Source: Moraxella sp. (GTDB lineage: Bacteria > Pseudomonadota > Gammaproteobacteria > Pseudomonadales > Moraxellaceae). From it: DNA of 44,821 bases. Positions 1 through 44,821 of the stretch are shown here, piece by piece. Where the stretch lies: contig JAUMUJ010000016.1 in NCBI GenBank assembly GCA_030530785.1, positions 1 to 44,821 of the forward strand. The letters run 5' to 3'. The notes below the pieces were generated by a model that saw only the letters and a program-made list of their open reading frames with translations, had not been told where the DNA came from and did no database searches. Every line of letters begins with the position of its first letter. The stretch's first letter is position 1. The translations under genes were made by a program, and so were the position numbers.

Positions 1-1
1 T

Positions 2-916
2 GTGGTGGTGGCACAAGGGACGACTGATGAGTTTGCTGAAAGCTCCGCCATTGTTCTGCATACGTTAAACCTAGACTGGGGGGCAAATCCTGAAATTTTG
101 GATTGTCGGCTGACTGACAGTGAAAAGTGTGCGGTAATGGATTTGCTGTTTGAACGGATTGTACAGCGTAAGCCATTGTCGTATCTGATTAACTTGGCGT
201 ATTTTTGTAATTTGCCTTTTTATGTGGACGAACGGGTGCTTATCCCACGCTCGCCGATTGCTGAACTGATTAATCAAAAGTTTTATCCGTATTTTGATGT
301 GGACGACAGCAAAAAGAGTAAGTTTTTCGCTCATGGTTTACAAGAGCTACAACTGTCGCCCCCTGAGCGGATTTTAGACCTTTGTACGGGGTCAGGCTGT
401 ATTGCCATTGCGTTGGCGGTGGCGTTCCCTGATGCCAACGTGGATGGGGCGGACATTGACAAAGATGCCCTAGAAGTGGCATGGACGAACGTGGAACACC
501 ATGAATTGTCCCATCAGGTCAATCTGATTGAAAGTGATTTATTCACTAAAATTCCTGCTGAAAATCAGTATGAACTCATCGTAACCAATCCACCTTATGT
601 GGATTCGGCAGTGATGGCAGAGTTGCCACCCGAGTTTTTGCACGAACCAGAGCACGCTTTGGCGGCAGGACAAGACGGTTTAGATTTGGTACATCAAATC
701 TTGTATCACGCTCCTGATTATCTCACAAAAGACGGGTTGTTGGTGTGTGAAGTGGGCGATAGCGAGTGGGCATTGCGACAATCTTATCCTGAGATTCAGT
801 TTGACTGGCTCAATTTTGAAAAAGGTGGACATGGCATTTTTGCCATGACCTGTGATGAGCTGTTGGAGTATCGTGATGAGTTTAAAAAACAAGTGGATAG
901 GGTAAAAGGGGAATAG
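2..916 (+). CDS. prmB: Ribosomal protein L3 N5-glutamine methyltransferase PrmB (5' end outside window)
   Basis: SAM-dependent methyltransferase that modifies a glutamine of ribosomal protein L3. About 304 codons are visible. A class I SAM-binding motif ([14 protein letters not shown], around residue 126) is followed by the catalytic NPPY motif at about 196-199, which marks glutamine-N5 methyltransferases. The stretch [20 protein letters not shown] is typical of PrmB rather than of PrmC, which acts on release factors. Compared from memory with the E. coli protein, roughly 30 N-terminal residues are missing, so the true start probably lies upstream of the window; the GTG codons at the edge are unlikely to be the start. 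The gene ends one base before aroC, a common gammaproteobacterial arrangement implying cotranscription. Confidence 0.93.
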
Positions 917-917
917 C

Positions 918-2006
918 ATGGCGGGCAATACCATAGGGCAACTTTTTACCGTAACCACCTGTGGCGAGTCGCACGGGGTGGGTCTGATGGCGATTGTGGA
1001 CGGTGTGCCACCTAATCTGCCGTTATGTGAGGCGGATTTGCAAGCCGAGCTTGACCGCCGTAAACCTGGTACATCTAAATTTGCCACCCAGCGTAAAGAA
1101 GATGACGTGGTGGAGATTATCTCGGGAGTGTTTGAGGGGCGTACCACAGGCACGCCGATTGGACTGCTTATTCGTAATACTGACCAAAAATCCAAAGATT
1201 ACGGCAACATCGCCGCGACTTTTCGCCCCAATCATGCCGACTACACCTACACGATGAAATATGGGCTTAGGGATTATCGGGGGGGTGGGCGTTCATCCGC
1301 TCGTGAGACTGCCATGCGTGTGGCAGCGGGAGCGATTGCCAAAAAGTACCTAAAAGAACGCTTAGGCATCATCATTCGTGGGCACGTTACCCAAATCGGC
1401 ACAGAAAAAGCCGAGAAGTTGGATTGGGATATTGTGGGTCAAAACCCATTTTTTTGTGGGGATATTGATGCTGTGCCACGTTTTGAAAAACTCATTACAT
1501 CTTTGCGTGAGCAGGGGACAAGCTGTGGGGCGAAGTTGGAGATTTTTGCCGAAAATGTCCCTGTGGGGCTTGGCGAGCCGATTTTTGACCGCCTAGACGC
1601 TGACATTGCTCATGCGATGATGTCCATCAATGCGGTTAAAGGTGTGGAGATTGGCGATGGCTTTGGTGTTGCTGAACAATTTGGACATGACAGCCGAGAT
1701 GAGCTGACCCCTGACGGCTTTTGTGCCAATCACGCAGGCGGGATTTTGGGCGGGATTAGTAGCGGGCAGACCATTCGTGTCGCCATCGCTTTAAAACCAA
1801 CCGCCAGTATCACCACCGCAGGTAAGACGATAAATCTAGATGGACAAGCCACAGATGTGATTACCAAAGGTCGCCATGACCCTTGCGTGGGTGTGCGGGC
1901 AACCCCGATTGCTGAAGCCATGCTTGCCATTGTTTTGCTTGACCATTATTTGCGTCATCGTGGACAAAATGCCGATGTGGTACAGCCATTTGCTCCGATT
2001 GAGTGA
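918..2006 (+). CDS. aroC: Chorismate synthase
   Basis: Catalyses the last step of the shikimate pathway, 5-enolpyruvylshikimate-3-phosphate to chorismate, using reduced FMN. The 362-residue protein has the usual family length. It begins [20 protein letters not shown], which contains the conserved GESHG signature, and carries the [11 protein letters not shown] flavin/phosphate-binding motif and a C-terminal [17 protein letters not shown] block. It starts one base after prmB and its stop overlaps the upstream region of the next small lipoprotein gene, so the three are likely cotranscribed. No key residue appears missing. Confidence 0.98.
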
Positions 2007-2011
2007 CGTTT

Positions 2012-2407
2012 ATGAGATTGACAGTATCCATTGTTGCTTTAACGGTCGTTTTGACGGCGTGTGGCAATGCTGATGTCGCCCAAAATGCCAAAGAGTTTGG
2101 TTTAAATCAAATAAATGAAATGGGCAGTCATCTGATTACCAACGCAATTAAAAACGAATGCCAAAACCAATTAGACAATCAGCAGGGTTTGGTGGATTTG
2201 ATATTGACTGATAAGCAAAAAGCAAACATTTGTGATTGTGTTGCTGACGAATTGCAGGATAATTTAACCATAGATACGCTCCAAGACTTTATTAAAGATG
2301 GCAAGGTAGACACTCATGCACTAACAAATGCCGTAACGCAAGTAATGACAGATTGTACCATGCCACAAGGTACAACGTTTGCTGATAACACAGAGCGGTC
2401 ATCATAG
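2012..2407 (+). CDS. Small putative lipoprotein, intact tandem paralogue
   Basis: A 131-residue protein of unknown function. The start is placed at ATG 2012 rather than the upstream GTG at 2003, because it gives a short signal peptide (MRLTVSIVALTVVLTAC) ending in an LTAC lipobox; the Cys would be lipidated and anchored in a membrane. The mature part has few features: an acidic, Asn/Gln-rich helix-like segment, a paired-Cys stretch (ICDC) near the middle and a further Cys near the end. The downstream pseudogene at 2575-2943 has the same layout (hydrophobic leader, LTDKQK versus MTDAQK, CDC versus CGC), so the two look like a tandem duplication. It directly follows aroC, probably by cotranscription. 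Function unknown. Confidence 0.8.
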   Translation: MRLTVSIVALTVVLTACGNADVAQNAKEFGLNQINEMGSHLITNAIKNECQNQLDNQQGLVDLILTDKQKANICDCVADELQDNLTIDTLQDFIKDGKVDTHALTNAVTQVMTDCTMPQGTTFADNTERSS

Positions 2408-2574
2408 CGTCTGTGGCAGATATTTATATAAAGTAAAATTTAGACCATCAGGGCATTAAACGGTCTTTGCTTTTTATTTTATGCGACTACATGGTAAGGC
2501 TATTGAGATGAGTTTGATGATTGGGGTGGGGTTGCGATGTCATTTGTGATTATTTTTAACTAAAAGAGGTTTTT

Positions 2575-2943
2575 ATGAAAAAATTAGTGTTTGGTGCGTT
2601 GGTTGGTATGGCATTGCTGTCAGGCTGTGCCAGTACGGGCGACAATCCATTGGCTGACGTTGGCACAAGTCTGTTTACCTAAGCGGTGGACAGCAAATGT
2701 CGCAGTGAGCTAAATAACTCCAAGACATATCAGACGGTTGCGGTTGAGCTGTTGATGACAGATGCTCAAAAAAGCTCTTTTGAGAATAAAACTTGTGGCT
2801 GTGTATCACAAGAAGCTCCAAAAAGTGTCAGTGCAGGCGAGGTGGTGCAAGCGGTGGCTGACAGTTCAGCTCGTCCGCAGATTGTGGGCAAAGCGGTGTC
2901 CAACACACTGGGTATGTGCGTACAACAATTCATCGCCCAATAG
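2575..2943 (+). pseudogene. Small lipoprotein gene interrupted by an in-frame TAA
   Basis: Reading from ATG 2575, preceded by an AGAGG-type ribosome binding site, gives MKKLVFGALVGMALLSGCAS, a clean lipoprotein signal with an LSGC lipobox, then LADVGTSLFT and a TAA stop at 2680-2682. The same frame continues without another stop to 2943 (AVDSKCRSELNN onward). The continuation aligns by eye with the intact neighbour at 2012-2407: a Cys after a short helix, then MTDAQK, then a CGC pair. The TAA is one transition from CAA, so a single C-to-T change would explain it. The unbroken downstream frame suggests recent inactivation, a sequencing error, or readthrough. Confidence 0.75.
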
Positions 2944-2945
2944 TG

Positions 2946-3758
2946 TCAGCGAAGCACCAATTCCAGTACGGTTTTTGACCCTAAAAAACCGACTGCAAGT
3001 AATATAAAACCATAAATGGTAAAGTTGGCGGCACGATTTCCCCGCCAACCTTGCTGATAATGTCCGATGATAAACGCCCCAAAAACAAGCCATGACAGCA
3101 CACTAAAAAACAACTTGTGGGCGATGTGCTGTTCTAGGATGTTGTAAGTCGCCACCAGCCCCAAACCCAAGGCGACACTTAAAATCACAAATCCCATCAA
3201 CATCATGTCAAACAGCAGGCTTTCCATGCTTTGTAGGTTTGGCAGTTTGCTGACCCAAAAACGCTGACGGGTGCGATGTTTTAGCTCTCTGATTTGTAGT
3301 TTTAGTAACACCGCTTGCACGCACGCCATGAGTAGCACACAATATGCCCCAAAAGATAGCAAAATGTGAGCTTGTAGTGCTGTGCTGGCGGTGCTTAAAG
3401 GCTGGTAGGGGGCTTGACCAAATTGACCAAAACTCATGCCAATGATGGCGGTCGGTACGGCAAGTATGCCCAAACTTAAAATCGGGCGATATAGGCTAAA
3501 TAACACAAAAAACACCATGCAACATATCCCAGTAAGGCTTAGGGTGTTAAATAGATTAAAATTTAACCCATATAGCGTGATGATTTGTGGGGCAAGCAGT
3601 ACGCCATGCAAGATGATGGCAAGACTTAGGGCGATGAGCGTGGGAGCTTTTTTGATGGGCATTTCTTTGATGAGAGCATGGCACAGATATAAGCCCACAC
3701 CAACATAAATCAGCGTACTGATGAGATATAAGATGAACACAAAAGCCCCTTGGGTCAT
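2946..3758 (-). CDS. CcsA/YpjD-type integral membrane protein
   Basis: A 270-residue polytopic membrane protein with about eight hydrophobic segments, resembling the cytochrome c assembly (CcsA) fold and the YpjD inner-membrane family. It has a conserved-looking HILLSFGAYCVLLMACVQAVLL helix region and a Trp-containing periplasmic motif near the C-terminus (HYQQGWRG). In many gammaproteobacteria ypjD sits divergently next to ffh, exactly as here, which supports the assignment. YpjD has been linked to magnesium transport/CorC-type proteins and to cytochrome assembly, so the exact role is uncertain. The ATG at 3758 leaves an AT-rich divergent promoter region shared with ffh. Confidence 0.75.
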   Translation of the reverse strand: MTQGAFVFILYLISTLIYVGVGLYLCHALIKEMPIKKAPTLIALSLAIILHGVLLAPQIITLYGLNFNLFNTLSLTGICCMVFFVLFSLYRPILSLGILAVPTAIIGMSFGQFGQAPYQPLSTASTALQAHILLSFGAYCVLLMACVQAVLLKLQIRELKHRTRQRFWVSKLPNLQSMESLLFDMMLMGFVILSVALGLGLVATYNILEQHIAHKLFFSVLSWLVFGAFIIGHYQQGWRGNRAANFTIYGFILLAVGFLGSKTVLELVLR

Positions 3759-3851
3759 AAAAATGGTACAAAAAGTGCAATAATAATAGCATAATTTTTA
3801 AATTTAGCATAAAATAACCCAAATTTTTCTGTCAATATTTTGGAAATACTC

Positions 3852-5399
3852 ATGTTTGATACTCTTACCGAACGACTCTCTGGCACACTTCACAGACTGT
3901 CAGGTCAAGGCACATTGACCGAAGATAACATCAAAGATACTTTGCGTGAAGTGCGTATGGCACTTTTAGAAGCGGACGTGGCTTTGCCTGTGGCTCGGGA
4001 TTTTGTCTCTCGGGTTAAAGAGCAGGCATTGGGTCAAGAGGTTTTAAAAGAGCTTGCCCCTGGTCAGGCATTTGTTAAAATCGTCTATGATGAACTGACC
4101 GAGATGATGGGGTCGGCAAACCAAGCCTTAGAGATGACGGGTAAACCACCTGTGGTTTATCTTTTGGCGGGTTTGCAAGGGGCGGGTAAAACCACCACCG
4201 CAGGCAAACTTGCCAAATTTTTGCAAGAAAAGCAAGGCAAAAAAGTCATGTTGGTGTCAGCAGACGTGTACCGTCCTGCTGCCATTAACCAGCTTGAATT
4301 TGTCGCAGGGCAGGTGGGGGCGATGTTTGTGTCGTCTAGTACGGACGAAAATCCCATTGATATTGCCCGCCGTGCCATAGAACAAGCCAAAGTCCAATAC
4401 GCTGACATTCTTATCATTGATACCGCAGGTCGTCTTGCTGTTGATGAAGTGATGATGAATGAAATCAAGGACTTAACCACTGCCGTCAATCCCACCGAGA
4501 CCTTGTTTGTGGTGGATAGTATGACAGGTCAAGACGCTGCCAATACCGCCAAAGCCTTTAATGATGCCCTGCCACTGACGGGCGTGATTTTGACCAAAAC
4601 AGACGGGGACGCACGGGGTGGGGCGGCATTGTCGGTGCGAGCCATCACGGGTAAGCCCATTAAATTTTTGGGTCGTGGCGAAAAACTAGAAGCCTTAGAA
4701 TTGTTCCACCCAGAGCGTATCGCCCAGCGTATTTTGGGCATGGGGGACGTACTTTCTTTGGTGGAAGAAGTTGAAAATAAGATTGACCGTGAACAAGCCG
4801 AACGCATGGCGAAAAAAATCCAAAAAGGCGGTGAGTTTGATTTAGAAGATTTGTTAAATCAGTTTCAACAAATGAAAAACTTAGGTGGCATGGCAGGATT
4901 TTTGGATAAAATGCCTGGCATGAGCGGAGCAAATATCCAAGAAGCCTTAGCTCAAGCCAGACCCGAAGAGCGTGTCAAAGAGATGGAGGCCTTAATCCAC
5001 TCCATGACCCCCTTTGAACGCCAAAATCCCGATAAGATTACCCCAAGCCGTAAACGCCGTATCGCCGCAGGTTCAGGCAAACAAATCCAAGATGTCAATG
5101 CGTTATTAAAACAACATAAACAGATGGCAAAAATGATGAAAATGATAAGTCGTCCCGATGGCATTGGTAAGATGATGAAAGCGGTGCAAGGGCTAACTCG
5201 TGGTATGAGCGGTGGGCCTTTATTTGGTGGTAGCAACAAACAGCAAGATTTTGCCAGCATGACCAATGAGATTCGTGAAATGGGACTTGATCCCAACACC
5301 ATCAATTTGGGCATGAATGACGAACAAATCCGCCAAAAAATGAACGAGCTACAAAACGCCAACAACATCATGGGTGGTAAATTTAAAAAACGCTTTTAA
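3852..5399 (+). CDS. ffh: Signal recognition particle protein Ffh (SRP54)
   Basis: GTPase subunit of the signal recognition particle; it binds 4.5S RNA and signal sequences of nascent membrane proteins and docks with FtsY. I chose ATG 3852, giving MFDTLTERLSGTLHRLSGQG, the standard Ffh N-terminus, over the TTG at 3840. The N domain is followed by the G domain with P-loop GLQGAGKTTTAGKLA (about residue 104), DTAGR and TKTDGDARGG motifs. The C-terminal M domain is methionine-rich (KMPGMSG, KQMAKMMKMI). At 515 residues it is longer than the E. coli protein (about 453) because of a longer C-terminal tail. A strong terminator hairpin follows at 5407-5436. Confidence 0.97.
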   Translation: MFDTLTERLSGTLHRLSGQGTLTEDNIKDTLREVRMALLEADVALPVARDFVSRVKEQALGQEVLKELAPGQAFVKIVYDELTEMMGSANQALEMTGKPPVVYLLAGLQGAGKTTTAGKLAKFLQEKQGKKVMLVSADVYRPAAINQLEFVAGQVGAMFVSSSTDENPIDIARRAIEQAKVQYADILIIDTAGRLAVDEVMMNEIKDLTTAVNPTETLFVVDSMTGQDAANTAKAFNDALPLTGVILTKTDGDARGGAALSVRAITGKPIKFLGRGEKLEALELFHPERIAQRILGMGDVLSLVEEVENKIDREQAERMAKKIQKGGEFDLEDLLNQFQQMKNLGGMAGFLDKMPGMSGANIQEALAQARPEERVKEMEALIHSMTPFERQNPDKITPSRKRRIAAGSGKQIQDVNALLKQHKQMAKMMKMISRPDGIGKMMKAVQGLTRGMSGGPLFGGSNKQQDFASMTNEIREMGLDPNTINLGMNDEQIRQKMNELQNANNIMGGKFKKRF

Positions 5400-5406
5400 G
5401 TTTGAT

Positions 5407-5436
5407 AAAATGCCATCTTAGATAAGGTGGCATTTT
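5407..5436 (+). terminator. Rho-independent terminator after ffh
   Basis: The arm AAAATGCCATCTT (5407-5419), a 4-base loop, then the near-perfect complementary arm AAGGTGGCATTTTT gives a long stem (one G-T pair) ending in a T run. It lies 8 bases after the ffh stop codon. Confidence 0.85.
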
Positions 5437-5468
5437 TGTAATTTTTGCTTTATCCGCCTTTGGCTTTA

Positions 5469-5477
5469 TGCTATTAT
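5469..5477 (+). promoter_or_regulatory. Extended -10 promoter for tsaB
   Basis: TGCTATTAT is an extended -10 element (TG, one base, TATTAT) placed about 30 bases before the tsaB ATG. No convincing -35 is visible, as expected for extended -10 promoters. The same type precedes leuA, mscS and rlmKL in this window. Confidence 0.5.
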
Positions 5478-5506
5478 GGCGGTTTTATTTTGAATAATGA
5501 CCGCTT

Positions 5507-6184
5507 ATGTCAAGCCATCGGACACACTTTTTGGTTGCTTTTGATACCATTTTTGAACAATGCTCCATCGCCATTTTGCAAAATGATGTCATCATTTATG
5601 ATGAGACAGTGGCAGGAGGACGTGGGCAAACCGAGATAATTTTGCCCATGTTGGATAAAGCATTACAAAGTACAAAACTGACTGTGCAGGACATTAACGC
5701 ATGGGCATTTAATCGTGGGCCGGGTGCGTTTAGTGGCATTCGCATAAATACGGCGGTGGTTCAGGCTTTATCGGTAGCCAATGACGCACCGTGTATCGGC
5801 ATATCCAGCTTGCACGCTTTGGCATTTATGGCGTATGAACAAGAGTGCATGACGGACGGCACACGCATCAGTGCCGTGATGGATGCTCGTCAAAACCAAG
5901 TTTATGCAGGCAATTTTGTCATCCAATCGGGCAGATTGATTGCTGATAATGAGTGTCTTTTGGATTATGGAGTGTGTGTGCAGGCGGATGTCGTGGTGGG
6001 CGATGGTGTGGATTTGGTGGCGACAAATGCCACAAAATTACGCCTAAACCCCACCGCTTGCCACATCGCTCGCCTTGCCTGTTTGTCATTTTTGCAGGGA
6101 GACACGCTAACGGCAGACAATGCGTTGCCTGTGTATTTAAGAAATAACGCTTGGAAAACACTGGCAGAGCAGGGCAAAAAGTGA
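5507..6184 (+). CDS. tsaB: tRNA threonylcarbamoyladenosine biosynthesis protein TsaB
   Basis: Non-catalytic partner of TsaD in formation of N6-threonylcarbamoyladenosine at position 37 of ANN-decoding tRNAs. The 225-residue protein has the family N-terminus (FLVAFDTIFEQCSIAILQND) with the ASKHA-fold phosphate loop region. It also has the conserved RGPGAFSGIRI stretch (GPGSFTGLRIG in most homologues) around residue 70, and a VMDARQNQVYAG motif near 125, both diagnostic. Length is usual for the family. The ATG at 5507 lies downstream of an extended -10 element. It is followed by uppP after about 90 bases. Confidence 0.93.
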   Translation: MSSHRTHFLVAFDTIFEQCSIAILQNDVIIYDETVAGGRGQTEIILPMLDKALQSTKLTVQDINAWAFNRGPGAFSGIRINTAVVQALSVANDAPCIGISSLHALAFMAYEQECMTDGTRISAVMDARQNQVYAGNFVIQSGRLIADNECLLDYGVCVQADVVVGDGVDLVATNATKLRLNPTACHIARLACLSFLQGDTLTADNALPVYLRNNAWKTLAEQGKK

Positions 6185-6272
6185 TTAAATGAGTTTACCA
6201 AACGTTTGAACTTCCAAATCAAATCGCCAATAAATAAAAATTGGTAAATTAAAGTTAAAAAAGAGTAGCATT

Positions 6273-7115
6273 TTGGACATTTTATTATTTATCAAAGCCG
6301 TCATCATGGGTATTGTAGAAGGTATTACTGAGTTTTTGCCCATTTCTAGCACAGGCTATATGATTTTATCAGCAGACATCATGGGTTTTTGGGACAAAGA
6401 TAAGCGGGATTTGTTCATTGTCTTTGTTCAGCTTGGGGCGATTTTGGCGGTCATTTATGACTATTGGGGCAGGCTGTGGACGGCATTTATGGGACTGCTG
6501 ACGGGTAAAGCAGATGGTATGGCAAACCCCCGTGGGCTTGGCATCGCTTTAATTATCGCCACAATCCCTGTCATGGTGGTCGGTTTTACCTTAAAAGACT
6601 TTATCACAGGCGTGCTGTTTCACCCGCTTGTCGTGGCGACCATGCTCATCATCGGGGCGTTGCTCATCATCTATGTGGAAAAAACCCCCCGACCCATCAA
6701 GGCACAAGAAGCCGAACATATAGATTTTAAAACCGCCCTAAAAATCGGACTTGCCCAATGTCTTGCCTTAATACCTGGTACGAGCCGTTCGGGGTCTACC
6801 ATCATCGGAGCATTGTGGTTTGGAGCATCTCGTAAATCTGCCACCGAATTTTCGTTCTTTTTGGGCATTCCTGTGATTGTTGGGGCAGGCTTGTTGGAGC
6901 TGATTAAGAAAAAAGACATACTACAAACTGGACAAGACTGGGCGATTTTGGGTGTGGGTACGGTGGTGTCTTTTATCATTGCTCTGCTGTGTATTCGTTT
7001 TTTGGTGGCTTGGGTTTCTAAACGGGATTTTATGATTTTTGCTTATCTGCGTATTATGACAGGTGTGATTGTTTTATTGGCGTATTTTGTTTTTGGTTAC
7101 CAAATTCAAGGATAA
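6273..7115 (+). CDS. uppP: Undecaprenyl-diphosphatase UppP (BacA type)
   Basis: Membrane phosphatase that recycles undecaprenyl pyrophosphate to the monophosphate lipid carrier for peptidoglycan and surface polysaccharide synthesis, and confers some bacitracin tolerance. The 280-residue protein has about eight membrane segments. It carries both family motifs: the glutamate-rich GIVEGITEFLPISSTGYMIL (residues about 12-31) and PGTSRSGSTIIGA (about 168-180) containing the catalytic Ser/Arg. The start is TTG 6273, with AAGAG at 6261-6265 seven bases upstream; the internal ATG at 6306 would remove part of the first helix. It ends three bases before rsmJ, implying cotranscription. Confidence 0.95.
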   Translation: MDILLFIKAVIMGIVEGITEFLPISSTGYMILSADIMGFWDKDKRDLFIVFVQLGAILAVIYDYWGRLWTAFMGLLTGKADGMANPRGLGIALIIATIPVMVVGFTLKDFITGVLFHPLVVATMLIIGALLIIYVEKTPRPIKAQEAEHIDFKTALKIGLAQCLALIPGTSRSGSTIIGALWFGASRKSATEFSFFLGIPVIVGAGLLELIKKKDILQTGQDWAILGVGTVVSFIIALLCIRFLVAWVSKRDFMIFAYLRIMTGVIVLLAYFVFGYQIQG

Positions 7116-7118
7116 ATA

Positions 7119-7955
7119 TTGGACGTTTTTATTGTTGGTACGGATAATGACAAAGTAGTTTTTGACGAATTGGCGTTTATCAATAAAAGCCATGCTTTGT
7201 CATTAATGTTATCTTATCATTTATTAAATAAACCAAGTGATAAATGGATATTATCCTTTGCAAATGATAACCCAAATATCCCCCTAATCGCCCTTATTAA
7301 AAATACCCCAACCTTAATTAAAGTAGATAATAACGCCATCATCAAATCATCATTAAACTGGCAATCTTTGACCAAGCGTATCGTAACAGCGGGGCGAAAG
7401 TCCGAGTTGATATTACAAGCGTGCAAATTAACGCCCGACATGAGTGTGATAGATGGTACGGCAGGCTTTGGACAGGACAGTTTGATATTGGCAAGTACAG
7501 GAGCAGATGTCATGATGGTTGAAAAAAATCCTGTGGTGGCTTTGTTGTTATTTTATGAATATCAAAGTATGACCGCCAATCCAAATTGGCAAAAACTATT
7601 AAGCCGAATACAGATTTATTATGGGAATTTTTTAAATGCCAATTTTATGGCGACTTTACCAAAAGTAGATAGGGTATATCTTGACCCGATGTTTCCATCT
7701 GACAGTTATTCAGCCAAAGTCGGCAAAAATATGCAAGTATTGCACGATTTGGCAAATCCACCCACCGCTCATGATGAAATGTTATTTTTAACCATCGCCA
7801 AAAACCAATTAACAAATCATGGAAAAATCATCATCAAACGCCCTTTATCTGCTCCTTATTTGGCAAATGTCATGCCTGCATACAGTATTGGCAATAACGC
7901 CATTCGTTTTGATAAATATGAAAATAGTGATGAATCTTCGTTGGGTTTAATATGA
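7119..7955 (+). CDS. rsmJ: 16S rRNA m2G1516 methyltransferase RsmJ
   Basis: SAM-dependent methyltransferase for 16S rRNA. The C-terminal half carries the family motifs: VIDGTAGFGQDSLILAS (SAM-binding loop, about residue 110), MVEKNPVVALLL, then VYLDPMFPSDSYSAKVGK (the catalytic DPMFP region) and a KIIIKRPLSAPYLAN segment matching RsmJ. The N-terminal third is poorly conserved in the family and here is rich in Asn and Lys. The start is a TTG at 7119, three bases after uppP. At 278 residues it is slightly longer than the E. coli protein (about 250). Confidence 0.88.
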   Translation: MDVFIVGTDNDKVVFDELAFINKSHALSLMLSYHLLNKPSDKWILSFANDNPNIPLIALIKNTPTLIKVDNNAIIKSSLNWQSLTKRIVTAGRKSELILQACKLTPDMSVIDGTAGFGQDSLILASTGADVMMVEKNPVVALLLFYEYQSMTANPNWQKLLSRIQIYYGNFLNANFMATLPKVDRVYLDPMFPSDSYSAKVGKNMQVLHDLANPPTAHDEMLFLTIAKNQLTNHGKIIIKRPLSAPYLANVMPAYSIGNNAIRFDKYENSDESSLGLI

Positions 7956-8027
7956 TTTATGGCGGTGTAAAACTTTTTATTTGCCGAAAATATCAACAAT
8001 GATGGCAAGCGATGGATAAAACAAGTT

Positions 8028-8068
8028 GGGGGCTGTTACAGGCATGACAAATCAGTGAACTCGTCAGG
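8028..8068 (+). other. Possible 5' fragment of a 4.5S (SRP) RNA gene
   Basis: In the gap between rsmJ and ihfB, a segment begins GGGGGCTGTTACAGG and ends GTGAACTCGTCAGG (8055-8068). The second string resembles the 5' side of the conserved apical domain of bacterial SRP RNA, which normally continues TCCGGAAGGAAGCAGC; that continuation is absent here. If the resemblance is real, this is a truncated copy. The comparison is from memory and the segment is short. The rest of the roughly 195-base gap shows only AT-rich DNA and the ihfB promoter region. Confidence 0.3.
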
Positions 8069-8150
8069 CAACAAAAAGCTTAAAAAACATTTCCCATTTT
8101 GGGCGAATTAGGCTATCATTATAGTTTTCATTGGGTATAAGGGGTTAATG

Positions 8151-8456
8151 ATGCAAACCACAAACCAACTTGTTGTCAGAAAGTCTGATTTGATTAACAA
8201 TATTGCTATTGAGTGCCAACATTTAGAGGAACGTGCGGTTGATGAGGCGGTGCGTGAGATTTTAGGATTGATGGGTGATGTGTTATGTCATGATGGACGC
8301 ATAGAGGTGCGAGGCTTTGGCAGTTTTTGTTTGCACCACCGAGACGCTCGTAAGGCACGCAACCCTAAGACAGGTGAGATTGTGGACGTGGGGGCAAAGG
8401 CCGTGCCATACTTTAAGCCCGGTAAGGCTTTACGTGAACTGGTGGATAATAAATAA
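8151..8456 (+). CDS. ihfB: Integration host factor beta-type subunit (HU/IHF family)
   Basis: A DNA-bending nucleoid protein of 101 residues. The N-terminal dimerisation helices (RKSDLINNIAIECQHL, VDEAVREILGLM) are followed by the beta-arm region IEVRGFGSFCLHHRDARKARNPKTG, with the intercalating-proline PKTG turn, and a C-terminal VPYFKPGKALRELV. The context ihfB-lapA-pyrF matches the usual position of the IHF beta subunit gene in gammaproteobacteria, supporting IhfB over HU. The second of two adjacent ATGs (8151) is preferred because AAGGGG at 8139-8144 is then six bases away. A possible TATCAT -10 lies about 30 bases upstream. Confidence 0.9.
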   Translation: MQTTNQLVVRKSDLINNIAIECQHLEERAVDEAVREILGLMGDVLCHDGRIEVRGFGSFCLHHRDARKARNPKTGEIVDVGAKAVPYFKPGKALRELVDNK

Positions 8457-8469
8457 ACTGAGGTGTGCC

Positions 8470-8829
8470 ATGTCTTTGTTTTTAATGATTTTACTGTTGG
8501 TTTTTTTTGGCTATTCGTTGGCGTTGGTGCTTGCCAATAATAGTGAAGTGGCGGTAAATTTGCTGTTCTCACAAGTGCCGACCACCAATTTGGGCTTGGT
8601 GCTGATTTTGACCACGACTTTGGGTGTGCTTATCGGGATATTGCTTGCTTTGCTGTTATTTAAAGTGCTACAAAATAAATTGGAGCTACATAAACTGCGT
8701 AAGGAAGTTGCTAACCTAGAAAGTCAGTTATTGGAGAGTAAAGTCGCCCTTGAAAAAGAGCGTCAATCTCATGTTGTGCTTGACACCGACACAACCGACC
8801 AAGCACAGCCACAAACACAAGGAGAGTGA
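8470..8829 (+). CDS. lapA: LapA-domain membrane protein
   Basis: A 119-residue inner-membrane protein of the LapA (DUF1049) family, involved in assembly or regulation of lipopolysaccharide. Two hydrophobic hairpin segments (about residues 1-22 and 40-65) bracket the short family motif [13 protein letters not shown]. They are followed by a coiled coil ([20 protein letters not shown], about 72-105) and a polar Thr/Gln tail. The start is set at ATG 8470 because the upstream in-frame sequence overlaps ihfB in another frame. It sits 13 bases after ihfB and one base before pyrF, the conserved ihfB-lapA-pyrF neighbourhood. Confidence 0.85.
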
Positions 8830-8830
8830 T

Positions 8831-9526
8831 GTGTCAAAAACAAAATCACCCATCATTGTGGCGGTGGATAAACACGACTTATCGTCAGCGTTGGCATTGG
8901 CAGACAGTTTAGACCCCAGCTTGTGTCGCTTAAAAGTGGGTAAAGAGTTGTTTACCGCTTGTGGGGTGGACGTGGTCAAGGCGTTTCATGCTCGGGGGTT
9001 TGATGTTTTTTTGGATTTAAAATTTCACGACATACCCAACACCACCGCCCAAGCCGTGCTAAGTTCGGCAGATTTGGGAGTATGGATGGTAAATGTTCAT
9101 GCCATGAGTGGCCAAAAAACCTTAGAGCTGTGCAAATCTCGCTTGATGGTAGGTGGCTATGACACCCTGCTGATTGCGGTTACGGTGCTGACATCCATGA
9201 GTGATGAGGATTTGGCACAGCTTGGCATACAAGGTGGCGTGGCTCATCAGGTGGCACGACTGGCACGCCTAAGTCATGAATCGGGGCTTGATGGGGTGGT
9301 ATGTTCTGCCCAAGAAGCCCCCAACCTAAAAGCAAATTTTGGTCAAGATTTTAAGCTCATCACGCCTGGCATTCGTCTGCCCGATGATAAGAGCGATGAC
9401 CAAAAACGCATTTGCACACCAAAAGATGCCTTGTCTTTGGGGTCGGACTTTTTGGTCATCGGGCGTTCTATCACAACCGCCCCTGACCCCACCGCCAAAC
9501 TTCGGCACATTTTGACCACGCTATGA
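8831..9526 (+). CDS. pyrF: Orotidine 5'-phosphate decarboxylase
   Basis: Catalyses the last step of UMP synthesis, decarboxylating OMP. The 231-residue TIM-barrel protein starts at GTG 8831, one base after the lapA stop, with an AAGGAGAG site just upstream; this start gives [16 protein letters not shown] with the first substrate Asp. The diagnostic catalytic block [15 protein letters not shown] (Asp-Lys-His-Asp) is at about residues 60-74, and the C-terminal phosphate-binding FLVIGRSIT is present. It is followed by a bidirectional terminator shared with the convergent nrdA. Confidence 0.96.
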
Positions 9527-9533
9527 GCGATAA

Positions 9534-9558
9534 AAAATACCCCAATCTGGGGTATTTT
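9534..9558. terminator. Bidirectional terminator between pyrF and nrdA
   Basis: A perfect 10-bp stem, AAAATACCCC / GGGGTATTTT, encloses the 5-base loop AATCT. With A-tracts and T-tracts on both sides it can end the convergent pyrF (+) and nrdA (-) transcripts. Confidence 0.9.
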
Positions 9559-9566
9559 CTTTGTCA

Positions 9567-11843
9567 TTATAATTTACACGCCCCGCCTGCACAGCCATCA
9601 TCAAGCTCACCTTGACTGTCGTCCGCACCATCTCGGGTGTTATGATAGTATAGAGTTTTTACGCCGTATTTGTAGGCGGTCAGTAAGTCTTGGATAAGCA
9701 GTTTCATTGGCACTTTACCACCGTCAAATTTGGCGGGGTCATAGTTGGTGTTGGCGGAGATGGACTGGTCAATGAATTTTTGCATAAGACCAACCAGTTT
9801 TAAATAATGGCTGTTGTCGGGAATTTGCCATAACAATTCATATTCAAAACGCAAACGCTCAATGTCAGGCACAACTTGTTTTAAAATGCCGTCTTTGGAT
9901 TGTTTGACCGACACCAAGCCTCGTGGTGGTTCAATGCCATTAGTGGCGTTGGCGATTTGGCTAGATGTCTCAGATGGCATGAGAGCTGACAAGGTAGAGT
10001 TACGAAGTCCGTGCTTTTTGATGTTGGTACGCAATGTCTCCCAGTCCAAATGTAGCGGTTCATCACAAATGTCATCTAGGTCGGATTTGTAGGTGTCAAT
10101 CGGTAAAATGCCTTGTGCATAAGTCGTCTCACCAAAGGCAGGGCAAGCTCCTTTTTCTTGGGCGAGTTTGTTGGACGCTTGTAGCAGATAATATTGGAAT
10201 GCTTCAAAGGTGCGATGGGTTAGCCCCAATGCCTTTTTGTCCGAATAGCGAGTGCCATTTTTGGCTAAGTAATAGGCATAGTTAATCACGCCCACGCCCA
10301 GCGTACGGCGGTTCATGCTCCCCTTTTTGGCGGAGATGACAGGATAATCTTGATAGTCAAGCAAAGCATCTAACGCACGCACAATCAGTTCGGCAGGCTC
10401 TTTCATGTCTTCTACGTTGTTGATTTTGCCTAAGTTGATGGCGGATAATGTACAAAGGGCAATTTCGCCATTTTCATCATTGATGTTATCAAGCGGTTTG
10501 GTGGGCAGGGCAATCTCCATGCACAGATTTGATTGGCGAATGGGGGCGACAGATGGGTCAAAGGGGCTGTGTGTGTTGCAGTGGTCCACGTTTTGCACAT
10601 AGATACGCCCTGTGCTGGCACGCTCTTGGAGCATGATGCTAAACAGCTCACGGGCGGGGACTTTTCGTTTGCGAATATTGTCGTCATTTTCATAAAGCGT
10701 ATAAAGACGCTCAAATTCGGCTTGGTCGGCAAAAAATGCTTCATAAAGTCCTGCCACATCAGACGGTGAAAACAGCGTGATGTCTTTGTTTTGGATAAGG
10801 CGAGTGTAGAGTGTTTTGTTAATCTGTACGCCATAATCCATGTGGCGGACACGGTTATCCTCTACGCCACGGTTGTTTTTTAGGACAAGCAGATTTTCTA
10901 CTTCTAAGTGCCACAGTGGATAAAATAAGGTCGCCGCCCCGCCACGCACACCGCCTTGTGAGCAGGATTTGACCGCCGCTTGAAACATTTTAAAAAACGG
11001 GATACAGCCTGTGTGCTGAGCTTCTCCGCCACGAATGGGACTGCCTAACGCACGAATCGCCCCTGCATTGATACCGATACCCGCACGTTGCGACACATAG
11101 CGGACGATGGCGGACGTGGTGGCATTGATACTGTCTAAGTTATCGCCACATTCTATCAGCACACATGAGCTAAACTGACGGGTCGGTGTACGCACGCCTG
11201 ACATGATGGGGGTGGGCAGTGAGATGTAAAAGTTTGAGGTGGCATCATAAAAACGCTTGACATAATCCAGACGCACTGCTTTATCATAGCTGGCAAACAG
11301 ACACATACCCACCAAAACATACAAAAATTGGGGACTTTCATAGACTTTTTTGGTTACACGGTCTTGGACGAGATATTTACCCATCATTTGCTCTACCGCC
11401 GCATAGGCAAGATTCATATCACGACTGTGGTCAATGTAGGCGTTTAGCTCATCAAACTCTGCACGGTCATAGTCTGCTAAAATGTGCTTGTCATATTTGC
11501 CAGCGTCTGTGAGTTTTTTGACGTGGTCGTATAGATGGGGTGGTTCAAAATCACCATAAGCAATTTTACGCAGATGAAAAATGGCAAGGCGAGCCGACAG
11601 ATACTGATAGTCGGGTGTGTCAGCCGAGATTAAATCCGCTGCCGCCTTGATGATGGTTTCGTGAATATCACGAGTGGCGATGCCATCATAAAACTGAATG
11701 TGTGATTTTAGTTCCACTTGCGACACTGAGACGTTATCTAGCCCTTCGGCTGCCCATGTGATGACCTTGTGGATTTTGTCAAGATTGATGGGTTCAAACG
11801 TGCCGTCTCTTTTTTTTACTTTGATTAGGTCAATGTGTGTCAT
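9567..11843 (-). CDS. nrdA: Ribonucleoside-diphosphate reductase alpha subunit (class Ia)
   Basis: Large catalytic subunit that reduces ribonucleoside diphosphates to deoxy forms. I place the start at ATG 11843 (MTHIDLIKVKKRDGTFEPIN), giving 758 residues, close to the E. coli length; the upstream in-frame extension to 11951 runs through the regulatory region. The N-terminal ATP-cone (about 1-95) is present. The active-site cysteines sit in GEAQHTGCIPFF, NLCMEIALPT and CTLSAINLGK, and the C-terminal shuttle pair in DDGCAGGACKL. The nrdB small subunit is not adjacent. The promoter carries a near-perfect NrdR box (11915-11930). Confidence 0.96.
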   Translation of the reverse strand: MTHIDLIKVKKRDGTFEPINLDKIHKVITWAAEGLDNVSVSQVELKSHIQFYDGIATRDIHETIIKAAADLISADTPDYQYLSARLAIFHLRKIAYGDFEPPHLYDHVKKLTDAGKYDKHILADYDRAEFDELNAYIDHSRDMNLAYAAVEQMMGKYLVQDRVTKKVYESPQFLYVLVGMCLFASYDKAVRLDYVKRFYDATSNFYISLPTPIMSGVRTPTRQFSSCVLIECGDNLDSINATTSAIVRYVSQRAGIGINAGAIRALGSPIRGGEAQHTGCIPFFKMFQAAVKSCSQGGVRGGAATLFYPLWHLEVENLLVLKNNRGVEDNRVRHMDYGVQINKTLYTRLIQNKDITLFSPSDVAGLYEAFFADQAEFERLYTLYENDDNIRKRKVPARELFSIMLQERASTGRIYVQNVDHCNTHSPFDPSVAPIRQSNLCMEIALPTKPLDNINDENGEIALCTLSAINLGKINNVEDMKEPAELIVRALDALLDYQDYPVISAKKGSMNRRTLGVGVINYAYYLAKNGTRYSDKKALGLTHRTFEAFQYYLLQASNKLAQEKGACPAFGETTYAQGILPIDTYKSDLDDICDEPLHLDWETLRTNIKKHGLRNSTLSALMPSETSSQIANATNGIEPPRGLVSVKQSKDGILKQVVPDIERLRFEYELLWQIPDNSHYLKLVGLMQKFIDQSISANTNYDPAKFDGGKVPMKLLIQDLLTAYKYGVKTLYYHNTRDGADDSQGELDDGCAGGACKL

Positions 11844-11914
11844 AAAATCACCCGATAATTTAAAAAATGACTGATAACTCAACTGGTTATCATCATTGAA
11901 AGCATAAAAATTAA

Positions 11915-11961
11915 ACACTATATGTAGTGTTGTTATTTTAAAGTGCCACAATATAGCCCAA
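11915..11961 (-). promoter_or_regulatory. NrdR box pair upstream of nrdA
   Basis: ACACTATATGTAGTGT at 11915-11930 is a near-perfect match to the NrdR box (ACACWATATATWGTGT form). A second, half-degenerate copy, CCACAATATAG, starts at 11946, exactly 31 bases further out. NrdR boxes are known to occur in pairs about three helical turns apart, so repression of nrdA by NrdR is the expected regulation. Confidence 0.75.
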
Positions 11962-12120
11962 AAATTTTTAAATTACCAGCTTGTATTTTTCTTGGATTTG
12001 TGCTTGATTTTGGCAAACTGAGCCCAAACCCAACAGGCAAAAGGCGGGCGGATTTGTCAAGGTTTGGTGGAAAATTTTTTGTAAAAAAGTGCGGTCAAGC
12101 GTTTTTAACATAATGGATAA

Positions 12121-12591
12121 TCAGATTGCCCCCCGATTAAACACTTCTCTTAGCTCAAAACTGGTGTGAAGCTGACTGACCCCATCAATTTTGCTCAGTC
12201 TGTGAAGCAAAAACTCTTCATAGTGGCTCATATCACGCACCACGACTTTAAGCAGATAATCTTCTGACCGTCCTGTTACTACGCTACAACTGACAACTTC
12301 ATCAAAGGCGGTGATTTGTTTTTCAAATTCGCCAAAGCGTTCGGCGGTGTGCTTGTCCATACTGACCGCCACAAAGACCGACAGCGTATTGCCCAGCGAG
12401 CGTGCGGACGTGTGGGCATGATAGCCTGTGATGACCCCCGTATCTTCCAGTCGTTTAATCCTGCGAATCACAGGCGTGGCAGATAAATTAACCTGTTCAC
12501 TGATGTCGGCGATGGCAAGGCGGGCATTATCAGTGAGCAGTTTTAAAATTTTATGGTCGGTGATGTCTAGGTGGGGTAAGGGTGTTGTCAT
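12121..12591 (-). CDS. Lrp/AsnC-family transcriptional regulator
   Basis: A 156-residue feast/famine regulator. The N-terminal winged helix-turn-helix (about residues 8-60) has the standard LDITDHKILKLLTDNARLAI and ATPVIRRIKRLEDTGVI motifs. The C-terminal RAM ligand-binding domain (about 70-150) includes VTGRSEDYLLKVVVRDM. Length is typical. It is divergently transcribed from leuA across a short AT-rich gap containing a long inverted repeat, so it may control leuA and itself; this is inference from position. Whether it is Lrp itself or a more specific paralogue cannot be settled from sequence alone. Confidence 0.92.
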   Translation of the reverse strand: MTTPLPHLDITDHKILKLLTDNARLAIADISEQVNLSATPVIRRIKRLEDTGVITGYHAHTSARSLGNTLSVFVAVSMDKHTAERFGEFEKQITAFDEVVSCSVVTGRSEDYLLKVVVRDMSHYEEFLLHRLSKIDGVSQLHTSFELREVFNRGAI

Positions 12592-12620
12592 AAGTAGAAA
12601 AAATGAAAATTTTAGTAGAT

Positions 12621-12650
12621 TTTACCATGTTTTTATTATTTTATGGTAAA
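12621..12650. promoter_or_regulatory. Inverted repeat between lrp-type gene and leuA, candidate operator
   Basis: Perfect 8-bp arms TTTACCAT and ATGGTAAA are separated by 14 AT-rich bases, 30 bases upstream of the regulator's start and before the leuA promoter. Lrp-family proteins bind AT-rich inverted sites of this kind, so it is a plausible autoregulatory or leuA operator. Confidence 0.4.
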
Positions 12651-12708
12651 TTTTAATAAATTGGGGGAAAATTTTTTGTAAAATTGGTAAAAAAATCACG
12701 CCAAATTT

Positions 12709-12717
12709 TGCTATGAT
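12709..12717 (+). promoter_or_regulatory. Extended -10 promoter for leuA
   Basis: TGCTATGAT (TG, one base, TATGAT) would start transcription near 12724. This argues against translation beginning at the ATG at 12713, which lies inside the element, and supports ATG 12749. Confidence 0.5.
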
Positions 12718-12748
12718 GTGCCATTATTTATTTAACAGTGAGCCTGTC

Positions 12749-14476
12749 ATGCCAACCCCTAAAATTACCCCAAAAAATTCAGCGTTTGATTTTACCAAAT
12801 ACCGCCCCTTTGAGTTTGCTCCGCACTTGCCTGACCGCACTTGGTGTGATAAACGCATAGAAAAAGCCCCGATTTGGGCGAGTGTGGATTTGCGAGACGG
12901 CAACCAAGCCTTGATTGACCCCATGACTATTGAACAAAAGTTAAAGTTTTTTAAACTTTTGGTGGCGGTCGGTTTTAAAGAAATTGAGATTGGTTTTCCT
13001 TCTGCTGCCCAAGTAGAATTTGATTTTACCCGTCTTTTGATTGAAGGTGGTCATGTGCCTGATGATGTAACCTTGCAGGTGCTGGTGCAGGCTCGTGAGC
13101 ATTTGATTGAGCGAACCTTTGAGGCGTTGGCGGGGGCAAAGCGTGCCATTGTTCATGTCTATAACAGCACATCAAAGGTGCAACGTGATAAGGTTTATCA
13201 GCTTGACAAAGATGGCATTAAGGCGATGGCGGTCAATGGGGCGACCTTGCTAAGAGACATCGCCAAACGCTATCCTAAGACCCAGTGGACTTTTCAGTAC
13301 AGTCCAGAGAGTTTTAGTCAGACCGAGACAGATTTTGCCATAGAAGTGTGCCAAGCGGTGTGTGATGTGTGGCGACCCCAAGACGGTCAAAAAGTAATTT
13401 TAAACCTGCCGGCCACCGTAGAAGCATCAACGCCAAATCTATATGCCGACCAAGTAGAGTATTTTTGTCGTCATCTGCCCAGCCGTAAAGACGTGGTCAT
13501 CAGTTTGCACACGCATAATGATAGGGGCTGTGGCGTGGCAGCAAGTGAGCTTGGTGTGATGGCGGGGGCTGACCGTGTGGAAGGCACGCTACTGGGTAAT
13601 GGTGAACGTACGGGTAACATGGACATTTTAACGATGGCGATGAACTTGTACACGCAAGGGATTGATCCTGAGCTTGATTTGTCGCAAGTCAGCGAGATTG
13701 TGCAGGTGGCGACCGAATGCACCAATTTGCCCGTACATCCACGCCATGCCTATGTTGGTGAGCTTGTGTTTACGGCATTCTCAGGTTCACACCAAGATGC
13801 CATCAAAAAATCATTGGATTATAACGAAAAGCACCCTGAAACCGAAAAGCATTGGGACGTGGCATATCTGCCCATTGATCCTGTGCATATTGGACGCAGT
13901 TATCAAGATGTGGTGCGTATTAACAGTCAGTCTGGCAAGGGCGGGGTGGCGTATGTTTTACAGCGTCATTATGGCTTTGATTTGCCCCGTTGGACACAGA
14001 TTGATTTTGCCAAAGTGGTGCAAAATGAGGCTGAAAACCTTGCTCGTGAATTAAAGACCGATGAGATTTTGGACATTTTTACCAAAACCTTTTTAACCCA
14101 AGAAATATTTAGATTAAGCGATTATCAAATCAGCAACAAAGGTGGGGACGTGTCGTTTCAGGGGCAAGTTGCCACGTCCGCTGATGTGCTGGAAATCATC
14201 GGTCAGGGTAATGGGGCGTTATCAGCGTTCATTGATGGGCTGGTTAAGGTAATGGGTAAGAGCATTCATGTTACCAACTATTCAGAACATGCCATCAACA
14301 CCAAAGCCACCGTCAGCGTATTAGATGATGAGTTTGGTGATAATCAGACCAATTCGGCGGCGGTGTCTTATGTTCAGCTTAATATTGACGGAAAGATTTA
14401 TTCTGGCATTGGTGTGTGCAGTAGTACCGTATCGTCCATGTTAAAAGGCGTGTTGTCGGCATTATCGCAGGCGTGA
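12749..14476 (+). CDS. leuA: 2-isopropylmalate synthase
   Basis: First committed step of leucine synthesis, condensing acetyl-CoA with 2-oxoisovalerate. The start at ATG 12749 (MPTPKITPKN) gives 575 residues and lies just after the predicted transcription start. The HMGL-like TIM barrel carries DLRDGNQALIDPM (catalytic Arg-Asp) near residue 45 and the metal-binding HTHNDRGCGVAASELGVMAG with VEGTLLGNGERTGN near 255-290. The C-terminal regulatory LeuA dimer domain (about 440-575) ends YSGIGVCSSTVSSMLKG. The length and N-terminus match the larger LeuA type of proteobacteria and actinobacteria. An Lrp-type regulator is divergent upstream and a terminator follows. Confidence 0.95.
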   Translation: MPTPKITPKNSAFDFTKYRPFEFAPHLPDRTWCDKRIEKAPIWASVDLRDGNQALIDPMTIEQKLKFFKLLVAVGFKEIEIGFPSAAQVEFDFTRLLIEGGHVPDDVTLQVLVQAREHLIERTFEALAGAKRAIVHVYNSTSKVQRDKVYQLDKDGIKAMAVNGATLLRDIAKRYPKTQWTFQYSPESFSQTETDFAIEVCQAVCDVWRPQDGQKVILNLPATVEASTPNLYADQVEYFCRHLPSRKDVVISLHTHNDRGCGVAASELGVMAGADRVEGTLLGNGERTGNMDILTMAMNLYTQGIDPELDLSQVSEIVQVATECTNLPVHPRHAYVGELVFTAFSGSHQDAIKKSLDYNEKHPETEKHWDVAYLPIDPVHIGRSYQDVVRINSQSGKGGVAYVLQRHYGFDLPRWTQIDFAKVVQNEAENLARELKTDEILDIFTKTFLTQEIFRLSDYQISNKGGDVSFQGQVATSADVLEIIGQGNGALSAFIDGLVKVMGKSIHVTNYSEHAINTKATVSVLDDEFGDNQTNSAAVSYVQLNIDGKIYSGIGVCSSTVSSMLKGVLSALSQA

Positions 14477-14490
14477 TAATGCCAAAGACC

Positions 14491-14518
14491 AAAAAGAGTG
14501 GAGAAATTCACTCTTTTT
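14491..14518 (+). terminator. Rho-independent terminator after leuA
   Basis: A 10-bp stem AAAAAGAGTG / CACTCTTTTT with an 8-base loop, followed by further T residues, begins 14 bases after the leuA stop. Confidence 0.88.
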
Positions 14519-14606
14519 TATATTATTGGCATATTTAAAAATTTGTTGATAAAATGTTATCAAAATGACCATTATCCCTAAAAAATAAATCCCAATGGGT
14601 CATTTA

Positions 14607-14615
14607 TGCTAAAAT
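14607..14615 (+). promoter_or_regulatory. Extended -10 promoter for the mscS-type gene
   Basis: TGCTAAAAT (TG, C, TAAAAT) lies about 36 bases before the ATG at 14652. No good -35 element is apparent. Confidence 0.45.
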
Positions 14616-14651
14616 GGCATTGTTCTCATTGATTGATTTTATTCACAGCTC

Positions 14652-15806
14652 ATGCAAACCAATATCACTGATTTTTTTAAAAAAATATTTTATGATTTGT
14701 ACCAAAGCATCTATGTGTCGTTAGGTGGGTCGCTTGATGATGGTGTGATAAATTGGGCAGAGCATGGTTTTGCTTTTTTGACCATTGGTATTAAATGTGC
14801 AATTTTACTGATTATCATCGGATTTTTTTATTGGATATTGGTATATTTGGTAAAACACCTAAAACATGATCTGCATTTATCTCAACGTCAAGTTTGGATA
14901 GTCAGAGCTGTATTGCGTTATGCGTGGATTGTGATTAGTGTATTGGCGGTCATGACCCAAATTGGCATAAAAACTCCAACCATCACAGCAACCGCTAAGG
15001 CAACCACTTGGGCAGGATTTTATTATGTGCTTTGGGCAAACAGCGGGCAAATATTGGCAAGCGTGTTCAGGCATTATGAATTGAATGCGTCCATTGAACA
15101 ATTATTAAAAAATCTCATATCAGTCATCATCATGGTGCTGGCATTGGGGACAATTTTAGCCCAATTTGGTTTTGATATCGTCTCATTGGTAGCAGGTCTT
15201 GGTATCGTAGGTTTGGCAGTGGGTTTTGCCGCCCAAAGTACACTTGCAAATTTTATTGCAGGGATTACCATTTTGGTGGAGCAATCTTTTCAGGTGGGCG
15301 ATTGGATTAGAATTCATGACCAAGAAGGGCGGGTGGTAAAAATCTCATTGCGAGCCACGCAAATTTTAGACCGTGATAATATCATCATTATCATTCCTAA
15401 TTCTACCATGTCATCATCACAAGTAACCAATCTGACATCTAAAAAAATGATAAGATTTCACACCAAAATTAAAATATCATTAAATGCCGATGTTAATCTT
15501 GCCAGAGAAACTATTTTAAACAAACTTGCCAAAGATGAAGTGATTTTAAAACACCCAGCTCCGATGGTTACAATCAGTGAAGTGGGTGAATATGCGATAT
15601 ATTTAATCATACGATTTTGGGTTGCTCCGTTATCGGTGGCACGCATTCCTATCATCACAGAACAAATTAACGAAAAAATCAAAGATTCTTTATGTGAAGC
15701 AAATATTGAAATTCCTTATCCTTATATGAATTTGGCTTGGCAGACATCGTCAGACGCACAAGAAAATTCATCAGATAAAACACATGATGCAAAAACTGTG
15801 TTATAA
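14652..15806 (+). CDS. MscS-family mechanosensitive channel
   Basis: Small-conductance mechanosensitive channel of 384 residues, expected to release solutes on hypo-osmotic shock. An N-terminal amphipathic region precedes three to four membrane helices (about residues 30-60, 85-105, 155-175). The pore-lining TM3 is in GLGIVGLAVGFAAQSTLANF and continues into the family signature ITILVEQSFQVGDWIRI. The cytoplasmic beta/vestibule domain follows, with IIIPNSTMSSSQVTNLT typical of MscS. The C-terminal tail is polar and variable. It is longer than E. coli MscS (286) mainly at the N-terminus. Confidence 0.92.
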   Translation: MQTNITDFFKKIFYDLYQSIYVSLGGSLDDGVINWAEHGFAFLTIGIKCAILLIIIGFFYWILVYLVKHLKHDLHLSQRQVWIVRAVLRYAWIVISVLAVMTQIGIKTPTITATAKATTWAGFYYVLWANSGQILASVFRHYELNASIEQLLKNLISVIIMVLALGTILAQFGFDIVSLVAGLGIVGLAVGFAAQSTLANFIAGITILVEQSFQVGDWIRIHDQEGRVVKISLRATQILDRDNIIIIIPNSTMSSSQVTNLTSKKMIRFHTKIKISLNADVNLARETILNKLAKDEVILKHPAPMVTISEVGEYAIYLIIRFWVAPLSVARIPIITEQINEKIKDSLCEANIEIPYPYMNLAWQTSSDAQENSSDKTHDAKTVL

Positions 15807-15807
15807 T
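15799..15807 (+). promoter_or_regulatory. Extended -10 promoter for rlmKL
   Basis: TGTTATAAT is a perfect extended -10 element overlapping the stop codon of the preceding mscS-type gene, about 34 bases before the rlmKL ATG. It gives rlmKL its own promoter. Confidence 0.6.
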
Positions 15808-15840
15808 GCATAGTTTTGCAAAGCTCACAAAATTATTGTC

Positions 15841-18537
15841 ATGCCCATCACGCCTTTTGCCTACTTTACTCCCACCGCCTTTGATGTTGTTATTACTTGT
15901 GCGGACGGTCTTGAAAACGCCTTGCTGATAGAGCTTGATTTGTTTGGGCTGTCAGGTCAGATTGTGCGTACAGGGCGTGTGCGTGTGCGTGTATCGCTTG
16001 CTCATTTTTATAAAATCTGTCTGTACAGTCGTGTGGCAAGCCGTGTCTTGCTACCCATTGGTGAGTATCATTTTCGCCAAAAAACGCAAACCATCAGCCA
16101 AGTGCGTGAAAGTGGCGGTAAAAAAACCACCCGTACGATTGAGACCAAAGTCATTGACGAAGATGTGCCTACCGCTTTGTATGAGTTTGCCAGTCGCTAT
16201 GATTGGACGAGCATTTTTGGCGTGGATAACACCTTTGCCATACGTCTGTCCACCGACAAACGCCTGTCGGTAAACCAACAATTCGCCACTTTACGCATCA
16301 AAGATGCTGTTGCTGACTGCTTTAATAAAAAGTTAGGTGAGCGACCAGATGTGGACAAATCCCCCGATTTTTATATTTATGCCCATGCCACAGGTGAGCT
16401 TGCCGAGCTGTATCTGGACTTATCAGGCACAAGCCTACACAGACGGGGCTATCGTGTGGCGAACACGGATGCACCCCTAAAAGAAAATCTTGCGTCTGCT
16501 CTTTTGTACGAATGTAACTGGCATAAAGGCGAGCATACTGCCATCATTGACCCCATGTGTGGCTCTGGCACACTCATTACCGAAGCTCTTTTGATGAAAA
16601 CCGCCTACCCTGTGGGCATTGACAAAAAAGCAAGTGATTTTGGTTTTTATCATTGGAAGCACCACGATGATGAGCTGTGGCAAACCTTTGCCAATCAAGC
16701 CTTAGATGACTTTCATGCCAACCTTGCAAGCCTTGAACAAGACTTGATAAAAGGTAGTTTTACCGCCCTTGCCTTAGATGCTGACGCTCATGCCGTGCGT
16801 GCCTGCCACAAGAACCTGATGGCGTCTGCCCTTGCCCCTATTGCCGAGTACGTCCGCCTAGAACAGCGACCGCTCGCTCACACAAAAGCGGTGCTGACCG
16901 AGCTTGCCACCGCCTATCCACTTGTCATCACCAATCCTCCCTATGGCGAACGGCTGGGCGAGAGCGATTTTATCAAGCCTTTGTATCACGGCTTGGGGCT
17001 TATCGTGGCGGACGGCTTACGCCATGTGGGGCGTGCGGACATGGCGGTGCTGGCAAGTCATATTGAACATACTGACACTTTGCCCATCAGTGAGCCAAAC
17101 ACCCTAAAATGCCACAATGGAGCATTGACGGTCTATTTTCGTCATGGGGCAGTAGATTTTGCCAAAACTGACCATTTGGCACATGACTTGATTGTGAATT
17201 TTAATAAAAAAGACATTAACAATCCTGACAGCCAAGAATTTATCAATCGTTTACAAAAAAATATCGTGGCTTTAAAAAAGTACGCCCAAAAAAATAATAT
17301 CAGTAATATGCGAATTTATGACGCTGACCTGCCTAATTATAATGTGGCGATTGATGTTTATGGCGATAAAATTCATGTGCAAGAATACGCCCCACCAAAA
17401 CAAATTCCCACCGATGTTGCCAAAGCCCGTTTTAATTTGGTATTATCCGCCATTCGTAAGATTTTTAATGTCCACCGTGAAAGCATTTTTATTAAAACCC
17501 GTATGCGACAATCGGGCAATGACCAATACACCAAAAACACCAAAGATGACAATCAAAAGTCTAAAAAAATGTATGTCGCTCATGAGCATGGGGCATATTT
17601 GTATGTGAATTTTACTGATTATTTGGATACGGGACTGTTTATTGACCACCGCAATATTCGTGAAATGATAAAAAACACCAGTCGTGGCAAAAATGTGCTA
17701 AATCTTTTTGCTTATACTTGCACTGCCAGCGTGCATTCGGCAATGGGTGGGGCAAAATCGGTAACAAGCGTGGATTTATCTGCCAATTATCTTAATTGGG
17801 GTAAACAAAATTTTGCTCTAAATGGGCTTGATTTGACCGCCACAACAACAGACGGTATGCCAAAATATCAGTTTATTGCCACCGATGTGTTTGACTGGCT
17901 AAAAAATAATACCGAACAATTTGACGTGATATTTATTGACCCGCCGACTTTTTCAAATTCCAAAAAGTTTAAGGGAACGTTTGATGTACAAAGAGATCAT
18001 GTTGCCTTGATTAGTCGTGCCATGAACCGCCTTGCTCCAAATGGCGTACTGTATTTTAGTAATAACTTTACCAAATTTGTGCTGGACGATAAAATTAAAC
18101 ACCGATATGAAGTGGTGGAGATGACCGATAAAACCATTGGTGTGGATTTTAATCTTAAAAAACCCATTCATCAAAGTTTTAAAATCACGCATAAAAATCA
18201 AATGATGAAAGTTTATGAAATTGAAAGTGCATTTGATACGGTTAATGATGACTGGCAAGATGATGTCAAAAACAAACGCCCAAAAGTAAAATCCGCCCAT
18301 TCATCAAATAAGGGAGATTTTAAAAAGTCATCACCCAAACAAGGCGATAAATTTAAATCAAAAAAAGACAATCGCCAAGCTGACAGTTGCCAAGAGAATA
18401 TTAAACCCCAAAAAACCAAAAACCCTAAAGTGCGATATGAAAAGATTAATGGAAAACTTGTCGCTACACCAATTAAAAATGCCCAATCCAGTCAATCCGA
18501 TGCACCCAAAAAATATACAGTAAAACCAAAACCATAA
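15841..18537 (+). CDS. rlmKL: Bifunctional 23S rRNA methyltransferase RlmKL
   Basis: Fused methyltransferase that modifies G2445 (m2G, RlmL half) and G2069 (m7G, RlmK half) of 23S rRNA. At 898 residues it exceeds the E. coli protein (702). The N-terminal ferredoxin-like/THUMP region (about 15-165) is followed by the RlmL domain, with IDPMCGSGTLITEALLM (about 236) and the catalytic TNPPYGERLGE (about 363). The C-terminal RlmK domain has VLNLFAYTCTASVHSAMGGA and IDPPTFSNSKKF. The extra length is a Lys-rich, low-complexity C-terminal tail (about 810-898), probably a flexible RNA-binding extension. Confidence 0.94.
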   Translation: MPITPFAYFTPTAFDVVITCADGLENALLIELDLFGLSGQIVRTGRVRVRVSLAHFYKICLYSRVASRVLLPIGEYHFRQKTQTISQVRESGGKKTTRTIETKVIDEDVPTALYEFASRYDWTSIFGVDNTFAIRLSTDKRLSVNQQFATLRIKDAVADCFNKKLGERPDVDKSPDFYIYAHATGELAELYLDLSGTSLHRRGYRVANTDAPLKENLASALLYECNWHKGEHTAIIDPMCGSGTLITEALLMKTAYPVGIDKKASDFGFYHWKHHDDELWQTFANQALDDFHANLASLEQDLIKGSFTALALDADAHAVRACHKNLMASALAPIAEYVRLEQRPLAHTKAVLTELATAYPLVITNPPYGERLGESDFIKPLYHGLGLIVADGLRHVGRADMAVLASHIEHTDTLPISEPNTLKCHNGALTVYFRHGAVDFAKTDHLAHDLIVNFNKKDINNPDSQEFINRLQKNIVALKKYAQKNNISNMRIYDADLPNYNVAIDVYGDKIHVQEYAPPKQIPTDVAKARFNLVLSAIRKIFNVHRESIFIKTRMRQSGNDQYTKNTKDDNQKSKKMYVAHEHGAYLYVNFTDYLDTGLFIDHRNIREMIKNTSRGKNVLNLFAYTCTASVHSAMGGAKSVTSVDLSANYLNWGKQNFALNGLDLTATTTDGMPKYQFIATDVFDWLKNNTEQFDVIFIDPPTFSNSKKFKGTFDVQRDHVALISRAMNRLAPNGVLYFSNNFTKFVLDDKIKHRYEVVEMTDKTIGVDFNLKKPIHQSFKITHKNQMMKVYEIESAFDTVNDDWQDDVKNKRPKVKSAHSSNKGDFKKSSPKQGDKFKSKKDNRQADSCQENIKPQKTKNPKVRYEKINGKLVATPIKNAQSSQSDAPKKYTVKPKP

Positions 18538-18624
18538 GTTTATGTAAAGGTTTGGATTGATGAGGGTTATTTATTTGCCTGACATACCAAGCCAAATATT
18601 AAAAACAAAATTTGAGAAATAATC

Positions 18625-19704
18625 ATGACCGACAGCCAAACTTTAACCGATGAAATCTTAAATGATGTAGAAAGCCATTCTGAAATCATTCACGCCTTAT
18701 CTGCCGAAAGCGACCGAGAGACGGCGATAGGCAGTGATGATGAGCATGAATTTAATGATGGCATCAAATCTGCTCGTTTTAAAAAACTACAAAAGAAACT
18801 GCGTAAAGAAGTGTCGTGGGCCATCCGTGATTTTAACATGATTGAAGACGGTGATGTCGTCATGGTGTGTGTCTCTGGCGGTAAGGACAGTTTTACGCTA
18901 CTGGATATTTTGCTGTTTTTAAAACGCATTGCCCCGATTAATTTTGATGTCGTGGCGGTCAATCTTGACCAAAAACAGCCCAATTTCCCCGAACACGTCC
19001 TGCCTGAATATCTATCCAAGCAAGGCGTACCACATTATATCCTAGAAAAGGACACATACAGCATCGTAAAATCAGTCGTCCCCGAAGGTAAAACCTACTG
19101 CTCGGCGTGTTCTCGCCTAAGACGTGGTTCACTGTACGGCTTTGCCAAACAAATTGGGGCGACCAAAGTGGCACTAGGACACCATAGAGACGATATTTTG
19201 GCAACTTTCTTTTTGAATTTGTTTCATGGTGGCAGTCTAAAAGCCATGCCCCCCAAGCTGTTATCTGATGACAAACAAAACGTGCTTATCCGTCCGCTTG
19301 CCTATGTTGCCGAAAAAGACATCATCAAATACGCCAATTATAAGCAGTTTCCCATCATTCCTTGTGGGCTGTGTGGTTCACAAGAAAATCTACAACGGGC
19401 AATGATAAACGATATGCTCAAAGAGTGGGATAATGCTCACCCAAAACGCCTAGCCAGTATGTTTAAAGCACTACAAAATGTCGCCCCAAGTCAGCTTGCC
19501 GACCGAGAGCTGTTTGATTTTGAGAGCCTAAAAATTGAGCGGACGGACGATGAACGCCTCTTTGAGGGCGATAACATTCAGGTGGGTGTCAGTGATGAGC
19601 TTGCCAAAATGGGTTTGCCCACCGCTCCGCAAGTGCAAACTTTTAATCCAAAATTTGATAAGGATAAGGGAAATAAAATTCCTGTGATAAATCCACTACT
19701 ATAA
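18625..19704 (+). CDS. ttcA: tRNA 2-thiocytidine biosynthesis protein TtcA
   Basis: Thiolase that converts cytidine 32 of certain tRNAs to 2-thiocytidine, using ATP and an iron-sulfur cluster. The 359-residue protein has the PP-loop [18 protein letters not shown] (about residue 91) and two cysteine motifs, [11 protein letters not shown] and [13 protein letters not shown], which supply the cluster ligands. An acidic N-terminal extension of roughly 55 residues precedes the conserved core. The C-terminal 70 residues are variable. It is followed after about 13 bases by a lipoprotein pseudogene. Confidence 0.95.
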
Positions 19705-19717
19705 ACGGAGTAATTCA

Positions 19718-20492
19718 ATGAAAATGTTAAAATTGGCAATGGCAGGTCTTGCTATTTCTGCAACGCTGTCTTTATCGGGCTGTCTTACAATGTACACCCA
19801 GATGGCATACAAAAGCACTGAAACCAGACAGCATACCATCTTAAAAGACACCATTACCGCTGTTGCCAAACCAAAAACGCCCATTCCTAATTATGAGGGT
19901 GCGATGGTGCTTGTGGGGAAACAATACAGTTTTTTTGGTCAAGCCACATATTGGCGAGGGTAAGGATGTTTTTGGTAAGATTTTTGACAAGATAGATTTG
20001 AGTCATTTGTATATTACTTTTCCAGAAAATAGAGACTCAAATCGGGTAATGGATTTGCGTGTTTATCAACATCAAACAAATCCCACCACTTCTAGATACA
20101 AAATGGTGAATTTTAGTTTTGCAAAACCCACCAAAAATGTTAAGGCGAATGAGCAAAAAACACTGACGGATTTGGGCTTTAAATGCGAAACTGGTATGCT
20201 AGATAATCAAGAATACCTTGTTTGTAAACAAGCGGTGCGTAGTGATTTTATTGTGGCAGAGCAAGCGCGTAATGCCAAAGATTTGCCTTATCAGTTTAAA
20301 GAACCGCTCACATTGCATTTTTATAGCGAAGAAGAGTACCAAAAAACCCGCCCCCAATATGCGTTGCTGATGCCATTGTCATTAGCGGTAGATGTGGCGA
20401 TGTTGCCAATTGCTTTGCCAGCGAGTATGGCAATGCTTGGCGTGGCAGGTGTGAGCTGTATTGTAATATCCGATCCTTGTTTTAAGTTTTAG
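19718..20492 (+). pseudogene. Lipoprotein gene split by a frameshift at a T7 run
   Basis: ATG 19718, with a GGAG site upstream, opens MKMLKLAMAGLAISATLSLS followed by GCLTMYT, a lipoprotein signal with an LSGC lipobox. The frame ends at 19963, shortly after a run of seven Ts at 19930-19936. Removing one T restores a continuous frame (YSFLVKPHIGEGKDVFGKIF onward) to the stop at 20492, giving 257 residues and a plausible single protein with a hydrophobic C-terminal segment (LLMPLSLAVDVAMLPIALPA). Either the gene is inactivated, the tract is a phase-variation switch, or the read has a homopolymer error. The product resembles small YceK-like lipoproteins at its C-terminus only weakly. Confidence 0.75.
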
Positions 20493-20516
20493 TGTTAATT
20501 TTATAAAGGTAATGAT

Positions 20517-21047
20517 ATGAATAACCTGCAGTTAAATGTCATGATTAGTGCTGATGAAATCGCCCAAATGGTGGCAAGACTTGGCAAACAAATCACTGCT
20601 CATTATCAAAATAGCGATAAAGAACTGATTTTAATCGGTCTTTTGCGTGGTTCGGTCATTTTTATGGCGGATTTGTGCCGAGCGATTGACAAACCGCACG
20701 AGTTTGATTTTATGACGGCGTCCAGCTACGCAAAGGGGACGGTATCTAGTGGCGATGTTAAGATTTTAAAGGATTTGGATGGCGACATTCGTGGCAAAGA
20801 TGTGCTGATTGTGGAAGATATTATTGACTCAGGGCGTACGCTGTCCAAAGTTGTGGAAATATTAAAAACTCGTGAGCCAAACTCCATTGAGCTTTGTACG
20901 CTCATCAGTAAGCCGTCTCGCCGTGAGATAGAGATGGACGTGAGATTTTTGGGTTTTGAAGTAGAAGACCGCTTTATCATCGGTTATGGCTTGGATTATG
21001 AGCAAAAATATCGTAATTTGCCGTTTATTGGAGAGATTGGTCTTTGA
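20517..21047 (+). CDS. hpt: Hypoxanthine phosphoribosyltransferase
   Basis: Purine salvage enzyme making IMP (and usually GMP) from free base and PRPP. The 176-residue protein has the PRPP-binding motif [21 protein letters not shown] (about residues 98-118) and the upstream substrate loop [15 protein letters not shown]. The C-terminal [18 protein letters not shown] is characteristic of Hpt rather than of Gpt or Apt. The start ATG 20517 follows AAAGG. A terminator follows at 21080, which marks the left edge of the CRISPR island. Confidence 0.95.
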
Positions 21048-21079
21048 TGATTGAGTGGCGTTTTTAAAATACAATGGTT

Positions 21080-21108
21080 AAAAACCGTCCTTATTGGGCG
21101 GTTTTTTT
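21080..21108 (+). terminator. Rho-independent terminator after hpt
   Basis: The arm AAAAACCGTCC (21080-21090), a 5-base loop TTATT and the arm GGGCGGTTTTT with one G-T pair, then further Ts. It closes the hpt unit. Confidence 0.88.
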
Positions 21109-21290
21109 TAATGACCAGACGGGCAAGTGGATTTTGTCAAAGTTATAAAAACAGACAATCAGTGCATCTTATTTTATCATGCACCAAGCCAAAATATGAC
21201 GGACATAATATAAGCTGATAAAATCATGATTTTGGTGATGAATGTTTTATACTACCAAGCATCAAATTTAAAATTTTTGGAGCAATTACC

Positions 21291-21335
21291 ATGAGTATGC
21301 ACCTACTGTCATTGTCGGCAGAAAAGTTTGTCTAA
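21291..21335 (+). CDS. Very short ORF (14 residues) upstream of the CRISPR operon
   Basis: ATG 21291 with GGAG at 21279-21282 encodes MSMHLLSLSAEKFV and then TAA. A hairpin (five pairs, a mismatch, three more pairs) and T-rich DNA follow immediately. It may be the stump of a gene truncated when the CRISPR island arrived, or a leader peptide with an attenuator. I do not recognise it. The rest of the 21.1-21.4 kb gap is AT-rich; the only other feature seen is the operon promoter. Confidence 0.3.
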   Translation: MSMHLLSLSAEKFV

Positions 21336-21361
21336 ACCCACAAAAATCCTGTGGTTTTATA

Positions 21362-21392
21362 TTGTTTTTTTTTTTTGATGTTGTGTTACAAT
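21362..21392 (+). promoter_or_regulatory. Putative promoter of the CRISPR effector operon with a T12 spacer tract
   Basis: TTGTTT (21362-21367) and the extended -10 TGTTACAAT (21384-21392) flank a 19-base spacer. A run of twelve Ts (21365-21376) begins inside the -35 hexamer and fills most of the first half of the spacer. Transcription would start near 21399, just ahead of the AAGGAG at 21410. The identical TGTTACAAT precedes xseB and tonB in this window. Length change of the tract would alter promoter spacing. Confidence 0.5.
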
Positions 21393-21421
21393 GCCAAAAA
21401 TTGAGCATTAAGGAGATGATG

Positions 21422-22552
21422 ATGAAAAACGTATTATTTTTGGTAACAGGTATGACCCCACAAATCATCACTGAGACGGTGTGGGCGTTGGCGTGTGACC
21501 CTGCTTTATCAGATGATGAGCGGTTTGTGCCTGATGAGATTTGGGTTTTGACCACTGAACATGGGTCTAACCTTATCAATACCCGCTTGTTTGAAAAAGG
21601 GATTTTTGAGCAGTTTAAAAAGGATTATCCGATTTTATCGCACATTCAATTTGATAAAAATTCTGTGTACGTGATTGAAAATAATCAAGAAAAATTATCA
21701 GATTTAAAAACACCGCTGGATAACGAATTGACCGCTGATTTGATTTGCCAAAAAGTACGTGAGTTCACCCAAGATGACGATACTCGCTTACACGTCTCTA
21801 TCGCAGGCGGGCGTAAAACGATGGGTTTTTACGCAGGTTATGCCCTGTCGCTGTATGGACGCAGTCAAGACACGATGTCGCACGTTTTGGTGAGTGGTGA
21901 GTTTGAAAATGTGCCAGATTTTTATTACCCCACAACAGACAGTAGAATTATTACCAATAATAAAGGCGAATCGTTGGATACCAAAAATGCCAAAGTTTGG
22001 CTGGCTAATATTCCCTTTGTGCGTATGAGCGAAGCCATTTCTGATAAGCACCAGTTAAAACAAGGAGCGAGTTTTAGTGAAGTGGTTGAAGTGATTAACC
22101 GTTCTTTTGAGCCTATTACGCTCACTTTGTTTATTAAAAAAAGACTTATCCAAATCAACGAGCAAGAGCCCAAAAAACTAAATCCCATTAATTTTGCTTT
22201 TTTGCATTGGTTTTGCGATTATCATTTGCAAGGCAAGGGAATTAAAGCTCCAACCAATAATAAGACTGATTACGCAACTGACGAAATTGCCAAAAATAAA
22301 TTTGCAGAAATTTCAAAAGAGTTTAATCGTTATTATGAATATCAAAAAGCTGTCGCTGAACAACTGGTGGACAAAAAATTCTTTATAGAAACCAAGTCAA
22401 AACTTTATAGTAAATTAGTGGAAGTTTTGGGTGGTTTGGAGTTGGCAAATCGTATCATGCCCATTAAAAATGAGCAAACAGATGAGTTTTGCTTACCAAA
22501 ATCTTTAAAGGTGATAATCAATGATGGCAAAGAGATGAAAAAGGAGAAGTGA
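21422..22552 (+). CDS. CARF-domain CRISPR accessory protein (Csm6 / NE0113 family)
   Basis: A 376-residue protein whose N-terminal half is a CARF (Rossmann-like) domain that would bind cyclic oligoadenylate made by Cas10. It starts MKNVLFLVTGMTPQIITETV, matching the opening of the TIGR02584/NE0113 family, and has the ligand-loop motif HVSIAGGRKTMGF at about residue 125. The C-terminal part (about 230-376) is charged and probably helical; it begins with LNPINFAFLHWFCDYHLQGK. I see no R-x4-6-H HEPN ribonuclease motif, so RNase activity of the classical Csm6 type is doubtful; ring-nuclease or sensor roles are alternatives. Three ATGs in a row follow AAGGAG; 21422 has the best spacing (six bases). 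Its TGA overlaps the cmr1 ATG. Confidence 0.8.
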   Translation: MKNVLFLVTGMTPQIITETVWALACDPALSDDERFVPDEIWVLTTEHGSNLINTRLFEKGIFEQFKKDYPILSHIQFDKNSVYVIENNQEKLSDLKTPLDNELTADLICQKVREFTQDDDTRLHVSIAGGRKTMGFYAGYALSLYGRSQDTMSHVLVSGEFENVPDFYYPTTDSRIITNNKGESLDTKNAKVWLANIPFVRMSEAISDKHQLKQGASFSEVVEVINRSFEPITLTLFIKKRLIQINEQEPKKLNPINFAFLHWFCDYHLQGKGIKAPTNNKTDYATDEIAKNKFAEISKEFNRYYEYQKAVAEQLVDKKFFIETKSKLYSKLVEVLGGLELANRIMPIKNEQTDEFCLPKSLKVIINDGKEMKKEK

Positions 22553-23754
22553 TGAAATTACCCCAATTTAACAACAGACCCACGCCACTAAGGGCGACTT
22601 ACCATATCAATACGCCCATGTTTGTGGCAGGGGCAAACCAAAATGAAGCCGAATTGACACCCACGTCTTTTAAGGGGGTCTTGCGGTTTTGGTGGCGTGC
22701 TTTAAACTGGTCGCATATCCGCCTAGAAAGCCCAAACAAAGAACACGCCCTAAAAGAGCTACATGAGCAAGAAGCCAAATTGTTTGGTGTTGCCAGTAGT
22801 GATGTTCGTACCCAAAAGAAGCTACATAATGGGCAGGGTGCTTGTTTTGTTAATGCGTTGTCATTATCAGGTGGTAGAATATGGAATTACACCCAAAATC
22901 AATCAGGGGTAAATTATCTGTTGGGGCAAGGTTTGTTTAGGGGTAATTTGATACGAAAGGCATTTGCTCAGGGTCAAACCTTTACGGTGGATTTGACGGT
23001 CGGCGACGATGTGCAAGGCATTCAAGATGTGTTGCGACTTATTGGGTTGCTAGGTAGTTTTGGCTCACGTTCTCGGCATGGGTTTGGTTCGGTAACGCTG
23101 ATAGAGCTTGCTTGTAAAAACATCGGCGATGATGAGTATCAGTCCATTGCCTTTGAACAAGACCTAAAAACCGCTTTAACAGAACTTTTTAAGAGATATC
23201 GTTGTCGTGAGAATAAAGAGCTACCGCCTTTATCGGCTTTTTATCAAGACACTAGGGTTGACATCGTTGGCAATGGCAACAAAGACGCACTAGCCATTTT
23301 AAAAGATATGGGCGATGAAGAGCAGATGTATCGCAGTTTTGGTAAAGACGGCATGGTTGGTAGGCAGACAGCTGAGAAAAATTTCAAAGATGACCATGAT
23401 TTTGCTCTAAATCTATTCAAGCCAAAGCCTAATACTATCACGCACCCAAAAAGAGTGGTATTTGGGTTGCCCCATAACTATTTTTATTCAGGCAATAGTA
23501 CTCGTCATAGTGCCAATATGGACGCTGATACAGGGCGTAGGGCATCGCCATTATTTCGCCATGTGCATAGATTGGCAAATGGCAATCATCAAGCGGTGTT
23601 ATGTCTGCTTAAAAGTGAGTTTTTGCATGAGCAATCACGGATTGATATTGTTGCCAAAAAAGATAATAACCGCAAAAAGCTATCTGTATCAGCAAATGCA
23701 GATTGGCAAACCATTACAAACTTGATGAATCGTTTTAATGGAGAGGCTTTATGA
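22552..23754 (+). CDS. cmr1: Type III-B RAMP protein Cmr1
   Basis: A 400-residue Cas7-like subunit that caps the 3' end of the crRNA in the Cmr complex. The N-terminus has the Cmr1 pattern LRATYHINTPMFVAGANQNE and LTPTSFKGVLRFWWRALNW. A glycine-rich RAMP loop, LLGSFGSRSRHGFGSV, is near residue 170. The C-terminal half contains a second RAMP-like region that includes VFGLPHNYFYSGNS. ATG 22552 overlaps the previous TGA and has AAGGAG at 22541-22546. Its own stop overlaps the cas10 start, so translation is probably coupled. Confidence 0.93.
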   Translation: MKLPQFNNRPTPLRATYHINTPMFVAGANQNEAELTPTSFKGVLRFWWRALNWSHIRLESPNKEHALKELHEQEAKLFGVASSDVRTQKKLHNGQGACFVNALSLSGGRIWNYTQNQSGVNYLLGQGLFRGNLIRKAFAQGQTFTVDLTVGDDVQGIQDVLRLIGLLGSFGSRSRHGFGSVTLIELACKNIGDDEYQSIAFEQDLKTALTELFKRYRCRENKELPPLSAFYQDTRVDIVGNGNKDALAILKDMGDEEQMYRSFGKDGMVGRQTAEKNFKDDHDFALNLFKPKPNTITHPKRVVFGLPHNYFYSGNSTRHSANMDADTGRRASPLFRHVHRLANGNHQAVLCLLKSEFLHEQSRIDIVAKKDNNRKKLSVSANADWQTITNLMNRFNGEAL

Positions 23755-25883
23755 ATAATGATAAAAAATACTTCCATTTTACCTTAGGACCAGTGCAAGG
23801 GTTTGTGGCACAGGCACGGCGTACCAGAGATTTTTGGGCGGGGTCATTTTTGTTGTCGTGGCTCGCTGGCGTGGCAATACAGGCGGTTAAGGTGCAGGGC
23901 GGACAGGTCAAATTTCCCATTCCTGATGATAACTTTTTACAAGCGATTGCCACAGGTCAAGCGACAACCTTGCCACGGCAGGGCGGTATCCCAAACCGCT
24001 TTATGGCGGACATTACCGAATGTAGTGATTTTAGCGGTCAAGCGGTGGTAGGTGCGGTAAAAACCGCTTGGCAGGCAGTGGCGGACAGCGTGTGGGAGCA
24101 TGACAGACAAGGGCTTGAACAGGCAGACTACCCTACCAAAACCATTTGGGAGAGACAAAATGCCAAGTTTTGGGATATGACTTGGGTTATCACGCAGGGT
24201 ACCGATACCAGTGCATTGGATAAACGCAAAAATTTCCGCACGCACATGGCATCGGTAGAGAGTGGTTATAAGTGTATGATGATGGAAGGCTATCAGGAGC
24301 TAAGTGGGGCTAGTGATAAAAATAGCGGTGATAAACGCCGAGCCTATTGGACGAGCCTAAAATATCATGCCGATATTGGGCTTGATTTGAGAGACGGCGA
24401 AGAGCTGTGTGCGATAGCCTATATCAAACGCCGTTTTGTGCATATTTTTAATAAAGTCAAACAAAGCATTGACGTTAATGGCAAGTCCATTATGGTGCAT
24501 GGCTGGCAGTTGCCCCATAACGTGCCGTCTGTGGCGTATATGGCAGGCGTGCCTTGGCTAAAAAAGGTGATAAAGGCGGACGATGAAGGGTCTAAACTGT
24601 TTGATGAGTTTTTGTTAAGTATTGATGAAATAACACGTCAGACATCATACCGCTTGCCAAAATCCGAAAGCAAAAACCATGTTTACAGCATTCAGCAAAG
24701 CGTGGATAAAAAGACCTTAAAAGAGCTAAGTTTGGACGGTAATATTTATTTTAGTACTCATTGGGAAAATCTAAACAATCTGGTGGGCGATAAAAACAAT
24801 TATGACGGACGCATTGATGAGTATTTGCCAAAAATCAAACGCAGTCTAAGGGCGGTGTATGAGTCATTGGGTGAGCCGTCCCCTTATTATGCCATTTTGC
24901 TGATGGACGGCGACAGTTTGGGTAAACAGATGAGCGAATCAGAGCGTCAGCCCATTATCAGCCATGCCCTAAATGATTTTACCAAACAAGCCCAACAAGT
25001 TGTCAAAGAGCATGACGGATTTTTGGTATATGCAGGGGGCGATGACGTGCTTGCGTTATTTAGCCTAGATGATGCCATGCGTGCTGGCGTGGCACTACAA
25101 CAATGCTACAAAGACTGTTTTGGCAACGCAAGTGAAAAACATGGTAAAGGCAAGGGCGACAATGGTTCGGACGTGGTTGTGCATTCTACCTTGTCAGGGG
25201 CGATAAATTATTGCCATATCGGCACGCCACTTACCCATGTGTTAATGGATAGTCATGATTTATTGGATAATATCGCCAAAGACGGTACAGGCAGAAATGC
25301 CCTAGCGGTGCGAGTGCACAAACCGTCAGGTCAAGCGGTGCAGTGGTCATTGCCTTGGGATAAGGTGCTTGATAAGGACAGTTTGCAAACACTCAATAAG
25401 CAATTTGGTTTTGATGACGAAAATACCCCTGTCATAGAAGCACTTGCCCGAGCAATGAGTGGGCAAAAATTGACAAATGAGACAATTAACGAACAAAAGC
25501 TGATAGATGAAACGATGAGTGAGCAAAAGTCGGCAGATAAGGTATCGCCATTTTCCACAGGGTTTTTTTATAAAACCCGTCATCTCATGGGTATGCTTAA
25601 TGAGATGATGCTAAAAAATGAGTTAAATGCAGATGATGCTACCAGTTTGTTGTTGGCAGAATATATGCAATCGGGCAATTTACGCAAAATTAAAGAAGAT
25701 AAGCAAAAAAAGTTACTGAGTATCTTTAAAGTACTGATTGAGCAAAGCAAAGACTACCGTTCAAAGATTGATGACGGAAAAGCAACAATTGATGATAAGT
25801 CTGGCAAAAAATTAACAGGCGATGCGGGTATTTTGCTAAGAATTCTGGGACAAAAAGGGCTTGGTAAAGGAGATAAATCGTGA
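23751..25883 (+). CDS. cmr2: Cas10/Cmr2, cyclase subunit without HD domain
   Basis: Large subunit of the type III-B complex, 710 residues. The cyclase/palm domain has the metal-binding LLMDGDSLGK (Asp 386) and YAGGDDVLALF (GGDD at 429-432), which makes cyclic oligoadenylates when target RNA is bound. The protein opens directly with the first palm motif, FTLGPVQGFVAQARRTRDFW, at residue 10. In Pyrococcus furiosus Cmr2 the matching segment comes after about 230 residues of HD domain, so the HD DNase is absent here. No CxxC zinc ribbon is seen either. The last ~100 residues are helical (Cmr2 D4-like). A short degenerate repeat (TNETINEQKLIDETMSEQK) sits at about 575-595. Confidence 0.94.
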   Translation: MNNDKKYFHFTLGPVQGFVAQARRTRDFWAGSFLLSWLAGVAIQAVKVQGGQVKFPIPDDNFLQAIATGQATTLPRQGGIPNRFMADITECSDFSGQAVVGAVKTAWQAVADSVWEHDRQGLEQADYPTKTIWERQNAKFWDMTWVITQGTDTSALDKRKNFRTHMASVESGYKCMMMEGYQELSGASDKNSGDKRRAYWTSLKYHADIGLDLRDGEELCAIAYIKRRFVHIFNKVKQSIDVNGKSIMVHGWQLPHNVPSVAYMAGVPWLKKVIKADDEGSKLFDEFLLSIDEITRQTSYRLPKSESKNHVYSIQQSVDKKTLKELSLDGNIYFSTHWENLNNLVGDKNNYDGRIDEYLPKIKRSLRAVYESLGEPSPYYAILLMDGDSLGKQMSESERQPIISHALNDFTKQAQQVVKEHDGFLVYAGGDDVLALFSLDDAMRAGVALQQCYKDCFGNASEKHGKGKGDNGSDVVVHSTLSGAINYCHIGTPLTHVLMDSHDLLDNIAKDGTGRNALAVRVHKPSGQAVQWSLPWDKVLDKDSLQTLNKQFGFDDENTPVIEALARAMSGQKLTNETINEQKLIDETMSEQKSADKVSPFSTGFFYKTRHLMGMLNEMMLKNELNADDATSLLLAEYMQSGNLRKIKEDKQKKLLSIFKVLIEQSKDYRSKIDDGKATIDDKSGKKLTGDAGILLRILGQKGLGKGDKS

Positions 25884-27076
25884 GTGATGTGGTGATAAAG
25901 TTTGAGCCTGTGGACACATGGTTTTTTAGAGAATCTCGTCCGCATGGGAGTGTGGGAGCGAACGCCTTAAACTCAGTATTTCCGCCACCTGTGCGGACAC
26001 TCATGGGGGCGGTGCGTTCGTGGATTGGCAATGAGTATCTTACCAAGCAACGGCAGTCTTGGGATAATCTTGCCAAATTGCCTGAGCTTACTGCTGTGAT
26101 TGGCAACGAAAAACAGCTTGGCAGTATCAAACCCCGTGGGGCGTTTATTGCTGATGACAGTGGCGATAAGACGGCTTATTATTTGCCCATGCCTGTCAAT
26201 GTCTGTACCAAAAACGATGACAAGGCGATTTATTTGGCGTTTGATTTGACCCAAGAATGTTTTGAGACAGACATTGGCAATATCAGATTGCCAGAATTAC
26301 CCAAAAAAGACGGCACAGACACCGCAGGTTTTAAACCTATGGAAAACACGTGGCTATCCAAGACGGCGTGGGAGCGACTGTTGGCAGGTGATTTGTTAGC
26401 GTTAGATCAAGACAGGGCGGTATGTCAGCAGAGCGATTTTTTGACGCAAGAATATCGGCTAGGCATTGAAATTGATAAACATCGCCAAGTCCAAGACAGC
26501 AAACTTTATCAAACCACGCATTTGCGATTAAAGCCTGATATTTCGGTCATGTTACCAGTTCATTATAATGCCGATGATTTGAAAGTTTTAAATCAAAAGC
26601 TAGACGGCAATCCGCTTGTGCGTGTGGGCGGTGAAGCTCGTATGGCAAGTTTGGGGTTTGGCTCGGCAGATTATTTGCCAAATGCCCCAAAGACGATTGG
26701 CAAAGTGGTCAATGGCAAAAAACGCTTTATGCTGTATCTTTTGACAAAATTACCTGTCAAAGATGACTGGCTACCTGTGGGATTTGCCCCTTGTGAGCAA
26801 GGATTTGCAGGCGTGGTGCGTGGTGTTAGTATGACCATGATTTCAGCGTGTATCGGTAAGGCTCATCGTGAAGGGGGCTGGAATCAGCTCACGCACGAAC
26901 CCCGAGCCATTGAAAATCACCTACCCGCAGGCAGTGCGTTTTTTGTGGAAGTGGATAACGATGTATCTGATGATGAGATACGAGCCTTGCACGGTCAAAC
27001 TTTTTATGACAAAGATGATGACTATCATAGCCAAGATTGGGGTTATGGGGTCATGCTTGTCGGTCAAATTTTGTAA
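25880..27076 (+). CDS. cmr3: Type III-B RAMP protein Cmr3
   Basis: A 398-residue Cas5-like subunit that binds the crRNA 5' handle and contacts Cas10. The N-terminus FEPVDTWFFRESRPHGSVGA, followed by FPPPVRTLMGAVRSWIG, is diagnostic for Cmr3. A glycine-rich stretch, VGGEARMASLGFGSA, lies near residue 255. Translation begins at GTG 25880, overlapping the cas10 stop, with AAAGGAG ten bases upstream. A second glycine motif, VRGVSMTMISACIGK, and a C-terminal WGYGVMLVGQIL follow. Confidence 0.92.
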   Translation: MSDVVIKFEPVDTWFFRESRPHGSVGANALNSVFPPPVRTLMGAVRSWIGNEYLTKQRQSWDNLAKLPELTAVIGNEKQLGSIKPRGAFIADDSGDKTAYYLPMPVNVCTKNDDKAIYLAFDLTQECFETDIGNIRLPELPKKDGTDTAGFKPMENTWLSKTAWERLLAGDLLALDQDRAVCQQSDFLTQEYRLGIEIDKHRQVQDSKLYQTTHLRLKPDISVMLPVHYNADDLKVLNQKLDGNPLVRVGGEARMASLGFGSADYLPNAPKTIGKVVNGKKRFMLYLLTKLPVKDDWLPVGFAPCEQGFAGVVRGVSMTMISACIGKAHREGGWNQLTHEPRAIENHLPAGSAFFVEVDNDVSDDEIRALHGQTFYDKDDDYHSQDWGYGVMLVGQIL

Positions 27077-27095
27077 TTTTTATTAAGGATTTTTT

Positions 27096-27962
27096 ATGTC
27101 TAAATTAATGATGAATATGGTTGCCCAAACGTCAATCCATGCAGGGGCAGGACAGGCGATGAGTGTGATTGATTTGCCTATTCAGCGTGAAGGGCATACC
27201 ATGCACCCTGTGATTTTTGGGTCTAGCATGAAAGGAGCGTTGCGTTTTCATGCCAAAAAAACCACCGAAAACGACAAGATTTTGGCGGTATTTGGGGCGG
27301 ATTCAAATGCAGATGATACCCATGCAGGGGCGGTAATGATTAGCGATGCCAAATTGCTGTTATTGCCTGTGCGTTCATTAAATGGCTACTTTAAATGGGT
27401 AACTTGCCCTGCCTTGTTACGCCGTTATCTTAAAGACTGTCAGCGTGTGGGTGTTAAAGATGTTTTTGAATTGCCTGATTTGAGTGCGTTAAAACTTGAT
27501 AATGTCTGTGTGATTGATAACAAATACGGTACAGTGTTTTTAGAAGAATTTGCCTTGACCACAATCACGGCAGGTTTGGATAAAGTGAGTGAAACTCTTG
27601 CCAAAGATTTTAATTTGGATAAATCCGCCTTAGACAGTCAGCTGTGTGTGGTTAGTGATGACTTATTTAGCTATTTGGCTCAAAACAGCACGCCTGTCAA
27701 TGCTCATATTGCCTTAGATGATAACAAGACGGTCAAAGTAGGGGCATTGTGGTATGAAGAGACCCTACCGCCAGAGACGGTCATGTACAGCGTCATTCAA
27801 TGCACCAGTTCACGCAAAAAAGGGCTGGATTTGAATGCCGATGAAGTGGCATTTATTTTACAATCTATGTTTGGCAACGAGCCATTTTTACAAGTGGGTG
27901 GCAATGAAACGGTCGGTATGGGCTGGTTTGAAGTAAAATTTGTTCAGGGGGTGAATTCATGA
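27096..27962 (+). CDS. cmr4: Type III-B RAMP protein Cmr4 (backbone ribonuclease)
   Basis: A 288-residue Cas7-like backbone subunit, present in several copies per complex, that cuts bound target RNA at 6-nt intervals. The N-terminus HAGAGQAMSVIDLPIQREGH places an aspartate at residue 26, the position of the catalytic Asp in P. furiosus Cmr4. The RAMP motif IFGSSMKGALRFHAKK, the DAKLLLLPVRSL strand and a C-terminal VGGNETVGMGWFEV glycine loop are present. It begins 19 bases after cmr3, the largest gap in the cmr cluster, with AAGGA upstream, and overlaps cmr5 by four bases. Confidence 0.95.
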   Translation: MSKLMMNMVAQTSIHAGAGQAMSVIDLPIQREGHTMHPVIFGSSMKGALRFHAKKTTENDKILAVFGADSNADDTHAGAVMISDAKLLLLPVRSLNGYFKWVTCPALLRRYLKDCQRVGVKDVFELPDLSALKLDNVCVIDNKYGTVFLEEFALTTITAGLDKVSETLAKDFNLDKSALDSQLCVVSDDLFSYLAQNSTPVNAHIALDDNKTVKVGALWYEETLPPETVMYSVIQCTSSRKKGLDLNADEVAFILQSMFGNEPFLQVGGNETVGMGWFEVKFVQGVNS

Positions 27963-28420
27963 GCACAAAAAGCGTTGTGGTAAAAAAGGGTGATAATACA
28001 GATGATGTTTTGCAATCAAGAGACCAAAAGCGTGCCAAACACGCCCTAGATAACGTACAAAAATTGGTCAATGACAATCAAGACGGTCAAAAATTCAAAT
28101 CTGCTGTCTCTGGCTTGCCTGCCATGATTCATAGCAATGGTTTAGGTCATGCGTTTGCGTTTTATCTTAGCGACCCAAGCAAATTTCCAGAGCGTGAAAA
28201 AATTACTGAAATTGTGTTTGATTGGCTTAAAGAAAGTGGCGTGTATGGTGATGATGTTAAAAATGATAAAGATGAGAGATTTAACGCCCTAAATATCGTT
28301 ACTCAATCGGATTTAAAAACACACCTTATCGCCCAACAAGAAGCCCAAGCATATATTTTGTGGTTAAAAAAGTTTGTGCGAGCATTGTTTGCCGAGCCAA
28401 CACAAAAGCAGGGGGAGTAA
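27959..28420 (+). CDS. cmr5: Type III-B small subunit Cmr5
   Basis: A 153-residue, mainly alpha-helical protein forming the minor filament along the target RNA. SRDQKRAKHALDNVQKLV near residue 21 and the Lys/Gly-containing IHSNGLGHAFAFYLSD helix are typical Cmr5 features. The C-terminal helix ILWLKKFVRALFAEP also matches. It overlaps cmr4 by four bases and its stop abuts the cmr6 ATG, so it is part of one translationally coupled block. Confidence 0.9.
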   Translation: MSTKSVVVKKGDNTDDVLQSRDQKRAKHALDNVQKLVNDNQDGQKFKSAVSGLPAMIHSNGLGHAFAFYLSDPSKFPEREKITEIVFDWLKESGVYGDDVKNDKDERFNALNIVTQSDLKTHLIAQQEAQAYILWLKKFVRALFAEPTQKQGE

Positions 28421-29722
28421 ATGTTACCGATTTATAATTCTGCCAAAACTTATCAAACTGCCCAAGAGATTTTTGGCGACCATAGCCATTCAGGATTGTG
28501 GTTTGAGCGGTTTTATGATTATTTGATTTACAAGGAAAGCGGTCATTTTGTTGATTTAAATGATGCCGAACGCTTGCTCTGTGATGAAAAGGATAAAGAA
28601 AAAAAGCGTTTATTGGGAGAGTTTGAAAGAGATGAAAGGCAATCTAAGGGTAAGAAAGAGAGCAAAATAATCAATTATGCTCATAAAAAAGGTAAGCGGT
28701 CATTTATCAAATCCATTGGTACAAAAGATGGTAAAAGAGAATGTGGCAATGATAAAGCCCTATCCGCCTATGCCAAAAGAATGGCAAAGCTATGTCAAGC
28801 CAATCGTGGCAAGGTGTGCGTATATAAAAATGACTGGCTTGTCGCCATTGGTTTGGGTAATAGCCACCCCCTAGAAAATGGACTGCTATGGCACCCAACG
28901 CTTGGTGTGCCGTATTTTCAAGGCAGTACGGTCAAGGGCATGGCGCGAGCATTGATGACGGCATGGGGAGCGGACGAGAATATTATTACCAAATGGTTTG
29001 GTTCGTCCAGTGCGGACGGTCAGACGGGTGATTTTGTATTTTTGGATGCTGTGCCTGTGTCGTCTGTCATGCTAAAAGAAACCCTTGCCACCCCACATTA
29101 TGGCGATTGGTATCTAAAAGGGGCGGATAACCCAACCGATAAAAGCGTACAGCCTGCCGACTGGCATTCGCCTGTGCCTGTGGGATTTTTGGCGGTGGAA
29201 AAAGCCGTCATGCAGTTTGGGGTCATGCCACGACAAGGGGCAAGCGTCAGTGATGATGAGATTGAGCAGATTAACAACGTCATCGCACTTGCGTTAGAGC
29301 ATATTGGTATCGGTGCAAAAACCGCAACAGGCTATGGGCGAATGGTGGTTGATGAAAGTAGCAATCACAAAATGCAAAAAGAGCTTGAAGAAGAAAAGGC
29401 TTATTTGGAACAGCGAAAAGTGGAATTAGAAGCTCAGAAAAAGCTACAAGAAGCCTTAAAAAATGCCAGTGAGATTGAAAAACAACTTGCAACACAGATT
29501 TTAACTCATCAATGGGAAAAGGCGGATAATGCGGTCAAAGAGAGCTTTACTCAGTCTATCAGTGATTGGCTAGATAAATTAGAAGCTGACCCCAATCCAC
29601 AAGCGGTTGCAAGATTTGTGCAGATTGCTCATATCCATTATCCTGCCCAAATGAAAAGACCAGATAAAGCAAAGCCAAATCAACAGGTTTGGATTAAGCG
29701 ATTATTATCACTGAAACAATAG
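28421..29722 (+). CDS. cmr6: Type III-B RAMP protein Cmr6 with C-terminal helical extension
   Basis: A 433-residue RAMP subunit located near the 3' end of the crRNA. The central region has the Cmr6 signature GLGNSHPLENGLLWHPTLGV followed by PYFQGSTVKGMARALM (about residues 145-185) and a glycine loop, IGAKTATGYGRMVV, near 300-312. After the RAMP fold, roughly 120 residues remain: a charged coiled-coil-like helix (ELEEEKAYLEQRKVELEAQK) and then a further helical region ending in basic residues. That tail is not a normal part of Cmr6. The N-terminal 130 residues are also charged and Lys-rich. It starts directly at the cmr5 stop. Confidence 0.92.
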   Translation: MLPIYNSAKTYQTAQEIFGDHSHSGLWFERFYDYLIYKESGHFVDLNDAERLLCDEKDKEKKRLLGEFERDERQSKGKKESKIINYAHKKGKRSFIKSIGTKDGKRECGNDKALSAYAKRMAKLCQANRGKVCVYKNDWLVAIGLGNSHPLENGLLWHPTLGVPYFQGSTVKGMARALMTAWGADENIITKWFGSSSADGQTGDFVFLDAVPVSSVMLKETLATPHYGDWYLKGADNPTDKSVQPADWHSPVPVGFLAVEKAVMQFGVMPRQGASVSDDEIEQINNVIALALEHIGIGAKTATGYGRMVVDESSNHKMQKELEEEKAYLEQRKVELEAQKKLQEALKNASEIEKQLATQILTHQWEKADNAVKESFTQSISDWLDKLEADPNPQAVARFVQIAHIHYPAQMKRPDKAKPNQQVWIKRLLSLKQ

Positions 29723-29731
29723 AGGTACAAC

Positions 29732-30931
29732 ATGAATACACAAGTATGTATCGCCACAGGTCAGCCATTGGCGAATTTGATTGCATTATTGCATTTTAAG
29801 CCACAAAAAGTGATTGTTGTGGCAACCGAATCCATGAAACAAAACGCCAAAAATTTCAAAAAAATCCTAAACGATTTGGAAATTGAGAGTGTGTATATTG
29901 CAGATAGTTGTCCTGATACAGATTTAGCAAAAATATCAGAGTTTTTAAAGGAAAAGGTTTTACCAAAACTGCCCAATGAAAGCTGTATTTTTAATCTCAC
30001 GGGGGGTACAAAACTGCATAGTTTCTCTATGTATGAAGCATTTAAGGCTCGCCACCAAGATGATAAATTCATCTATGTAGATACCAATAACCGCCTAATT
30101 GAACACTATCCAACCGCTCATCATGCGTCTTTCAATGAAGTCCTGCCATCTGTCTTAACCGCACAGATGACCTTAAAGGGTATGGGTAAAAAATTTATCA
30201 CAGCAGAATCTGATAAAGAAGATTGGGCAGATGAAGTATTACAAAGCGAAGAACTAACCTATTTTATTGCCAATAATATTAACGATGAAAATGTTAAGCA
30301 GTTAATTGGCGATTTAAATGGTATTATTGGTAAGCTTTATAATGGCGGTAAAAGCTTTGTTCTTGACAGTAAGCAGGGTGAATTACACCAAAAACCCAAA
30401 GGACTTGCCAGAGGCTTGCTAGAAAAGGCTCATGATTTGAAACTCATTACTTGGCACGCTGGCAGTGGCGATAGAAAGATAAGTTTTGACTGTTATGCAC
30501 AAGCACGATATCTATCAGGGATTTGGCTTGAAGAATATGTGTGGTTTGTTGCATCCAAGATGGACTTTGAAGAAGTGTATAGTGGACTAAGATTTGGCAA
30601 TCAGGCGGATAATGAGATAGACTTATTTATCCAGCACCAAAATACCGCATTGGCGATTGAATGTAAATCAGCCACCAGTACAAAAAACTCTGCAATTAGC
30701 CAAGATATGTTTCATAAGCTAAACAGTGTGGCAAATCGTGCCAGTGGGTCGCTGTGTCATAAGTTGTTTGTGTCAGCATTTCCCCTAAAAACCAAAAACG
30801 GTAATGATTTGCCATCTGTCAATCATGCTAGAGAGCAAGGTATTAAGATTGTGCAAGCACAGGATATTGTAGAAAATCTGCCTAAGTTATTGGCAAACTG
30901 GAAAGAAAAGGGTAGATTATCCATGAAATAA
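29732..30931 (+). CDS. card1: CARF-nuclease effector, Card1/Can2-like (DUF1887)
   Basis: A 399-residue ancillary effector predicted to be activated by cyclic oligoadenylate (cA4 in characterised relatives) and then to nick DNA and/or RNA. The N-terminal CARF domain (about 1-145) includes IFNLTGGTKLHSFSMYEAF. A linker/helical domain follows. The C-terminal PD-(D/E)xK nuclease domain shows LEEYVWF, then NEIDLFIQ with Asp 297 and LAIECKSA with Glu 310 and Lys 312, the D-(x)12-ExK signature. It begins 9 bases after cmr6 with AGAGG upstream and is followed by a strong terminator. Confidence 0.88.
   Translation: MNTQVCIATGQPLANLIALLHFKPQKVIVVATESMKQNAKNFKKILNDLEIESVYIADSCPDTDLAKISEFLKEKVLPKLPNESCIFNLTGGTKLHSFSMYEAFKARHQDDKFIYVDTNNRLIEHYPTAHHASFNEVLPSVLTAQMTLKGMGKKFITAESDKEDWADEVLQSEELTYFIANNINDENVKQLIGDLNGIIGKLYNGGKSFVLDSKQGELHQKPKGLARGLLEKAHDLKLITWHAGSGDRKISFDCYAQARYLSGIWLEEYVWFVASKMDFEEVYSGLRFGNQADNEIDLFIQHQNTALAIECKSATSTKNSAISQDMFHKLNSVANRASGSLCHKLFVSAFPLKTKNGNDLPSVNHAREQGIKIVQAQDIVENLPKLLANWKEKGRLSMK
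30890..30918 (+). promoter_or_regulatory. Possible internal promoter ahead of csx16
   Basis: TTGGCA (30890-30895), a 17-base spacer and TAGATT (30913-30918) lie within the 3' end of the Card1-like gene. Transcription would begin near 30925, ahead of the hairpin at 30957-30990. Weak -10 match; tentative. Confidence 0.3.
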
Positions 30932-30956
30932 GCTTACATTCCCCCACATCTCATCC

Positions 30957-30990
30957 AAAAAACGTCATAATATCCCATTATGACGTTTTT
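30957..30990 (+). terminator. Strong hairpin between the effector block and csx16
   Basis: The arms AACGTCATAAT (30961-30971) and ATTATGACGTT (30977-30987) pair perfectly around a 5-base loop. They are extended by A-tract/T-tract pairing and followed by Ts. It would end or attenuate transcription after the Card1-like gene. Confidence 0.85.
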
Positions 30991-31003
30991 CATAGGAAGT
31001 TTT

Positions 31004-31312
31004 ATGACCACTTATTTTATCACTCGCCACATTGGTGCATTGGATTGGGCAGGTGAAAATGGTGTGCATTTTGACGTGCATTTGTCTCATTTGTTAGATT
31101 TTGATGAATTAAAGTCAGGCGATGTCATTATCGGCACATTGCCCGTCAATATCATCAGCCAAATCAACGAATTGGGCGTGCATTATATTCATCTGTCATT
31201 AACCATACCGCCCCATTTGCGTGGCGTGGAGCTAACCGCCGAGCAGTTGGACGAATGTCAGGCAACCCTAGAAGAGTTTTATGTCAAAAAATTGGCAAAA
31301 ATCATCACTTAG
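31004..31312 (+). CDS. csx16: CRISPR-associated protein Csx16, probable ring nuclease
   Basis: A 102-residue protein of the Csx16 (VVA1548) family. Csx16 relatives have been described as ring nucleases that degrade cyclic tetra-adenylate and switch off the antiviral response. The sequence opens MTTYFITRHIGALDWAGENG (the family's ITRH-GA-W pattern). It then has a central GDVIIGTLPVNIISQINELG and a C-terminal IPPHLRGVELTAEQLDE block. The start ATG 31004 has AGGAAG at 30994-30999; in-frame sequence upstream overlaps the terminator hairpin. It is separated from the effector block by that hairpin and starts the second gene block. Confidence 0.88.
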   Translation: MTTYFITRHIGALDWAGENGVHFDVHLSHLLDFDELKSGDVIIGTLPVNIISQINELGVHYIHLSLTIPPHLRGVELTAEQLDECQATLEEFYVKKLAKIIT

Positions 31313-31320
31313 GAAAAATC

Positions 31321-32481
31321 ATGAATGAATTTGAATTAGCATTTCATATTGATAAAATTGCCCGATTAAAACATTTGGGCAAATGTGAAGAGTTGCGAAC
31401 CTATGTCTCAAAACAGCCCAATGACATAAAAGCCCAACTAAATGTTTGGGTAAGTCAGGTATTGTCTAGATTGCAAAACGATGATATTAAGGATAAATTG
31501 CCACTTGCCAACCAACATAGCATAGACGGCTGGCAGGCGTTTTATGGTCATGATTATCATCAGGCACTGGATTTGTTTAATCAAGCGATGAATGAGTCAA
31601 ACTGGCAACAGGCCACCCCAGATAGTAGTTTAGGCGTGGCAAAGGTCTATACTCGTACAGGGCATTGGCAGTTGGCAAAAGCGTGGTGCTTGTATTATTT
31701 GACATTGGCTAGGCGGTCTTTATGTCATTTTGATATGGCAAAGGGCTATGGGGCGTTGGCAGAGATATTTTTGCGAGCCAATGCACCCAAAGAAGCGTTA
31801 GGCTGTTTTCAAATGGCGTATCATCTCATGCCACTACAAAGTGGGCAAAAGGCACGCCAATATAACTTTATGGCGTCAGCACTGTTGCGTCATGGCGAGT
31901 TTTTGCGAGCGGAAGCCTTGCTGTATTCTAGCCATCAGGAGATTGAGCGGGCGTTATTGGTAGAGCCCGAGCTTGTGGAATACCAAGCAGGACTGTTGCA
32001 TTCGCAAATGCGTTTTTCGTTTTTAGCGGTGTTGTCAGGTGGGGCGGTATCACCATTCGTGGATTTGGACAATATCAACCAAGCATCTGCTGTGGGTCTA
32101 AAAACCATGCCAAGCGGTATGCTGTGGGTGGTACATGGCATTTATAGCCTAAGCCAAAATGACCTAAAAAAGGCAAGCGATGAGTTTTATCAGGCGATGA
32201 TGATTTTTGAAGGTCGGTTGTTGTTTGAATATCTGTGGGCAAGTCGCCTGTATCAGTATTGCCAAAAAATACAAGGCACGGATTATCAAGTATGTGATAC
32301 AACCGTCAAAAAAGCCCAAGCGGTATTTGGCATAGAGCAAATCAATCCGCCCCAAACTCCTATCGTATTTGACCAGACGTGGCAAAATGTAGAGTTGCAT
32401 AATCAAGGGTTTGTACAATTATTGCAAGATGATTTGGATAAGCAAGCATTGATTGATGTATGGCAACAATTTTTTATTTGA
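31321..32481 (+). CDS. TPR-like helical protein of unknown function in the cas locus
   Basis: A 386-residue soluble protein I do not recognise. From ATG 31321 (AGGA site upstream) it reads as an all-helical, Ala/Leu/Tyr/Gln-rich protein. Helix pairs resemble tetratricopeptide repeats: WQAFYGHDYHQALDLFNQAM, VYTRTGHWQLAKAWCLYYL, ALAEIFLRANAPKEALGCFQ and GIYSLSQNDLKKASDEFYQA. No signal peptide, membrane segment or catalytic motif is visible. It begins eight bases after csx16 and ends 18 bases before the SDR gene, so it lies in one operon with both. A scaffold or partner-binding role is inference. Sequence composition resembles that of neighbouring host genes. Confidence 0.75.
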   Translation: MNEFELAFHIDKIARLKHLGKCEELRTYVSKQPNDIKAQLNVWVSQVLSRLQNDDIKDKLPLANQHSIDGWQAFYGHDYHQALDLFNQAMNESNWQQATPDSSLGVAKVYTRTGHWQLAKAWCLYYLTLARRSLCHFDMAKGYGALAEIFLRANAPKEALGCFQMAYHLMPLQSGQKARQYNFMASALLRHGEFLRAEALLYSSHQEIERALLVEPELVEYQAGLLHSQMRFSFLAVLSGGAVSPFVDLDNINQASAVGLKTMPSGMLWVVHGIYSLSQNDLKKASDEFYQAMMIFEGRLLFEYLWASRLYQYCQKIQGTDYQVCDTTVKKAQAVFGIEQINPPQTPIVFDQTWQNVELHNQGFVQLLQDDLDKQALIDVWQQFFI

Positions 32482-32499
32482 CGAACAAAAGGTAAAATC

Positions 32500-33231
32500 A
32501 TGAAATTTAATGACGTAAATAACAAAACAATCATTGTAACAGGTGCTGGCGGTGGCATGGGTCGGACGTGCTGTGAATACCTAAGCGGTCTAGGGTTTCA
32601 CGTTTTGGCGATTGATTGCCATGAGGAGAGATTGTCATCAGTGGCAAATGACAAGACAAAAACGCTGTGCGTGGATTTGTCTGATGAGACGTTGGTAGAG
32701 CAGGTGAAGCAGGCGTTGGTAGGTTTACCGCCTGTGTGGGGGCTTGTCAATCTGGCGGGGATTTCGGTGGGCGATACGGTGGATAAATTATCGCTTGATG
32801 ATTGGCAGTTGTCTTTTAATGTCAATGTAACGCCTGCGCTACGTTTAACTCAGCTTGTTGCCCCGATAATGAAACGAGCAGGCGGGGGTAGTATCGTCAA
32901 TGTCAGCTCGCCTGTGGGCTATATCGGTGCTAGAAAGCCAAGTTATGCCACCAGCAAATCCGCCTTGCATGGTCTGACCGCAAGCTGTGCCAGAAATCTA
33001 GGGGCGGACAATATCCGTGTTAATCTACTGCTACCAGGTACAACCATTACTGAGATGACCAAAGATTGGAGTGTGGAGCGTCAAGCGTCCATTGCCAGAG
33101 AAAGTCTGCTCGGCAGGCTATGTACGCCCCAAGAAATCGCCGAAGGGATTGCATTTTTGTTAAGTGAACATAGTCGCTATATGTCAGGAGCGATTTTGGA
33201 CATGACCTGTGGTAGTATGTGGGGGCATTGA
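32500..33231 (+). CDS. Short-chain dehydrogenase/reductase embedded in the cas operon
   Basis: A 243-residue NAD(P)-dependent oxidoreductase of the classical SDR type. It has the cofactor loop VTGAGGGMG (residues 13-21), a NLAGIS motif near 84 (NAG variant), Ser 136 in VNVSS and the catalytic Tyr 149/Lys 153 in PSYATSKSALHG, so all active-site residues are present. The acidic Asp 39 in LAIDC at the end of the second strand favours NAD(H) over NADP(H). The substrate is unknown; relatives act on sugars, steroids and acyl carrier protein adducts. It lies between the TPR-like gene and the Gfo/Idh/MocA gene (one base gap), in the same direction as cas6-cas2-cas1-cas2. Confidence 0.9.
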   Translation: MKFNDVNNKTIIVTGAGGGMGRTCCEYLSGLGFHVLAIDCHEERLSSVANDKTKTLCVDLSDETLVEQVKQALVGLPPVWGLVNLAGISVGDTVDKLSLDDWQLSFNVNVTPALRLTQLVAPIMKRAGGGSIVNVSSPVGYIGARKPSYATSKSALHGLTASCARNLGADNIRVNLLLPGTTITEMTKDWSVERQASIARESLLGRLCTPQEIAEGIAFLLSEHSRYMSGAILDMTCGSMWGH

Positions 33232-33232
33232 T

Positions 33233-34237
33233 ATGAATACACCGATTAGGGCGGTTATTTTTGGATTGGGTAATCAAGCATTTGAACATTTGGATGCGAG
33301 TGTGGGTCATGCAGATGTTCAAATCATTGCAGGGATTGACGGTAATACCAACCGCCACAAAGAAGTGTGCGAGCGTTTTGGCGAGTTAAACTTACAGTGC
33401 TTTCAGTCACTTGATGAATTAAAGAAGAGCGGGTTGGTGTTTGATGCATTGATTTTGGCATTGCCCCACGATGTCTATGGCAGTATTTGGGCAGATATTT
33501 TGGTGTTGGGCAAGCCTTTATTAAAAGAAAAACCACTAGGGCGAGATTATCAAGAAGCCAAAACCTTTATGGATACCGCTCACAAGGCTCATTGTGGATT
33601 ACAAACTGCCATTCAACGCCGTCAGCATGCCAGCTATCAGTTTTTGGTACAATTTTTACAAGAAAATAAAATCAAAATCCAAGAATTGCACGCCCATTTG
33701 CATTTGGGCAAGGGCTTGCAAGTTCCGACTGATGAGCCTGATTTAAAATGGCGTGGCGACCGCCAAAAGGCAGGCGGTGGAGCATTGCTTGATGCAGGCT
33801 ATCATTTGGTGGATTTAGTGCAATTTATCGTGGGCGATTTTGATGTGGTATCTGCGACCATGTACAATGGTATGCAGGTGGATAATGGCATTGACATAGA
33901 AGACAGAAGCTGGCTTATGGGGTGTACGCCTGATGTGTGGATTATGCTTGATACATGGGTCAAAGGCGAACCAAATGACAAGGGTGGATTTGCCAAATCC
34001 GAAGCGGTGGAGTTATTGACTGATAAAGGATTGTTAAGGGCAAATCGTGAAGGCGTATGGCAAGATGACGTACAGATTTTTGCCACCGAAAGCAAGTGGC
34101 AAGAGGCGATGAGAAGACAGCTCACTGATTTTGCAAATAATATCCGCACCCAAAACTGGCATACAGACGTGATATGGCACCAACTGCCCGCCATGCGAAC
34201 GATTGACAAAGCCTATTGGTTATCAAAAAGCTACTAG
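33233..34237 (+). CDS. Gfo/Idh/MocA-family oxidoreductase embedded in the cas operon
   Basis: A 334-residue NAD(P)-dependent dehydrogenase of the glucose-fructose oxidoreductase/inositol dehydrogenase family. The N-terminal Rossmann fold starts IRAVIFGLGNQAFEHL and includes the conserved KEKPLGRD (Lys 100 of the EKP motif). The C-terminal alpha/beta domain has WRGDRQKAGGGALLDAGYHL, in which Asp 187 and His 191 are the usual catalytic pair. Substrates in the family are sugars, inositols, amino-sugar nucleotides or biliverdin; none can be chosen here. It starts one base after the SDR stop and ends eight bases before cas6, so it is surrounded by CRISPR genes. Confidence 0.9.
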   Translation: MNTPIRAVIFGLGNQAFEHLDASVGHADVQIIAGIDGNTNRHKEVCERFGELNLQCFQSLDELKKSGLVFDALILALPHDVYGSIWADILVLGKPLLKEKPLGRDYQEAKTFMDTAHKAHCGLQTAIQRRQHASYQFLVQFLQENKIKIQELHAHLHLGKGLQVPTDEPDLKWRGDRQKAGGGALLDAGYHLVDLVQFIVGDFDVVSATMYNGMQVDNGIDIEDRSWLMGCTPDVWIMLDTWVKGEPNDKGGFAKSEAVELLTDKGLLRANREGVWQDDVQIFATESKWQEAMRRQLTDFANNIRTQNWHTDVIWHQLPAMRTIDKAYWLSKSY

Positions 34238-34245
34238 GGGCAAGC

Positions 34246-35094
34246 ATGATTACTATTACCCGCTACCGTATTAGCTTTTGTGCTGATGATGACATACATT
34301 TGCCAAGTTATGCAGGTTCTGCCTTGCGTGGGGTATTTGGACACGCCCTAAAATCTATGGCTTGCCCTACCGCCCATGGTAAATCTTGCCGTTGTCAGGC
34401 AGATTGCCTATATCGCACGCTGTTTGACCCGCCAAAGAGCCACATACAGGGTCGTGAGCAGGACGTGCCACCGCCTTTTATCATAGAAGCTCACAGCTTG
34501 CCACGCCATATCAGGTCGGGGCAGACGGCTTATTTTTATATGACGCTCATCGGTAAAGTCGCTCACGGCGAACAGATTATGATAGAGCTGGCGTGGAGAC
34601 GAGCATTATCAATGGGCTTTGACCAAAAAGACAAAACCAAAGTGACTGCCAAATTTATCAGCATGAAAAAATTTGATGCACCCGACACGCCCATGCCGTC
34701 CACCACACTTATCCTAGATTTGCTGACACCCACTCGGATACAACATCATGGCAAAATTTTAAATGCTCATGCTTTTAACGCCACGCTATTTTGTCAGGCT
34801 CTGATTCGCCGTTGTGTGCAGTTGTCAGAAATCTATGGCGACAAAATCAGCGATGATGAAAGAGCGTTAATTTATCAAGATATAGATGATGTTGTAGGTC
34901 ATTTTAACCTTAGTCGTCAGACGTGGACTCGGTTTTCGCACCGTCAGCACCAAGCCATCGCACAAGATGGCGTGATGGGGTGGGTTGAGTTATGTGGCGT
35001 GAGTGATAGACTGTATCATTATCTGTATCTGGGGCAGTGGCTACACATCGGTAAGGGGGCGGTATTTGGGCTTGGGCAATATGTCATAAGATAG
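34246..35094 (+). CDS. cas6: Cas6 family pre-crRNA endoribonuclease (RAMP, PF10040-like)
   Basis: A 282-residue RAMP protein expected to cleave the repeat RNA and leave an 8-nt handle (ATTAAGAC here). The opening RYRISFCADDDIHLPSYAGS with ALRGVFGHALK matches the Cas6 subgroup with LYRTLFDPP. A cysteine cluster (C-x7-C-x-C-x3-C, about residues 40-55) could bind a metal. The C-terminal LHIGKGAVFGLGQYVIR is the glycine-rich RAMP loop. ATG 34246, with AGGGG upstream, is preferred over the in-frame GTG at 34216 that overlaps the previous gene. A His near the N-terminal third may be catalytic but cannot be assigned with confidence. Confidence 0.85.
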   Translation: MITITRYRISFCADDDIHLPSYAGSALRGVFGHALKSMACPTAHGKSCRCQADCLYRTLFDPPKSHIQGREQDVPPPFIIEAHSLPRHIRSGQTAYFYMTLIGKVAHGEQIMIELAWRRALSMGFDQKDKTKVTAKFISMKKFDAPDTPMPSTTLILDLLTPTRIQHHGKILNAHAFNATLFCQALIRRCVQLSEIYGDKISDDERALIYQDIDDVVGHFNLSRQTWTRFSHRQHQAIAQDGVMGWVELCGVSDRLYHYLYLGQWLHIGKGAVFGLGQYVIR

Positions 35095-35105
35095 GAAGAG
35101 ATGGC

Positions 35106-35372
35106 ATGATGGATTATCTGTTGGCGTATGATGTGAGTGATGAGTGTGTTCGTGAGCGGGTGTGTCGGCTGTTAAAAAATCACAGCATTTCACATCAAAA
35201 ATCCGCCTACGAATGCTCACTGACCATCTCACAAAAAAGCCGTCTGACATCAGACACGAAGCAGATGATTGACGATGATTTTTGTGTGTTTGTGATTAAA
35301 AACCATCATTGGCGACATCAGCCTAAGCCAAATACGATCGTGATTGGTGATGAGTGGCTGTATGTCGGCTGA
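35106..35372 (+). CDS. cas2: Cas2-like protein, first copy
   Basis: An 88-residue ferredoxin-fold protein of the Cas2 family, partner of Cas1 in spacer integration. It starts MMDYLLAYDVSDECVRERVC, with the family aspartate at residue 9 in YDVSD. It continues HQKSAYECSLTIS in the place of the usual Q-S-V/A-F/Y-E motif. It has 11 bases to cas6 and 17 to cas1. It is about as divergent from the second copy at 36369 as unrelated Cas2 proteins are, judging by eye. Confidence 0.85.
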   Translation: MMDYLLAYDVSDECVRERVCRLLKNHSISHQKSAYECSLTISQKSRLTSDTKQMIDDDFCVFVIKNHHWRHQPKPNTIVIGDEWLYVG

Positions 35373-35389
35373 TAAACGGGGGAGTGATG

Positions 35390-36352
35390 ATGGCAAAAAC
35401 GCTGATTATAGACCAAAAGGGGGCTTGTCTTGATACTGAACGTAACCTGCTTATCGTCAGCCATCACAGTTTTAATCGTCCTGTGAGCATACCCTTTGGG
35501 CAAATTGGGGCGATAATGATAGGCTCAAACGTCAATCTTGCCAGCACGCTTTTAACCAAACTTGCCAAGCACGGTGTCGCTTTGACGGTATTGCCCACGC
35601 ACCATGCAGGGCAGATGTGTCGGCTGGTGGGAGATTTTGGTGGCAATGTGTCTAGACGAATTTATCAGCACAAGCTGCACCAAGACGATGATGTTCGGCG
35701 ATACTGGGCAACTTGTGTTGTTCGTTTAAAAATATATCGCCAAGCCAAACTGCTTGGGCGTATTGCTGACCATGTGGGGCAGGTGAGCAAGACACCAAAA
35801 GAGACGATTGATAAATTAACCAACACTTATCAGCACATCACGCCCATAAGTCTAGATGGCTTACGGGGGATAGAGGGCAGTTCGGCACAGCAGTTTTTTG
35901 GGGCGTATCAGGCGTTTTTTGATGATAAGTGGGGGTTTTATGCCCGCAACCGCAGACCGCCCAAAGACCCCATTAACGTTCTGTTGTCGCTGGGCTATAC
36001 ACTCATGACCCAGCTTTATGAGCAGTCGCTTTATGCCGTGTCGCTTGACCCGTTTTTGGGGGTGTTGCATGATGAGAGCCATGGCAGGCGGTCTTTGGCG
36101 TGTGATTTTGCCGAGTTTGGGCGTGCGGACATAGAATGGTGGGTGTGGCAGTTGGCACACGGCGGGGAGCTGACGCTTGATATGTTTGATTTTGGGGACG
36201 ACAAACCGTGTGTGATGAATAAGGCAGGGAGAGCGGTGTTTTATAAATCATGGGCAAAACTCAAACCCAAACTCCAAAAACAAGCCCATCGCCATGTTCA
36301 TACTTTTTTAAGGCGACTGACCAAGACCGAGCAGAAACTTGTTTTTATCTAA
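35390..36352 (+). CDS. cas1: Cas1 integrase
   Basis: A 320-residue spacer-acquisition integrase. The N-terminal beta domain (about 1-85) leads to the helical catalytic domain with Glu 162 (GLRGIEGSSAQQFFGAY), His 227 (FLGVLHDESH) and Asp 239 (SLACDFAEFGR), the three metal ligands. The second of two ATGs (35390) is preferred because GGGGGAG at 35378-35384 is then five bases away. It is not fused to a reverse transcriptase or Cas6, unlike some type III relatives. It lies between two cas2 genes. Confidence 0.96.
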   Translation: MAKTLIIDQKGACLDTERNLLIVSHHSFNRPVSIPFGQIGAIMIGSNVNLASTLLTKLAKHGVALTVLPTHHAGQMCRLVGDFGGNVSRRIYQHKLHQDDDVRRYWATCVVRLKIYRQAKLLGRIADHVGQVSKTPKETIDKLTNTYQHITPISLDGLRGIEGSSAQQFFGAYQAFFDDKWGFYARNRRPPKDPINVLLSLGYTLMTQLYEQSLYAVSLDPFLGVLHDESHGRRSLACDFAEFGRADIEWWVWQLAHGGELTLDMFDFGDDKPCVMNKAGRAVFYKSWAKLKPKLQKQAHRHVHTFLRRLTKTEQKLVFI

Positions 36353-36368
36353 AATAAGGGAGTGTGCC

Positions 36369-36674
36369 ATGCCGTATAAAGAACAGAGCGGTAAGCATTT
36401 TTTAATATGTTATGACATCGCTTGCAAAAAACGCCTAGCCAAAGTCCAGCGATTGATTGGCAATCATGCCATACCCATACAGCGTTCGGTGTATTTTGCC
36501 ACGCTTAGGGTGTCGCAGATGGACGACATCATTGCACAACTAAAACCACTGCTGACCAACAAAGATAGCGTGAATGTCTATGAAACCCAAGCCCTAGAAA
36601 AAGCTGAGATTTATGGTAATCGCTCGGCATTGGTTCGGTTGTTTGGCGAAAATGGTGATGAAATTCATTGGTGA
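36369..36674 (+). CDS. cas2: Cas2-like protein, second copy
   Basis: A 101-residue Cas2-family protein. After a short basic N-terminus it has HFLICYDIACKKRLAKVQRL, with the family aspartate (about residue 16) in YDIA, and AIPIQRSVYFATL in the place of the Q-S-V-F/Y motif. The C-terminus is longer than that of the first copy. ATG 36369 has AGGGAG upstream. It is the last cas gene, and the array leader begins directly after it. Two Cas2 proteins flanking one Cas1 could form a heterodimer, or one could be a toxin-like or vestigial paralogue. Confidence 0.85.
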   Translation: MPYKEQSGKHFLICYDIACKKRLAKVQRLIGNHAIPIQRSVYFATLRVSQMDDIIAQLKPLLTNKDSVNVYETQALEKAEIYGNRSALVRLFGENGDEIHW

Positions 36675-36899
36675 GTGCTTGTTAAATGGGATAAATTTTG
36701 GTATAATATTGGGCGATTGTTGATTATTTAACAACTTGTTTTAATGATTGATGATTAAAAGTTGATTGTTTTTTAATCAAAATTAACGGTTTTTGATATA
36801 AAAATCTGATTAAAGATACATCAACTTTTTCTGTATAAGTTTTGAACCAAAATTTGAACGGCAATCATTTGATTTTATTGATAATTTTTTGATATTGCT
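36675..36899 (+). promoter_or_regulatory. CRISPR leader with promoter
   Basis: A 225-base AT-rich non-coding stretch between cas2 and the first repeat. It contains TTGTTA (36679-36684), a 17-base spacer and TATAAT (36702-36707), a near-consensus promoter starting the array transcript near 36714. Several TTGATT/AATCAA-type short inverted repeats occur downstream. No coding region is seen. Confidence 0.85.
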
Positions 36900-37838
36900 G
36901 TTCAAAACTTTCCCTGTTATAAAAGGGATTAAGACTTATAAAGATACTTCTTGATCTGTGCCCAGTACGTTCAAAACTTTCCCTGTTATAAAAGGGATTA
37001 AGACAGTTCTAGCTACTACCTTAGCTACTGACTCAAAAGTTCAAAACTTTCCCTGTTATAAAAGGGATTAAGACATCTTACCAGGATTATTATCCATGAA
37101 CTCCTGAGTTCAAAACTTTCCCTGTTATAAAAGGGATTAAGACTTAAATATCCCTGTGCGGTCGGTGTTTACTTCGTTCAAAACTTTCCCTGTTATAAAA
37201 GGGATTAAGACTTGTACAAATTCTGACACGTCGTGTAAAGCATACGTTCAAAACTTTCCCTGTTATAAAAGGGATTAAGACCTTAGTTCGGATACCTGTT
37301 TGAGGTACATAGGTTGTTCAAAACTTTCCCTGTTATAAAAGGGATTAAGACGAATAACGTCTGTTGGAAATAGTTGCTATCGGGGTTCAAAACTTTCCCT
37401 GTTATAAAAGGGATTAAGACCCAAGCAAAAACCTGTGGATAACTCACGATTTTGGTTCAAAACTTTCCCTGTTATAAAAGGGATTAAGACATAGCCATTT
37501 TAATTCTCCTATAAAATTGTTTAGGTTCAAAACTTTCCCTGTTATAAAAGGGATTAAGACTTGTAAGAACCACTTAAAACGCCTACCGCGGCCGGTTCAA
37601 AACTTTCCCTGTTATAAAAGGGATTAAGACTACCCATGGTATCTACTACAGCATATACAGTAGTTCAAAACTTTCCCTGTTATAAAAGGGATTAAGACAG
37701 AATTGACCGCCCAAGCTCAAAAGGGCGACATTGTTCAAAACTTTCCCTGTTATAAAAGGGATTAAGACAAGTCGGGGTGTACCCCCACCAGATTTTTTAA
37801 GCGTTCAAAACTTTCCCTGTTATAAAAAAGATTTCACC
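36900..37838 (+). CRISPR. CRISPR array, 14 repeats and 13 spacers, type III-B
   Basis: Thirteen identical 36-bp repeats (starting GTTCAAAACTTTCCC and ending GGGATTAAGAC) and a 14th terminal copy at 37803-37838 whose last 11 bases are degenerate. Repeat starts: 36900, 36969, 37039, 37108, 37176, 37246, 37316, 37385, 37455, 37525, 37595, 37663, 37733, 37803. Spacers are 32-34 nt and all different. Degeneration at the right end and the leader on the left give a + strand transcript, so crRNAs would carry the 5' handle ATTAAGAC. Confidence 0.98.
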
Positions 37839-37847
37839 AACAAAGAA

Positions 37848-37875
37848 AAACCACTTGTTATATAACAAGTGGTTT
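37848..37875. terminator. Palindrome after the array, probable bidirectional terminator
   Basis: A perfect 28-base palindrome (left half AAACCACTTGTTAT) lies between the end of the CRISPR array and the convergent FAH-family gene. It could end both transcripts, although T-runs are short. Confidence 0.65.
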
Positions 37876-37951
37876 GAATGATGGTTAAGCTAGGCTAATT
37901 TATTGAAGGTCTGCCAAAATAAATCATGTTGGGGAATTTGTGGTGGGCTTG

Positions 37952-38554
37952 TCATTTAACTGATAAATAATACCGTTCGTCATCAATACCCACCACCAAA
38001 CTGTCTCCATGTGCCAATTTGCCCACGCCTTTTGGCGAGCCAGTCATGATGATGTCGCCTGACTGTATGCCGTATAGATTATCCAGATATTGCACCAAAA
38101 AATCCAGTGAATACATCATCTTATCTGTGCTGTCGTCTTGGCGGATTTGATTATTGATGGTTAAAGACAGGTGGTGATGCTTGTGGATAAAAGGCTTAAA
38201 TGTCCCAAGCCAACACGCCCCTTTAAAGCCCTTTGCTTTTAGCCATGGCAGACCTTTGGCTTTGCACACGTCCTGCACGTCTCTGGCGGTCAAATCAAGC
38301 CCTACCGTATGACCGATGATTTGTTTGTCATCGCCGATGAGTAGTACAAGCTCGGTTTCGTGATGAACATTGTCCGAAAAATCAGGCAAGGTCAATGTGT
38401 CGCCCATAATCACGCTACTGTTTGGTTTTAAAAAGACCAATGGTTCATCAGGCATGGCATTATCAAGCTCATAAATATGCTCCACATAACTGCGTCCGAT
38501 ACAGTATATGGTATTGATTTTGATGGATTTTTCATTAAAAAACAAGGCAGTCAT
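37952..38554 (-). CDS. Fumarylacetoacetate hydrolase (FAH)-family protein
   Basis: A 200-residue enzyme of the FAH superfamily (YcgM-like), which includes acylpyruvases and oxaloacetate decarboxylases. Family features visible are YCIGRSYVEH near residue 17, FLKPNSS, the metal-binding HHETELVLLIG (about 65-75), GLDLTARDVQ and the C-terminal IMTGSPKGVGKLAHGDSLVV. The exact substrate cannot be told. It is the last gene of a leftward group with rubredoxin and an alpha/beta hydrolase and faces the CRISPR array end-to-end. Confidence 0.88.
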   Translation of the reverse strand: MTALFFNEKSIKINTIYCIGRSYVEHIYELDNAMPDEPLVFLKPNSSVIMGDTLTLPDFSDNVHHETELVLLIGDDKQIIGHTVGLDLTARDVQDVCKAKGLPWLKAKGFKGACWLGTFKPFIHKHHHLSLTINNQIRQDDSTDKMMYSLDFLVQYLDNLYGIQSGDIIMTGSPKGVGKLAHGDSLVVGIDDERYYLSVK

Positions 38555-38598
38555 AAACTTACTCTTAAAAGTGATACTCCAAAACCTGATGATTCAAA

Positions 38599-39597
38599 TC
38601 AGCCCAAACAATGTTCGCACACTAGGCTGACTAAATAAGGCTGATAGTAGGCGGGCAGGTCATGAGCCAAACCGTCCACCGCCACAAATCGGCTGTTTTT
38701 GATGGTTTTGGCGATGTGTTTGCCATGACTTTGATGGATAAGCCCGTCCTTTGTGCCGTGAATGATGAGTGTGGGGGCTTGGATTTGGCGAGTATAGGAC
38801 AAAATTGAGCCTGTGGCAAGTATGGCGTTCATCTGTTGTGCCATGCCTAAGGGGTGAAAACAGCGTTGATAGCGTCTGTGAGCAACCGCTCGTGTGCCTT
38901 TGATGTCAAGATGACCAGGTGAGCCAACCGCCGTCATAAACCATACCGCATGACGCACCATGTCCCTTTCAGAGTGGCTTTGGGGTCTTCTAAAAAACGT
39001 GGAAAAAGGCACAGGCTTAGGCAGGCGACCAAAGGCTTGGTTGGTGCTACTAAATAATAAAATCAACCTATCCACCAAATCAGGGTATTTGGCGGATAAA
39101 ATTTGGGCTATCATGCCGCCCATGCTTGCCCCGATGATGTTGGTTTTGCCCAAATTCATCGCACGGATTAGCCCTGCCACATCGTCTGCCATGTCGGGTA
39201 GGGTGTAGGCGACTTTTTCGTGTCTGTTAGACAATCCCACCGAATTTTTGGCAATCATTTTTAGGATATTGGTGCGGGGGAGTTTTTGTAAGTGATTGAT
39301 TTTGGTGGATAATCCTGTATCCCGATTGTCAAATCGTATCACAAAAAATCCAGCGTCCATGAATTTTTTTAAAAACTTGTCCGACCAAAACATCATCTGT
39401 GAGCCAAATCCTGTGATGAACAGTAGGGGCGGATTATCAGGCTCTCCCCCTGCTTCCACGCACAGCGTAATACCCCCGCCCACATCTATCATCGCTTGAT
39501 AAAGGTGGGGCGATAGGTCGGACGGTTGCCAGATTTGGTTAAATTTATCCCATGTTTGGGGTGGGTGGGTTGGCAGGGGGGCAAAAAAGTTACTCAT
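38599..39597 (-). CDS. Alpha/beta hydrolase
   Basis: A 332-residue hydrolase with the nucleophile elbow GASMGGMIAQ (Ser at about residue 166), an HG-type loop in LLFITGFGSQMMFW and acid/His candidates GTKDGLI and DGLAHDLP near the C-terminus. The start is ATG 39597 (MSNFFAPLPTHPPQ) rather than the upstream TTG at 39609, with GGGGG upstream. No signal peptide. It could be an esterase or lipase-like enzyme; the substrate is unknown. It lies 37 bases downstream of rubredoxin. Confidence 0.85.
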   Translation of the reverse strand: MSNFFAPLPTHPPQTWDKFNQIWQPSDLSPHLYQAMIDVGGGITLCVEAGGEPDNPPLLFITGFGSQMMFWSDKFLKKFMDAGFFVIRFDNRDTGLSTKINHLQKLPRTNILKMIAKNSVGLSNRHEKVAYTLPDMADDVAGLIRAMNLGKTNIIGASMGGMIAQILSAKYPDLVDRLILLFSSTNQAFGRLPKPVPFSTFFRRPQSHSERDMVRHAVWFMTAVGSPGHLDIKGTRAVAHRRYQRCFHPLGMAQQMNAILATGSILSYTRQIQAPTLIIHGTKDGLIHQSHGKHIAKTIKNSRFVAVDGLAHDLPAYYQPYLVSLVCEHCLG

Positions 39598-39634
39598 AAA
39601 ATCCCCCAATCCATCGGGTATTTTTTCATGGTAA

Positions 39635-39799
39635 TCAGATTTCTACCATGTCAAAATCCGCTTTGCCCACACCGCATTCAGGGCACGTCCAGTCATCGGG
39701 AATGTCTTCCCAGCGAGTGCCAGCAGGCAAGCCTTCTTCGGGACAGCCTAGCTCTTCATCATAAATCCAACCGCAAACGACACATTGATATTTTTTCAT
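39635..39799 (-). CDS. rubA: Rubredoxin
   Basis: A 54-residue electron-transfer protein with a single Fe(Cys)4 site: the pairs [13 protein letters not shown] (Cys 6 and 9) and [12 protein letters not shown] (Cys 39 and 42). Tyr/Trp residues in [14 protein letters not shown] pack the core, all typical of rubredoxin of the AlkG/RubA kind. In Acinetobacter-type bacteria such proteins feed alkane hydroxylases, but no alkane hydroxylase or rubredoxin reductase gene is in this window. It heads the leftward hydrolase group. Confidence 0.95.
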
Positions 39800-39908
39800 G
39801 GCGACAGCTACTCTTGTTGTAAAAAATTTGGGGGTAAGTTTACAATCGTTTTTATGGTTTGTAAAGGGGTTTTTGTAACTTCAAGACCAATTTTTTATGG
39901 TTATCTCA

Positions 39909-41360
39909 TCATTTGGGTGCAGAGGTTTTTCCTAAGTTTTTGCCTTGCGGACTGATTAAATACCAAGTATTGTGTTGTTTGGCTTTGGTGTAACCATTGG
40001 CAAGCGGTCTAAAATCATCATAGCTTGGCGATACGATGATACTGCCCGTCAAAATATTTGCAATGCCATAATGATTGCCTTGTTTTAGGTACAGATTGCC
40101 ATTATGAAAATTGCTGATTTCATCGTAAATAATGGGTAAAACCTGCTTACCTTCGGGATTTAAAAAGCCGTTTTTATTGCCTTGTCTTACCCCATAACCA
40201 TAAAATATTTTATTATCATGATTATATTCATGTTTTATGCCATCATAGATGGTTGGGGTGATTTCTATACCTTGTGCGTTAATTAAGCCAATTTTGCCAT
40301 TGTTAATGTATTCGCTCACACCATGAGAAAAACCGATGATATTATCATAAACATCGGTGGTGATGGGTTCTCCATAATAATTAAGGAGCAGTTTTTTGCC
40401 TTGATGATTGGTGGCGATGATGATGTTTTCTCCAAATTGTGGCGATAATTTTCGGTAATTAAAATCAATGATGGTATTATTATGCTTATCCACCGCTCCC
40501 CAATGAATATTATTGTTGATATTTTTACCCACAACAAAAATCATTTTATCGCCTAATAAATGGGGGTGTTGGGCATATTGATATTGGGGTTCTATCACTT
40601 CTTGACCTGTTTCATCAAGATAGCCGTACAACTCATGATTTAACATAGAAAATCTGGCATAGCCATCATGAAAACCACTGATATTGACATATTCTGGCTC
40701 AATGATGATGTTGCCGTTAAGGTCTGCCACGCCATCTAGGTTGGACGATGTGTTAAATAATACCTTGTCGTCCATGACGTGAATGGATTGATAGGTCGGT
40801 GTAAAAATCTCTTTGCCAGACAAATCAACCAAGCCTACTTTTAAGGTGTCATCTAACAGACTGCCGTGATTATGTACTTTTGCCAAGCCATTTTCAAACC
40901 CAAAGGCAGAGCCGTATTTTAAGGCGATGACAAGTCGTCCTTTTTTATCTATATAGCCCCAGTTTTTATTGGATTTGACGGCAATACGATTTTGGTGTAA
41001 TAATGCCATGTCATCAAAATAAATGGGTGTTAGCTCTTTGCCTGTTTTGATGTCAAGCAGACCGAATTTATCGTCTTGCTTGACTTTGGCAACACCATCA
41101 CCCAAAAAAAAGATGTCATCATAAATGATGGCACTGATTAGGCGACCGTTTTTATCCATCAGTCCTTGTTTATTTTCTTGTTCAATGATGGCGATATCAT
41201 CATCATTTAAGCAATAAACTTTCACATCTGATAAATTATTTTTAAGGGTGGGGCGAATACAATCTAGCTCTACTAAGCCGTCTTTATTAATGACACTTAG
41301 CTCATGGGCGTGTGCTACCATCATCAATAAAATACTGACAGCGATTACATAAAATTTCAT
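39909..41360 (-). CDS. Exported WG-repeat protein
   Basis: A 483-residue protein with a Sec-type signal peptide (MKFYVIAVSILLMMVAHAHE, cleavage probably after HA). It has about nine to ten WG (KWG) repeats of 45-50 residues, each with a G-hydrophobic-hydrophobic turn such as WGYIDKKGRLVI, YGYLDETGQEVI and IGLINAQGIEIT. WG repeats form beta-propeller-like folds and mediate protein contacts at the cell surface or in the periplasm. Function unknown. It follows transaldolase by 15 bases on the same strand. Confidence 0.85.
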   Translation of the reverse strand: MKFYVIAVSILLMMVAHAHELSVINKDGLVELDCIRPTLKNNLSDVKVYCLNDDDIAIIEQENKQGLMDKNGRLISAIIYDDIFFLGDGVAKVKQDDKFGLLDIKTGKELTPIYFDDMALLHQNRIAVKSNKNWGYIDKKGRLVIALKYGSAFGFENGLAKVHNHGSLLDDTLKVGLVDLSGKEIFTPTYQSIHVMDDKVLFNTSSNLDGVADLNGNIIIEPEYVNISGFHDGYARFSMLNHELYGYLDETGQEVIEPQYQYAQHPHLLGDKMIFVVGKNINNNIHWGAVDKHNNTIIDFNYRKLSPQFGENIIIATNHQGKKLLLNYYGEPITTDVYDNIIGFSHGVSEYINNGKIGLINAQGIEITPTIYDGIKHEYNHDNKIFYGYGVRQGNKNGFLNPEGKQVLPIIYDEISNFHNGNLYLKQGNHYGIANILTGSIIVSPSYDDFRPLANGYTKAKQHNTWYLISPQGKNLGKTSAPK

Positions 41361-41375
41361 GATGGCAATTCCGTA

Positions 41376-42296
41376 TTAGGCATTAAATAATTTGGCGTGC
41401 AAATCTGACCGAGCTTTAATAAATCCATCAATGCCTTTTAAGAGCAGTTCATTAAGCGGTGAGCTGTCTTGGGTGGTTTTAAAATGGCTTTCATCAATGG
41501 CGGTGGGGCGTGTTAGGGGATTATCGCCTGGGGTTAATTGACGCACCACATCGGTATTCATGCTGGCTAATTCATCAAGCAAAGTGGGTGAAATGGTCAA
41601 AAGGTCGCACCCTGCTAAGGCAAGGATTTGGGCGGTGGAGCGAAAACTTGCCCCCATAATCTCGGTAGTGTAGCCATGAGATTTATAAAAATGATAAATA
41701 TTTTTAACCGAGTTTACGCCCAAATCATCAGAAATATCAATCTCTTGGCGGTTTTCTTGTGCTTTTTGCCAGTCGGTTAATCGCCCCACAAATGGCGAGA
41801 TGAGCTGTACACCAGCATCTGCACACCCACGAGCTTGGGTATCAGTAAACAGTAGGGTAAGATTGCACTTGACACCTTGTTTTTGTAGGATTTCGGCAGA
41901 TTTAATGCCCTGCCAAGTAGATGCAATTTTAATCAAGATACGGCTGGTATCCACGCCTAATTTGTCATAAAGCTCCATGAATGCCAGAGCGTGTTGGACA
42001 GTTTTGTCGGTGTCAAATGAATGGCGAGCGTCCACTTCGGTGGAAACCCGACCGTCTATGTGGGTTAGGATTTGTTTGCCAAGTTCGGCGGTCAGGCGGT
42101 CTATGGTGTCATCGGCAGGCAGTCCTAAACCTTTGATTTGGCGGATAAGTTCGTCATGTTCGCCAGACAGTAGGGCGTTTGTTACCAAACTTGGGTTGGT
42201 GGTGGCATCTTGTGGACGCAAGCGAGCGATGGCAGATAGGTCGCCTGTATCAGCAACGATGGTGGTGTATTTGGCAAGCTGGGTGAGTGCATTCAT
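41376..42296 (-). CDS. tal: Transaldolase
   Basis: Pentose phosphate pathway enzyme that moves a dihydroxyacetone unit. The 306-residue protein has the TalB-type N-terminus DTGDLSAIARLRPQDATTNP and the Schiff-base lysine region RILIKIASTWQGIKSAEILQ (Lys at about residue 125). FRSTAQILALAGCDLLTISP follows in the C-terminal half. Length is usual. It is divergent from xseB and probably cotranscribed with the WG-repeat gene. Confidence 0.95.
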   Translation of the reverse strand: MNALTQLAKYTTIVADTGDLSAIARLRPQDATTNPSLVTNALLSGEHDELIRQIKGLGLPADDTIDRLTAELGKQILTHIDGRVSTEVDARHSFDTDKTVQHALAFMELYDKLGVDTSRILIKIASTWQGIKSAEILQKQGVKCNLTLLFTDTQARGCADAGVQLISPFVGRLTDWQKAQENRQEIDISDDLGVNSVKNIYHFYKSHGYTTEIMGASFRSTAQILALAGCDLLTISPTLLDELASMNTDVVRQLTPGDNPLTRPTAIDESHFKTTQDSSPLNELLLKGIDGFIKARSDLHAKLFNA

Positions 42297-42374
42297 GGTG
42301 TTTTCCTGATAAAATAAGGCTTAAAATAGCACATTTTGACGATTTTGGCAAAGGTGGGCGACAGATGTGATTTG

Positions 42375-42383
42375 TGTTACAAT
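42375..42383 (+). promoter_or_regulatory. Extended -10 promoter for xseB
   Basis: TGTTACAAT, identical to the -10 element of the CRISPR operon, lies 26 bases before the xseB ATG and would start transcription near 42390, ahead of the AAGGAG at 42397. Confidence 0.55.
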
Positions 42384-42409
42384 GGTCCACTTTGTTAAGG
42401 AGAAATCAG

Positions 42410-42619
42410 ATGAGTAGCCCCAAAAATTTCCAAGAAGCCTATGAAATTTTAAAAGCCAACGCCCAGAGTATAGAAAACAGCGATGAGTTAGACATTGATA
42501 ATCTGGTGGCAACCATAGAGCAATCCATAGACGCTTATAAAGTGTGTTTGGCACGCATTCAGGCGGTTGAATGTGCCTTAGATAAAGCCTTTGACGAAGT
42601 ATCGCCAAGTGAGAATTAA
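42410..42619 (+). CDS. xseB: Exodeoxyribonuclease VII small subunit
   Basis: A 69-residue helical protein. The pattern NFQEAYEILKANAQSIENSD with LDIDNLVATIEQSIDAYKVC and a further helix resembles XseB, whose several copies decorate XseA. Start ATG 42410 has AAGGAG at 42397-42402. The large subunit is not adjacent. It ends one base before the TerD-domain gene. Confidence 0.82.
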   Translation: MSSPKNFQEAYEILKANAQSIENSDELDIDNLVATIEQSIDAYKVCLARIQAVECALDKAFDEVSPSEN

Positions 42620-42620
42620 A

Positions 42621-43289
42621 ATGAGTGAACATACCAACAGTTCGTTATCATCATATTTTAGTCCAAAAACCTTAACGCAATTTGGTGTAACGGGGATTAG
42701 CTTGGTTGCGTCTGTGTCGTATATGAATACGTCTTTTAAAAAGGGGGGCATAAATCCATTATTGCGTAAAATACCCATCATTAAAAACCTAACGCCCGTT
42801 AAAGAGTGCATGATTGAGATGGATTTGGACTTGTCTTGTGTGGTATTAGACGATAAAAAAAACATCATTGATGTGATTTGGTATGGGCAATTATCCAATC
42901 ATGATGACAGTATTTATCATGGCGGCGATGGTTTGATGGGAGCTATGGATTTTGAGCAAAGATTACACCATCAAGAGCAAATTCATGTTCGTTTATCACA
43001 ATTATCAAAAAACGCTCATGAGTTGCTATTTTTTGTCAGCAGTTATCACTTTCATGATTTGTGTTTGGCAAATAAGGGTGTGTTAAAATTGTCTGATAAT
43101 GAAAATAACACCATTCATAAATACCACCTTAGCGACATACAAAAAGGCATTCATGCGGTATTGGCATGGCGTATTTTACGTCAAAGCGATGATTTTTTGA
43201 TAAAAGCTCCCTTTGCTCCCGTCATAATTAAGGATAATAATCCAAAAGTTTTTATACAAACCTTAAAATCCTTTGCCGCTCAATCTTAA
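42621..43289 (+). CDS. TerD-domain protein
   Basis: A 222-residue protein with a TerD/CABP-like calcium-binding fold. An N-terminal region of about 55 residues is followed by ECMIEMDLDLSCVVLDDKKN and IIDVIWYGQL, then HGGDGLMGAMDF and EQIHVRLSQLSKNAHELLFF, matching the TerD pattern DLDxSCxxLD...VWYGxL...GD...DDExIxVxLxxL. TerD family members are tied to tellurite and stress resistance, but this one stands alone without terA/B/C/Z. Function here is unknown. It lies between xseB and a LysO-type exporter in one direction. Confidence 0.8.
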   Translation: MSEHTNSSLSSYFSPKTLTQFGVTGISLVASVSYMNTSFKKGGINPLLRKIPIIKNLTPVKECMIEMDLDLSCVVLDDKKNIIDVIWYGQLSNHDDSIYHGGDGLMGAMDFEQRLHHQEQIHVRLSQLSKNAHELLFFVSSYHFHDLCLANKGVLKLSDNENNTIHKYHLSDIQKGIHAVLAWRILRQSDDFLIKAPFAPVIIKDNNPKVFIQTLKSFAAQS

Positions 43290-43292
43290 TTC

Positions 43293-44201
43293 ATGCAAAA
43301 CTTTTTAACCTTAGTGCTGATTTTGTTGCCCATGTTTGTTGGGTTTTTTGTGCCAAATACGCCATCGCTGACTAAAAAAAGCGAACAAGGGTTAAATTAT
43401 TTGGTATTTATCATTTTAATCGTGATAGGCATTGAGCTGGGTTTTGTAGAAAATATTTCCCAAAAGGTGGGCGATATTTTGATTTATTTGGGGTGTTTGC
43501 TGATTTTGACGATTGGTTTTGGCAGTTTGGGCTTATATATTTTTGAAAAAGTCATCGGTTATCCCTATCCAAAAAATCATCACGCCAATACATCATCGTC
43601 TCATCATTTATTGTCTGGTCTAATTCAGCCGATGTGTATTTTGGTAGGATTTGTGATGGCAAAATCATTCCCCATGTTGTATTTACCGCAACACATCATT
43701 ACGGCACTGTTGATGGCACTGCTTTTTTTGGTGGGGATTTGCCTAAATGGGTCGGGCATAAGTTTAAAGCAGGCGTTATTTAACCGCTATGGTGTCAAGC
43801 TTAGCCTTGTGTTTATGGGGGCGACACTCATGGGCGGGGCGATGTTTTCGCTGATGTTTAAAGAGGTGTCGCTGTGGCAGGGCTTGGCATTGGCATCGGG
43901 TTTTGGTTGGTATTCGTTGTCGGGTACGGTAATGACAGAAGCCTATGGGGTCATTTGGGGGAGTGTGGCACTGTTTAATGACTTGGGGCGGGAGCTGTTG
44001 GCACTTGTGTTTATCCCTCATGTCATGCGGTATCGTCCTGCTGTTGCCATCGGGCTTGGTGGTGTTACCAGCTTGGATTTTACGTTGCCTGTTTTGACAC
44101 AATCGGGCGGTATTCAAATCACGCCATTGGTAGTCAGTTTCGGGTTTATCACCAATGTGGTGTCGCCGATTTTGATGGTGGTGTTTAGTGCCATCGGATA
44201 A
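43293..44201 (+). CDS. lysO: LysO-family lysine exporter
   Basis: A 302-residue membrane protein with about eight to nine hydrophobic segments, resembling LysO (YbjE, DUF340), which exports lysine and its toxic analogue thialysine. The C-terminal half has the family motifs GFGWYSLSGTVMTEAYG, LFNDLGRELLALVFIP and LGGVTSLDFTLPVLTQSGG. It starts four bases after the TerD-domain gene. No clear terminator follows. Confidence 0.88.
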   Translation: MQNFLTLVLILLPMFVGFFVPNTPSLTKKSEQGLNYLVFIILIVIGIELGFVENISQKVGDILIYLGCLLILTIGFGSLGLYIFEKVIGYPYPKNHHANTSSSHHLLSGLIQPMCILVGFVMAKSFPMLYLPQHIITALLMALLFLVGICLNGSGISLKQALFNRYGVKLSLVFMGATLMGGAMFSLMFKEVSLWQGLALASGFGWYSLSGTVMTEAYGVIWGSVALFNDLGRELLALVFIPHVMRYRPAVAIGLGGVTSLDFTLPVLTQSGGIQITPLVVSFGFITNVVSPILMVVFSAIG

Positions 44202-44254
44202 ATGTTAATTATGTTATCATATTTCCATTTTTTTGAAACAGCAAATTTCTGCCG

Positions 44255-44309
44255 TGTTACAATTTTGGTAAAATTAGTGCTTGTATTTTGTTAAAAAATT
44301 GTGGATAAT
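44255..44309 (+). promoter_or_regulatory. Promoter region of tonB (two candidates)
   Basis: TGTTACAAT at 44255-44263 is an extended -10 element. A second candidate is TTGTAT (44281-44286), 17 bases and GATAAT (44304-44309). The second would start transcription near 44316, inside the Fur-like box that follows. Confidence 0.45.
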
Positions 44310-44317
44310 AGCAAACC

Positions 44318-44332
44318 TGATAATTGTTATCG
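44318..44332 (+). promoter_or_regulatory. Fur box ahead of tonB
   Basis: TGATAATTGTTATCG matches the 7-1-7 Fur consensus TGATAATnATTATCA at 12 of 14 defined positions. It overlaps the predicted start of transcription, so iron-dependent repression of tonB is expected. Confidence 0.6.
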
Positions 44333-44417
44333 TTTTGATTTTAAAAATGGGTCTCTTTTGATTGTAACAAATCTGATTGATGGGTTTGGTGTGTCATGTA
44401 ATGTTGGGGCATTTTAG

Positions 44418-44821
44418 ATGAGCCAATTGATTAAAAATTCTAATAAGTACACCGCATTGGCTGTTGCTGTCGCACTTGGGCTTCATGGGTTGGCGGGTTT
44501 TGGATTGGCAACGATGAAAATGCTCATCATAGAGCCACCTAAAATCGTACCCCCCATAGAGATTCAAATGCTCACCATCACTAACCACGAAGAGTCGCCA
44601 GAGCCACCCAAGCCTGTGGTTGCCCCTGTGGTTATCCCAAAACCAACCCCAGCACTTACCCCAAAACCGTCCACATCAGCACCACAAGCCAGTCCTGCCC
44701 CTGCCCCTGCTTCCCCACCTGTTCAAAAATTGGCATCTTTGCCACCAAAGGCAGAACCAAAACCAGAGCCGTCAAAAGCAGAACCGATTAAAAAAGAACC
44801 ACCCAAGACTGAGCCAAAAAC
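44418..44821 (+). CDS. tonB: TonB energy transducer, N-terminal part (cut by window end)
   Basis: Protein coupling inner-membrane proton-motive force to outer-membrane receptors. 134 codons are visible. After a short cytoplasmic start (MSQLIKNSNKYTALAVAVAL) comes one membrane helix containing the conserved His-type GLHGLAGFGLATMKML. A long Pro-rich region then spans the periplasm (PEPPKPVVAP, PKPTPALTPKPS, AEPKPEPSKAEPIKKEPPK). The C-terminal receptor-binding domain lies beyond the window. A Fur box upstream supports the call. Confidence 0.85.
   Translation, partial: MSQLIKNSNKYTALAVAVALGLHGLAGFGLATMKMLIIEPPKIVPPIEIQMLTITNHEESPEPPKPVVAPVVIPKPTPALTPKPSTSAPQASPAPAPASPPVQKLASLPPKAEPKPEPSKAEPIKKEPPKTEPK

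Follow-up and report, generated by a model that had tools for sequence, protein, structure and literature searches.

The outputs of known type III CRISPR responses include nucleases, membrane pores, proteases and NAD+ loss; CARF or SAVED sensors act as their on-switch and ring nucleases as their off-switch. The Csx16 family is described biochemically as a cA4-specific ring nuclease (PMC12409355), and the type III effector Cat1 is reported to act on NAD+ (PMC12162218). The main text of PMC12409355 uses none of the words oxidoreductase, dehydrogenase and TPR, and the first two are equally absent from those of PMC11229360 and PMC10910872; the three genes described here, encoding a TPR-like protein, an SDR oxidoreductase and a Gfo/Idh/MocA dehydrogenase, constitute an addition to the Csx16 neighbourhood presented in PMC12409355. 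Nor did the titles and abstract openings among the matches listed point to type III loci carrying such an SDR/Gfo pair; supplements or subscription papers may mention one.

A type III-B locus with three additional genes

The window, by which we mean the whole stretch of 44,821 nt analysed from contig JAUMUJ010000016.1 of Moraxella sp., contains a CRISPR locus with its genes on the + strand. A gene for a CARF5/Cas_NE0113 protein (21362..22552; PF09623, 149.3 bits) is followed by the Cmr genes (22549..29722), which comprise a RAMP protein named Cmr1 by position (22549-23754), Cas10/Cmr2 with an intact GGDD (23751-25883), and Cmr3-6 identified by family, the Cmr3 call having PF09700 above cut-off and TIGR01888 below its own. 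With Cmr2 (Cas10) and Cmr3-6 all present in the window, the locus is of type III-B. Next comes a Card1/Can2-like CARF-PDDEXK effector gene (29732..30931; PF23400, 49.2 bits; PF09002, 44.1 bits; CARF4 in PADLOC), and then csx16 (31004..31312), which scores above the cut-off of both models of the cA4 ring-nuclease family (PF09652, 100.7 bits with a cut-off of 25; TIGR02620, 97.9 bits). The csx16 ORF was listed as 30980-31312, and 31004 is the more likely start, judging from an upstream AGGA and from homologues beginning MTTYF or similar. Downstream lie the genes for the TPR-like protein (31321..32481, 386 aa), the SDR (32500..33231, 243 aa) and the Gfo/Idh/MocA dehydrogenase (33233..34237, 334 aa), followed by cas6 (34246..35094; PF10040, 54.9 bits, cut-off 25), cas2 (35106-35372; PF09827, 41.2 bits), cas1 (ORF 35354-36352; PF01867, 199.4 bits) and a CRISPR array, given without strand, of 14 copies of a 36-nt repeat, the final copy being degenerate (36900..37838).

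The gaps from csx16 through TPR, SDR and Gfo to cas6, all five on the + strand, amount to 8, 18, 1 and 8 bases when the starts of TPR, Gfo and cas6 are set at ATG codons inside their listed ORFs, in agreement with the preliminary description. That description had also placed the three genes inside the CRISPR operon. Their tight, same-strand placement is upheld, whereas a single transcript with the cmr genes must be regarded as uncertain, since a terminator-like hairpin precedes csx16: a perfect 14-bp inverted repeat with an A/T tract, forming a hairpin with a T tract between the Card1-like gene and csx16 (30958..30990, given without strand). The same hairpin is present in M. bovoculi.

Recurrence of the module and its association with csx16

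Ten loci were found in total, of which eight were full (TPR + SDR + Gfo) and two were remnants, spanning three genera of Moraxellaceae, another family and another class. An insertion confined to one strain is thus excluded, and the earlier argument that the spacing did not arise by random insertion is strengthened, as further genera and a second class show the arrangement too. Nor are the genes found mainly away from cas genes; type III genes accompany the module repeatedly, in genomes that are unrelated and belong to two classes, Cas10 being present in eight of the ten genomes with a module or remnant and not detectable in the other two (G855 and G025). SDR and Gfo were adjacent and in that order in all eight full loci, around which the positions of TPR, csx16 and the cmr genes are shuffled from locus to locus.

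In every one of the ten loci csx16 lay within 5 kb of the module. All ten were recovered by Gfo searches; three had first been met via csx16 (G814 and G855, both part of the search profile, and G847), and for the loci reached through Gfo alone (G1055, G1060, G1045, G985, G025 and G1207) csx16 was within 5 kb in six of six. In a family sample of 199 genomes, csx16 occurred in 4/4 genomes with the trio or a remnant vs 9/195 others (Fisher p 1.1e-5). As a control, we considered 51 generic Gfo loci together with 6 kb of flanking sequence to either side, or less where the contig ended sooner (four of the 51 stretches were <9 kb); csx16, the TPR gene, Cas10, cas6, cas1, Card1 and CARF5 were found near none of these, and a distant SDR (25-28 %) was near four. 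Furthermore, every member of the Gfo clade that the searched genomes yielded lay near csx16. The association is not reciprocal: of the 13 genomes in the family sample that have csx16, nine had no trio in the stretches examined, indicating that csx16 functions without it.

Pairwise identities of csx16, TPR, SDR and Gfo correlated with one another (r 0.88-0.98) vs values of -0.20 to 0.08 against Cas10, on 6-10 pairs, and these correlations partly track species relatedness. Additionally, a block on the + strand (30926..34500, the right edge being approximate) recurs as one unit in M. bovoculi 237: between 31000 and 34400 the 200-base bins had nucleotide identities of 0.84-0.94, the bin after that had 0.81, and values of 0.63-0.75 followed, with the first part of cas6 falling inside the block. 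In M. bovoculi 237 the block adjoins a different effector complex, from which it can be argued that the module is linked to the signal and not to any single effector. There, the TPR gene is a pseudogene whilst SDR and Gfo are intact, which argues against the trio as an obligate complex and makes the TPR protein probably no obligatory scaffold. dN/dS between the window and M. bovoculi was 0.11 for SDR, 0.10 for Gfo and 0.15 for csx16.

We also looked for relatives on mobile elements, and plasmid- or phage-borne cargo was rejected. The TPR protein matched no plasmid and no phage records, and the window Gfo gave only distant matches (eight plasmid records and one phage record); for the Gfo of Psychrobacter GP33 there were 69 plasmid records, and for the SDR, searched against plasmids, at least 5000, all <60 % identical in both cases. 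Four pattern scans of viral contigs returned no relatives. A contig scan with two short exact peptide patterns, which is not a census, recovered two loci, those of M. bovoculi and Psychrobacter GP33, and in a TPR-only search of 369 genomes of the class the window alone matched.

Domains and active sites of the three proteins

The SDR (PF00106, 144.8 bits, cut-off 26.6) carries the TGxxxGxG motif and the N-S-Y-K tetrad (N109/S137/Y149/K153) of classical SDRs such as FabG and 3-alpha,20-beta-hydroxysteroid dehydrogenase, its best solved relative being 2hsd (E 2.1e-30). It differs from these in stretches of its own, PGTTITEM and TCGxMWGH, which do not vary across the seven aligned rows, and is ≤37 % identical to plasmid relatives among the best 15 of at least 5000. 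The dehydrogenase scores above the cut-offs of PF01408 (44.6 bits, cut-off 24), PF02894 (38.7 bits) and PF22725, has the N-terminal Rossmann and the C-terminal domain of its superfamily, and shares its fold family and K-D-H residues with glucose-fructose oxidoreductase and the inositol and glycoside dehydrogenases; its best solved relatives by sequence are 1evj and 1ofg. We take K100/D187/H191, invariant in the seven rows, to be the catalytic triad of inositol dehydrogenases. Identity to generic relatives was about 20-33 % among the matches listed (25-31 % in a second listing), and in a Gfo tree eight rows of this family formed one group (support 100/99) vs 27 generic rows, in a topology with long branches, one of them meeting that group. 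The catalytic residues first described are retained, and the active sites of both enzymes were invariant in 7/7 aligned rows, with G1207 agreeing by eye. An Asp hinting at NAD(H) preference is absent from the G1207 SDR.

For the TPR-like protein of the window the match is weak (TPR_12, E 4.7e-4; 20.7 bits, below the cut-off of 30.1). Three TPR families were each matched, at E ≤0.1 (best 1.4e-7), by all five aligned rows, the window included; a profile search of solved structures gave weak matches (best E 0.019).

None of the three proteins matched a PADLOC family. The trio resembles the CARF/SAVED ancillary effectors (Card1, Csm6/Csx1 and Cat1) in lying in the same loci, adjoining such effectors, where Cas10 keeps its GGDD. 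The proteins themselves differ, however: nuclease domains were not seen in them, nor was the cyclic-oligoadenylate-binding domain that such effectors carry, with no CARF, SAVED or other signal-binding domain among the Pfam and NCBIfam matches listed (for the SDR, the best 25 of 221 NCBIfam).

Possible functions of the module and alternative explanations

Recurrence, co-divergence, a common block whose neighbouring effectors differ, preserved catalytic residues and low dN/dS together argue that csx16-TPR-SDR-Gfo forms an ancillary module which type III-B loci exchange horizontally, and we have little doubt that this csx16-linked module is real. Redox chemistry is probably its function. SDR and Gfo would form an NAD(H)-dependent pair working in sequence on one substrate, which may be polyhydroxylated, sugar- or nucleotide-like, and which would appear, or need removal, whilst cA4 signalling is on. 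The pair could then cooperate with the ring nuclease Csx16, with the TPR protein as an optional adaptor. For a role in clearing or recovery the likelihood is a little under even; adjacency guides the choice between clearing, repairing and poisoning. Taken as a whole, an exchangeable ancillary type III-B module tied to Csx16, with the SDR-Gfo redox pair at its core and a part in clearing or recovery, is our preferred, albeit tentative, explanation, to which we give slightly less than an even chance. Counting against it are the lack of a signal-binding domain among the matches listed for the trio, the two genomes in which Cas10 was not detectable, the csx16 genomes without a trio, the frequent damage to the module and, for NAD(H) dependence, the missing Asp in the G1207 SDR. 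The redox module with a TPR scaffold envisaged in the preliminary description is well supported by recurrence in its link to the type III response as against random cargo, the association being kept despite rearranged gene order, but not in a required scaffold nor in a metabolite made, changed or sensed.

It is also conceivable, albeit unlikely, that the trio is a cA4-dependent effector, draining NAD(H) or making a toxic or antiviral metabolite, with the adjoining csx16 as its off-switch. The frequent damage to the module would fit a costly effector: frameshifts occur in three of the eight full loci (some may be sequencing errors), remnants exist (G025 retains a Gfo remnant only) and TPR is a pseudogene in M. 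bovoculi. Ring nucleases can, moreover, pair with effectors, PADLOC including a CARF-HEPN-Csx16 fusion model, and another type III effector, Cat1, is reported to act on NAD+ (PMC12162218). Conversely, that no CARF/SAVED sensor was seen in the three proteins speaks against an effector, as do SDR and Gfo remaining intact beside a broken TPR gene in M. bovoculi. Metabolic cargo travelling with the defence island and devoid of an immune role seems less probable still. Both enzymes belong to generic superfamilies, and the CRISPR arrays that flank the block in two loci could carry any cargo; yet mere cargo is difficult to reconcile with csx16 near 10/10 loci vs 0/51 generic ones, with an association persisting across classes, with identities that follow csx16 and not Cas10, or with the lack of Gfo-clade members elsewhere in the genomes searched.

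TPR proteins frequently bind partners, and this, together with the Rossmann folds and the adjacency to csx16, would suit NAD(H)-binding sensors or regulators of Csx16 or Cas10 in place of metabolic enzymes. A mere sensor would not need the complete catalytic sets that are invariant in 7/7 rows, however, and we regard this as very unlikely. Equally doubtful is a Cas10-independent defence unit formed by csx16, the trio and CARF5 proteins, for instance with a VWA/PP2C/kinase operon. The loci of both Cas10-less genomes do carry CARF5/NE0113, VWA, PP2C and kinase genes, and CARF5 lay 0.3 to ~21 kb from the module in 9/9 loci long enough to judge. Against such a unit, CARF5 is not specific, since six of the nine trio-less csx16 loci have it too; Cas10 is present in 8/10 genomes; the locus of one of the two Cas10-less genomes, G025, retains only the Gfo remnant; and the G855 and G025 genomes yielded no cyclic oligoadenylate source.

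Returning to the exchangeable module tied to Csx16, a conserved, active-looking sugar-type oxidoreductase pair that tracks csx16 from locus to locus would bring intermediary metabolism into type III responses, and hints at a small metabolic module belonging to certain CRISPR immune systems themselves. It raises a testable question, namely the chemical fate of cyclic oligoadenylates, or of the metabolites they disturb, once the ring is opened. One specific, and improbable, version is that SDR-Gfo first oxidises and then reduces the ribose of adenine nucleotides freed by cA4 signalling, such as the linear oligoadenylates that Csx16 leaves. This would mean irreversible clearing of the signal, or the making of a modified, chain-ending nucleotide, and would to our knowledge give a CRISPR system, for the first time, a redox branch dedicated to modifying nucleotides. 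In G1207 an AAA_33 kinase-like gene lies between csx16 and SDR, which would suit a pathway of this kind.

Gene content and transcription at the window locus

In the window, csx16 (30980–31312), a TPR-like gene (31321–32481), an SDR gene (32500–33231), a Gfo/Idh/MocA dehydrogenase gene (Gfo; 33233–34237) and cas6 (34246–35094) follow one another on the forward strand. Family searches confirmed csx16, SDR, Gfo and cas6; the TPR-like protein of the window gave a weak TPR match, and five of five aligned rows matched three TPR families at E-values of up to 0.1. The ORF coordinates reproduce the order and the gaps of 8, 18, 1 and 8 bases reported in the preliminary description, and the catalytic residues it named can be read in the window proteins (SDR Y149/K153, together with N109 and S137; Gfo K100, D187 and H191). 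As these five genes are flanked upstream by a Cmr complex whose Cas10 carries the GGDD motif, a Card1-like CARF nuclease and a CARF5/NE0113 protein, and downstream by cas2, cas1, a second cas2-like gene and a 14-repeat CRISPR array, the locus is a type III-B system, predicted to signal by cyclic oligoadenylates. The second Cas2-family gene (36339–36674; PF09827, 43.0 bits), which comes after cas1, has relatives in four other loci.

The trio of TPR-like, SDR and Gfo genes had been placed inside the CRISPR operon, which holds for position and direction and not for transcription, because a terminator-like hairpin precedes csx16. The two 14-bp arms of this inverted repeat (30958–30990) match perfectly and are accompanied by a T tract; the element looks like a terminator or attenuator, and is kept in Moraxella bovoculi 237 despite a different preceding gene; no T-tailed hairpin was seen at the matching place in six other upstream stretches that were folded and read by eye. 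A promoter/terminator scan of 29600–37000 returned 26 promoter-like sites versus 17.4 (sd 3.5) in shuffles and nine terminator-like sites versus 7.3 (sd 2.5), and is thus no strong guide; the hairpin was not among its sites.

Recurrence of the trio and its link to csx16

The first relatives were met through csx16, carried by 13 of 199 genomes of the family, among them M. bovoculi, Psychrobacter sp. GP33 and G847, a genome with a remnant of the trio. Gfo was searched for with the single window protein in 390 genomes of the order, and with profiles (including the M. bovoculi and GP33 rows) in 348 genomes of the family, 398 of the phylum, 78 of one match's class and 185 of the window's class, these samples overlapping. 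The resulting Gfo family comprises ten loci: the window, M. bovoculi, GP33, three further genomes of the GP33 genus (G1055, G1060 and G1045), one from a third genus of the window's family (G985), the remnants in G847 and, in another family of the order, G025, and G1207, found among the 398 phylum genomes and carrying the trio in another class. The search for the three genes together near type III genes, proposed in the preliminary description, reveals a recurrent set reaching other genera and another class, with a remnant in another family. Scores in the family search drop from 496 bits (128 for the G847 remnant) to 57 for the next, generic, Gfo, and in a tree with 27 generic rows eight rows of the Gfo family grouped at 100/99, with the caveat that a long branch meets the group.

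In all eight loci with a complete trio, Gfo comes straight after SDR, the TPR gene preceding the pair in seven and following it in G1207. Moreover, csx16 lies within 5 kb of the trio or remnant in 10 of 10 loci: directly upstream in the window, M. bovoculi and G985; immediately downstream, in convergent orientation, in GP33, G1055 and G1060; and at 2.6 kb in G1045, 4.5 kb in G847 and 1.5 kb in G025. In G1207, one small AAA_33 P-loop kinase-like gene (10010–10399 of stretch L108) separates csx16 from SDR, touching both. The trio of G1045 comes after cmr6, and at the same place in G847 a Gfo end remains, with the first part of a TPR gene before it (frames read by eye).

Within the 199-genome sample, csx16 was present in four of four genomes with the trio or a remnant versus nine of 195 others (p 1.1e-5), four other members from the window's family being taken, from the order of their handles, as outside the sample. 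As a control, 51 generic Gfo loci were examined out to 6 kb on either side, as far as the contig permitted: none contained csx16, the TPR gene, Cas10, cas6, cas1, Card1 or CARF5, and four had a distant SDR (25–28 % identity). The same query recovered csx16 in 8/8 family regions, which served as positive control. The trio was not seen in the stretches fetched around csx16 in nine of the 13 csx16 genomes, and is therefore one option among several beside this gene.

The window Cas10 query found Cas10 in 7/9 genomes (weakly and partially in M. bovoculi, G1060 and G985, with separate confirmation in M. bovoculi and G985), and PF22335 detected it in G1207, giving eight of ten; this query and further searches of GP33 and G025 found none there. 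In all nine loci with enough DNA, the module has a CARF5/NE0113 gene at a distance of 0.3 to about 21 kb; this count leaves out G1060 (a 6-kb contig) and includes G1207, where the gene was seen in pieces. CARF5/NE0113 is likewise present at six of the nine csx16 loci that lack the trio. In two stretches from genomes without detectable Cas10 (L063:5853–12199 and L062:9077–14072), csx16, CARF5/NE0113, VWA, PP2C and kinase genes stand beside the trio or remnant.

Probable exchange and maintenance of the block

Pairwise identities of csx16, TPR, SDR and Gfo intercorrelate at 0.88–0.98, part of which is accounted for by species relatedness, versus −0.20 to 0.08 for these four genes against Cas10 (6 to 28 pairs per comparison). 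The block common to the window and M. bovoculi starts at 30926, in the tail of the gene before it, and extends to about 34500 within cas6, with nucleotide identities of 0.84–0.94 per bin over 31000–34400, 0.81 in the next bin and 0.63–0.75 thereafter. The effector before the block differs (Card1 in the window, a CARF-HEPN Csx1 in M. bovoculi), and the two Cas10 proteins are 27 % identical. The block is bracketed by CRISPR repeats in G985 (L097:12322–19789) and G1060 (L094:10–6124), an arrangement resembling ancillary cassettes lodged between arrays, and a crude repeat finder placed arrays within 5 kb in 8/10 loci; recombination between repeats is a plausible candidate route of exchange.

Between the window and M. 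bovoculi, the dN/dS values were 0.10 (Gfo), 0.11 (SDR) and 0.15 (csx16). Since the M. bovoculi TPR gene is broken by seven frameshifting indels and in-frame stops, and SDR and Gfo contain neither, the SDR–Gfo pair seems to have been kept without TPR; by simple arithmetic, the TPR rate predicts some ten frameshifts in the pair, versus none observed. The M. bovoculi Gfo carries a single in-frame deletion of 9 bases close to the active-site motif. Damage elsewhere (TPR and the Gfo end in G1060; Gfo in G1207) may be genuine or draft sequencing error.

Predicted chemistry and accompanying genes

The catalytic residues of SDR and Gfo are invariant in seven aligned rows each. An Asp after the second strand usually marks NAD(H) preference; its presence in SDR (D39) and Gfo (D36) suggests that both use NAD(H), the residue being missing from the G1207 SDR. 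The closest solved relatives of Gfo, judged from their titles, act on sugars, inositols and glycosides. Because of these relatives, the kept residues and the NAD(H)-type Asp, we propose that SDR and Gfo perform two successive redox steps on one polyhydroxylated substrate, whose outcome may be clearing, repair, signalling or poisoning. These steps would be coupled to turnover of cyclic tetra-adenylate (cA4), as the trio genes track csx16 and not one effector; Csx16 proteins are described as opening the cA4 ring (PMC12409355). Neither PADLOC nor the Pfam/NCBIfam matches listed gave a cyclic-oligoadenylate-binding domain in TPR, SDR or Gfo, whereas known type III effectors are defined by such a sensor. 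In the literature searched we found no description of an SDR–Gfo pair in type III loci, and we class the csx16-linked trio, on the strength of its linkage, as an ancillary type III module whose content we found nowhere described in that literature.

Two further gene sets recur. An AlkB-like 2OG-Fe(II) oxygenase gene (PF13532) is paired with a methyltransferase-like gene in the same islands (L046:14934–16544; G1045, L095:994–2745; G847; G985, L097:17376–18979), and in G985 this pair, too, lies between CRISPR repeats. The methyltransferase-like protein has weak Pfam matches (E 0.007), and its gene occurs in six of the 18 csx16 loci compared, five of those with the trio or a remnant. The six csx16 loci in which a four-gene set recurs as a group (L057:5655–8482, with matching genes in G770, G832, G835, G917 and G985) include five without the trio, and one member of the set encodes a thymidylate kinase-family protein (PF02223, 35.4 bits).
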